Origin: Prosapia bicincta
Taxonomy: Eukaryota > Arthropoda > Insecta > Hemiptera > Cercopidae
DNA length: 64,000 bases
Assembly (NCBI GenBank): GCA_036971475.1
Contig: JBAIZL010000006.1
Location: 10,694,656-10,758,655 of the forward strand
Reading direction: 5' to 3'
Each line of letters opens with the position of its first letter. Within the stretch, counting starts at the first letter, position 1. Both the position numbers and the translations under genes were made by a program. Positions 1 through 64,000 of this stretch are shown piece after piece. The notes below the pieces were generated by a model. The model did not search any database. It was given only the letters and a program-made list of their open reading frames with translations, and was not told where the DNA came from.

Positions 1-70
1 AGCTACATGAGTATTTGGAGGTAGATTTAGGATGGCCTCAACGACTTTGGGTACTACATCATTTTCTTCA
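1..70 (-). CDS. TNPO3: TNPO3 coding exon 9 (cut by the window edge)
   Basis: One base plus 23 codons, [19 protein letters not shown]..., acceptor TTTTTCAG. It continues the family block that follows the conserved FIMQAVAK segment. The exon runs off the left edge. Confidence 0.9.
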
Positions 71-3000
71 CTGAAAAATAAATAATTTACTGTAAAAAAA
101 ATATTTCTGATTTAACTTTATCATACAAATATTTGTTAACAAATTTCACAAAAACTTTAAGAAATGGTAAGATTTTGTTGTACATAAAATGTATCTCATA
201 TGTACTTAATCATTTCTTTAAACAATTGCAAGTAAAATACCAATTCTAAATGCCTGTTCAAGATTAAAACTTCAAAAAACCATCAAAGTAGAGAAAAACC
301 TAACTAATTCGAGATTCATATATTTCACACTACTCACAGAGATTTTCATTCTACAAAATTACATTCTTTCGCACTTCTAAACCAGTTCAGCTACTATAGA
401 TATATTGACAAACCGTAAGGTCTATATTTCTCTCAAGGCTTTTGATGTACTCCAACAATTCTTAGAAATGAACTTCAGAATTGAGATTAAGTGGAGATCA
501 AACAAAACCAAATGAGCCTACTGGGAATTTCTACAATGGTATTTTCAAGAATACACGGAAAAAAGAGTTATAGATAAAAACTGCTAGATTATTATGCTGA
601 TTACTGCTCCATAGGCTGGGTGTGGCTCGTCAACTTAATTCCCCGATCTCATCATGTGTAACACATACCCAACAATGTGTTGCGCCATGAAAGGAATATT
701 CTCAGTTTTCACCTGTTCTAAGAATTCAAAAGTTACTCTACACTGATTGAGTAGACGTAGTTTATTGCGACTGGCAGTAGACTACTGTAGTACGCTTAGG
801 CAGACTTGTAAATATGGAATGCAGAAGTTGTGTTTATTGTAGGTAAACAGTATGGTACATAATGAGTTTAAAAGAAAAATAAAATTTGTTAATGTTGTAT
901 TAAAAAATGAAAATTATTTTTTTTTATCAAGGTCACAGTGTAAGATCTAGCAATGTCATGATGAAGGATGATATCTCTGACTGAAATACTTTGCTTTTTA
1001 ATACTGTAGGCAACTTTTCCTGTCTACAAAAGCTGGCACTAATAGGTGGAATTCAGTGTGTCAATCATATAGGTAGGTAATAAATAAAACTCTTCTCCAT
1101 TACGAGGAGTTGCTTGCACTTTTTTCTGGCAGACAGCCAGGTTTCGACATTTATAGAGCTGCGTCACCTTTTTTTGCTATTCTCTATTACCAATTTCTTT
1201 ATCGTGAGTTCACTACACCAACACCTCATTTCCTACCACAATGTCTCAAAAACAACTCCCTTTTCTGTTGTAATTGATTCACACATATCTCATTGATTTG
1301 TAATTTGACCTCTTCACTTTTGGCCAATAGCTTCAGAGCCTTTTGACCATAGGATTTTATGAAGGCATTTTTTTTTCTTTGATGATTGAACATTTCCATG
1401 GCTTTCCCTGAAGCAATTTTATCACTTCTTATACATCGATAAGCTTCAATATGGTCATGAAATGCATAGAAAATTTTCATGCGTAAGATTTTTCTCTAAG
1501 CGTAAATTTTAACTACGATTTTTTATAATTTCACATATACATTTTCAAATTCTCAGATAAATCAAAATATTTTGTTCTAGAAAAAATACCATCACTAAAT
1601 TTTACTTGTAACTGAGTGAAAATTTTTGTTAGTTGAATACTTTTGTTAGTTTCAAACTTAATAATATTTTAACAATAAATTTAACACAAACAATGATCAA
1701 TGCCAAGTTTATTATTATAATATTTTAAAGAAACGTTTCGGTCACATTTTTTGTGGCCCTTTTCAAAGCTTTAAAATCTACAAACATAAAACAATAATTA
1801 ATTTAATACAATTTAAAAATTAGATACACAATAAATTTGCAAACTCAGCAGCTTTAAACACAACATGAAACATACAAGCACTGGATAAAAGTTAGTCAAT
1901 AGCAATCAGTGCTTACACTTTCAAGTTAATACTAATAAGTGAAAATATGAATGTGAAAGTGTAAGCACTGATTGCTATTGACTAACTTTTATCCAGTGCT
2001 TGTATGTTTCATGTTGTGTTTAAAGTTGCTGAACTTGCAATTTTATTGTGTATCTAATTTTTAAATTATAATGATTATTGTTTTATGTTTGTAGATTTTA
2101 AAGCTTTGAAAAGGGCCACCAAAAATGTGACCGAAATGTTTCTTTAAAATATTATAATAATAAACTCGGCATTGATCATCGTTTGTGTTCAATTTATTGT
2201 TAAAATTGCTGTCGTTAGAAGCTAAACCCATTTAATAATATATTGTGCAACCTGAGACAAGAACTCTTGCACAGTCATTGCAAGATGTGTTGATTAGGTT
2301 TTCCAACTCATTAATGTTGAATTCGCTGCTATCCCTATCTCACTTGGTACGGCCTGATGCGGCAAAGTTATGTTTTTATATAAATAGATGTAGTAAACAT
2401 TTTAAGCTTAGATATTTTTCAGTTTTATAAATCATTACTGAAAATGCAGTAGTGTCAGTAATCCGGACGTAAAAAATCTGAAGCTTCGAAAATCCGTATC
2501 ATTTCCAAAAATATAAGTCATAACTAAATTTAAAACGCAACATACAGTATATTTAATCATAATTTAAATTTTTTTAGATTTGTATGTCCTGCACACTAAG
2601 CAATATCTCTTGTAACCAATCAGAAAAATAATAAAATTTATTATTAAACTTATTATTTAGCTTATTTGTCATGCAATATGAATTTGCTCAAAAAACAGTA
2701 AAGGACTTTTTCATTCAATAAGTTTGTACCGCCATAGTTTTTTGGCTTTCTGTGCTATGTATTAGTATGTACATTATATGTTCTTTCAATAAACGCTTTT
2801 GTACATTTCAAGCCCCCTGACATCTATTTTGTAATAATTCCTGGTTTAATTCAAGCCTACAAGATACTCAAAGCACTAAAATAGATTATAATTAATGAAA
2901 TATCAATAATACACAGTAGTTTAGAGATCATTTAAAAATTCAAATAAATCAGTAGTCTGAATGGGTCCGCATCTCAATTCATCAGGATTTTCAATGCTCT

Positions 3001-6000
3001 ACTGTAGTGACAAAAAAATAAATTTGCAAATAAATTACTTAATCTCAATAACATTGGTGTTATGATACTCTGATCAACACTGATTCTAAATAAACATTAT
3101 TTTCCATTAACAAGGTTAAATTTACTTTTAAAAATTAAATATACAGACAAAATTTAATAAACCTTCATAAAATTATATTAACTATGTGTAGTAACAATAT
3201 TAATCTACAAAACAAAACAAAAATTATAAAACTATCTCCAAAAATACATATATTGATTTTACATCATTTCAAATGAATATCTATATAATTCCCAAAATAA
3301 ATCACATGCAACAGTCCCGTGTATCCAGAAATAACAACTACGTCAACGGGTTAAGATTCATTTTCCAAGTAAAATTTCATTTTCTTTGGAAACCTTTATC
3401 TTTGTTAACCTAAAACAGAAATTATAAAACTATGAATGACTTGTTTAACAGAATTACTTACGGAATAATATTCTTTGCTACTGCTTGCATTATAAATAAA
3501 GCGGCTTCTGATGAATCCCACGTTACACCAGAAGATTGTAAATTAATAAACATTTGTCGGAAACAATTTGAAGAGCCTACAATAAAAACAACGTCTTTGA
3601 TAAGTTCTGAAACTTTCATTCGGAAATCAGCGAAGTCGTCACCATCTTCTAGTCTGCCTTCCTGCACAGAATAAATTGTATTTTTTTTTATTAATAAACC
3701 TTCTAAGTAAGATAAAGATATTAATTTAATTTTGTATTTCTTAAAATAATAACTGAAACATATCTGAATCAAGTATATATATTGTACAGTATTTACTCCT
3801 AAAAAAACTTTTTAATTAAAACGTTTAAAATTTGTAAATTTTAAGGGATAAAGCTCAGTATTAGGAAAATAAGACTTTCATGTGTTTTTAGGTGATGAGC
3901 CACTAGCCTTTAAAAAACTTAGGGAAATATAGTGAGTATAAGATAGGTCTAAGTTAAGGATATAAATACCCAGTATATAATACAAAATACCCTGTATATG
4001 ATACAAAATACCCTGTATATAATACAAAATACCCTGTATATGATATAAAATACCCTGTATATAATACAAAATACCCTGTATATAATACAAAATACCCAGT
4101 ATATAATACAAAATACCCTGTATATGATACAAAATACCCTGTATATAATACAAAATACCCAGTATATAATACAAAATACCCTGTATATAATACAAAATAC
4201 CCTGTATATGATACAAAATACCCTGTATATAATACAAAATACCCTGTATATGATACAAAATACCCTGTATATAATACAAAATACCCTGTATATAATACAA
4301 AATACCCTGTATATAATACAAAATACCCTGTATATAATACAAAATACCCTGTATATAATACAAAATACCCAGTATATAATACAAAATACCCAGTATATAA
4401 TACAAAATACCCTGTATATAATACAAAATACCCTGTATATGATACAAAATACCCTGTATATAATACAAAATACCCTGTATATAATACAAAATACCCAGTA
4501 TATAATACAAAATACCCTGTATATGATACAAAATACCCTGTATATAATACAAAATACCCTGTATATGATACAAAATACCCTGTATATAATACAAAATACC
4601 CTGTTATGATATAAAATACCCTGTATATGATACAAAATACCCTGTATATGATATAAAATACCCTGTATTTAATAAAAAATATCCTGTATATGATACAAAG
4701 GAGAAACAATATAAAACATTTTCTTTAAAAGTCAATTACTACTCAAGTCAACAAAGTAAAAATTTATTTTAGTTTCTTTTTATTTTATAATTACAACTAA
4801 TATAAATATGTATATACATATGCCAGAATTACAAAATTAAGTGCCAAAATAGAAAGCGAATTTCCTTGCAATTTTCAATTTTCCTTTCTATGTATGGTGT
4901 TGGACTGTTATTTTTGTTTGTTACTATTTACATGCTTTCTTTTTTTTTGTTGCTTGCATTGTGTTGTAGTTTTTTTATGAATTCCTTTTGCATTGTCAGT
5001 TTGAGAAGGAAGGTCCGATAACGTTAATCCATAAATAATATTCAAGCTGGCTTGTGAGTGAAAGTTATAATTAAAGAATAAAAATAAGGTACAACTCACA
5101 AATATACAATTTTTTTTATTTCAAACGCGTTTCACATAAAAAAATTGTATATTTGTGAGTTGTACAATATTTTTATTCTTTAATTATAACGTTAATCCAG
5201 TTTGTTGGTTTATTATTTTATTCTCTCCATTTATTTTTAACCCTTGAGCATTGTTTATGTTATTGTGTGGTAGCTATGGCAACAATTTGAGGTTGTACAA
5301 TGATGGTTTTGACAACCAGATGGGAGCAAACAAAAAATTCATATACTTTTACAAGAATACACTTCTAGATATGGGAAAGTTGATTCAGTGCCAAAAGCGC
5401 TAGACTTTGAACATGAAGATACTTAGTTCGAATCCGCCTTAGATTCCTAAATTTTTATAATTTAATTATTGAATAAATATTTGAAAAATTGTATTAACGC
5501 CAATTGTCATCCATTACAGATTAAAAATAATCTATTTTAACGTGATTGGATGAATAAAAATGTATTTGACTAATGATTGAAAATTTGTACAAGATATATA
5601 TTAGGAGAGTGTAGAAGGGATTTAAAAATAAGAGAATCACCTGTGCAAGGTTGTGTCCCTGATAGTTATGCCTTTTGTGGATGGTTGTTGAGAGGCTGAA
5701 CACATTACACCCTCTTGTTCAAAGAATGATGAGGAATAGTAGGTAGAATTAATGAAAGGGCCTAATGATTCCAACCTGGATAAAAGGTATCTAGTTACTA
5801 GTCACCCTGTTCTAGATAGATTTAATTCCCACATTGATACTATGAGCCTTCCCTATTTTCTGGATCAAGGGATTTTATGGCCCTAACCCTCCTCTTTATA
5901 ATGCTCAATAATATACTTATCCAAAAGGATACAACAGTTATCTGAAATAAATTACTAGAAATGCTAGTTACTCTGAAATAAGCAACTAGCAGAGTACCCT

Positions 6001-9000
6001 CTTTCGTATGGGGTTGATGTACATTTGTATTTTATTTCTATATGTATTTGTGTTGAATTTAATTTACTGAAATGAAATCCCAATAAATATATTAAATTAC
6101 AGTTTTTACCGTTTATTGTCATGAAAGACCAAGAAAAGAGATTCTGTTTGTAGCATGACATTTGTAAAGTATAACTAACTTTGAAAGATGAATAACAACA
6201 AACATTTACACCTGTTTAATTCTATTTAAAAGTTACTTTTACAGATGATTACAAACGCATTTAATATCAGCTGATTAAGACAAGTATATAAATGGAGTGT
6301 AGATAATTGAATGTTAAGGGAGTTTTCAAAGACCAGTGGTGCCCTGATGGAATTTTTAAATAAAAATAGGCCTATGTATTAACCAGGGACCCTAAGCATG
6401 TCCATGTAAGATTTCAACTCAATGCGTCCAGAAGTTTTTACGTGATTGAGTAATACACGCAGACAGGTACCCTTAGATTTTTATATAATAGTACAGATAT
6501 TAGTCAAATTGAATGACTACTTTGAAAAGTGAAACAATTTTTTTTTTTAATTGAAAAGTTTGAATATGATTTCAAAGTTTCAAACACTGAAAAATTTTTA
6601 AAAACCAAACCTTTGACAGTTTATAAATGATGATTCGAGACGTTATCAAATGTGTGGAGTAAATCTTTGTCTCAAGGACAACTCTACTAAAATCTTAACC
6701 CTTTGTGCACGAATTACGTGATTTCTCGTAAGGCTGAAATCTCGGCTGCGCGTATCACGAGAAATCACGTATTAACAATATTTTGTTTATGGAAGTCCTA
6801 GTTGTTTGTTTCAAGTCCATTACAATGTGTAACAATGTTTGTTTGGTGTAAATAAACTCCTCTGCTATGTTTATTGTTCTTGGCCACGTGCTACCAATCC
6901 ACATTCTGTTGTTTTAGCCACCAGGTGCCATTACGTGGTCTATGCATGCGCGTATGACGGGTATTCTCGGCACGACGCAGCGTCTGCCAACTGTCGTATT
7001 TTGTGTTGGCATTGTGATTGCTATAGTTGTTTACTGTTTACATGAGTGACTTTTGTTTGTACTATAAAAATAATTTATTGTTTATGATTTGGTGAATAAT
7101 AATTTTAGTTAATTTAATTTTATTTTAAATGGATTTATTGATATCTTGAATTACCTAGTGTAAAAATATAAAAATAACTAGTTTATAATTTTTTTTGTTC
7201 AAATACATCTTTAGGAACTCGGAATTAAATAGAACTTTGAACATTTTGCAAAAACGTTTTTTTTATCTAATAGCACGTAATCTGTTACTTGCCTTTTATA
7301 TGTCCCGCGTGCTAAGGGTTAAATTTAGGTAGTCAATTATTCACTGATAAAAAGTCAACAACTCGCACTTAACAGTATAACATTTCAGCCTCCATACCAA
7401 AACTGGATAAACATTTATTGTTGATAGCATAAATGACAACTATGTAACCGTGGCATAATTTGTATTAAATATGTAAAACCTTGTAGCCTCAAATATACAT
7501 AAATCTTAATACACACTTTGATTGGAAAGCAATCATTTTTAGATGAATCTCTTACCATTATTAGCATTATTTTACAATGATATTGTTGTAATAATACCCT
7601 TATTGGTATTATTTTATAATGGTAGTGTATAGTTGTACTGGTATTTACTCTATCTGTACAAAAACTATAAATAATGCATATACTGTACACGAAATTAAAT
7701 AGATAACTAACAATTTGACATAATACTTTACATTCTAGTCAAGCACTTTATCTAAAGATGTATCTTTTAATGTCATTGATATTTCAATATCATTATTGTT
7801 TCTTAAATTTGAAGTAAATTTTATTATAACAGTTGGTCACGATAACAGATAATGGGTTTTAATTAAGTGCCCATTATGTCACCAAACAATCTTAAGTCGA
7901 TATTAGCTTATAGTTAATTTCAAATATATTGCAAAAATCAATAAATTTCTTGAACAATGTGAACTAATTTTAGCTAAATAAATAAAAACCTACTAACCAT
8001 GATATAAAATCTTTTAGTTTACTACAATTATTTTATGTAAATTTCGATTATATGACCATCATCTACTTCTGAAGGTGATAAAACAGCACTTTTGAAGTAC
8101 AATATAATCGAAATGTACATAAAGTAATTATATCATAGAAAGATATCTTTATAGTTTGGTTAGTGGGTTTATATTTATTTAGTTATATTTTAATTAGTCG
8201 ACAAATAATAGCTAAACATTCCAAATTTATCATAATTAGTGATCCATTTTTTTTTACTGGATCACCTTAGTTTACTCCTGTAACCAATTAAATAAAAATG
8301 ACTTTGCATTAAATATATTATAAAGCTTACATGATCAGGATCTATTTGACAATGTCTACACAGAGCTTCAATAAGTCTTGCTACATAAGGCTTAAACACA
8401 GCTGTTAATGTGTCATTATTCTTTTGGTACAATTCTTCTGACAGCCTGTACCACAGATTGAAAGTAATAGTTGGCACCTGTAACACAATTATTAAATTTA
8501 TGTATATTTCAGAAAATTAATGTAATTATAAGAACCTTCCAACACGTGTTCCTCATGACAAAATTTTAAACAAGAAAAGAAACTGTCTTCCATTTTGTAA
8601 TTTTTCAATTGCATGATGTTAGTGTCAAAAATTGTTATAAGTGGTAGTTTTCCTATAGTATATTAATCTGAAATCATACAAACATTATTTTTAAGTTTTA
8701 ATGGAGGTTTTTTTCTCATAATAAAACATAAAAATTAAGTGAAATGAATTATTTGAAATTTACACGTAACATAAAAACTATTGTCATTTCTAAAGATTTG
8801 AGTTTTTTTATTGTCTATGTAGAAACTTCCAAGTATGGTAGTTTTATTTCCTGTTCCCACGTAATCGATTTTAGCAAAAATAAATTATACCGGGCAATGC
8901 AGAAAGTCTTCAGAAATACAAAAAAAAATTACAAAAATTTCTGCTCATACTCCAAAAATTTAAAATTTTGGAAAATAGCAATTCCCCCTTTCACAGCACT

Positions 9001-12000
9001 TCTAAAACATTACTAATTCTGCATTTTAAATTTATTTTTATGACGCAATAACCAGCAAAATGCCTCAAAATTGCTGCAGACTCCCAAAAAATAACAAATT
9101 GAAAAACAATAACTTTAACAAAGCACTATTTATCACCATGTTTCACCCGGAAAATAGACTTTTATATTTATAAAACTTGCAGGCACATCTTATTTTTTTT
9201 CAATAGTAAATTGCAAAATTACTTAAAAGGACAAAACAAACACTTATAGACACTATTCCACGCATCAAAAACAGAAAATATTCCTTTCCGCAAGTTGTAC
9301 ACACCTTTTATTTCTAACTTTGGGCTAAAAGCAATAGAACGTACTGTGCAAAGTTTGTGTGACAAAATAACGTGGTGCTAATAGTGCTTGGTTAAAGTTG
9401 ATTTTTACTTCAAAATTTGTTGTAATTTTTGGAGATCAACAGCAAATTTAATTACTACGTAATTTAGTTACTACGTCAAAAAAATAAAGCCAAAACATTG
9501 AATTAGTAAAGTTTCACATGTGCCATAGAGGGGAAGGGGAAGCCTGCTTTGCACATTTTATCTAACCATTCTGTAAGAACAATATTACTTTTCTATCTGC
9601 ATTTTCCCCCATACATAATGGCTTTCGTCCACCAGTTAAAGCCTATAAACTATGCAAAGCATAAACATGCTAATGAAAACATTTACACGATGAGCGACAT
9701 GGCACATTTTCACCTTCATGATTATGTGAACCAAGAGAACTTTCGTTATTGATCAGCTACTAATCCTGAGGAACAGGATTAACACTCCATAGTCCCAAGA
9801 TTACTGTGTGGTGTGGTGTATCGAAAAGTTGTCATTAAGTTATACTTTTTTTTACGACGGTGGTCGAACTTTTACAACCAATTTACAAAGTTATCAGTTG
9901 ATGTTAAGAAACGTCAGAGAAATTGTTTAGTGTGCAGGAGGATGTGGCTCCAGCAGATTGAGAAAACTCCCCATACAGCCAATGAGGCTGTATACATTTT
10001 GAGAAGCAAGTTTCGTGGCCTAGTAACCTCATGTTCTGGAGAGATTTTATGCCCAACTCGCTCCCAAGATTTTAGTATTTATAATTTTTCTTGTGGGGGT
10101 TAGTTAAAGCAAAGGCATACAGAAACAAATCCTGCACGCAGTTTTTGAACTTAGAAAAGCCAAGAAATCGCCAACCTGTCTTCTGCAATTTAAGAGAAGC
10201 TGTTTAACAGCTTCAGTGGAAGACTAGAAGAATATGTGATAAAAGATCATTTAAAGGATGTTATCTTCACATCTTAAATCGATTGTTCTCGTTTAATTTT
10301 CATTAATTTCCATGAATACTTTTCTGAAATAAGCAATAGTTCTGTTTAACTATTAGTTTTTGTGTTTTTACTGTAAAACCTGCAGATCTTTTTGCCGCAC
10401 CTAGTATTATAATTTTAATAAATAACCCCAAAACTATCCGATGTTGAAATATGTGGACAGGGAGGATAACTCAAGTAAATTCAAATTAATTTTAAATGAT
10501 TACTTTGGTATTGTTTACCTAGATATAGAGTCGGTGTTAGAAATCTTTTAGTAGTTTAGAAATTTTGTATATAATTTACTGTAAATACAAATAATTTATC
10601 AAACACATTAGATAGAAACAGTATTTGTAAATGAAAGAAACAACAATTGTGACATTATAAATAATGTTTTACATAGATTACAAATACCAAATTACCTAAT
10701 GCTATCTAATACTTTTTGCACCTAATGACTGTATTAAATGAGTAAATTTATCTTTTCATAGTAGCACTTACATTTATAATGAAAACGAGCCACATTAAAA
10801 ATAAAAACTCATAGATCTAATTTGTAACGTTTTGTAAGAAAGTTGTTTATTCATATTTACAGGTGAGAAACCTAGTGGCTAAAATCAAGATGGAAACAAA
10901 TTATGTTTCAACAAATATTAAATTTTAATTATATTACCTTATATAAACATTAATGAGACTTAAAGTGATGTAATGTTTTCTCCAAAGAAGCCAATTAAAA
11001 AACAAGAATTTTAAAAATCTCACCTCGTAATCATGGTGGCCAACACAGTTTAACACCAAATCTAAAATTTTTAAAGCAAAGTGTGGCTTCTCAATGCTTC
11101 CACTGACAATTTTTTCTAGAAATGATTCTGCTAATTCTGTAAATATGCGACAATAGTTTATTGCTCTGAAAACAAACATAAAACATTTAAAAATCAAGAA
11201 TGGCAAAATCTTGTTTGCAAATAGGATTATCATCTTCTAAGTTACTTACTGTCTAAATCTTTTTAACTATGATGCATATTGACCCGTGCTTACTAAACAA
11301 ATTATAAAACAAAACAATGGCTATATGAAACATCTACATTATAAGTAACTATACTTATAAACAAGCAATATTAAATTATACAGTAATATATGCACATACC
11401 TATAATAAATGTTCACTTTTAAATATTGCTAAATATAACTTACCGAAACAACAAATCATTTATATTTTTTTCACTACAAACATTAAAACATACATTTTTT
11501 ATTTACAATATATCACATAAAATACATTCAAAATAGAAATAAATTATTCAAGTCTTAAAACTTAGCACTGTAAATAGCCCTTTAAAGAACAACTATTTAT
11601 GAAAAAATATATTCCAATATTCAAAAGTGGGACATGCAGAAAGAAACTAACAAGAAACACTTTTTCAAACATTCAGAAAAATATTATCTTCGTAATATTC
11701 AAGATATGTTTCTTTCATAAAAATATTTAAAATTAAAAACAGTTTACATTTAACTTCTATAAGTAGGTTTACAAAACAATATTTATTTTTTTCCATTTTT
11801 AAAAATATACAATTTAAAATTATTGCTTAACATTTTTATAATAAAAACTTACAATATGTTTACTATTGCAAACTTACCCATTTTTGTTTTAATTTTTGTA
11901 CACATAAAGAAAATTTTACATCTATATTAGAAATTGAATTTATGTTATTATATTTTACACAAAGAAAAATGCAGTAAAAGCAAGAAATCTATGCATGAAG

Positions 12001-15000
12001 AAGTCTATGCATGTACAATAATGATATGGTTAAGATTTTTTTAAAATTACATCTCACTAAAACAGTAAACACAGACATAAACACAAAAACTAAAGTACAG
12101 TAGAACCCCTCTAATTCGTCACATTCGGGACCGAGGAGGTGATGAATTACAAAAGTCGTGAAACTAACACGAAATTATGGGTAAACATAGCACATAAATA
12201 CTTAATTAGGTATGTAACATAATTAATGTTGTACTTACATCATTTACGTCGTTCGAAGAACTCAACACTTATTACACAACACTATAAAAACACTAGTAGC
12301 ATGCAGTATAGTTCATAATTAGAAATACAATAACTTAATATATTTTCATTAGACATAAAAATCAAATTATAGTACCTTGCAAGAACAATAACACTAGCAA
12401 GGAAAAGTACAGTTTGTTAAATCTATTTACATTTTAATTTTTTTTAAAGTCTGTCATTTTCTTTTGCATTAAAGAATTATTTTTTGATGTCGGCTATACT
12501 ACGTGAGTGCTAACGATGTTTGTTATCACTGTGATGAATCACAGAAGGTGATGAATTAAAAAGTGACAAATTAGAAAGCTGTATTTAAAAAGTGCTTAAC
12601 CAAGTGAATACGTAATTGCTTATGCATTTCAAAACATTCGTTCCTTTTACGGAAGCTAACCCTCTAGGGGGTAGAGGGAGTAAGCAATTACATATTCACT
12701 TAGTTAAGTACTTTTTTAATATAGTTTAATCAGTGAATTCAAGATGATTACATCAAGCAACTTCAAATTAGAAAGGTTCTACTGTATAGGTATTTAAAAG
12801 TAAGCTGACACTTGACCGACCGTCTGTACTAGCCTAAAAAAACATTTTCTGCCATTTGCGGGTTGCATCAATTGTCCTCATGAAAGTGCTGCAGTAGATG
12901 AAATAAAAAATGCTGTAAGTGATGTATGTCTACATTCACGGAAATCTTTCCAGAATGGTCTTTGCCTAATCTCCACCCACACCCTATAGTGCCGCGCCAA
13001 GGCCAAATGCCAGTTTATATGTTAACACCTATATTAATACCTAAACCAGGCCAAACATACATAAATCCCCAAAACATTAGTAAAAGCAACATCAATGTCT
13101 TACTTTTCCTCATCCTCATGAGCCACTGCCATCTGGTAACCTTCTTCTAACGCCATGACTCCATTAAATAGTTGTATTTCTAAAGCTTGCTGGTTGTTAT
13201 TATCCTCCAGACATTGTAACAGTGCACAAACACAGTCAGTAGCTGCTTCGTGGAGTATACTTCTTACCTAAGATATTGCAAGAAAGTGTAAACAATGGTC
13301 CGGTTAACCTGAACCCCACTAATCTGAAAACCCAGATAATCGAAACTGGGTTATAACCAGCTTATAGTAACAAGAAAATTATACAAATTTTAATTTATAT
13401 TAACGAGCATTTAATTTTACAAAAGGTTTTGGCATTAAAAAAAGCTATAATTAAATAATAAGTAACTAAGTGAATATTTAGTACTGCAGGGACAGGAATA
13501 TAGGAATCTTAGTGGGCTGTGATGCCAATGCTCATAATGAGGTGTGGGGCAGCACAGACACAAATGAGCGAGGTGAGGAGCTCCTAGCCTTCTTGATTGA
13601 AGAAAACCTTGTGGTTTTAAACACAGGTGCCGAGCCAACATTTGTCACTTCAAACAGAATGGAGGTTCTAGATATCACCTTCTGTAATAGACAAATGGTA
13701 AGGTGGGTGCATGACTGGCAGGTTTCGGATGAGCCCTCCATGTCTGATCACCGGATCATCACTGCTACGATGAGGGGAGTTGTTCCCCGTGTGGTGTGGT
13801 TTAGGAACCCGAGAAGGACACACTGGGAAGGTTTTAAGTCCTCGGTGAGGAGGCGGATGTCTGACTTCCGTGGTAAATATGGTACATCAAACGAACTGGA
13901 AAATACTGAGGCCTACATCAGGACTGCATTTCCACGTCGTTTGAGGAAAATTGCCCTCTATCGCGGATAAACACTGGGAGTGGTAAGCTTAAGTGGAACA
14001 GCGAGTTAGAGGCAAGACGGAAAGAGACTAGAAGGCTCTTTAATAGGGCAAAGAAGAAGAAAACGGCGGAGACCTGGCAGGCATATAAACACTGCGTCTG
14101 CTTATGAGGAACAGTTTTCCCGATATTAGACCGGTAGGGGACGGTGCTCAAAACCTCCGACATACTGGGCTAAGGGCGGACTGGAATATTCCTGGGCAGG
14201 TGATCTCCGCGCAAAAGGTGAGAGAGGCGATTCTGTCTTTTGAGCCTTTTAAAGCGCCTGGATTAGATAATATTACTCCAGCACTACTACAAAATTGCTT
14301 GGAGGAAATAATAGGGCCACTGACAAGATTACTCAGAGGCTGTGTTGCCTTGGGTTACACGCCCGGGCAGTGGCTCAAAACGAAGGTTATCTTTATCCCC
14401 AAACCGGGGAGGAAAGGTTACACAGAGGTAAAGGACTTCAGACCTATCAGCCTCACATCTTTCTTGTTAAAGACATTGGAAAGGCTGGTGGACTACTATT
14501 TGAAGGAGGGACCTTTAAAGCAGTATCCGCTTCATCAAGACCAACACGCCTACCGAACTGATAGGTCAGTGGAGACTGCGCTGTTGTCGGTCGTAGACTT
14601 TATTAAGGGTCAGATCAACAACAAGGGGATATGTATTGGGGCTTTTCTTGATGTGGAGGGGGCTTTTAATAGTACCTCTAGACTGGCCATCAAGAGAGCA
14701 GCTATGGATCATGGGATTTCTGATGGAATTATAAATTGGATTATGAGTTCCTTGGAAAACCGGATAAGTACTGCATCCTGGATGGGGTGCACGATAAATG
14801 GGATGGTCTCGGAGGGCTGCCCGCAGGGTGGAGTGTTATCCCCTTTGCTGTGGAGCCTTGTTGTGGACGGCCTACTAAGGACACTCAGTGGAATGGGTGT
14901 CAAGGTGGTAGGATATGCGGATGACATAGCTATCCTTGTTAGGGGACCATTTGAAGAGGTCCTCAAAGACCTGCTTCAAGAGGCACTCAAGGTAACAGAA

Positions 15001-18000
15001 GCATGGTGCAGGGAGAATGCACTATGCATTCAAGGAGAGAAATCTGTGGCACTCATCTTCACTAGGTGATATAAAACTAAATCGCTGGAGATGATGGAAG
15101 TTGGTAATACCAAAATAAGCTATGTTGAGAGCGCTAAATATCTGGGAGTTATTCTGGATAGGAAGCTACTCTGGCGTGAGCATTTGGAGGATAAGTGAAA
15201 AAAGCCATAGCTACGTTCTGGCAATGCAGAGGAGCAATAGGCACGAGATGGGGTTTGGGTCCACGTCAAATGAACTGGATTTATTCCGCCATTGTGGTGC
15301 CGAGGTTGGTCTTTGCCTCTATCGTCTGGTGGGACAGGGCACAGAAAGAAACAAGTAAAAGAATGCTGGACCGCGCGCAGGGGCTCTTCCTTAGAGGCAT
15401 AACAGCTACAAGGAGAAGCACACCATGTGCGGCCATGAGGGTTATGTTGGGTTTTCCATCCTTGAGTCTTCAAAATAGGATGGAGCCAATGAAAACTGCA
15501 TACTGGCTAAGCTGTACAGGGCAGTGGAAGACAAGTAGCAAACTTCATAAATAGCTATTTGGGGATTCACTGAAGGAGCTCTGGATAGAACCTCAGGATA
15601 AGATACTGTCTCTTAAAAGGGAAAAAGGAAACTACAAAATCCTTATTCCTGCAAGAGAGGCATGGGCGGAGTATAGACCCAGACATGGTGAAATCTGGTT
15701 CACCGATGGGTCCAAGATGAAGGAAGGAGTGGGAGCAGGATTTAGTGGACCGAGACAGCAAGACAGATTTTGTCATCGCCTGGAGGACTACAACTCTGTC
15801 TTCCAGGGGGAGGTGCTCGCGATCAAACTATGTGCTGAGGAAATAATAGGGTCTGGCAGGAGGGGCAAGACCATCTGGATTTGCTCGAACAGTCAGGTAG
15901 CTCTGAAGGCTTTAGGTAAGGCTAGTACCAGCTCTAGGTTGGTGGCTGAGACTATGGCTTCTCTAGCAGAGCTGAGTAAGTATAATTCACTCAACCTAAC
16001 CTGGATTCCAGGATATTCTGGCTGGATAGGGAATGAGAGAGCTGACACCTTAGCAAAACAAGGGTGTATAACCCAAGGACCGTTGCTGAGGGCAGTGGGC
16101 ATGCCGCCTCAGGAGGGGCGCAAGAGGATCACGGCACATATAGACAGGTTGTGCAGGGAAGAATGGAATGTAACCTTGGGGTGTAACAAATCCAAGGTAC
16201 TGTGGGGTTACTCAGGAGATTTGTAGGGCAAAAAACTACTCTCCTTAAGTAGACATCAACTCAGAGCTACTGTAGAGCTGGTTACAGGCCATGGGAATCT
16301 GAGGGGGTTCCAATACAAAATTGGAAAATCTAGGTCCCCTGTGTGCAAGAGATGCGACGAGGACCAAGAGGAAAGCCCAATCCACGTACTCTGTGAGTGT
16401 CCTGCTTTGGGAGCTGCAAGGAGAAAGTGGTTTGGCTGGCAGGTATGTACACCAGAGGATATCAGAAGATCTAGCATCAGGTGGATACTTGATTTCTGCA
16501 AAGAGGTAGGTATCCACTAAGCTAGTCCTGTGGTAGGGATGGGAAGAGAGTACAAAGGCTACAGCTAAGTGCTCTACACCGATAAGGCCCCTCCGAGTTT
16601 TAGTAATAATAATAATAAAGTGAATATTTAAGACCTTACTTGCTGATGCTTTTTGGAACCTCTACAAAGAGTTGAGGCTTTAGCTTCGTAAAAAGAATGA
16701 TTGTTTCGAAACGTGTCAGCAAGTAAGCTCTCAAGTATTCACTTAGTTATGTATTATTTAATTATAGCATAATCAGTGAATTTAAGATAATTAAAACAGC
16801 AACTTTAAAAAACCATTCAATTACACCAAATGTACTGAAAAAAATTAATTAATTTAGAAAAAAAACTAATAATTTGAAAATTAGAATAACTGGCTGTAAA
16901 ATCGTACCTGATCATTTAACAATATCTGGAAGGCACTTGCTACAACCGAGTTTTCTGCTATCTCTGGTAATGTGATGGCTTGTACTGTGACCCAGGATGT
17001 AAAACAACGCAGTATTTTAACTTGAATTTGAGGATTATCAGGGACTGCAGAGAGACAGGTATTCTGAAAAATAAATTTTACTGTAAATAAAGGACTAATT
17101 TACATTAAAGTAATGATAACCAATGAAATTGTGAGTAGTATATATTTTAATTCTGGTGTGAATGTGTGTCTACAGTGCGTTGTAAAAGGGTATTTATTAT
17201 ACATGTGGATCTATTTGCAGCCTAACTTTAAGTATGAGGAGATTTACCGTGGAAAAGTATCTGGGCAGTAGAGTTAGAAAAATAAAGTTATACACATTGG
17301 CAGCTGGAAGTTGTGAAATTTTTAACAAAATCACCAACCTAACTATATATGTCTCAAATATATCTATTCATCAGTGCCTTAACAAATATTTATGTGCTAC
17401 AGTGTTTAAACACTGTAAACCAAACAATTATTTTAATATTCCTTTCCCCCCCCCCTTCCGTTCTATTTGTTATAAGGTTTATTGTTGTTTATTTTTTATA
17501 GGAAAAACTATTCCAAATGGTTTTTTTATTTTCAGAGATTATTTACAGTATTGGTGATATGTCAGACAATAGAGGCATGATATAAATATGACGAACTGCC
17601 TATGTCAGTATGAATACGAACAATAGTTACATTCAGTTTTGATTGATAAGATAAGGATGTAGATAGTACTGACAATGATATTGTTACGAATGAAATTTTA
17701 ATGGCAGAAGATATTGTCCGGATGTAAAAGAATATAGTGAATTAAAATAATTGAAGTTTCTGAAGATTTTGAAGAAGAAGCTCCATTGACTGTGGCGAAA
17801 AAGTAAAGCTCTTCAAATTAAAATGGTTTACAAGTTTTATGGCTCATCATCAGAAAATCTACACGTAATTTGAGACAAAGAAAGAATCGGATAATTGGAA
17901 ATGTAACATTCAAAGAAAAAAAAATTACAGATTTCTTCAGTCTCTTTGTAATTATAAATACAGCTTTCATCACTGAACATAATTTCCAACTAAAGTTCTT

Positions 18001-21000
18001 CAACTACTGTATAGTACAGTTATTTATTTTATTCACAATTCTGAACTACAGCAAATACAGTAAAGCGTCAAAAATCTGGATCATTTGGGACCGGGATCCA
18101 TCCGGATTACTGATTTATCTGAATTTTCAAACTATCTCTAAACTACTGCATATTATTGATATTTCATTAACTATAATCTATTTTAATGCTTTAGTATCTT
18201 GTAAGTTTGAAATAAACCAGGAATTATTACAAAATAGAGGTCAGAGGTCATAAAAAAAAAAAAATTTAGTAAAAATGATATATAGGGAAAAATTTTAACA
18301 GAAACAGACAAGGGCTGATGTTACAATTAAAACATTGCTATTACAGATAAATAATAATATTAAAAGCATATTACCTGAAAATTAAGTATAATAATAAATT
18401 TTATTATTTTCCTGACAATATGTATTATTGGTTAGCGTGCAGAACACACAAACCTAACAAATTTAAATCATGATTGAACATACAGTATGTAGCGTTTTTA
18501 AATTTAGTTATGATGCATTTTTCAGAATTGATTTATCTTCTTTGGATTTATAATTTCAGATAACACTTAGTTTAGATATGTATTGTAGTGGTGACGAGCG
18601 CCACATTTTTCACGCCGTGTGCCATGCACGCTGAAACCACAATCAGGATTTGCTACGCTCTGAATTTTTTAACGTCCGGATTACTGACTCTACACTGTAC
18701 ACTAACAAAATCAGTTAAACATTAACCGTTATCCAATTGACTCGACAGCCAGTACACTGAACCGAATACGGTTGGGTCACTAGGCCTGACATTGTCTAAT
18801 AACATTTTATGTGTATTTGTACTACACAGCTGGTGTTACTACTTTTGGGAAAATGAATGCACAGTATTAAACAACAAGCTACGCACTACTTATAAATGTA
18901 ATTACGATGGTTTTTGTTAGGTATATAAATGCCGACGGCATTAAAAACATGATGTTAGTCCAGGAGCTTTTTGTCAGGAATTACAGGCAGACACACTTAT
19001 TTGTTATGACATATTATACTGATTTTCACTACTGTTTTTGAAATTTCACAAAACCTAAGAAATAGGTCGGAAATATTGACTAAATATTTAGTTGCAAAAT
19101 TATTCTTAAAAAAGGACTTAGTTGAAGTTAAGTACAAACATTGATACACTTAGATAAACTCATCCTTACTAGGAAGTAAATTATAACGTAAATTCCTTAA
19201 GAAGTAAATTATTAAAACTTTTACTTGATATGACTCTTGGATAGTATTTATTGGACCTGAAGCATTACTTATCAGAGAGAGAATATATTACACTTTAGTT
19301 CTATATACAAAATATTTATAAACTCACAAATCAATCACATGACACGTTTACATGTCTTAGTGATAAGCGCCAAAACACTTTTATCGCCAGTCGGCTTATT
19401 ATGTGGGTAACCGGAACATAAAATTGTGGTTTTGTTGTTTATTATGTACACAAAAAATATTAAAAGTGTTGCACAGATAAGAAAATATAATTAAATAAAA
19501 AACCGTGTCGAGCCAATCGGTCCGACAGAGTTTATTTACGTCATATACAACTGTCTTGGACCAGTTGTTTATTTACAAAATTATGATGATTGTGACTAAT
19601 CAGCGTTATAAGCATAAACATTGATTTCTCATAACACAGCAAATGAACATAATACACACTATCATTAAGTAACACGATATATAAGGTATGTAGTAGTTGC
19701 ATCGCAAAATATGTCGGACAGAGGAGCGGAACGGGATTTTTAGTCATGTCAGACTCAGTTCACCTGTGGAACACAAAAAGTTAATAAATAGAAATACTTG
19801 TGTTTCACTTTAAAGATTTTTATAATGACTTTTTATTAGAATTACTTTTTATTTTTCATCATAATTTTTAGGTAATTAATATGATCATTGGCAATTTTAT
19901 AGATAATTACAAGTTACTATAAATGGATTTCTTAGCAACTCCTACTAACTTACCAAGAATTCAGACACAGTAGGTACACATAGAGTAAGGTCATTTAAGA
20001 CTTCTTGTCTTCGGTTAGCTCCCAACCTCAAAGTACGAGAGTTAACCTCTTCAGGAAGAACTGTCATTATTTCTAAGAGCAATGGTAATGATGTTGCACT
20101 GAATCTGTTTATTAGATCTAACACTGGCTTTTCCCATGATGGCATCTGAAGGGCTATATCTGCTAAAGCTAGACACAACTAAAACAGAAATTCATTTGAT
20201 TAGCTATAAGTTTAATAAAACATTATAACCACAGTCATAATAATCTAAGATTTACCTTTTTTCAATACATTTTTGACAAAAATAGGAAAGGTGTGGAAAT
20301 AAAATATCTTGAAGAATCTGAAAACTTGGTTAACTAAGAACGACTATGCCAATGTCTAAAATTCAACATGCATCTATAGTGAAGATACTAAAAAAAAACG
20401 ATAAATTAGATTCTGAATAACGCATTGGGATCTGCATGGTTTGGTCCAATTAAACGGCTAGTTCTATTACAAAAATTTCAAAAAATAAAGGGTAATATAT
20501 TTCATTAAATGCCGGGTAACCTAAACTTAGCCATTTTCATATATATATTCAGGAATACACATTCCGAAAACGACAATTTTTTGCAAGTGGCAGAATTCAT
20601 AAACAATGCTGAGATATCAGCTCACAAAGTAGCAAGTTAGGGTAGGTATAGTAACTCTAAAATACAGCATTCACTTGATGGACAATGTTTAATAAACATA
20701 CATCTTGTGAATTTACAAAAACAAACAAAATGCATTTTTTGTCCAAATAACAGACTTTATTTTTTGCATGTAACATATATTTGTTTTTGTTTTTTAAACT
20801 CTTGAATTTTGTAGTCCATTACATTTGGAACTTAATTAACCACTTTTACATTAGTTTATGACTATCCAAACTTTAATTTATTTTGTAAATTTGTAAAAAC
20901 TTACTAAGACGCTCTATAAAATTCAAAAACTTAAATCGCTCTGTGGCTATCTTCATCCGTGTCAGTTTTTTAAAATTTTGTTAAATTTACTGCTGGTGCA

Positions 21001-24000
21001 ACTGACCGAATTCACTGTACTAACAAAATTTTGTTAAATTTACTGCTGGTGCAACTGACCGAATTCACTGTACTAACAAAATTTTGTTAAATTTACTGCT
21101 GGTGCAACTGACCGAATTCACTGTACTAATAACATTTTGTTAAATTTACTGCTGGTGCAACTGAACGAATTCACTGTACTAACAAAATTTTGTTAAATTT
21201 ACTGCTGGTGCAACTGACCGAATTCACTGTACTAATAAAATTTTGTTAAATTTACTGCTGGTGCAACTGACCGAATTCACTGTACTAACAAAATTTTGTT
21301 AAATTTACTGCTGGTGCAACTGACCAAATTCACTGTACTAACAAAATTTTGTTAAATTCACTGCTGGTGCAACTGACCGAATTCACTGTACTAACAAAAT
21401 TTTGTTAAATTCACTGCTGGTGCAACTGACCGAATTCACTGTACTAACAAAATTTTGTTAAATTCACTGCTGGTGCAACTGACCGAATTCACTGTACTAA
21501 CAAAATTTTGTTAAATTCACTGCTGGTGCAACTGACCGAATTCACTGTACTAACAAAATTTTGTTAAATTCACTGCTGGTGCAACTGACCGAATTCACTG
21601 TACTAACAAAATTTTGTTAAATTCACTGCTGGTGCAACTGACCGAATTCACTGTACTAACAAAATTTTGTTAAATTCACTGCTGGTGCAACTGACCGAAT
21701 TCACTGTACTAACAAAATTTTGTTAAATTTACTGCTGGTGCAACTGACCGAATTCACTGTACTAACAAAATTTTGTTAAATTTACTGCTGGTGCAACTGA
21801 CCGAATTCACTGTACTAACAAAATTTTATTAAATTTACTGCTGGTGCAACTGACCGAATTCACTGTACTAACAAAATTTTGTTAAATTTACTGCTAGTGC
21901 AACTGACCGAATTCACTGTACTAACAAAATTTTATTAAATTTACTGCTGGTGCAACTGACCGAATTCACTGTACTAACAAAATTTTGTTAAATTCACTGC
22001 TGGTGCAACTGACCGAATTCACTGTACTAACAAAATTTTGTTAAATTTACTGCTGGTGCAACTGACCGAATTCACTGTACTAACAAAATTTTGTTAAATT
22101 TACTGCTGGTGCAACTGACCGAATTCACTGTACTAACAAAATTTTGTTAAATTTACTGCTGGTGCAACTGACCGAATTCACTGTACTAACAAAATTTTGT
22201 TAAATTTACTGCTGGTGCAACTGACCGAATTCACTGTACTAACAAAATTTTGTTAAATTTACTGCTGGTGCAACTGATCGAATTCACTGTACTAACATAA
22301 TTTTGTTAAATTTACTGCTGGTGCAACTGACCGAATTCACTGTACTAACAAAATTTTGTTAAATTTACTGCTGGTGCAACTGACCGAATTCACTGTACTA
22401 ACAAAATTTTGTTAAATTTACTGCTGGTGCAACTGACCGAATTCACTGTACTAACAAAATTTTATTAAATTTACTGCTGGTGCAACTGACCGAATTCACT
22501 GTACTAACAAAATTTTGTTAAATTTACTGCTAGTGCAACTGACCGAATTCACTGTACTAACAAAATTTTATTAAATTTACTGCTGGTGCAACTGACCGAA
22601 TTCACTGTACTAACAAAATTTTGTTAAATTCACTGCTGGTGCAACTGACCGAATTCACTGTACTAACAAAATTTTGTTAAATTCACTGCTGGTGCAACTG
22701 ACCGAATTCACTGTACTAACAAAATTTTGTTAAATTCACTGCTGGTGCAACTGACCGAATTCACTGTACTAACAAAATTTTGTTAAATTCACTGCTGGTG
22801 CAACTGACCGAATTCACTGTACTAACAAAATTTTGTTAAATTCACTGCTGGTGCAACTGACCGAATTCACTGTACTAACAAAATTTTGTTAAATTCACTG
22901 CTGGTGCAACTGACCGAATTCACTGTACTAACAAAATTTTGTTAAATTCACTGCTGGTGCAACTGACCGAATTCACTGTACTAACAAAATTTTGTTAAAT
23001 TCACTGCTGGTGCAACTGACCGAATTCACTGTACTAACAAAATTTTGAGTATTATTTACAATATGGATTCAACTACAGAGAAACATAAATATATAAACTT
23101 GTAAAACCAAAATCGTTAAAAATATCAGTTCAACTATTTTTAAAATGCTAAAGGTTTTAAGCAACATTCACCTGCGTAATGATGACTGAACTGGTAGATT
23201 CGTTCACTTTTGTGATATGTTCCATTAAAGAGTCTCGAAGCGAAGCATGAGCTTCTGTTGGCAATTCATGAAAAGATAGCTGTATTTTTGTTCTCATTGT
23301 TTGAGCTGCAAAATAACATGATTCTGTATCTGTTTGATGATGAAGCATCTCATCAGCAATCTTCCAAGCATAAACCTGAAATGCGATGTTTGATATTTAA
23401 AAAAATGTAATATTCCAGCCAATATTTTAAAAGTAAGTTAAATATATTAATTTAATTAGATTTTTACAAAATTATTTGCAAATGTAATGTTTATGATTGT
23501 TAAAAATACTATTAACATTACAAGCGATTTTTTACATACTGTCACACTATGCTATACTACTAATAAATTTGTTGAGCACAGTGGACTAATTTTTTAACTA
23601 AATAAATAAAACCCATTAACAACAATACAAAAATCTTTATTACAATTTCTCTATGTACATCTCGATTACATGGTAATTATCTTCAGAAGTACTAACTCAT
23701 AAAGAAGTGAAATAAATGTACATAAAGTAATTGTAATAAAGATTTGGTAAAAATGCAGAAGCTCGGCGAAATACGATATTTTGGGAAATGGTTTAACATC
23801 ATTAAATAGGACGATATCTACAAGAATTTTTTTTAAATTGACCTCGGAAAGTTACTTTTTTTTCAATTTAAAGTAGCGTAAAAAATTCAGCGCGGATGTA
23901 GAAGTTGTGAATAGGCGCGGAGTGATACAAATGCTTCGTGATGTTACAACTGTATTTCAATGTATAAAATTAAAACCAAACCTAACCTGACTTTACACTT

Positions 24001-26427
24001 TTCGGTATATTTTAATATAGGTATACAGTATTTTATAAATTTAAAACCAAATCTATCCTAACTGTAGAAGTTGTTTCTCAAATATCTACACACGTAAGGT
24101 TGCGTGACGTACCGCGGACAATGCGTACAACCTTATGCGCAGCACTGTGACGTAAGTATCACTCCGCGCCTATTCACAACTTCTACATCCGCGCTGAATT
24201 TAGTACCCTACTTTAAATTGAAAAAAAGTAACTTTCCTACTTCAATTTTTAAAAAATTCTTGTGGATATCGTCCAATTTGATGGTTTTGAACAATTTCCC
24301 AAAATATCGTATAGTGCCGGAGTACTGCATTTCAACCAAAGATTTTTCTATTGTGGTTAGTGGGTTTTATTTATTTAGTTATGGTATACTACATTAACTA
24401 TGTAGCTACTCAAAATATCTTCACATATTTATAGATTACTAAAATCAATATTCTGAGGTGTATTTCCTTAAACGAAAATCAGAAGTATTGCAGTTTTTTA
24501 AGATATATAAAAACAAAGTATAAAACATATTTGAATCGAAAATCAAAGCAACCTGATCAGACAACTATGAATTTGTCAATGGTGCTTTAAAACAATGCCT
24601 ACAAGAAAAACGAAAAGAAAAATAGGATTATAGTGAAGAAAGACTAGAGTACGATTATCAAAGCTGATTTTTCCACAAAAATATTGGGCTTTCGCTGTGG
24701 CAACTGCTACACATCAAATGCATTTATCTCCCACTTCAACTTAAGTTAAACGTCATTCAGAGTTTGGTTTAGTACAAAAACTAAAATTAAACATTTACAT
24801 TTTTTGCTTTATCATTATGGTTCATGTACCAGATATTACAAGACTAAAGTACATATAGATTAATTAGTCTAACTAGAATCAAGATATTAGCTAGAAGACA
24901 TATTACTTTTTAAAAATGAAAAGTTCTTAGAACCGCATATGAACTAACAAAATCATTAAGGAAACAATAAAATTGATTTTTATTTACAACCTGAATGTCT
25001 ATAACCTGCCTGTCCTGTAAATGTGCCTGTGTTTCACTTTGAGGAATACAGCAGTCTCTCAATATTCGTGGTTTTGCTTATTTTCAGTTAGCAAAATTAC
25101 AAGATAACCTGCTAATATATTTATCGTATTTTTTAAAAAAATACAGGACAGTATAGTTACTAAACATGTTGTAGGATGTGTTCTCATCTTATTTATTTTG
25201 CACAATACTGTAGTTAATTACCACAAAGAAATGTGATTATTTCCTAAATATGCATTATATTGTATACTACTAGGCCTACTATTCAAAAAATAAGCAACCT
25301 TGTTATAACAAATGACATTGTCACTGACAAATGGTGACCGTTCTGGATGAGTCAATCCGGCGCCGCATCCAATTCTATCCATAAGTTTAGCATCCCTTCT
25401 GTTAATATAATAGTTTTCAACATTCAAACATTAATAATTGTATCCGGCGGCAGTAACTAAATCGGATTTTGTCGTGTCTGCTAATCCTTTTATTGCAAAA
25501 TCATTTCTGTAACTTTCCAAGTAAGTTTTTAAGGTAAAGGTAATTGTGAGATATAACTGCCACCTGAGATATAAATTGAAAATTGTTCAAAACCACAAAA
25601 CATAACGATATATGCACAAGAATTTTTATAAAATTTTACACGGGAAGTTATTTTTCATCAATTTGAAGTTGCATAAAAAATATACGGTGCAGAGTATTAA
25701 GTTGTGCATTGGCCACGGAGTGATACAAATGTTTTGTGATGTCATGCTGACTCTACATATATACTTATCTTACATGTGTGTAGATCTCTGAGAAACAAAC
25801 ATATTCATGATTTTGGCATAATTAGTAACTCACAAAGTAAGTACGTATCTAGAGTTAGCATAGTGTCCCTACAGTTGTGACGTCACGAATCATTTGTATC
25901 ACTCCGTGACCAAATGTTATATTAGTTGTATGAACAACTTAATACTCTGTAGCGTATTTTTTACCCAACTTTAAATTGATAAAAAAATAACATTCCATTC
26001 AATACTTTTTTTAAATCTTGTCCATATCATCCTATTTTGTGGTTTTGAACAATTTTCAACTTATATCTCTAAGGAAGCTGTGTATTTCCCAACTACCTGA
26101 AAAACCTTTTAAATCCTGAAATTTCATATTACCTGTCAAAACTGTGCTAGAGTTAGTATAAATTAGATATTAACTAAAAATATAAATGACAAGTCTAACC
26201 TTTTCATTCCCTTGAAAACATTAGGTTGAGTATATTACCTACCTGATTTCCGAAAATATAAGACTTAATTACACAGGTTAGCTAAAAATCAAAATATTTA
26301 AAATACTTACTGATTTCTGAAGCTCTCCAAGCCATAATGATGCCTTTTCTTTTTGTGTTGTATCTGGATTTCTATACAAGGTGAACACCGCCTGATATAC
26401 GGTTTCTAGAGGTGGCATTGAATCCAT
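1..26427 (-). CDS. TNPO3: Transportin-3 (importin-beta family), N-terminal half, nine exons
   Basis: Gene-level entry; exons are listed separately. Transportin-3 is a karyopherin that binds RanGTP and carries SR-type splicing factors into the nucleus. The nine exons join without frame conflict into about 475 residues; family members are about 920, so roughly the C-terminal half lies left of the window. Conserved family blocks seen in order are [13 protein letters not shown] (about 10-22), CYFAAQTM (about 59-66), [17 protein letters not shown] (about 148-164), [13 protein letters not shown] (about 239-251), [18 protein letters not shown] (about 292-309), [12 protein letters not shown] (about 342-353) and [14 protein letters not shown] (about 398-411). 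Introns are 1.9-4.7 kb and full of repeats. The start at 26427 is chosen because it gives [12 protein letters not shown], aligning with the family N terminus. Family assignment comes from remembered homologues, not a search. Confidence 0.95.
71..895. other. TNPO3 intron 8, unremarkable part
   Basis: AT-rich intronic sequence with no exon, repeat or hairpin that I can support. Confidence 0.5.
900..1480 (-). pseudogene. Degenerate coding relic of unknown, probably transposon, origin
   Basis: An 84-codon lysine/glutamine-rich helical frame (1226-1480, [16 protein letters not shown]...) is followed downstream by broken frames. One of these reads [10 protein letters not shown], resembling the second catalytic aspartate segment of mariner-type transposases (HHDNARPHT). 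The 84-codon part matches nothing I recognise. Stops and frame changes argue against a live gene. Confidence 0.25.
1666..2206. repeat. Long inverted repeat, about 255-bp arms
   Basis: The left arm (from 1666) and right arm (to 2206) are reverse complements at high identity around a loop near 1925-1948. The whole stretch could fold as one long hairpin. Each arm carries a GGCCAC...GTGACC stem followed by GAAA. No protein coded. Likely a fold-back MITE. Confidence 0.85.
2447..3004. mobile_element. Tigger/pogo-like MITE, family 1, copy A
   Basis: Ends begin CAGTAGTGTCAGTAATCCGG and, reversed, CAGTAGAGCATTGAAAATCC. A TA follows the right end; the left flank is TG, probably a mutated TA. The body is homologous, in reverse orientation, to 18058-18697. 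Non-autonomous, 558 bp. Confidence 0.7.
3462..3661 (-). CDS. TNPO3: TNPO3 coding exon 8
   Basis: Sixty-six codons plus two bases, [17 protein letters not shown] to QAVAKNII, acceptor TGTGCAG, donor CC/GTAAGT. The split proline codon is completed in exon 9. Confidence 0.95.
3961..4699. repeat. 21-bp minisatellite, about 35 copies
   Basis: Unit AATACCCTGTATATAATACAA with common variants (CAG for CTG, TATGAT for TATAAT, rare TACAAA to TATAAA). Because 21 is a multiple of three, long stop-free frames appear on both strands (MIQNTLY heptads on plus); these are artefacts, not genes. Lies in TNPO3 intron 7. Confidence 0.97.
5064..5190. repeat. Hairpin, about 55-bp arms
   Basis: GTTATAATTAAAGAATAAAA at the left is mirrored by TTTTATTCTTTAATTATAAC at the right, and inner arms pair through ACAACTCACAAATATACAAT. 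The loop contains AAACGCGTTT. MITE-like. Confidence 0.8.
5376..5445 (+). other. tRNA-like segment (relic or SINE head)
   Basis: A B-box-like GTTCGAATCC lies downstream of an A-box-like stretch and a loop reading ACTTTGAA. The T arm and acceptor arm do not pair, so this is not an intact tRNA gene. Confidence 0.25.
6330..6500 (+). mobile_element. Probable 3' tail of a non-LTR retrotransposon
   Basis: The stretch CCAGGGACCCTAAGCATGTC followed by a segment around AAGTTTTTACGTGATTGAGT resembles a tail sequence I associate with widespread arthropod RTE-like elements. No coding sequence remains. Recognition from memory, low certainty. Confidence 0.3.
6695..7322. mobile_element. TTAA-flanked MITE (piggyBac-like)
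   Basis: Bounded by TTAA on both sides with ends TTAACCCTTTGTGCACG and, reversed, TTAACCCTTAGCACGCG. Near the left end a 15-bp perfect inverted repeat (6715-6729 and 6757-6771, TACGTGATTTCTCGT) makes a subterminal hairpin. No transposase. 628 bp. Confidence 0.7.
7962..8197. mobile_element. MITE family 2, copy A
   Basis: Terminal inverted repeats built on TAAATAAATAAAA...CCTACTAACC and GGTTAGTGGG...TATTTATTTAG. The inner arms hold a TTTCGATTATATG...CATC motif shared with 23585-24385 and with the palindrome at 60295-60519. Confidence 0.75.
8331..8477 (-). CDS. TNPO3: TNPO3 coding exon 7
   Basis: Forty-nine codons, [17 protein letters not shown] to RHCQIDPDH, acceptor TTACAG, donor CAT/GTAAGC, phase 0. 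Confidence 0.95.
8795..9540. repeat. Dispersed repeat family 3, copy A
   Basis: Long stretch homologous to 28330-29060 in the same orientation, for example TAACAAAGCACTAT...CACCATGTTTCACC and ACACACCTTTTATTTCTA in both. Probably a TIR element; the right end of this copy is less clear. Confidence 0.7.
9800..10310 (+). pseudogene. Mariner-like transposase relic
   Basis: A broken plus-strand frame reads [13 protein letters not shown]...[16 protein letters not shown], which tracks the C-terminal part of transposases ending in PRSPDL--LDFFLWG, then decays through stops. The catalytic residues are lost. Confidence 0.4.
10310..11023. other. TNPO3 intron 6, unremarkable part
   Basis: AT-rich, no exon or repeat that I can support. 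Confidence 0.45.
11024..11165 (-). CDS. TNPO3: TNPO3 coding exon 6
   Basis: One base plus 47 codons, [18 protein letters not shown] to VGHHDYE, acceptor TTTTCAG, donor GAG/GTGAGA. It matches the family's NYCRIFTEL block closely. Confidence 0.95.
11166..12097. other. TNPO3 intron 5, unremarkable part
   Basis: Very AT-rich intron sequence with A/T runs. Nothing recognisable. Confidence 0.45.
12098..12784. mobile_element. Tigger/pogo-like MITE, family 4
   Basis: Ends CAGTAGAACCCCTCTAATTC and, reversed, CAGTAGAACCTTTCTAATTT, flanked by TA on both sides. Inside, near 12595-12720, is a further inverted repeat (AAGTGAATACGTAATTGCTT...AAGCAATTACATATTCACTT) that resembles the LINE target hairpin at 13440-16775. 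Confidence 0.75.
13104..13267 (-). CDS. TNPO3: TNPO3 coding exon 5
   Basis: Fifty-four codons plus two bases, [14 protein letters not shown] to AVAHEDEE, acceptor ATCTTAG, donor AA/GTAAGAC. The split lysine codon is completed by the first base of exon 6. Confidence 0.92.
13440..16775. repeat. Hairpin MITE split by a LINE insertion
   Basis: AGCTATAATTAAATAATAAG...AAGTGAATATTTA (left of the LINE) and, after it, AAGACCTTACTTGCTGA...TCAGCAAGTAAGC...TATTCACTTAGTTATGTATT...AATTATAGC form one hairpin once the insert is removed. The two outer arms are reverse complements. Confidence 0.65.
13481..16617 (+). mobile_element. 5'-truncated LINE with RNase H (I/LOA-type), decayed
   Basis: Flanked by the 13-bp direct repeat AAGTGAATATTTA (13468-13480 and 16618-16630), a target-site duplication. 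Order of domains: end of an APE-type endonuclease (13512-13970; [21 protein letters not shown]), reverse transcriptase (14104-15069; [20 protein letters not shown] with the YADD catalytic box), a thumb region (15070-15560), RNase H (about 15660-16226; [22 protein letters not shown]) and a CCHC-like knuckle (about 16345-16440). The 3' end is a TAA repeat, as in I-type elements. Several frameshifts and stops; no longer coding. It sits in TNPO3 intron 4. Confidence 0.92.
16908..17063 (-). CDS. TNPO3: TNPO3 coding exon 4
   Basis: Fifty-two codons, [10 protein letters not shown] to FQILLNDQ, with RCFTSWV at the family's conserved tryptophan block. Acceptor TTTTTCAG, donor CAG/GTACGA, phase 0. No ATG falls in this frame, so a simple ATG-to-stop ORF scan would miss it. 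Confidence 0.92.
17064..18057. other. TNPO3 intron 3, unremarkable part
   Basis: AT-rich; a short C run at about 17446. No exon or element I can support. Confidence 0.4.
18058..18697. mobile_element. Tigger/pogo-like MITE, family 1, copy B
   Basis: Ends CAGTAAAGCGTCAAAAATCT and, reversed, CAGTGTAGAGTCAGTAATCC, with TA on both sides. The body matches copy A at 2447-3004 in the opposite orientation. 640 bp, no coding sequence. Confidence 0.8.
18760..19560. repeat. Dispersed repeat family 5, copy A
   Basis: Matches 54660-55400 in reverse orientation over more than 500 bp, for example AAATATTTAGT, CATCCTTACTAG, GAAGCATTACTTATCAGAGA and GGTTACCCACAT (reverse). Function unknown; probably a non-autonomous transposon. 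Confidence 0.65.
19954..20178 (-). CDS. TNPO3: TNPO3 coding exon 3
   Basis: Seventy-five codons, [15 protein letters not shown] to PTVSEFL, TTTTAG acceptor and TTG/GTAAGT donor, phase 0. It contains the strongly conserved LPEEVNSR...GANRR helix-loop region. Confidence 0.95.
20179..20971. other. TNPO3 intron 2, part before the satellite
   Basis: AT-rich, no recognisable feature. Confidence 0.4.
20972..23047. repeat. 53-bp satellite array, about 39 copies
   Basis: Unit starts AAAATTTTGTTAAATTTACT, continues CTGGTGCAACTGACCGAATT and ends CACTGTACTAAC. Copies are nearly identical. Two main variants (AAATTTACTG and AAATTCACTG) come in blocks, and rarer variants (TTTTATTAAA, GCTAGTGC) recur exactly 636 bp (12 units) apart. 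It fills most of TNPO3 intron 2. Confidence 0.98.
23172..23375 (-). CDS. TNPO3: TNPO3 coding exon 2
   Basis: Sixty-eight codons, [10 protein letters not shown] to SSVIITQ, from a TTTCAG acceptor to a CAG/GTGAAT donor, phase 0 on both sides. The next intron carries the 53-bp satellite, which ends only about 125 bp from this donor. Confidence 0.95.
23585..24385. mobile_element. MITE family 2, copy B, interrupted
   Basis: Left end TAACTAAATAAATAAAACCC, right end GGGTTTTATTTATTTAGTTA. The middle is interrupted by the fold-back element at 23744-24341. Same family as 7962-8197. Confidence 0.75.
23744..24341. repeat. Fold-back element family 6, copy A, about 215-bp arms
   Basis: Outer arms TTTGGTAAAAATGCAG... 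and its reverse complement ...CTGCATTTCAACCAAAG; inner arms include GGATGTAGAAGTTGTGAATA and CGCGGAGTGATAC with their complements. Inserted in a family 2 MITE. Homologous to 25552-26085. Confidence 0.8.
24390..25550. other. TNPO3 intron 1, unremarkable part
   Basis: AT-rich with no exon or repeat that I can support. Confidence 0.4.
25552..26085. repeat. Fold-back element family 6, copy B
   Basis: Arms pair through TTGAAAATTGTTCAAAACCA and TGGTTTTGAACAATTTTCAA and through ACGGAGTGATACAAATG and its complement. Same family as copy A but diverged. Confidence 0.75.
26311..26427 (-). CDS. TNPO3: TNPO3 coding exon 1
   Basis: Thirty-nine codons, from ATG to ...GELQKS, ending at a GTAAGTA donor in phase 0. 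A CTCTAG just upstream of the ATG could be an acceptor, so a spliced 5' UTR is possible. Confidence 0.93.
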
Positions 26428-27279
26428 TATTAAAACTAGAGATAATAAACAAATATTCCTTATTTGAAATTCATTAAAACTTTATGATGGTAATATATTT
26501 ATATCAGTAAATACATTTAATCACACTAAATATTCACTACAGAAATACGCCATAGCAGTTTGCTTTTAGATCTGTTTCGTTAAAATCGGCATTTGCACTA
26601 ACAGCCAGTGTTGCCACATTAAACACAAACGTGTTTTTATATTCAATAAACTCATTCATTCCCATTCGGCATTATTAGTCAAGTACATTGTATGTATGAA
26701 TAGAAAGAACATTATATTGTTATAGTACACCAAACACAAGAGAAAATAGAATTAGGGTTTATTTTACTTAGTAATTTTCAAAATGTGTACAACCTAATAC
26801 AGGCAATAACACAGTAAAAGTTCATTCCTTGTTATAGCCACATGTTTTCCTCCTACATTCTATTAGAAGATCGTTTGGGAAAAAAACATTTATTTGTTCA
26901 TTTAAACTTTCAATAATTAATACGGCGATGTGTTTTAATTTCAACTTTAACTATGACACATAAAATTAAAGTAGAACATTATAATAAAACCCTCAATTGG
27001 ACAATAAAATAACAAGTTTTAAAAAGTTGTTATTTATTTCATTGATTGCTAAATAATTATCAAAATGTTAGTTTTTCTCTTCAATTAGCAAGTGTACTTT
27101 ATAATTTAGAGTAAATAGTATTAAAAAAATTTCATAACTCTGATAATAAGATACAAGGTTTTCAGACTGAATTGAATTGTAACTTTTGAAATCTTTAACA
27201 GCTGTTCCAGTGGGGCATTACAAGCTTCTGGTTTGAATTTGTTAAAAAAATATTAAAGTAAATAAATTTAAGTTTTGAA
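26428..27279. promoter_or_regulatory. Divergent TNPO3/AGK intergenic region
   Basis: About 850 bp separate the TNPO3 ATG (minus) from the AGK ATG (plus), so 5' UTRs and promoter elements of both genes must lie here unless there are distant 5' exons. The stretch is AT-rich with no obvious CpG-rich core, TATA pair or repeat. Shared promoter function is inferred from geometry only. Confidence 0.5.
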
Positions 27280-27389
27280 ATGGCAAAAATTGTAAAGTTT
27301 TTCAAAGTAATACGAAATAATTGGAAAAAATCAACCGTAGGTAGTTTGGCTTTAATGTATGGAGTCAATTATGGGAAAGAACAATATAA
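27280..27389 (+). CDS. AGK: AGK coding exon 1
   Basis: Thirty-six codons plus two bases, MAKIVKFFKVIRNNWKK to YGKEQY, donor AA/GTATGT. It matches the family N terminus (FFK-LRN-WKK). Too short to stand out as an open frame, but the phase joins exactly to exon 2. Confidence 0.9.
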
Positions 27390-30300
27390 GTATGTTTGGT
27401 GATTATTCTATTTTTAGGTTAGGTTTTTAATTTATTCAATATTAAACACAATGACGTGATTATGTCAATTTTGAAACTAGAAATCGAAAATTGTTTATAT
27501 TAAATCTTACCTTTATGCATAGAAAAATAAAAGGTAAACCTTAAACTAATTCTAAGTGTGGTAAAAATATAGTCATAATGACGTTGGTGTTAAATCTTTT
27601 GTTTGCCTTAAATTACTCGTTTTAATCTGTAGAACACGAATATCAACTTTTCTTTCCGCGGAAAATACGGAAAAGTTACTTTTTTCACATTTTAAATATT
27701 AGGTTGTAATAGCATGTATAGCGTTAACGAGTCTTATTGATATTGTTCAAAATATATTTTTTTTAATTACTCATTTCAGTGTGTAGAATACTAATATAAA
27801 ATTTTTTCTGCAGAAAATGTAAAAAGTTAATTATTCTGCACACTTTTAATGTTAGTCTGTAATAGCATGTATAGCGTGTACTGGCCGCACAGTAGCTACA
27901 GCGCACTACACTATGTCAAAGTCAGTGTATTTTAATACTAAACTTAAAATCTAAAAATTTAACTTTTGGTTATAATTTTATACAGCATGACTATATACCT
28001 ACATTAAAATATACCTACGAAGTGTCAAGTCAGGATAGATTTGGTTTTAATTTTTATTACCAACGCTATTAAGACTATATTTTTATTGTGTAAATTTATG
28101 AAAATGTGACAAACTCATCTTGGGTTTATACATGTTTAGTATGTGGGAGTTTAAAAGGATCATTTGCAAACTACGTATGAAAAACCCAATGTATACTTCC
28201 TTTTATATGGACAATTTTTATAATACAAGCAGCTCTATATCTGCTCCTCCTTTATAGGAAAAGGTTTTTACCTAGCAATACATTTTTTTGTTAATGGTTT
28301 CTTTGGTATTTATTTCCCGTTCCCCTTTTGTTTAATTTTAGCAAAAACCATTATATCAAGCGACACAAAAAGTCACTAGATATACAAAAAAAATTATGAA
28401 AACTTGCTCAGAAATTAAAAATTTTTGAAAATAAAAATTAACTCACACCAACAGCACACGTAAAACGTTACTAATTTAACCTGTTAGCATTATTTTTTTG
28501 ACCTAATGACTCGCAGAGTCCCTCAAAATGTAATTTAATTTACTATTGACTCCCAAAAATTACAAATTTCAAAAAAATCAATGCTAACAAAGCACTATAG
28601 CACCATGTTTCACCAGGCACCCAAACCTTATACAATTATAAAATTCACACACACGTCATATTTTTGGCAATAATAAGTCGCAATATTACTCAAAAGTACA
28701 AAACAAACACGTACAGATCCTATGCCACACACAAAACAGAAAATATTGCATTGAACATTTACACACCTTTTATTTCTATCACCAAAAAGTTAGAACTTAT
28801 ACAGTACAAAACTATGTGTTTTTTCAAAATTTGTACATTTTTAGGAGTCATTAGCAAGTTTAATTACATTTTGAGGCATTTTGCGATTTACTACATCAAA
28901 AAAATAAAGCCAAAACGTTGATTTTGTAACGTTTTAGGTGTGGCGTGGAGACGAGGAGGAACTGCTATTTTTTAGAATGTTTAATTTTTCTGGCATGAGC
29001 GAGAGTTTTTATAATTTTTTTTGTATTCCTAATGAATTTCTGAATCGCTTGGTATAAAATTTGTTACTAAAATCGAACATGTGGAAACAAGAAATAAAAT
29101 ATTTGTTGATTCCATCTTCACGTGAGCTACTAGTTTTCACTAGTATATATTTACAAGTGTTTGGTGAAGAAATAAAAACCAATTCTTTAATTTTTCACTT
29201 CTGTGAACTTGTATGTAATCACACTTGTACATGTCTTCACTCACCTGTTAATCACCATCACACTGTGTTTGATTTACAAGAGCTTGTACATATCATCTAT
29301 ATAGGTAGCATATACCTTACCAATGTATCAGTGAAAGAGTGTAATGCAGTGTTTTTAGTGTATGCTTAGTTAAAGAAATTTTATCCTGAGACACTCCATG
29401 AATAAGAAATTTTAAAATTAACCTCTCCCTCAATAATTGTTTATAACTCCCCCCCCCCCTTTTGCTTATAAACCCTAAATGAGAGAACTTGTCAGTTATT
29501 CATCGTCACTCTTAGTAAATGCAGTTTACACAAAATAGTATTAAAAAGATTAATTCAACATGGGGTAAACAAATTAAATAATAAGGCTTACTAAGTAGCT
29601 CAAAACTAAAATGTGGACAAAAAATGAACCTCTTAGGATCAGAGCTGAGCTTACATTAAGAACATAACTTAAAGTGTGTGAAATGGTAGATCAGGATATG
29701 TTAGAAATATCTGACAGCGACTATGAATTTGTTGAACTCTATCATGGCAAGGATTCTAAGTGGAGTATTGTAATACTTTATAAATTTAAAGGTCCAATTC
29801 TTTTTTTTTATATGTTCCTGAAAAATACATTCTTAACAAAAACCAAGTGATTTTAAGTGTCACAAAACATAAATAGTTAATATTTAAAAAAAATTAAAAA
29901 TAACAGTGTACTAACACAAACAAAACTGTAAAAAGGTTTAATTATGCAGAGAGGTATTTTACCAAACAATAAATTATAGCTATTTTTTAACATACCTTCA
30001 AAATATCTAGACCATAACAAAACCAATTATGAATTTAGTAATGTTAAAAATGAAGACAGCAACTAGTTGAACATAATAACATGGAGAAACTGTGGTATAA
30101 TTTTTAATTATAAAAAAGAGTGTATTGTGCACCTACACAGTTCAAAAACAGAGTAAACATGACAGGGCAGGAGTATACAAGATTACATGAAACAAATGCC
30201 CCAGTTTTACATAGGACAAACAGGGAGAACATTTACCACAACAAACTCATAAAAAGACAGAACCCGAATCAAATTTCGCCATACACATACAAAACACACT

Positions 30301-33300
30301 ACACTCACAGACTAACATAGACACCAATCTAAAAATCCTACACTACAACAAAAAAAAAGCAACAAATCCAACACAACAGAAAACTACGAGATATACAAAC
30401 ACCATAAATACTATCCACAACATATTCTAAATAACAAAACGCACTCACAATCAAATACTATATCTGGACACATAATTAACAATTACTCTATGAAAAATAA
30501 CACACCACAGACTCACAACACTCCTGAGTAACAGACTTGTCTGTGACTCACAGCATTAAATAATGCGCTGATCTAGTGTGAAACACATCTGCTGAAAATA
30601 TCAATAACTAGTTGTTTTTTTTTGCCAAGTTAATACCTAAAGTGAAATATATAAAAAAAATTTTGTGGTTAATAGGTTTTATTTGTTTATAATTAGTTGA
30701 ACCTAATATAATATATTAATTTAGTAGCACTTCTGTCTAAACTCAAAGTTTCATAATAAAACCGAGCACTGTAATATATTACATTACTATATAGCTGTAT
30801 TATAACGTGCTAAAAAAATGAGGTTATAATAGATTTAGGTATTAAAAAACACAAAATTAAATTCATCAATTTTAGCTAGTCACAGGTTATCTCAACAACA
30901 TATGCTGTAAGACTCAATGAATGCAGCTGGCTTACTTTTTACAAGAAAAAATTAGTTTTTGTAATAGCAAAATTTTTCTGTAACTAGATACAAGGGTGGT
31001 CCACAAAGTAACCACCGTTTGGGCGTGGCGCGTTAAGTAGTGGGGGTAGTGCCTCCATTCTCACATCGGCGTGCGCAGCCGTTCAGTATGCTTCTAGCTG
31101 TGCAAGGGAGAATACCGTAAGATAGCGCGTTCTTTTGTTATAACGTAAAAACATGAGCGCCGCGATAGAAAATCCCGCCAAGTGTAAAGTGCGAGGTGTA
31201 ATAAGATTTCTGTGGTCGAAAAGTTACACAGCAGCTGAAATTCATCGTGAATTGAGTGCGGTGTATGGCCCAAACATTATGAGCAAAGGTGTAGTCCGTC
31301 AATGGGTTTGTTTTTTTAAAAATGGAAGAACGAACGTTCACGATGAAGACCGGAGTGGTAGGCCATCTCTCGTCATTGATGACTTGGTGAACAAAGTGGA
31401 TGAGAAAATTCGCGAGAACCGTCGCTTCACAATCTCGGAACTTTCAGATCATTTTACTGAAATTTCTCGAAGTCTTGTGCATGAAGCATAGTGACAGAAA
31501 AACTAGGCTATCACAAATTGTGTGCTCGTTGGATTCCAAAAGTGCTCACCGATGATCACAAAATGAAAAGAATGAGTTCTGCCATAGACTTTCTTACTCG
31601 GTATGACGTTGAAGGAGAAACATTTTTGAACAGGATCGTTACAGGAGATGAGACTTGGGTAGCCTATGTGAATGCCGAAACAAAACAACAGTCAATGCAA
31701 TGGGGTCATACCGCTTCGCCAAGCAAGCCAAAGAAAGCTCGCCAATCCTTTTCAGCGAGAAAATTGATGACTACAGTTTTTTGGGATGCTAAGGGCATCT
31801 TGCTCGTTGAATTTATGGAGCGTGGTACGACCATTACAGCTGCAGCTTATTGTGAAACCTTAAAACGGCTATGACGAGCGATTCAAAACAAGTGTCGTGG
31901 TCTTCTGACACCTGGTGTCGTTTTTGTCCATGACAATGCCCGCCCTCACACAGCTCAAAAAACTGAACTTTTGGAAAAGTTTAAATGGGACGTTTTTGAC
32001 CACCCCCTCCTACAGCCCGGACTTGGCTCCCAGTGATTTCCATCTTTTCCCTTACATGAAGCGGTGGCATGCATCTCAGAGGTTTGCGAGTGATGAAGAG
32101 CTTCAAAACGCTGTAACAGGCTGGCTACGTTCTCAGACGGCAGATGTTTTTAATGACGGAATTTCAAAAACTGTTAAAAGATATGACAAGTGCTTGAATT
32201 TTTATGGTGAATATGTAGAAAAGTAGAGAAAAGCTGTAGTTTTAACATGTATATAATAAAATTTTTGTATCTCAACTGGTTTATTTTTTATTTTAAAACG
32301 GAGGTTACTTTGTGGACCACCCTCGTACTTTGTAGCTATATTTTAATACAATATTCTATACTAATGTACTACAATCTACAAAGGTTAAACAAGCTCAAGT
32401 AGAATTGCCTCGACTGAGGGCCTACTGAATGAAATTTCGATTGTTATCAGGCAAACAATAAAGAGCAGTATAGGACTGGAGACCTGGATATGGAGGGTTA
32501 AAGCACTTTAGGGTGACCACAACTCTCCTTTCATTACTCAACACCCATGGGCTAAATCTTTGTAGCTATAGACAGTAAGATGGTTCAAGGGCAGCCTTGG
32601 AGATATTCCTCAAATTTTCGTTAATTTTAATCTTAATTATTCCAAACTCCTTCAGAAAGAAATGCACCGACTTTGCTGGGAGACCCCTGACACTCACCTC
32701 GACATAGAAGTAGTGACAGGAGAACCCTTTCTGACAAATAGAGTAACACAAAGATTCATACTTGTTGGGCTTGTACAGACGTTGCTTCAGGATATTAGAC
32801 TCCCATACGACTGTCAGTTCCACCATTACCACTGAATAGAGTGTCAATGAGTGTGCCAGAAGATTTGGACACAAAGATGTAATGCTCAAAACAAAGATAA
32901 ACTCATAATGTCTGTTACCAGGATCCATACATATAGGCCTAATCCAATCCGTAGCCTTCCCTATAAGACGGTAGAACCTTGAATTTTGGTCTCCTCACTT
33001 TCTCACCTCTATCAAAAGCGACATGGACTGCGTGCCCTTAAACACCTTCCTCTTGGCTGAAGTAATCCCATAACTTACGACCTGCTTCAAAATCACTAAC
33101 ACCCTATCATGGCGCCAAGTGAATCGCTTTCTTGCAGATTCCGAGGGCAACAAATCAAATAGCGAGCAGTAGCAGAAGCTCCTGAGTACAAATTACACAT
33201 GCTATCTGTTGCAAGACTCCAGTGACACAGATTACTTGGATATGTCCCTTGCAAGACATTTGCATAGAATTTCAAGAGACTAATCATATATGAAGGCTCT

Positions 33301-33730
33301 CCATTGTATCTTCAGAGGAATACACATCTCCCCCAATAGTATCCAATCATTCTGCATCCCTAGGGATTGCTCCCTTACAAGCATAGCATCCTCATCATCT
33401 CCTATAAGTTTCTTCCTCATGTGCTTCACCTCTTTGATCGGCTGATACAACCCAAACCCTGCCTATTATTTCTAATACCAGTCATTTATCTCCTCTCAAA
33501 CTTCACCCGCTACTGAAGAGAAGAAAGGCTCTACCTCGAGTCCTAAGTAACCTGAACAACCACTGGATCTCTAGAGGCCGCTAAAAAGCTACTTCTTTTA
33601 ACCAAGAACTGCCTGTATACCATAGATATACGCTTCAAACTGAAACCAAATTTTCCCTCACCTCTTTATAAAATACTCATATCCATTAACGCCTGCAGTT
33701 CAAGCCAGCTCTTTAATGTATGACTATATA

Positions 33731-33792
<62 letters not shown>

Positions 33793-34094
33793 TTGTGTGT
33801 GTATGCATGTATGATTAATAGTTATTATCTGGAGTACATCTGTTCATTCTGCTGTGCATGAAATCGCAGTTCTGACGTTTCGCTAGAATCTCATCTAGCA
33901 TTGACAAGGTAAACCTAATAACAGTTGACTTGCTCTTCAAGAGTTGTTGCGTTCACCTCGTCAATGCTAGATGAGATTCTAGCAAAACATCAGAACTGCA
34001 ATTTTATGCACTGCAAAACAAATGGATGTACTTCAGATAATAACTATTCATCATATTTTTCCATCCGTGAATGAATACGTATATATGTAAATAC

Positions 34095-34135
<41 letters not shown>

Positions 34136-34383
34136 AAAACAACATAGGTTATTCAAATACAAGAATATTTATTAATTTATATCCAAAGCTTTTCGTTGGT
34201 AAACAGTACCAACATCATCAGGAATGAAAATTACAATTTTCATTTTTACATTGTAATTTTCATTCCTGATGATGTTGGTACTGTTTACCAACGAAAAGCT
34301 TTGGATATAAATTAATAAATATTCTTGTATTTGAATAACCTATGTTGTTTTAAATTCTTAAACAAGAAAACGTATTTCATATT

Positions 34384-34450
<67 letters not shown>

Positions 34451-37400
34451 ATAATTATGGAAGTATACCACAAGGTGATATATCATAATAGTTGTGAAGA
34501 ATTCTTTGGTAAAGAAATTGTTTTAACAATGTAATTGTATTTCAAGTTATATGTTTGCAACTTTTTTATAATTTATGAATGTCATATATTATTTATAAAT
34601 GTGCTCTTGCATTATTCAGGGTTGAAAGTTTAATGCGTGATTACTGTGAAATAGCTGAACAATATGGAGATTCACCTTTACCAGTAAGCATTAAACCTCG
34701 TCATGTTGTAGTTATTTTGAATCCAGTTGCTAACAAAAGGTAGGTTTAATATTCCATTAAAATCAATTATTGTATAGTGTAGGCAATATGTATAGGTTTT
34801 TTTTCATTGTAAAATTATTTACTGATAATTTTCCTATATATGATTAATGCCAAGATCTAAATATAAAATAATATTATTATTTCTTTCCTTCTTCAACTTT
34901 GTTATTATATAGATATTTATATTAACATACCTAGCACAATGTACAAACATTCTGTGGTAACAACTACTATCATTTGGACTATCATTTCAGAAGATGTATC
35001 CATTTGTCAACTCAGACTTCATCTGATCTCTTAGATTTTCAAGTGATATAATGGAGTTAGGCAAGCTTTAGTAGGTAGTTTTGGATATTTTTAATAAAGA
35101 AATTAACAACTTGCTAAACTTATATTAACTTGGTTTTAATAGCACTTAATTCCTTTAGATAACGATTACAGGTGGCCTTTTTTTAGACATATCCTAAATC
35201 AGACTGTATCCCATTTGAGTTATAGTCTGAAATGATAATGGGATACATCTCCTGAAAAAGGTGTCCTCAAAATGCCAGTTATTAAAGAAAATTAGCAGTT
35301 ATTTAGTTCAGTTTTAGTGTTAAAGATTAAGTTATGCAATTTTTTCAGAAAAGCGAAAAATGATTTTGATAAATTTTGTGCTCCAATCCTTCATCTATCA
35401 GGACTTACTGTAACTGTATTGCAAACAACGAAGGAAGGACATGCCAAAGAGTTGGTAAAAGACTTGCCCAAGGATGCCGACACTTTAATAATAGCAGGAG
35501 GTGATGGAACCCTGTCTGAGGTAACTTATGTAAAAATTGGATGCTAATATAATTTATTTTATTTTTTAAATATAATTTGTGTGCTTTTTATTTGTTTGAA
35601 ATTTATCTAGAATCCTGTGATTATATGAAGACACAAATTTCTTAAGAAGAAAATCTTTTTATGTATTGTTTAATGTAGTTTTTTTATATTAGAAATTTTT
35701 ATAAGATTTGTACTGTAAAATAAGTCTGTTTACTTATATTTTTAAGAGTTAGTTGATAAATAGCTTGCTAAAACGATTATCATAAAGTTTGAATAAATTA
35801 TTTTATTATTATTATGTTATACTGGCACCCCATAGAGGCTTCTCCTGCATTTGTTTAAAATCGTCACTTTATATGTTAATTTAATAAATTTAAAAACCAA
35901 TAATAATTGATAATGATTATGAAATGGGAATAGAAAGTTATAATAGGGTATTATTTATTAAATAAATGTATAACTGCTGTTTTTATTTTCATGATACAGT
36001 GATGTCAGATATTTATACAGATGTATAATATTATATTCTGTTGTTTTCATCATTCACACTTATCATGGTAATCTTAAAATATTTTTTAAAAAAATTGAAA
36101 AGTATTATGTAAATAGTATAGCTTTTATTAGTAACTTACTATTTAAAAATGCAAAATTTTCCTAATATTTTCAAAAATATTTTATTTAAAACTAAATGGT
36201 GAATATTTATATTTTATTTGATAATGATTAAAATTTATGTAGTTAATAAACATAATGATTTTAACAATACGCTTACTTTCTATTTAGAACTTCTATGTAA
36301 ACTATATTTGTTGTTTTCGTAGTCGGAGACAATATTACTAAATTTTTTAAAGAGCTGACTCTAGAAAAAGCTGAGTATCAATAATTCAATTAATATTGTC
36401 AGAGATTTACAATTCAAAGTTTATTATTATCAATATTTAATACAGATTTCAAATATACATATATATTGCATACAATTATTTGTAATTAATTTTTTAAAAA
36501 ATTAAAATTTGTACATGAGCAGAACAGTAGACATATATATATTATAACTTAACTTTTGTTATAAATTAATTTATTTTTAAATGTTGTTTATTTACCTTAC
36601 CTGTTAATGTCACACCTTCAGGTTTATAAAAGAATTAACAATCTTTAAACATCACTTGCATTTATTCTCTTCAATTAACTCTACACATTATTCCACATTT
36701 ATATTAGTATTGTGCAGTGACAGGATTGACATCTTAACTATAATTACATTGATAAAAGGTGGACTTCTGAGGCTTTAGATTTCTAATAGAATAACATTAA
36801 AAAAAACAGTATTAAAATTTTATTCTTGCTCTCGGGGTCGCTATTACGGGAACTTTGCTTTTAAATTAGAATTGGCGAAACTAGAATAATTTTTATAAAT
36901 TTTGATGAAATTAAAATTTGTTTTGAACTAAAAGATAGATGTCTGTTGGCTATACTTATATTCAAATAATACTTATTGTTCTGAAGAGTCCCTGGAATCC
37001 TGGCTTTGTTCACTTCAGCGCTTACACTTGGCACACAAAAAAAACTTACTTTATATTTAAAAAAAACTTTTACGTTGCACTTTTAAAAATTACTTATACA
37101 AAAAACTCCTTACTTCATTTAATCAATTTTTCCCTTTACAACACTTCTGTCCTGGTCCCCACCAATCTGCCTGCCTTTCTCTGAGACTCTCCTCAAAACA
37201 TCCTTTAAACTTCCGATCATTTAGTTTTTATTAAAAATCTAATCTCTCCCACTACCACCAATATGTTCTTTGTAAGTTTCCCACAGTTCTACAATTAGCT
37301 AAACCTAACGGTACACGGTTATTTTCCCATGGCTATATTGGCCGCTGGATTTCCCGTCTTAACAAGCTTTGGACCTTCTATTATCAATTTGCCGGACTCA

Positions 37401-37552
37401 ACTTATAGCTTTCCTGGAAAGGATAATGACATGGTACCTGCTTTATCCGCACTAGAAAAACTATTTGTGTCTTCCCTTGCTTAATTCTACAGGTGATTTA
37501 TTTTAGCAACTAACTGAATTTAATCTAAAGCCTCATACTTTATGTTATAATA

Positions 37553-37615
<63 letters not shown>

Positions 37616-40600
37616 GTTAATATATTACTATTGTAGTAATTTTATCCACCATTAAGTGCAATGATTTTATCTTGAGTGATGAGGCGCCTTTCGGTCACTT
37701 GACCATTGTCGACAAGGTTCACATTTTCTAAACAAACGCCCAGGCAAGCCTTCTCCCACTACACCTTTTCTTGTGAACCTGACCAGGTTCATCCTCGAGA
37801 AGAACAACTTTCAGTTTGAGGGAAGGAACTACCTTCAAATAAAGGGAACAGCAATGGGCACCAGCGTACGCAAATCTGTACATGGGATTGTTGGAAGAAA
37901 GTTTTCTAAAGACACAAACACACCAGCCATTATGTTGGTATAGATATATAGATGACATCTTCCTAATTTGGACACAGGGTGCTTCAACACTTGAGGCATT
38001 TTTAGACAGCCTGACACAATTCTCCACACTTCAATTTACGTGGGAGAAATCTACATCAGCCATTACCTTTTTGGATGTAGAGGTAACACTCCAGAATGGA
38101 AATATCAACACAGGAATTCACATCAAACCGACAAACCACCTATAATATCTCCATTTCGACAGCAACCACCCAATAAACATAAAACGATCCATTCCATACA
38201 GTCAAGCAATCAGGGGTAAGAGAATCTGTTCGAATGATAGGGAATTGGAAGATTTTAATAGAAAGATATCAACAGCCTTCCAGAGAAGAGGATACCCAAA
38301 AAAACTCATTGAAAACCAAATTCATTCAGCACAATCCTCGGTTCACCATAAACCACAAACAGAACAAAATAAACTGTCTTTAATAACAGACTACCATCCT
38401 GGTCTACATAAACTCAACAAGATATTGAGAGATGGCTTCAAAATTCTTCAAGCTTCCGTCCACACCAAAAATCTTTTCACCGATCCACCGCAAATTTGGT
38501 ACAAGCAACCTCCCAACTTGAAAAACATCCTAGTATATCCTAAACTACCAGACCCTGATGCAGAGAAACTACACAAACTTCCTCATGGCTCCTTCCCATG
38601 CAATAAACCTAGATGCAAGACGTGTCCAATACACCCCTCAGCAAATAGTTTCAACAGCCAAACAACAAAAATGGTCTTCAAAATACAGGGTCATCATAAT
38701 TGTACATAGAAAAATGTCATATACCAGCTACAATGTAAACTTTGCTCAGCACAGTACATAGGCCTGACCACGGATGGTCTGAATATCAGAATGAATGGCC
38801 ACAGACATGATGTTAAAATTATGAATATGGATAGACCAACAGCTCAACATGCTGCGAGTCACAACATCACAACTTTTGATGACGGCTATACCACAAAAAT
38901 AATTAAATCACTCCCCCCTGATTGCAAATCCCTCAGAACTGAGAAGGTGGGAACTGTCATACCAGTGGTATACCAAGTCCAGAGAATCCCCTAACCTCAA
39001 CATCAGGTAAATCCATTTTTTTCCAAATAGCCTTATCTCTTTTCCCCTGACAGACTTATATAAACTATAATCACTCATATGCTCATGGAAACAATATATA
39101 TATCTTTAATCTGTGCATCTGTGACATCTGATTTCTACTCTACACAATCTGTGATTACAATTATTTTATTTCATTCTCTCATATTTCTTTTTGTGTTTTC
39201 TCTTCGATTGACAAAGACCACTGTGTGGTTGAAATATATCATTGTTTAAGTGCTTTTATGTGTTTCTATTTCAAGACTACAGAGTGGACTCTTACCAAGG
39301 TAAGTCTGTCAGTCTCCTAGTCCAAAAAATCTATATATATATATAAATTTACATAAGCCCTACCCCCCATGTATCTTAACATCTGGCGCTGGCCTATTTT
39401 CTCATAACAAGTTATAATAATTATAGACTTTTGGAATTTTTAGTCTTTAAATCAACATTTTGCAAAACCACTTTCTTAGTGTGTCTATATTATGAACTGT
39501 ATGTACATTGAAAATTTCCAATTTGTATCTTTCATAGTATCTACTCTAAGTTGATTCTTAGTCAGTCACTCTGGACAATATATAAATTATAATACACGCC
39601 CAGTATTTTAAAAGTTTAAAATTTTTAAGTAGGTGGACACAAGAAGCAAGAGTAGGCGTGCACCAATAGGAAGTGAGGTCTGGAAGTGGTGGAGGGCGTG
39701 GCTAACGGTATATAAAGACGAGCTCAAAATTTGGGCGACCAGTATTATTTAAGTTTTGAAAATGGAGTTAATTCGAAACGTGGCAACAGAAGAGAATATT
39801 GAAAAGTAAGGAATGGCAGAAAAATGTACTCAAACATATAATAAAACCCTTCTTATCCAAAATAATTGGGGCAGAACCATTTTAGATAAGCAATGGTAGG
39901 TGTTTTAAGATATATTTCTTCAAGTAAAATACATAAAATCTGTTTTACTGTAAATATTACAGTAGTTGTATTTTCTGGTAACTTTTCTCCTGTACCCCTC
40001 AGCACAGTTGTTTACCATATTGGTATATGAATCACGGCACAGGCCGATTTGGGCTGTTGGGTCATCAACCGCACTTTGTGGCGGGCGCTTCTGACGTATT
40101 TAAGGAAATTTTCTATACTTGGCCTAGCGTTTTGGTTAAGGGAAATTTGGATAAGAGGGGTTTTACTATACCTTTAAATTTAAGCAATTTGATTTAAACC
40201 GCATTTTTATTCTTATCTGGTAATCTTATTTGATGGATATAATCTGGTAACTTCAAGCTTATATTTTAAAAATAATTTTGTTTTAGGCGGTTACTGGATT
40301 AATGCGGGAATACAATGGAAAGTGCTTGTATAAAATTGGAGTCCTTCCACTAGGCAGAACAAACTCTGTAGCTTATGGTTTACTTGGAGAAGATTCTTTT
40401 CCAGTTAAATTGATGGCTGATGCAACAATGAATATTGTTAGAGGAGAAACAGAGCTTTTAGATGTATTACGCATTGATCCCCTAGAGGTATATAGAGAAT
40501 AAAAGTTTCTTTTTTATTGTTTGTAACTTCTTTTCATTTCAATTTGAATAATTGTGCTTTGTTTGGTGGTAAGTTGTGTCTGTGATGTTTGAGAGAGCAA

Positions 40601-43600
40601 ACTTCTTAAACTAAATTAGTTAAGAGGCATTCAATTAATTGAATTCATTGAAAGTTTTTCCTTTAAAATATCAACATAAAGCAATATGGCAACAAGGATG
40701 AAACTCAAAGGCATACTAAAATATTTTAAAGGTACTAAAGATTTCAGGTGAGTGATATAAAAATTCAAACTTGAATATTTGTTTATAACAATATTTTGAA
40801 GCATATCTTATACCTCAAATTGTAACTATTAGCCCTCATCTATCCCTTTCCTTCCATCTTGTGACAGTTGCACAGAGAACAAATATCCGAGGCTGCTGAT
40901 CTTATTTTATATAAGTGGGCTTACAGATAGTCATGATCCATAAGCATTTTGAATCTGGCAACAGCTTCCACTCTAGGTAGGCTATGTGGTATTAGCACTA
41001 TGTGCGCCAGGCCCTTCCATATCTTTAGCCGGTACTCTTTTTTTTTGGCTTTCCCTTGTTTTTTCATTGATAGTTGATTCAATCAGGCCTCTTGCTGTCG
41101 GTAGATATATAGTATAGTCAGGCGATGGCAAGGTGACACCTTTCTTCGCTAATTGGTCTGCGCGTTCATTTACCTCAATGGCAACATGGCTAGGGAGCCA
41201 TTGTAACAATGTAGCACCCTTCAATCATGCCTGACAGGGCCTTTCACCCTGTCATTGTTTGCACACATTTGATGGCGGTATTACTAGTTAGTGCGGCCTG
41301 TGAATCCTCGAAGAACACAACTTGTGCAGACTTGCTGGAGATTGAACAAAGTTTTTCGGCAGTTTGTACTATTGCATTATTTATTAAAACATTATGAGGC
41401 AAAATGTATTTTTTTGCATTCTTTAGTCAAGGTAAATAAATAACTTTATATCCATTTTAAAAATTCTTCTTCCTATAACTCTCACTTGGCTTACGCCATT
41501 CGAGATCTTGCCTCCCAATACAATCCAGGTATGTCTCTTCGTTGTTGTCATTCCTTACTTAGTCCACTGCAGACCAGGAGGTGATCTTTGTCTATAATAG
41601 ATGATTGGCATGCAGATGTTGTGCACCTCTTGGTTTCTAACTAAAAGTTGTTCTTTTTTTAAAACTACTAATCATATTCCTATGATTGAATTTAGAGTGA
41701 AGACAGTTCTGCAAAGCCAGTTTATGGACTGAGTGGTATAAAATGGGGCGCTTACAGAGACGTGGAAAGGAAACAAGACAAATATTGGTATTTTGGGCCG
41801 TTACGAGGCTATGCAGCAGTGCTTTTCAGTGGTTCGACCAAGGATAAAGTTAATGCACAGATTGCATACACACCTCCATGTTCTGGTTGTTCAAAGTGTT
41901 ATGCAAGTAGACCTGAGTTACAACCTCCTGAAGTGAAGAGGCAGTGGTGGAAGTATCTGATACCAACTGTTGGTAGAAGAAAAGGTTAGAGCAAATATTT
42001 TACATCTACTGTGATATAATATGTCATAAATATGCAAAATTATTAACTATATGTTGTTTATACAATATACATTACTACAAATATTGTATTGCTTCAATGT
42101 TATTATACCCTATGCGACAAAATAAACTACTGAAACAGTTGTAAGTTTTATTTACATAGGTTCACAAACTAATACAAGTAAAAACAAGCTAAATCGGTTA
42201 GATTCAGGTATAAACATGTTCTGTACCACCTTCATTCAATTTGAGGCAACACTAATACAGTTTTTCATTTTAATAAAGAGGGGTTGTTTTATGCTTGTTA
42301 TAAACATGGTTGTTTTTCCTGTTTTTGGATGATGGTGGTTGGTGGGTCATTATGGAAAATCTTCCCCTTTATCATTCCCCAGATGTAGGTGTCAGATCGG
42401 AGGAGTGGGATGGGTTAGTGTTTGTACTAAAGAAAATGAGGCAGTTGCCAGATGTTTCTTGAAATAAGCCATGTTGTCTAAGGCTGTGTGGCTGATTGTG
42501 CCATCTTGCTAGAACTATTGTGAACCAAAAGGCAAGTTTCAGCCACAACAAAATTCCTTGAGGTTTCCTATAAAGTGACCGAGAATGACTATATCTGAGA
42601 GAAGGCAACTACAGCTGATTCAGTTTTAGTACTGTTTATTTTGGTGCATATGGTACAATGTATAATAATTGTATTATCCAGTATAAAATGTTATTATACA
42701 TGGCAATAGTATAAAATTAAAAACCCCTTTTAGAAATAATCTTTTACTTTTTGAAAAATAATTCTTCATTATTGAGTCTTCTAATAGATCATACAAAGAT
42801 GGTTTCTCTGAGAGAAACCTATACCATTTGTCTCCACACATACTGGCCCTCTTAAAGTATGTAAAATAGATTAGCTTCAGCTATCTTATCATTTCAACAT
42901 TACATTCATATACACATTGACAATGTATATTTGGATCTACTGATATTTTAGCCAATTAAACTATATATAAAATAATAAATTACGGTCAGTCTTGTCTAGA
43001 AAATAACCTGGTTCGTCATCATAATATAGATACATAAATAGAAGAAATATAACTCTTATTGTATTTTAAAGGTATAGTTGTCCTCTATATATGAACTTGA
43101 AGAACAAACTGACGTTTTTTACTGATGTGGCCAACTTCAAAACTCGTCTATGATGAGTTTATTTTTGTGTTACATTCCATTAAAATAAAATGTTTATATT
43201 TTTGTATAAAATACAAATTATTTTTTGCCTTTGTTGGAGTTATGGTCTATGAAACTTATTCCTTGACATATTTTATCATGTATAATAATTTTACTTGATC
43301 AGTTGTTATTTTAACAATAATCTTTTATTATTAATTTTTTAAATATTTTTTAGCTACTGAACCTACTATAGATTACTCAAAAGTTATTAACGAAGAGTGT
43401 GGATTTATTTCTTTAAAACAGATTGACTCACTGGAGTTTAATCTTTCAACATCAAATATCAACCCAGACACTCAAGGAGTTAGACTATCAATAGGTGAGT
43501 ATTTTTAAATTAATATAAATTGGTTATCGATATAATTTCTATAATATACAAGTTATATCTTCAAAATCTATACAGAGCACAGTAATGTAATTATAATAAC

Positions 43601-46600
43601 TAAACCACAATAACCCTTGCTACAAATATTTAAATATCTGTAGCAAGGGTTATTGTTGTTTTATTAAGTTATAAATTAATTAAAACTCAGGATAATCTAT
43701 TAAGTAATTTATTTGTACTTAATTTATTCAAGTACAATATTCCATTATGACTGTAGTTTATGAGTTTCGACCTCAGTAGATAATAGAGTCATCTACTGAA
43801 ACAGCTGCAGTGGAGTCCCAGGTAATCCGAGTGTTCGTTTAATCCGAAACAGAAATTAGGATATTTTTAGCAATTAAAAAAACTAAGAAAAAACAGTTAA
43901 TAAGTGTATTATGAGCTCAAAATTACACTATGTTTCTAAGATAGCCAGTAAAATGAACAAAAAAAAACAATGTTATATGTAGTTCTAAACTATATAGGTT
44001 TAAAAAAGTCTTTTACATTTCTGTGCCAAAGAGAAGGAGACCTCTCTTTGAAGCAAAATTACACGAACGCCTCAGAAACAATTTATTCACCAGGGTCGAG
44101 GTTAATTATTTTTCTATGTAGTGCAGCGCTATATCAAATGCAGCTACAGCATCCGAGTGGGGGTACTCTCTGCTCGCTGTTGTCGTCTCCCTCACCTTAA
44201 TTCTCATCAGAGTTGTCTGGTTCTTTAAAAAACATTTCAACGATCTGCTGATTGTTTAAAACTTCATGATTGTTGTCATCCACAATCATTTGTATTTCCA
44301 TCCTCATAGCCAGGAATCTTTTGTGTCAGATATTGCATGAAAGAGGTTATATTGGGTGGTGGAAAACGGGCTATATATTTCCACAAACTAACTCGTCATG
44401 TGAAGTAACATTGTCTAGAAAAAATAAGGCACAATTTGGTAAACCATTTTCTTTACAAAATCAAGTAGCTTCGGGAACAAAGTGGGTATTAAAGCATCCC
44501 TTAAATAGTTGTGAGGTTATCAAAGCATTGTTGGAGTTTTTGTAGGTGACAGGTAAGGCATTTACATTTAGGTTCTTGAATCCCCTTGGTTTTGCTGCTT
44601 TAGCAATAACCATAAGAGGAAGTTTATGATTTTCTGCCCCATTGTTACAGACTAAAACCGTTAATTTTTCTTTGCTATTTTCAAACCTGCTGCATGTTTT
44701 ATTCTTCAACAGCCATACTTGTTTTTAACACGCCTTAAAGTTAATGCCAGTCTCATCTGCAAAATATATTTGCTGCAGTGAATAGTTCCCTGCTTTAATC
44801 CTTATTAACCCTCATTAGACAATAGCTGTTTCCCAGTAACGGAACACATGCTGTGACATTTCTTAAAACAATTAGACCAACCTGTGCTAGCAGAAAAAGA
44901 TATGTCTCCATTCAATCATTTTAGAGCTTTTTTTTTAATCAAGGGCCCACTAATTAGATACCTTTCTCTCTCTCTCTTAAACCAAACAAACATAGCACTG
45001 TCAAGCTTCTCCAGTGGTGTGGTTTTTGCTGTTTGGTGAGATTCAGTACACTTGCTTGTATTATATTTTTGACGTTTTAGGATACTCATTGGTTTTTTAG
45101 TACATTGTATTTAATAATTATTTTAATTTTATTAATAATTCTACTTAATCCGAAATAGGTCTGGTCCCAATCTTATCAGACTATCGGGACTCCACTGTAT
45201 TTATCATTAAAACAAAAAGTAAACTCAGTGTTTTGAAGTGTTGACATATTAATATATCTCGGTGTGTTTAAATTGAAAATTATTTTTTTGAGCTGTGCTT
45301 TGTTGTATTTAGTAAGACGTGTTTTTTATTGTGTGAAATTTGGCAGGACCTCCCAGTCAGAACTTCATACAATTTCTGCAAGAGGGTTGGAGTAGAATGA
45401 ATGGAAATAAAGGGCAAATTTTTGAGTCACTAGATGCCCAACAGATAGAAATATTGCCTGGTGATGAGCAGGTCTGTAATATTTAATCAACTCAATAGTT
45501 TACAAAATATAAGAATAACTTAATGAAAGAACTACTTAATGAAACAGCTGGTTTCATTTTACAGCCTTTCCTAACACATTCAGCATGGCGGCGATATTGG
45601 AGATCTCATCAAACTACTGTCTGTTTTTTTTTGTTAACTTCCACATATGGCGGCAGTGGAATCATTGAAAGGCTATGCGGGTTGCATAGCTTGTCGTTGC
45701 ATCTAATTATCGTGCCTATTGTTTTCATCTCAATAATTTTATTTCTACCATATACACGTTTATTGGGGACATTAAAACAGCGTATTAGACATTAAAATAT
45801 TGTTTTATTTATCGGGTCACAAAAAAAAAAAAATACAAATGATAAAATACTGTATGACAAATAATATAACTCAATAAAAAAAAAGAGAAAAAAAAGATAA
45901 TTTACATATAAATCTAAAGTACCTACTACTAAAATATACTAAATACTAAAATAAACCACTCAACTCGGAATGTTTGTTTCGTGTTTCAAAAAGCGATAGA
46001 ATTCGATAATGTAAACGCAGACATAGATAATGCATATGTCACGTCCGAGACTATTTATAGCAGAGATTAGCTGACATTTGTTTACTACAATCTTATGATG
46101 ACACATTAGGTTTTCGGACATCCAAGAATTTTGTCAATGACTCATATTTACAGTAGTCTGTTCTCTTCTCAAGTAGCTTCATTCACTGTAATAGGACAGT
46201 TATCGTTTATTCTTGCGTTAGTTCAGAAAGCTTAGTTTATTTTCATAATCGTTCTTTTACCAGATATTTTGCTGCTTTATGTGGTTAAAACTAAAAAGAA
46301 CATTAAAATATAAAAGTTAAACCAAATTAAATTTGTTCATAAAACTCCCTGAAGCATTATTTCAGTTGAAGCATGAAAAAGTTAACTTGGGATGGTCGGA
46401 TTTAAAAACTACTCAGCCACAATGTTCGCCAAACTCTTCTGACGTAAAAATCAAACCTTGATATAAACACTTATCGACACTAGAGAAGCTTTAATTAGAC
46501 CAGTGCGCTCGCTGCCTCAGAAGGGAAGCTGGGACTGCACCGGCACGCTCTCAGTGCCTCGTAAGGGTACCCAGAATGTGCCGGTATGCTAGCCATGCTG

Positions 46601-47688
46601 AACGTGTTATTGAAACTTACAGCATAAACAAAACTCTTTACAGATAATAACAGGTTTTCTATTTCCCTCTTAAGTCTTGAGTTCAAGCCTTTATAAAAAT
46701 ATATGCTTTACTATAAGTAGCCTTTACCATGTTGTTGGATGTGAATTATTATTCAGAAGTATCCCATATTTTCACATTGAATTACAATTTGAAAAGAAAA
46801 TGGAACAAATCTTTTGAAATGTCTATCCTTATAAGTAGTATGAGGAACATGTTGTTTATAACCTATTGCAGATCTCTTACATGCGGACATTATCAGGTAC
46901 GAATTAATTCCATGCATCAATTTAGTTGTATTTCACTATAAAAATATTCTCACTTATAAAGCACAAAATATATTTTTTATACAGGTCCAATTTTATTCAT
47001 TTGTTATTTTTTACCTAAGTTACTTTATTATTTGTTAATTACTTATTGTGTAGTCATAATTAGTAGCAACAAATTAAATGTTACTTACGGTTTGCTTTAG
47101 AATCTAGGCACCCACTATTGTTCATTTTGTATGTACACAAGAATACACTAATTATAAAAAAATATTTACACTACTGACCAACACTGAGTAAAACCTATAC
47201 TGAGTTTCTCACTCCAGTTGACATAAAAACTGCTAAAGCATTCTATTGTCGTCATTTATTCAATACTACCTGGGCTAGTCTTATACCCACCAATAAATTG
47301 TCGTAACTAGCTGAATTAGTCTGTAAACCGCAATGGGTTAAACGACAGAAGATAATTTTTTAATCTTTTAAACATTTATATTATTTACTTACAATTATTA
47401 ATTTAAATGAAATTTGTTCTAGATTCACATGGCTACAAAAGTTGATGCTTACTCTCAAGATTCTATGTTATAGTTTTACTACATAAATGACATTACATGT
47501 TTGAATTAGATTACTAATTTATCTTGACATTAAATGTTGTGTAACTATAAATCGATTAATAAATTTTTGTTTCATAGAAAACTGAAGACAAGTTTCTGAG
47601 TATAGATAATGAAGAATATGAAGTCAGGCCTATTAGAATAACATTGCTTTCTAAGTGTGTAAAAGTATTTGTTGCAAACTCTAGGTAA
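27280..47688 (+). CDS. AGK: Acylglycerol kinase, mitochondrial; complete coding region in eight exons
   Basis: Gene-level entry. AGK phosphorylates mono- and diacylglycerol at mitochondria to give lysophosphatidic and phosphatidic acid; in animals it is also a TIM22 import-complex subunit. The eight exons total 1269 bp (422 codons plus stop), the length I recall for the human protein. Seen features: an N-terminal basic patch and short hydrophobic stretch (KVIRNNWKKSTVGSLALMYG), the DAGK-type catalytic start VVILNPVANKRKAK (about 67-80), APILHLSG (about 88-95), the nucleotide-binding GGDGT loop (about 127-131), GVLPLGRTNS (about 153-162) and KYWYFGPL (about 230-237). All borders are GT/AG with matching phases. 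Introns are large and repeat-filled; intron 1 is about 7.2 kb. The last exon ends in FVANSR and TAA, and that end is copied into a downstream tandem array. Confidence 0.95.
27611..27880. repeat. Diverged tandem duplication, about 153-bp period
   Basis: ATTACTCGTTTTAATCTGTA...TAATAGCATGTATAGCGT is repeated in diverged form 153 bp downstream, in AGK intron 1. Confidence 0.6.
28330..29060. mobile_element. Dispersed repeat family 3, copy B, with terminal inverted repeats
   Basis: Left end ATATCAAGCGAC...ATACAAAAAAAATTATGAAA; right end TTTTTATAATTTTTTTTGTAT...CGCTTGGTAT, reverse-complementary. About 700 bp, non-coding. Homologous to 8795-9540. Confidence 0.65.
29370..30100. other. AGK intron 1, unremarkable part
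   Basis: AT-rich with a C run at 29449-29458. Nothing recognisable. Confidence 0.4.
30180..30640 (+). pseudogene. Relic of a retroelement C-terminal (GIY-YIG-like) region and tail
   Basis: Decayed frames read close to the 'GQTGR...KSHY...LEK-EIYKHHKYYPQHILNDQ' region of retroelements that end in a GIY-YIG nuclease. The tail (CACACCACAGACTCACAACA... and GCATTAAATAATGCGCTGA) recurs at 61715-61860. Confidence 0.45.
30991..32325 (+). mobile_element. Mariner element, full length, inactive
   Basis: TA-flanked (30989-30990 and 32326-32327). Inverted ends read CAAGGGTGGTCCACAAAGTA and CGAGGGTGGTCCACAAAGTA. The transposase begins at 31153 (MSAAIENPAKCKVRG; HTH region with AAEIHRELSAVYGP) and shows all three catalytic segments: GDETWVAYV, HDNARPHTA and YSPDLAPSDFHLF, fitting DD34D. 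It is broken by a frame change near 31485, an in-frame TGA at 31872-31874 and a one-base insertion near 32005. It lies in AGK intron 1 and looks fairly young. Confidence 0.95.
32560..33300 (-). pseudogene. Retroelement relic with an ELTVPWE-like segment
   Basis: A 120-codon frame (32566-32928) reads VELTVVWESNILKQRLYKPN, then VEVSVRGLPAKSVHFFLKEF. Upstream decayed frames give CHWSLATDSMCNLYSGA and FTWRHDRVLVIL. This order (zinc-like C/H block, TWRHD, ELTVPWE, EVG-RGFPA) is known from the C-terminal region of some animal reverse-transcriptase ORFs. Many stops. Confidence 0.5.
33732..33801. repeat. (AT)n then (GT)n microsatellite
   Basis: About 23 AT units followed by GT units. It abuts the hairpin at 33811-34054. 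Confidence 0.95.
33811..34054. repeat. Hairpin element, about 95-bp arms, between AT microsatellites
   Basis: AATAGTTATTATCTGGAGTA...TCTAGCATTGAC on the left pairs with GTCAATGCTAGATGAGATTC...CAGATAATAACTATT on the right. The loop spans about 33907-33958. Both flanks are AT microsatellites. Confidence 0.8.
34132..34354. repeat. Near-perfect palindrome, about 105-bp arms
   Basis: TTTTAAAACAACATAGGTTA...ATTACAATTTTC and GTAATTTTCATTCCTGATGA...AACCTATGTTGTTTTAAA are reverse complements over the whole length with a loop of about a dozen bases. Flanked by (AT)n tracts at 34097-34131 and 34389-34447. Confidence 0.9.
34262..34306 (+). ncRNA. Hammerhead-ribozyme-like motif in the 34.1-kb palindrome
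   Basis: Order seen: ATTC (34262-34265), CTGATGA, one extra T, stem II GTTGGTA/TACCAAC (34274-34280, 34286-34292), GAAA, a tiny stem III AAGCTT, then T and GGAT (34303-34306), which pairs with ATTC. This fits a minimal type I hammerhead except for the extra base before stem II. Activity unproven; it may be inactive. Confidence 0.4.
34389..34447. repeat. (AT)n microsatellite
   Basis: About 29 AT units, directly before AGK exon 2's upstream intron sequence. Confidence 0.95.
34620..34739 (+). CDS. AGK: AGK coding exon 2
   Basis: Reads KVESLMRDYCEIAEQYG to HVVVILNPVANK across the split codons, acceptor TTATTCAG, donor AAAG/GTAGGT. It contains the start of the diacylglycerol-kinase catalytic fold. 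Confidence 0.92.
35349..35520 (+). CDS. AGK: AGK coding exon 3 (GGDGT nucleotide loop)
   Basis: Reads KAKNDFDKFCAPILHLSG to IIAGGDGTLSE, acceptor TTTTTTCAG, donor GAG/GTAACT. GGDGT is the hallmark ATP-binding motif of the lipid-kinase family. Confidence 0.96.
35521..37557. other. AGK intron 3, unremarkable part
   Basis: AT-rich; no exon or element that I can support. Confidence 0.4.
37558..37612. repeat. (AT)n microsatellite at the PLE border
   Basis: About 27 AT units immediately before the PLE copy; a similar tract borders the PLE debris at 49630-49700. Confidence 0.95.
37613..39345 (+). mobile_element. Penelope-like element, 5'-truncated and decayed
   Basis: Contains RT motifs FILEKNNFQFEGRNYLQIKG, GTAMGTS and RYIDDIFLIW (YIDD catalytic box; 37740-38145), a linker (38245-38709), and a GIY-YIG-type endonuclease block (about 38715-39000; IYQLQCKLCSAQYIGLTTDG, GHRHDV). 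PLEs pair RT with this nuclease. Stops and frame changes break it. The downstream part (39170-39320) matches 49200-49340 and, reversed, 50030-50180, so it is the element's terminal repeat region. Confidence 0.85.
39837..40170. mobile_element. Tigger-like MITE, family 7
   Basis: Ends TAATAAAACCCTTCTTATCC and, reversed, TAGTAAAACCCCTCTTATCC, flanked by TA. About 330 bp, non-coding, 117 bp before AGK exon 4. Confidence 0.7.
40287..40487 (+). CDS. AGK: AGK coding exon 4
   Basis: Sixty-seven codons, AVTGLMREYNG to LLDVLRIDPLE, acceptor TTTTAG, donor GAG/GTATAT. LPLGRTNSVAY is the family's second conserved nucleotide/substrate block. Confidence 0.95.
40975..41400 (-). pseudogene. LINE RNase H domain relic
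   Basis: Minus-strand frames read VVFFEDSQAALTSNTAIKC, then LLQWLPSHVAIEVNERADQL, both RNase H signatures (catalytic D in EDSQAAL, H in PSHV, NERAD). Only this domain remains; frameshifted. Confidence 0.7.
41696..41984 (+). CDS. AGK: AGK coding exon 5
   Basis: Ninety-six codons plus one base, SEDSSAKPVYGLSG to TVGRRK, acceptor AATTTAG, donor G/GTTAGA (a weaker donor). Contains KWGAYRDV and KYWYFGPLRGYAA, conserved in AGK, and a cysteine cluster PCSGCSKCY that I do not recall from vertebrate AGK. Confidence 0.93.
42110..42620 (-). pseudogene. Mariner-like transposase relic
   Basis: On the minus strand WQDGTISHTALDNMAYFKKH resembles the QDGA-AHT...M segment of transposases, followed by traces of RSDLTPT. 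Otherwise decayed. Confidence 0.4.
42620..43353. other. AGK intron 5, unremarkable part
   Basis: AT-rich, nothing recognised. Confidence 0.4.
43354..43494 (+). CDS. AGK: AGK coding exon 6
   Basis: Reads ATEPTIDYSKVINEECG to GVRLSI, acceptor TTTTTTAG, donor G/GTGAGT. Phases fit exons 5 and 7. No ATG in frame. Confidence 0.88.
43591..43674. repeat. Short hairpin, about 38-bp arms
   Basis: CACAATAACCCTTGCTACAA...TGTAGCAAGGGTTATTGTTG, nearly perfect with a loop of a few bases. In AGK intron 6. Confidence 0.75.
43808..45197 (-). mobile_element. Tigger/pogo-type DNA transposon, decayed
   Basis: Ends CAGTGGAGTCCC...GGTAATCCGA and, reversed, CAGTGGAGTCCCGATAGTCT; TA follows the right end. The minus-strand transposase remnant includes IYFADETGINFK (first catalytic D, about 44740-44775), then KLTVLVCNNGAENHKLPLMV and PVTYKNSNNALITSQLF (44461-44709). 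Stops disrupt it. 1390 bp. Confidence 0.85.
45347..45471 (+). CDS. AGK: AGK coding exon 7
   Basis: Reads GPPSQNFIQFLQEGWSRM to ILPGDEQ, acceptor TTGGCAG, donor CAG/GTCTGT, phase 0 at the end. It begins about 150 bp after the end of a Tigger-like insertion. Confidence 0.88.
45571..46611. mobile_element. Possible TTAA-type element with short inverted ends
   Basis: Left TAACACATTCAGCATGGC and reversed right TAACACGTTCAGCATGGC are matching ends; flanking TTAA sites would have mutated. A GC-rich imperfect duplication lies at 46500-46600. No transposase seen. Confidence 0.45.
47578..47688 (+). CDS. AGK: AGK terminal coding exon with TAA stop
   Basis: Thirty-six codons plus stop, KTEDKFLSIDNEEYEV to FVANSR, acceptor TTCATAG. 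SIDNEEYEVRP matches the family C terminus (SID-EEYE--P). The stop sits inside AGGTAAGAT, so the same bases read either as Arg-stop or as a strong 5' splice site. The TAA stop gives 422 residues, the family length, and I favour it. From about 47631 onward the exon is repeated in tandem. Confidence 0.88.
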   Translation, partial: KTEDKFLSIDNEEYEVRPIRITLLSKCVKVFVANSR

Positions 47689-48992
47689 GATCAATTCTAT
47701 AAGAATAACATTGCTTTCTAAGTGTGTAAAAGTAATTGTTGCAAATTCTAGGTAAGATCAATTCTATAAGAATAACATTGCTTTCTAAGTGTGTAAAAGT
47801 ATTTGTTGCAAACTCTAGGTAAGATCAATTCTATAAGAATAACATTGCTTTCTAAGTGTGTAAAAGTATTTGTTTCAAATTCTAGGTAAGATCAATTCTA
47901 TAAGAATAACATTGCTTTCTAAGTGTGTAAAAGTATTTGTTGCAAACTCTAGGTAAGATCAATTCTATAAGAGTAAGAATAACATTGATTTCTAAGAATG
48001 TAAAAGTATTTGTTGCAAACTCTAGGTAAGATCAATTCTATAAGAATAACATTGCTTTCTAAGAGTGTAAAAGTGTTTGTTGCAAACTCTAGGTAAGATC
48101 AATTCTATAAGAATAAGAATAACATTGATTTCTAAGAATGTAAAAGTATTTGTTGCAAACTCTAGGTAAGATGAATTCTATAAGAATAACATTGCTTTCT
48201 AAGTGTGTAAAAGTAATTGTTGCAAACTCTAGGTAAGATCAATTCTATAAGAATAACATTGCTTTCTAAGAGTGTAAAAGTATTTGTTGCAAACTCTAGG
48301 TAAGATCAATTCTATAAGAATAAGAATGACATTGATTTCTAAGAATGTAAAAGTATTTGTTGCAAACTCTAGGTAAGATCAATTCTATAAGAATAACATT
48401 GCTTTCTAAGAGTGTAAAAGTGTTTGTTGCCAACTCTAGGTAAGATCAATTCTATAAGAATAACATTGATTTCTAAGAATGTAAAAGTATTTGTTGCAAA
48501 CTCTAGGTAAGATCAATTCTATAAGAATAACATTGCTTTCTAAGTGTGTAAAAGTATTTGTTGCAAACTCTAGGTAAGATCAATTCTATAAGAATAACAT
48601 TGCTTTCTAAGTGTGTAAAAGTATTTGTTGCAAACTCTAGGTAAGATCAATTCTATAAGAATAAGAATAACATTGCTTTCTAAGAGTGTAAAAGTATTTG
48701 TTGCCAACTCTAGGTAAGATCAATTCTATAAGAATAACATTGCTTTCTAAGAGTGTAAAAGTGTTTGTTGCAAACTCTAGGTAAGATCAATTCTATAAGA
48801 ATAACATTGATTTCTAAGAATGTAAAAGTATTTGTTGCAAACTCTAGGTAAGATCAATTCTATAAGAATAACATTGCTTTCTAAGTGTGTAAAAGTATTT
48901 GTTGCAAACTCTAGGTAAGATCAATTCTATAAGAATAACATTGCTTTCTAAGTGTGTAAAAGTATTTGTTGCAAACTCTAGGTAAGATCAAT
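47631..48992 (+). repeat. 67-bp tandem array derived from the AGK last exon, 20 copies
   Basis: Twenty occurrences of GGTAAGAT spaced 67 bp (some 73 bp, from an extra AAGAAT). The first copy is inside the coding exon (ATTAGAATAACATTG to the stop). Every unit carries CTCTAGGTAAGATC or a close variant, so the array repeats both the coding end and a splice-donor-like site. Confidence 0.97.
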
Positions 48993-49105
48993 TTCAAGAC
49001 ATACAAATTGTTCACTTAAAATCCATGTTTGAAAATTTTATTGCTTTTGGTGTTTGACATGCAGATCTACTAAATATAGTGGGTGGTACACTTATACGTT
49101 ACTGA

Positions 49106-49111
49106 AATAAA
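49106..49111 (+). terminator. Possible AGK polyadenylation signal AATAAA
   Basis: First good AATAAA on the plus strand after the 67-bp array. If used, the AGK 3' UTR would be about 1.4 kb and consist almost wholly of the array. Inference only. Confidence 0.3.
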
Positions 49112-49199
49112 ATTGATTGTAGCTGTGTGTTAAATAGTTTCAATGATTTAAGTGTGTCTCAACCCTTCCCTTGCCTTTTGATGTATATGTCTAGAAAAA

Positions 49200-49625
49200 G
49201 CTTTTCCCTTCTTTTTTGATTGAAGATCATTGTATGATCAAAATATTTCAATAGTGTGATATGTTTTTGTGTGTCTATTTATTTCCATGCGATTGCCGTT
49301 TTGAACCATTGCCACAAGGTAAGTCTATCAATCTCCTTTCTAGTTCAAATACACTGAGTGATTCGACCATGGTCAAGTGACCAAAGGTTCCTCATCACAC
49401 AAGGTAAAATTATTGCACTTGGTGGTGGAAAAAATTATTTACAAGTAATAACAATAACTTAATAAAGTCAGTGCAACGGAAAAATAATGTACAACATGAA
49501 ATATCACGATATATATATATATATATATATATATTCTTGATATTTATGAAAGGTGCCTCATCACTCAAGGTAAAATTATTGCACTTAATGGTGGATAAAA
49601 TTACTTACAATAGTAATATATTAAC

Positions 49626-49630
<5 letters not shown>
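49200..49630 (+). mobile_element. PLE terminal-repeat fragments
   Basis: Matches the end of the PLE at 39170-39320 (GGTAAGTCT-TCA-TCTCCT) and then two partial copies of a GTGATTCGAC...CTCATCAC segment, with an (AT)n tract at 49507-49534 between. Confidence 0.6.
49358..49398 (+). ncRNA. Degenerate hammerhead-like motif in PLE fragment
   Basis: Same plan as 49910-49951 (GTGAT, TCGACCA, GGTC/GACC, ATCAC), but the G of GAAA is missing. Confidence 0.25.

Positions 49631-49698
<68 letters not shown>
49630..49698. repeat. (AT)n microsatellite
   Basis: About 34 AT units. Confidence 0.95.
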
Positions 49699-49701
<3 letters not shown>

Positions 49702-49899
49702 ATACTTGAAATAAATAATAACTCAATAGAACTAAACTCACTAGAAAAATACCACATTTATAAAAACATACCCAATTTAATGAACCTACAGACAACTTAC
49801 TATTCAAAAACATCATACACGCAGATCAAGAAGAAACATGTATGACGTCAACAAATACCAACATCACGGACTGAACATCCACATCAGAAAAATAGAGAA

Positions 49900-51560
49900 A
49901 ATTAATTCAGTGATTCGACAATGGTCAAGTGACCGAAAGGTGCCTCATCACAACAAGGTAAAATTATTGCACTTAGTGGTGGATAAAAGTATTTACAATA
50001 GTAATATATCAACTTCATATTTATATAGCAATTTTTGGACTAGATAGGAGACCGACAAACTTACCTAGTGGCAATAGTCCAAAACGGCAATCTCTTGGAA
50101 ATAAATAAATAGACACATATAAAAAACTTATCACACTACTGAAATATTTCGATCAAAATGATCTTTGTCAATCAAAAAAGAAAAGACTTAAGTGAACCAC
50201 AGATGTGTATAAATATCCAAATGTCACAGATTCGCAGTTTATGACATAGTGCTATATGTGATTTGTATAAATATTGATTATTTGAAACTAGATATTAATA
50301 GTCTGTCAGAAGGAAGGTAAATGGAGTTGTTAAAAATGGTAGAAGTTAGGGGGAAGGTAAGTTTTATCTGATGTTGAGGTTCTATAGATTTGGTGTACCA
50401 CTGGTATGACAACTCCCATTTTCTCAATTCTGAAGGGTTGCTAACAGGGGGGAGTGCCTTAATTATTTTGGTGGTATAACAATCATTGAAGGATATGATG
50501 TGACTAGGAGCGTGTTGAGCGGATGGCCTGTCTATGTTCATGATTCCAACATTATGTCTGTGGCCTTTCATTCTGATCCTCAGACCATCCGTGGTAAGGC
50601 CTATGTACTGTGCCAGGCAAAATTTACATAGCAACTGGTATATTATATTTTTGGAATGTACAAGTATGATGAATGGATGTACCCTGAATCTTGAAGTCCA
50701 CATTGGTTACTAGGCTATGGAAACTATTTGTTGGGATGTGTATTGGACATGTCTTGCATCTAGGTCTATTACATGGAAAGGAGCCATGAGGCTTGGATCT
50801 GGTAATTATGGATGTACTAAAATATTTTTCAAATTAAAAGGTTGTCTGAACCAAATATGTAGTGGATTTGAGAAAAGATCTTTGGTGTGGATGGAAGCTT
50901 GAAGCCATCCTTTAATATTTTGTTCAACTTTTGTAGGTCTGGATGGTAATCTGTAACTAAAAACAGTTTTTGTGTTCCATAGGTGGTCTGGGTTCATCAG
51001 ATGATTGAGCTTAGCGGATTTGATCCTCAAAAAATGATTAGGATATCCTCTTTTTTGGAAAGCTAGTAAGGTCTTTCTATTAAAGTCCTCCAATGCTATA
51101 TCGATGGAACAAATTCTCTTGCCCAGATTGCCTGACTGTATGGTATGGACCTTTTTATATTCATAGGGTGGTTGCTATTGAAATTAGATATTGTAGATGG
51201 TGTGTCGGTTTGATGTGGATGCCTGTATAGATATTCCCATCTCTGATTGTTACATCTACATCCAAGAAGGTAGTTGTAATTCGGCCACAGAAAGAATCTC
51301 AGCTTTTCTGGATTCATATATTCAACCTTTGGTGAAAAACCTTCAATCATACATTCAGGATACAAATCATTTCATAGACCGTCTCAAATACCCGTACCAC
51401 TACCTCCTGAAACAATTTTGGTCACCATAGTGTTATACGAACATCCCTCATGCACATATTCTATCAGCTCTCAAAAATTTCCTCAACAAACTTAATTCCT
51501 CAAAACAACAAAAATTTGGACGTTTGGGATCAAAGTAATAAAATTTTTCTTTGTTGACCT
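49900..51560 (-). mobile_element. Second Penelope-like element copy, reversed, decayed
   Basis: On the minus strand a GIY-YIG-type block (50278-50703; IIYQLLCKFCLAQYIGLTTD, GHRHNVG) follows the linker (50806-51093; EDFNRKTLLAFQKRGYPNHF) and RT C-terminal traces (51096-51400). Close to the copy at 37.6-39.3 kb but independently broken. The terminal region at 50030-50180 matches 49200-49340 inverted. Confidence 0.85.
49910..49951 (+). ncRNA. Hammerhead-ribozyme-like motif at a PLE terminus
   Basis: GTGAT (49910-49914), TCGACAA, one extra T, stem II GGTC/GACC (49923-49926, 49931-49934), GAAA, short stem III AGG..CCT, C, then ATCAC (49947-49951), the exact complement of GTGAT. PLEs are known to carry hammerheads with very short stem III. 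The box TCGACAA departs from CUGANGA, so this copy may be inactive. Confidence 0.4.
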
Positions 51561-52935
51561 AAATAAGAATTGACTTTAATCAGGTATCCCATTAAGTCTG
51601 GCAAAATTTTTAAACTTGATAATCCCCATCTAACACTCCACATCCCAAAAGGTAGCTAATTATGCTGCCAGGTATTTACACAGTGTGTATGTCTGAGTTT
51701 ATGATTTTCAAATTCAGCAGGAGTCTTTTCCATTTCTCAAGTGGAAGTTAACTACTGATATTTTGCTCTGTATATTTCTCATTTCTTTTTAGAGTTTACG
51801 TATATATACTCTCGAGAGTTTCCCCTACAAGTTATGGTAATGACTTTCTGCACTGTAGTTGTTCCTAAAGCTCTTTGAGGATCGAGTGTGCTCTTTTTCG
51901 CAATCTATCAGGTGTCACTTTGCTTCCTAGTCCTTTATGTGATTGTACCCAGTTATTTTATTACGTGTTATTTATAATGGCACTCCAGTATTATTTAGAG
52001 TATTTGTAACAGAGATCTTTTCAATGTGTTATAATTAATAATAATTATTCAAAACAAATGACTCCTGCATATTACTAAATGACCAGACATTATTGTCTGT
52101 GCTCCTCAAATAAATATCTCATTATTTAATCTCATTTACAAATTTACCTTTATACCCTTGTACTGGAATTTCGAACTTTAATTTGTAATCAATGCTGATT
52201 TTTAGAATTTTTAATGTATTATTACTCATCTTAAATGGCAGTATGATATTAACAAAATTTATTTTTACAGGCAATCGTGAGGTTAGAGCTGTGCTATATT
52301 TGAAGATTCTTCAATATTTCTGTATGAATTGAAAATCGTACATTTTTACTAAAACATTAGATATGGTTTTAAATGTTCAACTTATATAAAGAAAATTGTT
52401 AGACTTGACTGATTATTTATACAATAGCATAATTGAGAATTATAATTCTTTAAACCTGATCATACACTTACCAGCTCATATCTGTGTAATACGTGAAGTT
52501 TAACACATTAATGGCGGGTGACAATAATGTGTTGTTGCTACAAATCCCTTTCAGTTTGTTATTACTATTTCTAATGCCCCCCATCAAATCAAAAAAGAAG
52601 CAAGGGTAAGTTGACTTGTTTACATCACAATTAATGGAGTGTCGAGATTGTACAACAGTTTTTGCCTTTCAATTCAACCTCTATTTTATTTTGTTTATTT
52701 TCTTAAAGAAATTTAGAAAAATTCTCATAAAAACATTAATACCAAAAATTTTATGTAACATATAATTATTGTTTTAATTAGTAAATTTTTGTATATTTCT
52801 CAAATAAACAATGATAGCAGGAGTCTAAAACAGACACAAACAGTAACATTTTATTATATTTACTAATATTATTAGAAATAATAATAGAAAACTAAACCAA
52901 GTTCAAAATAATTCCTAAAAAATGCACCGGTATAA
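51561..52935. other. Intergenic AT-rich stretch
   Basis: No confident feature. At 52556-52612 a short acceptor-ATG-donor arrangement is noted under findings. Confidence 0.35.
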
Positions 52936-52939
52936 AATA

Positions 52940-53930
52940 CAGTCGAACCTCTGTATAACGAAGTCGATTATCCAGAGAAAAAATTCGTCATAGAGAGGTA
53001 TTCGTTATTGAGAGGTTGTGTTGTCAAGAATGCTCCCACCCAATCTTACAGCATTATGCATACCGCACTACGTATGTACGGTAATAAAAGGGATACAGTA
53101 TAATATCGCAAGTGTAGTAAGTGTAATAGCCCAATGTTAATATAGGATAATGTTTTATAATGTCTTAATTTATTTGAAATTCAAGTTGTTAAAAATGTTT
53201 TTAGAATGTTTCTTCATTGTATTATTAGATATCCATATTCAATATTTTTCATAGGGTCTACTCTGTATAGGCTATTATGATAAGTTATCTAATGCTTATG
53301 AAAACTTAGTCACAATCTTTTTAAAAATTCTTTTCCTGTAGTGTAGCTTTAAATTTTTTATTACTCCTTGATCGAGTGGTTGAAGTATCGATGTAACATT
53401 TGGTGGAAAGAAAAACACATTGACACTCTTCAGTTTGGAATTGATGTCATGCGGATGTGCAGGGCAGTTGTCGATGAAAAGTGCAATTTTCGTTTTCCAA
53501 CCATTACTTGCGTTAAAGCCACAGTGTCCTAATGATACTGCAACATTGAAATGAGTGATAAAAGAAAATGGTGGGAGGATGGGAATGTACAGTAGGCCTA
53601 TCTATAAATGCTGAGTTCTTAAAATTCCTAACCGATGAGTCGCTGCATTCTTAACTGAACCGAACTATAACATGCAGTCAATTGCCGACATGTGTTTCGC
53701 CTACCATTTTTGGTTTTGTTGACCTTCCTGCTGAAAATAAACAATTTCCTGGAAATGACATTGTGAGATGCCTACACAACACTACATTTCTTCGGTTGAA
53801 GTGAAGAAAAAACAACTTCGTTATTGAGAGGTCCGAAATTCGTTACATAGAGTTAAATAAGCAGTATAACTTCTAAAATGTCATGGGACCAGGTAAAAAT
53901 TCGTTATATAGAGGATTTTCATGGCAAAGT
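52940..53930 (-). mobile_element. Tigger/pogo-type transposon relic
   Basis: Left end CAGTCGAACCTCTGTATAAC after TA; the right end is frayed (TTCGTTATATAGAGGA). On the minus strand the DDE segment KIALFIDNCPAHPHD...FFPPNVTSILQPLDQGVIKN (about 53345-53520) is well kept. Confidence 0.8.
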
Positions 53931-54474
53931 AAACTTAGTTGGCAATGATTTAAATTTCAATTGCTAATGGCAGCAGCGTGGATGTAATAGATCCTCATGG
54001 GGATAAAACTATTTTAATCCAAATAATAAATAAATGAACAACATAACTAGTTTGTGACTTATGATTAAGAAAATCAAACAAAAAAAAGAACTAAATGGCA
54101 AAAACTATTGAACAATCCAAAGCCATTATACACAAGTCAATTGCTGTTGAATGCTTTAGGCTTGAGCTAGTGAGTGGCATCCTATGCCACATGGAATAGA
54201 TTCTCAATGATAATATTTATTTATTGTTTACTTAGAAATAAATACAATGATGGTCAAAGTATTTATTTGTATTTACATACTTTTTTATCTCAGTTAACAT
54301 ACACCCATGATCTGTGTGATGGCATTAAAGAAATGGGAGAAAATTACTCCATTCTATGGCCTCTTATCTCTCCCTCCCAACTGTGGCGAACGAGAGCAGG
54401 TCAGAATAGGAAAAGGAATTTAAAACTATTTTAAACAATAAAATTTACCAGTCTTAATAAAAAAGAACTTTGTT

Positions 54475-54480
54475 TTTATT
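54475..54480 (-). terminator. RPL36A polyadenylation signal AATAAA
   Basis: AATAAA on the minus strand about 55 bases past the RPL36A stop, a normal spacing for a ribosomal-protein mRNA with a short 3' UTR. Assigned by position only. Confidence 0.55.
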
Positions 54481-54533
54481 GTGACGAATAAGTTTGATAC
54501 ACAAATGAAAACAATGTCCAAAAAAATAACAGC

Positions 54534-54554
54534 CTAAAACTGGATCATCTGGCC
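54534..54554 (-). CDS. RPL36A: RPL36A terminal coding microexon portion (GQMIQF, stop)
   Basis: After the acceptor GTTTTCAG come six codons GQMIQF and TAG. This is exactly the family's C terminus, and phase 0 fits the upstream exon. Only 21 coding bases, followed by the 3' UTR. Confidence 0.88.
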   Translation of the reverse strand, partial: GQMIQF

Positions 54555-57500
54555 CTGAAAACAGAAAACATGTTGCTTATTTTTTGGTATCACACTTTTG
54601 AAAGATAATTTACATCAATTGATAAATTTATTTAAAATTTTAATACATAGTTGTAGTTTAACACATTAGCTGCTGGCCACAATATAGGCATTTCCCCCAA
54701 GAATTGCCAAAATTTTAAGGTTATTTTTAAATAATGTGTATTTATATTTTGTTCCCCTATCATACCTAAGTATGAAAATGCATTTATCATAATATAAACA
54801 AAAAACATGTGTCGGGCCAACTGACCCGACAATTTTTTATAGCATAAATGATACCTAAATAAACTCCGTCAGGCCAATGGCCCGACCTTGTTTTTGAGGT
54901 AATTATATTTTCTTATTTGTGCAATGCTGTCTTAATATTTTTTGTTTTATATGAAAACAATAAACAACAAAACCACTATTTCGTGTCCAGGTTACCCACA
55001 TAAGCTAACTGGCTAGAAAAGTGTTTTGGTAAACATGTCCCATGCGATTGATTTACGAGTTTATAAATGTTTTATTTATAGACCGGAAGCGTAAACATAT
55101 TCTCTCTCTCTCTGATAAGTAATGCTTCAGATCTGATGAATACTATATACAAGATTCATAAAAAGTAGTTTTATAACTTGATAATTTACTTTTTAACAAA
55201 TTTAAGTTATAATTTCTACTAAGGATGAATTTATCTTAGCGCACCAATGTTTGTACTTAACTTCAACCAAGCCCGTATTTTAAAGAATTATTTTACAACT
55301 AAATATTTAGTCAATATTTCAGACTTACTTATTAAGTTTTGTGAAATTTTGAAAAAAATAATCAAAATCAATATATTGTCATTAAAATTTGTTAAATTTT
55401 ATTATTAAATTATATAAAGATAAATGTCTTTCAATGAACCAATTTTCGACTTCACTAAAATTGTTAACATAAGTGTGTCGGGGCGTAATTCTCAAAAAAA
55501 GCCCCTAGAATAATATCATGTTTATAATACTGTCGGCACTTATCTATCAAACAAAAACCATTGTAATTATATCTGTAAGTAGTGTGAGGAATGTTATTCA
55601 AGACAGTGCATTCATTTTTCAAAAGTAGCAACACCGGGTGAGTATTACTAATAAACAAAAAACTTTGCTACACAACAATGTGTTAATCCAATGCGATTAT
55701 AATCCAATAAATGTTTAATTATAGGGAATTAATGGGTTTCTGGGAAACCCGGTTTATTACAGTTTAGTAATCTATTATACAAAAAGCCAATAAATGTGTA
55801 ATTTAAAAAAAATATTTATCAAAATTCTGTTATTTGGCACTTACAGATGAGTTTTATACAAACATGGAAACCTATAAAATTGTTTTCTTTAAGCATGGTA
55901 AATGAATACAAACTTCGCCTTTAGAATGTTGCAAGACATTCAGTGATTCAGTAAAATAAATAGTTTTACACTTAGGTCATGTAATGGGTAGTATGGTGAA
56001 TCCTTCAAATTGAAACTTTCTAAACATTACGACTTGAACAACTTATAAAATAAATATAGTGATTCTGTGTTCAGATATTAGTTGTCTAATAGAGCTATTA
56101 CTAAATGAACAGAATGATATTAGAACTGCCACCGACATCAAATATAAAACAACACATCACTGTCAAAGCCAATACAAAAGTAATAAATACCAACATCCTA
56201 AAAAAAGAAACTCTCTTTAAATACCTTTAAATGCAATGCTTTAAATATTTTATAATGTGGCAAAATTAAACATTGCATAAACAATAACAATTTACACAAG
56301 CTGGTAATTACCTTCATCTAGCACTGTTGCAAAAAAACTATAATGCAATCCGATATGCATTGCATTGTGGTCAGACTCTTTCACTAAATTTGTATAATTA
56401 GCTCAAATAAAATTAAACATTTAGAATGTTGATAGCTCGAAAGGTTATTATACTTTGTTAATACATGTATGAAAACGGTAGCTGAAACATAGCTCCCTTA
56501 AAGGACTTGCACTTAGGGCTTTCCTAAAATCTACAAACCAAACAGCCCTATTCAACTAATCATAAGCTACCATAATGTCACACCACAGAATCTAGATAAA
56601 CACGTGGGCAAAAAATAGTCAATAATTTATCTCAATACATACCTTACTAAACATTAGATAAAATCTCATTAACAAAATAAAATACACAACCTTACAACTG
56701 AAATTTTTCTTGATATAATCAACCATATATAACATTACTCATAAACTGAAACTCCATCAAAACTCAAACAGAACAATACACCCAAGTCCATATTACTGTA
56801 GTCGTGGACATCTTCAACTCACAGAGCACAATTACTCTAAACTACACCCCCAACCAATCGTCTAACCATGGAAAGTTCAATCTGCAGCTTTAGCAGTGAT
56901 ATATTCCTACAGTATGTGGATAAAACAGATTCTCTCAACACACACTCACAAAATTATTTACTGACACAGTCTTAGACACCTTTAAGTGGAATATTAGTTA
57001 TTGCAAACAAAATGTTTCACATAAATGAATTATCTCCAAAACTCCCACCATAGAACTCAAAATAGATGAACTTTAATTTTCCTTTACCTCACAAGACAAA
57101 AAAGCCTTACATAAAAACATACCTTCAAAATGTGGAAAACCAACAATGATAGACAAAATTATACAACAAACACCGCCAACACCAACTTTTAGATCCATGG
57201 TAGGTACAAAGTGAAAAAAATATGAATAACCACCAACAAAGAAATATATAGTCAAGAACCCGATAACTAACAACGCCAAACAATATATAACTAGTTATTT
57301 AATTCAGAATTTTTGTCAATATTTCGGACGTTTATATTTTTTTTATGATTCATATAAAACTTAATTTTCTTTTGTCCATTATTTGAGTAGGAATACACAA
57401 AAAGGTTTTATTTGCCTATTGAATGGTGCAGGAGGTCTAGGAGTTCTGACTGCATGTCACATATTTGTCAGAAGAGAGAATTTGCTGATACTGTTTGGTG

Positions 57501-59154
57501 CGCAGTAACAGTAGAGAGAATCGTTGGTCCAATTTTTTTTCTAGGTGGCAGTGAACACCAAAGAGTATCGACGGATTTTCAGTAAATTCGTTAAGCAATT
57601 TGATGCAATTGAGCTGCATCAAAGGTACTTTAAACAGAACAGCGCCACTTGCCATAAGTCACTGGTCCAAGTTACTTTGCAGACTGCATAATTTCTAGGA
57701 ATTTGTTGCCACCAAGATCACCGGACTGACACACCAGACTTCTATGGGGTTAAGTAAAGGGAAAAGTCTACACTACATGTCCTCTGACTTTGGATGATCT
57801 GATGAACAATATTACACATGAAATCGTATTGACAACACAACGCTCCAGCAAACTGCTAAAAACATGGAACGAGTTCAGCTGCGCCTAGAGGCTGACAGCC
57901 GACATTTTCAACACAACCTTTAACGACCAATTAATCTCTCAGATATTCTGTGCATGTAAGACAAAATAACACGTTACTTGTATTTCTTTTCTTAAAATAA
58001 ACATATAATGAAAATAATGAGTTTTATAAGATCACCCTATAATACATTAGAGTACATTTCCTACCTTTTCTTACATTACAACCTACATTCTTTGTAGACT
58101 TGATTTGGAATAACTTCATTCTCAAAACTTTTATAGTACACTATTAATACTCTCTTATACTTGAAGTACAATTATTAAAGTTTTGAGATTGGAGTTATTT
58201 TGAAACGCAACAAAGAATAATATTGCAATGTTAATAGAGGCAGAAAAATATAGGCATACAAATATTCCTTACATAAATGAAGTCGAGTATATTAAAAATT
58301 ATAGTTTATAGTTATCCAAACTAAACCACAATAAAACAAATTGTTATTAATATTCACATTTTCTATTGCAGTAAGTTTAGTCTTGAGAACTGTCATGAGC
58401 TAACTATTTATATACTAGGCAGGTAAGAGTCTTGTTACAACAGACTAAGAAACCAATACACATGTATTTGTAAAAGAATTCCATAATTTCAAAGTATCCC
58501 CAGAATCTGTACGGAGTGACACAGTATTCTAGTTTTTCTGTTTGATTCATCAATTGTCCAGGTTTGCCCCTGCAAAACGGGAAATTCAATTCCTGCAATT
58601 AGCAGTCCTGCTTCAGGTGGCTGCTTTAGTGCAGTGTAATAGCTACTCAATTGCAGAAGAAGCCGTTTGTTATTTGACTTGTTTAAACTGAGTATTAAAG
58701 TAGAAGTGATACATAATTACAATCTCTACGGGAAATTAATAGTAAAGAAAAAATTAAAAGGTTTGAGTTTGCTTTGTACACATAATTCCTAACAATATTG
58801 CACCCAACCAAGATAAACACTAATGACTGCGTAGAGTAATCAAAAATATAATCTCATTAAGTTTTTTAAAACTCATTTCAATTCAAGTCTGACCCATTTA
58901 TGATATACGTTTCCACTAGTAATTAAACTACAATAAAATCACCAAGCTAGACCACTGCAAACCACCATCGAATGAAGTTTTTATTGGTGGAACAACAATT
59001 GAGTATTTACACAAAATAATAGAGCTACAACACATACCTTTCTTTTTTTGTCTCCTCCAAGTTCAAAGTGCTTACAGCGCTTCAAAGGAATTTGCTTACG
59101 ATATTTGCAATCAGTGCATTCCATCCTCAATACAATTTTTTTTGTAGTCTTCGC
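54534..59154 (-). CDS. RPL36A: Ribosomal protein eL42 (L36a/L44), C-terminal part, two exons
   Basis: Gene-level entry. eL42 is a small zinc-binding protein of the 60S subunit close to the E site. The 39-codon exon [13 protein letters not shown]...KKRK and the six-codon exon GQMIQF-stop join in phase 0 across a 4.5-kb intron and give the last 45 residues of a protein of about 105. [10 protein letters not shown] keeps the second CxxC zinc pair. I found no exon for the N-terminal part between 59155 and 64000, so it should lie beyond the right edge. Expect processed pseudogenes elsewhere, but this copy has introns and intact codons. Confidence 0.93.
54660..55400. repeat. Dispersed repeat family 5, copy B
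   Basis: Reverse-orientation match of 18760-19560. Starts near a TTAACACATTAGC end, so it may be a TTAA-type MITE. In the RPL36A intron. Confidence 0.6.
55401..57400. other. RPL36A intron, mostly unremarkable
   Basis: AT-rich. At 56258-56330 a piece related to the tandem units of 60.7-63.4 kb (GCATAAACAATAACAATTTA) is present. No exon seen. Confidence 0.4.
57400..57960 (+). pseudogene. Mariner-like transposase relic
   Basis: Frames read [20 protein letters not shown], and further on traces of PPRSPD...LLWG and [17 protein letters not shown], the C-terminal order of mariner-like transposases. Many stops. Confidence 0.5.
57961..59037. other. RPL36A intron, 5' part
   Basis: AT-rich, nothing recognised. 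Confidence 0.4.
59038..59154 (-). CDS. RPL36A: RPL36A penultimate coding exon
   Basis: Thirty-nine codons, [20 protein letters not shown] then [19 protein letters not shown], acceptor TTTTTGCAG, donor AAG/GTATGT. Near-identical to insect RpL36A as I remember it. No ATG-initiated reading frame long enough to be flagged. Confidence 0.95.
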
Positions 59155-60290
59155 CTGCAAAAATTCAAATTATTTGTCAAATTTATTTAATGAAGAAATT
59201 GGTTTTTTTAACTGATGCTAAATATATATCTTTACCGAACTTTTTTAATCTGCTAAATTATGACACACTAAAACACCATTGCTTACATCATTTTGTATTC
59301 ATAAATGCATGTATATTTTAAACCAGTATTGAAGAAGTAGTTTCAATGATTGGAAATAATTCACTAAAGAATTTTCACAAATTATTTGCAAACATTGTTT
59401 AATTCAGATTAATATTCAGAAAGAAGCCTTGTTTGATAAAATTATTGAAATAAATAAACTATTATATGAAACAAATGAATTAAGCAGTGTATCCATTGTC
59501 ATGTGACCATAAAATAGGTGTAGCAATACGTAAATTTCTCATTTTCTCAAAATGGGTGTAAAGAGGCATAGAAAAACAAGGTGTGGCAAATCCATACGCC
59601 TATTTCCCTTGCCTTTTCGAATTAACTAAACCATGATTGGTAGCTAAGCCTGTTACAGCTGTAGTCATCATAATCTGCTGACAGTTGTTGCGATGTATGC
59701 TTGCTTTTAATCGATTGTCTTGGTAAAACCAGAACAGAGGTTGATATAAATATTAAGTCACCAAAGTCTTGACATGTGAGCAACTATGAAACTGAATTTC
59801 TGATGATCTAAACATTCCATGTTTCAGTGCTAAAGTTGGACAAAAATTCAAAACCTAAAGAATTTTTGGTTCATAAGAACCTACTAAGATTCCCAAGAAC
59901 TGAGTAAATTAAAAGACAGTGAAATATCTGGTACAGATGGTGATAATTTATATACTCCAAATGTTTATTGGTTTAAAGAATAAACACTCCTTCGACTACA
60001 CATGAAAGCATTCTCTGCTAAATTTAAATTTCAAACAGGCTGCTAACAATGGGTACTACACAACAATTGGTTAAGACACAGCTAAAAATAACAATTTGTA
60101 ACATTGTTTTGAACAGTTTTTTGTTATATAATTGTTTATATAGTATAACTGTATTGTCACTATAATTTACTCTATTGTAGTAAAATATTTCACTATTAAT
60201 TTACTTTTACTCCTTTCTTAATGTGTTCTTCCTATCTATGCCTTAGAAACAACTTTAGAGTAGACAACAACTTAAAGCAACTGTGGCGTA
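59155..60290. other. Upstream intron or flank of RPL36A
   Basis: No N-terminal RPL36A exon found. AT-rich, no other feature supported. Confidence 0.4.
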
Positions 60291-60294
60291 AATG

Positions 60295-60519
60295 TTTATA
60301 TTAATTAAAACAACCTCTCACCACAAATTCAACAAATTTTATTTTAACCTTATGTACATTTCGACTACAAAGTAATCATCTTCAGAGGTATTTTTACAAA
60401 TACCTAGAAGATTTGTAAAAATACCTCTGAAGATGATTACTTTGTAGTCGAAATGTACATAAGGTTAAAATAAAATTTGTTGAATTTGTGGTGAGAGGTT
60501 GTTTTAATTAATATAAACT
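60295..60519. repeat. Perfect palindrome, about 105-bp arms
   Basis: GTTTATATTAATTAAAACAA...GGTATTTTTACAAAT is followed after about nine bases by its complete reverse complement. No mismatch was seen in the arms read. AACTTTAGAGTAG occurs on both sides (60251 and about 60517). Inner arms share the TTTCGA-TAC...CATCTTCAGA motif with MITE family 2. Confidence 0.92.
60423..60465 (+). ncRNA. Hammerhead-ribozyme-like motif in the 60.3-kb palindrome
   Basis: ACCT (60423-60426), CTGAAGA (fits CUGANGA), one extra T, stem II GATTAC/GTAGTC (60435-60440, 60444-60449), GAAA, two-base stem III around GTAC, then T, A and AGGT (60462-60465), which pairs with ACCT. The palindrome places the same motif on the minus strand of the left arm. 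Extra base before stem II; activity untested. Confidence 0.45.
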
Positions 60520-60712
60520 TTAGAGTAGGGTTAATAAGCTTGCATATCATACGTTTTGGCACACGGAATAATACTGTGTGAAAACGATCAACGCGTCCAT
60601 TGCCAAGCTAGAAATTGGAATTTTGTGTGGTGGCCGCTATAATAATTCACTTAGAACTTAGATAGCAATGGCCACACGATATCGCGTATTCGGCCACCCG
60701 GCAAGATCAGAC

Positions 60713-60732
60713 ATCACGCGATATCGCGTGAT
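60713..60732. repeat. 20-bp perfect palindrome
   Basis: ATCACGCGATATCGCGTGAT, close to a GTGTTAA end at 60743-60749, recalling the subterminal hairpin of the TTAA element at 6.7 kb. Confidence 0.8.
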
Positions 60733-60751
60733 TGGCAATGAACGTGTTAAA

Positions 60752-63370
60752 CAGACAATGTTTTGCGTCCAAGATATATAGGCTAAGGCATTACAGTTTA
60801 TATGCCAATTCCTAGAAATGTAACATATAAGTGATTGTGTGTATTTTTGAAGCAGAGCACTGAGCATTAAACCTTGATCTATTATAGTCTCTGCACGCCA
60901 CAGTGAGAGAACAGGTCAGACAAATCTTTCCAATTTGCTGTGTTACATCAAATTTGACGTTGAAGAAATGTTTCTATTTTTGTATTGTGCTGCGTACACT
61001 AGCTATAACACTGGCTATAATACTGTTTTGTTTTGCTAAAATATGTAATGCACAAACAATTTTGTATACTTCTTTTTTTCAATAAATCATGGTGCAGGGG
61101 ATTTGAAAGACCAACTGTTGACTAAGCGAGATTGCACTGTACCTGTAAAAATTCTTTTTCTACCTACACTGTAGCAAAGTTCAAGACTGCATAAACAATA
61201 ACAATTTACACAAGCTGGTATTTGCCTTGATCTAGCACTGATGCAAAAGAGTAAAAGCAGTAACTTTATACTCTGATCTGCAGTGCTTTACAGAATTTTT
61301 TTAAATAGGTTTCTTACAAGTAACTAAAATAAAATATAGATAGTTTAAAATACTTGGCTAAAAGACAGTTGATTAAATATACTGAAAAGTCTGTATTACT
61401 TTTAAAACAATTCTAAAAATACTGTCTTAAGATATAAACTTGAATGTTTTGTGTCCAAGATATATTAGCATAAAGATTACAGTTTATGTGCCAAATCCTA
61501 GAAATTTTTCAAGAGTGATTATGTATATTTTTGTAGCAGTGCACTACATAAACCTTGATCTATTGTCTCTGCACGCCACAGTGAGAGATCAGCACAGACA
61601 AAACCTTTCCAATTTGCTATGTTACATCAAACTTGACGTTGAGGAACTGTTTCTATTTTTGTGTTGCACAGTGTAAACTAGCTACAACATTATACTTTTT
61701 GTACTAACCTGGCAAAAAAACGCACCACAGACTCACAACAACACAACACACCTGAGCAACAGTCTCGCCAATGATTCACAGCATTTAATAATGCGCTGAC
61801 CTAGTGTGAAAATAAGTAGTGGATTTTGCCAAATTAATACAAAAAAAGTTTAATTTATACAAAAAGCTCAAGATGTACAACACCAAAACTACAAGTTTTA
61901 GCTATAACAAACTACTGTGTGGCCGAGGGCTGACCAGCGAGATTGCATTGTAACTGTAAAAAATGGTTCTTATACCTACACTGTAGCAAAGTTCAAGACT
62001 GCATAAACAATAACAATTTACACAAGCTGGTATTTGCCTTGATCTAGCACTGATGCAAAAGAGTAAAAGCAGGAACTTCATACTCTGATCTGCAGTGCTA
62101 CATGATTTTTTTAAATAGATTTCTTAAAACTAAAATTAAATACAAATAGTTTAAAATACTTGGCCAAAAGATAGTTAATTAAATAAACTAAAAAGTCTAT
62201 TATTTTCAAAACAATACTAAAAATATTGTCTTAAGGTATAAAGCTGCATTTTATACGTTTTGGAAGACGATATAATACTGTGTGAAAAGCATTAACCCGA
62301 CCGAATGTTTTGTGTCCAAGATATATGAGCAAAGACATTACATTTTATTACCAATTCCTAGAAATTTTGCATACAAGTAATTGTGTGTATTTTTGTAGCA
62401 GTGCACTAGATAAACCTTGAACTATTGTCTCTGGACGCCAGAGTGAGAGAACAGGCCAGACAAATCTTTATAATTTGCTATGTTACATCAAACTTGACAT
62501 TGAACAACTGTTTCTATTTTTGTATTGCACAGTATAAACTTGCTATAACATACTACTGTTTTGTTTTGCTAAAATATGAAACACAAAAAAATTATGTACA
62601 TTAATTTTTTTCAATAAATCATGGTGCAGGAGATTTGAAAGACCAACGGTTTACTAGCAAGATTACACTGTACCTGTAAAAAATTGTTTTATACCTATAC
62701 TGTAGCAAAGTTCAAGACTGCATAAACAATAACAATTTACACAAGCTGGTATTTGCCTTGATCTAGCACTGATGCAAAAGAGTAAAAGCTGTTACTTCAT
62801 ACTCTGATCTGCAGTGCTACAGGATTATTTTTTTAAATAGGTTTTTTACAACTAAAGTAAAATACAAATAGTTTAATATGCTTGGTCAAAAGATAGCTAA
62901 ATAAATAAACTAAAAAGTCTGTATTATTAAAAAAACAAAGCAATACTCCAAATACTGTCTTAAATAATTAACAAATATTTTCTACTACAATAACCAACGA
63001 AACTAAAACATTCTCATGATAACAAATTTTATTATTTATTAAAAATACACAATAAAAAACTCATTTATAAATCATAATTGAGAACCCCGGTGCAAGAACC
63101 AGGCAAGTCCATTTTTTTTCGAATTTCACTTTTGTATTTAATTCTAATATTAAGTTTTAAAACAAATACATAGCAATAGTAAAACAATCATAGGCTAAAA
63201 CTAAATATTTATCCTTGTAGCAAAATTAAAGATTGCATAAATAACGATTTATACAAGCTGGTGTATTTGCCGTCAATCTTGCACTGACGCGAAAGTATAT
63301 AAAACAGTTACTTTTATATCCTGAAGTTCAGTGCTCTACAAGGTTGTGATAAGCATCCAGTAAAAAACAT
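60752..63370. repeat. Large tandem duplication, three units plus a partial fourth
   Basis: Blocks beginning TGTCCAAGATATA (about 60760, 61450, 62310), CTGCACGCCACAGTGAGAGA (or close variant) and GCAAAGTTCAAGACTGCATA (61186, 61988, 62706) recur in the same order. Period about 0.7-0.86 kb; a diverged fourth piece starts near 63220. Unit 2 is longer because of an insertion at 61715-61860. Confidence 0.85.
61715..61860 (+). repeat. Insertion matching the retroelement tail at 30.5 kb
   Basis: CACCACAGACTCACAACA and GCATTTAATAATGCGCTGAC...CTAGTGTGAAA match 30490-30640 and are absent from the other tandem units. Confidence 0.65.
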
Positions 63371-63772
63371 TCTGGGGTTTTTTTAAACAAATAAAACCAA
63401 GTTCCATAAACCAAAACTTAAAGTTAGGTTTATATCATTTCCCTCCAGATGCTTTTTTTTAAAATATTGTGAATTTATAACTAACCAGAGCCGAAAAAGA
63501 TTTTAAAAAACGAATTTTAAAAATTTTGGAGTATTTATTTTTTTAAGTACACCTACATATTAATTTATATAAAGAAGAAAACATATTATTTGTTCTATGC
63601 ATTAGGCCTTTTTTTTAGAAACGTAAAAGTATCTTGCACAGACGTAATACATACATAATTTTAATTCTAACATGTTTTACAGAAAATTGTAAAAAAGATT
63701 TTTAACATTTCCTCGTTTCCTTTATTGAATTCAGAGATAATTATTATGCTAGATGGATTATTTTTCAAAATT

Positions 63773-63976
63773 TCACAATGAAGTATTTTTCATATAAAGG
63801 AACAGATACAAAACACTATCAATAACATAAATAGATTTAAAATTTCCTTTTAATGGTTTGCTCCTTTTAGTGTCTAAAATCATTGATTGTGTAATACCAT
63901 ACATCTCGGCCAACTGCAACTTTTTCATGCGATTGATCTGTAATTTTAAGATCATACCCAAATGATAAGACCTCAT
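63773..63976 (-). pseudogene. Pogo/Tigger-type helix-turn-helix fragment
   Basis: Minus-strand frame reads KKLQLAEMYGITQSMILDTK, the N-terminal DNA-binding helix-turn-helix of CENP-B/pogo-type transposases (LAE-YGI--S-ISDIK). No catalytic domain within the window; a full element could have been truncated here. Confidence 0.6.
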
Positions 63977-64000
63977 TTTTTTTTTTTTTTAGAAGCCATG

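What the first reader, a model, noticed from the sequence alone, without database searches (positions are those of the whole stretch)
47578..48992. AGK coding end and stop codon turned into a 20-copy satellite of splice-donor-like sites
The last AGK exon reads ...FVANSR then TAA, and these bases are AGGTAAGAT, a near-ideal 5' splice site. The 67-bp segment holding the last coding codons and this site is repeated 20 times downstream (67- and 73-bp spacings). If AGK stops here, its 3' UTR holds about 20 U1-snRNA-binding-like sites, which could affect polyadenylation or splicing. If the donor is used, the stop is bypassed and C termini vary. The open 422-codon length supports the stop reading.
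Basis: partly seen in the sequence, partly recalled or inferred. Interest (0 to 1): 0.8.

Follow-up and report, generated by a model that had tools for sequence, protein, structure and literature searches.

The report
Minisatellite grown from a gene's end
In a sap-sucking insect, a 67-base piece holding the last codons and stop codon of the AGK gene has been copied into a 20-unit tandem array whose units each look like a tiny intron; spliced in register they would leave the protein unchanged, so this is a testable setting for intron birth in a genome full of such repeats.

Summary
AGK (8 exons, 422 aa) ends AGG-TAA, and AGGTAAGAT around the stop is a good 5' splice site. The last 56 coding bases, the stop and 8 bases after it are the first of 20 tandem units (19 extra copies, not 20; spacings 15 x 67 and 4 x 73 bp). 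The unit was found only here in the 2.2-Gb genome. The parent copy is conserved AGK coding sequence, so the array grew from the gene. TAA is probably the real stop: the closest homologue ends one residue earlier. The first AATAAA after the stop lies beyond the array, so AGK transcripts probably run through it. The interpretation needs correcting: all 19 inter-donor units start GTAAGAT and end TCTAG, so splicing between units regenerates AG|G-TAA. The stop is then not bypassed and the protein is unchanged. Only splicing from the first donor to another AG, best at 49065, alters the C terminus. Selection for U1 sites is unsupported: spaced AGGTAAG triplets are about as common in this genome as the reversed-motif control. 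The layout fits the Rogers model of intron gain and resembles amphioxus 'mirages'. No RNA was available; whether anything is spliced is undetermined.

The parts
27280..27389 (+). AGK exon 1 (from ATG)
   Evidence: homology and splice junctions
34620..34739 (+). AGK exon 2
35349..35520 (+). AGK exon 3
40287..40487 (+). AGK exon 4
41696..41984 (+). AGK exon 5
43354..43494 (+). AGK exon 6
45347..45471 (+). AGK exon 7
47578..47688 (+). AGK exon 8, coding part with the TAA stop (47686-47688)
   Evidence: C terminus agrees with homologues
47683..47691 (+). AGGTAAGAT: last codon, stop codon and 5'-splice-site-like sequence in one
47630..47696 (+). Parent unit: 56 coding bases, stop, 8 bases after the stop
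47697..48993 (+). 19 extra tandem units of 67 bp (15) or 73 bp (4), each running AG|GTAAGAT to TCTAG|GT in register
49065..49110 (+). Possible alternative last exon (acceptor ATGCAG|ATC); from the first donor it would add STKYSGWYTYTLLK and end at TAA 49108-49110
   Evidence: no homologue of the tail found
49106..49111 (+). First AATAAA after the AGK stop, followed by a GT-rich stretch (49118-49131)

Best explanation
This is a locus-private minisatellite that began as a tandem duplication of the end of AGK's last coding exon (56 coding bases, the TAA stop and 8 bases after it) and grew to 20 units, in part by copying blocks of five units. It lies between the AGK stop and the gene's first canonical poly(A) signal, so AGK pre-mRNA probably carries it. 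TAA is the normal AGK stop; the 5'-splice-site look of AGGTAAGAT is incidental but was copied with the unit. Because every unit is bounded by AG|GT in the same register, it has the layout of the Rogers model of intron gain: any AG|GT to AG|GT splicing removes whole units and rebuilds the stop, so the AGK protein stays the same. Most likely the array is a nearly neutral passenger, kept as about 1.3 kb of extra 3' UTR and/or partly spliced out. Shown: sequence, register, origin from the gene, single locus, predicted products. Inferred: transcription through the array, neutrality, any splicing.
For: AGK homology: human AGK chain 7cgp_B E 1.8e-38; 68% to Clastoptera arizonana AGK. The parent copy is conserved coding sequence (RPIRITLL in both), which sets the direction gene to array. 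C terminus: P0001 ends one residue earlier; 101 of the 120 listed homologues (of 676) extend at most 3 residues past the window protein's end. Single AGK locus: eight of nine matches are these exons, the ninth is a 32% match elsewhere. Unit only at this locus. 19 of 19 inter-donor units are GTAAGAT...TCTAG. In-register joining gives VFVANSR-stop. None of nine poly(A)-type hexamers lies between 47560 and 49072; AATAAA is at 49106 and has the most GT-rich downstream stretch of the 136 AATAAA on the + strand. Five-unit periodicity: mean difference 1.71 at lag 5 against 2.75-3.70 at the other lags from 1 to 9. The genome is rich in such arrays, and three long arrays cover about 6.5% of this window.
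Against: No transcript, no relative's DNA and no second haplotype could be examined. The terminal-intron model has local support: a better-than-average donor and a strong acceptor at 49065. The donor block (10 columns) is free of variation among 20 units, though 3 of all 58 ten-column stretches are too, with 11 variable columns of 67. AATAAA occurs once per 471 bases here, so one within about 120 bases of the collapsed gene end is not itself striking, and the GT-rich index was made up for this site.
Confidence: 0.66

Rival explanations
1. Terminal-intron ('mirage') model: AGGTAAGAT is a real exon end. AGK splices from the first donor to 49065, the protein gains STKYSGWYTYTLLK, and the array is 19 decoy copies of an exon-intron boundary inside the last intron (83 nt before expansion, 1380 nt now).
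For: Donor third best of eight and acceptor 49065 (7.6 bits) better than six of the seven AGK acceptors. The junction stays open and ends at a TAA overlapping the AATAAA. A 4-residue YTLL match to the tail of one of two Homalodisca vitripennis AGK proteins: 147 of 20000 shuffles and 59 of 25163 window stretches do as well.
Against: The closest homologue has no tail, and only 3 of the 120 listed homologues have a tail of 15 or more residues. A search with the last 57 residues of the tailed form found only P0001, covering 67% of them, among 5 candidates (limited sensitivity). The Homalodisca tail itself matched only the same species, whose other protein lacks it. The YTLL match was picked after the fact. 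92 of 3254 AG sites in the window score as high as 49065.
Confidence: 0.2
2. The 20 U1-binding-like sites have a regulatory role: bound U1 suppresses the poly(A) site at 49106 or holds the RNA in the nucleus, and the array is kept for it.
For: U1 pairing -9.4 kcal/mol in 20 of 20 units; six of them lie within 500 nt upstream of the AATAAA, the median reach of telescripting in Drosophila according to PMC4889658 (passages).
Against: Donor-bearing arrays are not enriched in this genome: 7338 against 6814 matches for the reversed motif. Invariance of the donor block is within what young, little-diverged units give. No conservation can be tested.
Confidence: 0.09
3. Assembly artefact: copy number or the array itself is an error.
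For: A 1.36-kb tandem array is error-prone; only one haplotype was seen.
Against: Units differ from one another at 11 of 67 columns plus a 6-bp insertion in four of them, in a five-unit pattern, and the array is unbroken in one contig.
Confidence: 0.03

Closest known systems
Intron gain by tandem duplication of an AGGT-bearing exonic segment (Rogers 1989; vertebrate ATP2A1, Hellsten et al. 2011; both seen only as described in PMC4974935, abstract and passages)
   Same: [quoted passage not shown] splicing between copies leaves the peptide unchanged.
   Different: Here the AG|GT straddles the stop codon, there are 20 copies rather than two, and no spliced transcript is known.
Amphioxus 'mirages' (PMC3087553, passages): minisatellite-like tandem duplications of exon-intron boundaries in globin and Adh3 genes
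   Same: Gene-seeded minisatellite whose units carry AG/GT signals; homogenised units.
   Different: There the duplicated edge is a proven splice boundary inside the gene; here it is the end of the coding region and its status as a boundary is open.
Fission-yeast SPOG_01682 / SOCG_00815 (PMC3629103, passages)
   Same: Introns made of several tandem exonic units around a proto-splice site, with EST support.
   Different: 24-nt units inside the coding region; the proto-site is given as AGGC there (PMC4974935 says AGGT).
Internal tandem repeats altering human duplicated genes (PMC2812944, passages)
   Same: Expanded minisatellites that can form new introns through cryptic splice sites.
   Different: Primate segmental duplications, with transcript evidence.

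Membership tests
Acylglycerol kinase (AGK) gene | Homology over the whole protein | tested here: met
   7cgp_B (human AGK) 1.8e-38; Clastoptera AGK 68% over 99%; 422 aa in 8 exons
Minisatellite | Head-to-tail units of tens of bases, homogenised, variable in number | tested here: met
   67/73 bp x 20; variation between individuals not testable here
[quoted passage not shown]
   parent unit is AGK coding sequence with AGGTAAG
Rogers-type intron gained by tandem duplication | Splicing between copies leaves the peptide unchanged | tested here: met
   by computation only: in-register acceptors give VFVANSR-stop
Rogers-type intron gained by tandem duplication | Usable acceptor, pyrimidine tract and branch site | tested here: inconclusive
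   the five in-register acceptors printed score 3.2-5.8 bits against -0.4 to 10.1 for the seven AGK acceptors; branch sites not scored
Rogers-type intron gained by tandem duplication | Spliced transcripts | not testable with these tools
   no RNA data; no processed copy of AGK found
Amphioxus-type mirage | Units span a genuine exon-intron boundary | tested here: inconclusive
   homologue C termini argue against a boundary; acceptor 49065 argues for one

The most novel reading that the evidence does not exclude
A stop codon embedded in a proto-splice site has been amplified into a ladder of 19 nested, stop-regenerating mini-introns: AGK mRNA would be spliced by any whole number of units, giving a wide range of 3'-UTR lengths and always the same protein, with copy number and U1 occupancy tuning 3'-end processing. 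This would catch intron birth at a stop codon, on a substrate that is still changing in copy number.
Probability: 0.25. Interest if true: 0.7.

Novelty: new member of a known kind. Interest (0 to 1): 0.42.

Why it matters
If units are spliced, the locus shows how a tandem duplication can become an intron without cost to the protein, here because the stop codon is rebuilt at each junction. It also offers 20 identical donor-like sites in one 3' region to test whether U1 binding blocks a nearby poly(A) site. If nothing is spliced it is an ordinary minisatellite that lengthens a 3' UTR in a genome full of them.

Tried and rejected
Rejected: an unrelated satellite or transposon landing beside AGK (the parent unit is conserved AGK coding sequence; the unit was found nowhere else). 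Rejected as the usual effect: stop bypass by in-array, in-register splicing. Looked for retrocopies of AGK that would show the mature mRNA: none. Looked for homologues of the possible 14-residue tail: none found, with limited sensitivity. The YTLL match to one Homalodisca protein is weak and chosen after the fact. Rfam on the window: no match at gathering scores. The paper search (five terms) found nothing; one search found two papers holding minisatellite, intron gain and splice site; one search found four for intron gain, tandem duplication and AGGT. Organism: not named by any search; a hemipteran near spittlebugs is inferred from the 68% match to Clastoptera. A search for the COX1 family to name it was asked for three times, never answered, and dropped.

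Corrections of my own steps: the AGK query lacked one Q and had V for A at an exon junction (one search used only part of the exons); the full 422-aa form comes. The junction translation was one base out of frame and is replaced.

Full report
What is there. The window holds AGK on the + strand in eight exons from 27280 to 47688, 422 codons, stop TAA at 47686-47688. Human AGK (PDB chain 7cgp_B) matches at 1.8e-38 and the closest protein found is AGK of the spittlebug Clastoptera arizonana, 68% over 99%. In the window's own 2.2-Gb assembly AGK has one locus: eight of nine matches are these exons, the ninth a 32% match elsewhere.

From 47630 to 48993 run 20 tandem units. The first is the gene's own: 56 coding bases, the stop, and 8 bases more. 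AGGTAAGAT occurs in all 20, spaced 67 (15 times) or 73 (4 times). Eleven of 67 columns vary, and four units bear a 6-base insertion; units 3, 5, 14, 15, 19 and 20 are identical and differ from the gene's own copy at one position. Units five apart are most alike (mean 1.71 differences; 2.75-3.70 at the other lags from 1 to 9; 1.89 at lag 10), so blocks of five were copied. The unit matched only this locus in the genome (20 places; a lower bound by the tool's own note).

Direction and stop. The unit's first copy encodes part of ...EVRPIRITLLSKCVKVFVANSR, whose first half is the same in Clastoptera; the array therefore came from the gene. Of the 120 homologues listed (of 676 found), 101 extend at most three residues past the window protein's end and three extend 15 or more; Clastoptera ends one residue before it. 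TAA is therefore most likely the true stop.

Splice-site look. With a matrix of recalled frequencies the site at the stop scores 9.1 bits, third among AGK's seven donors (3.5-11.0); 34 of 3282 other GT sites in the window reach it. Pairing with the recalled U1 5' end is -9.4 kcal/mol in all 20 units, against -5.0 to -12.5 for the real donors; 21 of 3282 other GT sites reach it. The in-register acceptor TCTAG|G scores 3.2-5.8 in the five units printed, inside the range of the real acceptors (-0.4 to 10.1).

What splicing would do. All 19 stretches between successive donors start GTAAGAT and end TCTAG. Joining AG|GT to AG|GT removes whole units and rebuilds AG-G-TAA. Of the AGs downstream, 21 return VFVANSR-stop, among them the 19 in-register ones; the CTAAG acceptors would give SSV, SRM or SRV endings; other in-array AGs give endings up to 18 residues longer. 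From 49065, the strongest acceptor before the poly(A) signal (7.6 bits; 92 of 3254 AG sites in the window reach it), the protein would gain STKYSGWYTYTLLK.

3' end. None of nine poly(A)-type hexamers lies between 47560 and 49072; the first AATAAA is 49106 (AATATA at 49073), 1417 bases after the stop now and about 120 without the extra units. By a made-up count of GT-rich words it has the richest downstream stretch of the 136 AATAAA on the + strand. AGK transcripts therefore probably cross the array. Six of the 20 donor-like sites lie within 500 nt upstream of it, the median reach of U1 protection from polyadenylation reported for Drosophila (PMC4889658, passages).

Is it special? A pattern of three AGGTAAG spaced 47-77 bases apart has 7338 matches in the genome, and the same motif read backwards 6814 (matches overlap, so these are not numbers of arrays). 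The genome is thus full of minisatellites, and donor-bearing ones are barely, if at all, in excess. Three long arrays lie in this window alone. The 10 donor columns are invariant, but so are 3 of all 58 ten-column stretches. This speaks for a passenger rather than a selected U1 array. What sets it apart is the seed: the end of a coding region, with the stop inside the AG|GT.

Known kinds. Rogers' model, as described in PMC4974935 (abstract and passages), is tandem duplication of an AGGT-bearing exonic segment with an unchanged peptide. The sequence features are met here; transcripts are lacking. Amphioxus mirages (PMC3087553, passages) are minisatellites over exon-intron boundaries whose tested repeats did not disturb normal splicing. 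Fission-yeast introns of 24-nt units (PMC3629103, passages) and human internal repeats (PMC2812944, passages) are further cases. I found no paper with a stop codon inside the repeated proto-site, but searched only with the terms.

Verdict. Real, correctly seen, slightly overcounted; the functional reading is only partly right. A new member of a known kind, attractive as a test case for intron gain, undecided without RNA.

Noticed in passing
34133-34354 (AGK intron 1): Inverted repeat with two 105-nt arms, 100% complementary, 12 nt apart, next to AT-dinucleotide runs; a second pair 33810-34055 is 84% complementary.
   Followed up: no
20972-23047: 53-bp x 39.2 minisatellite, 98% matches, not derived from AGK exons.
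   Followed up: no
3964-4699: 21-bp x 35.1 array, open over most of its length in several frames on both strands.
   Followed up: no
31144-32226 (AGK intron 1): Mariner-type transposase in more than one reading frame (HTH_48 and Transposase_1).
   Followed up: partly
13482-16226: LINE-type element pieces: endonuclease, reverse transcriptase and RNase H.
   Followed up: partly
37683-38994 (AGK intron 3) and 50278-51174 (- strand): ORFs that look by eye like pieces of a Penelope-like element; the three pieces tried had no Pfam match.
   Followed up: partly
own genome, e.g. L019-L048: Thousands of matches to spaced AGGTAAG triplets, many plainly minisatellites of other units; whether others start in exons was not examined.
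   Followed up: partly
P0018 and P0004 (Homalodisca vitripennis AGK): Two AGK proteins of one species differ at the C terminus: QPQT-end against QPQTYYTLLERALLGCC.
   Followed up: partly
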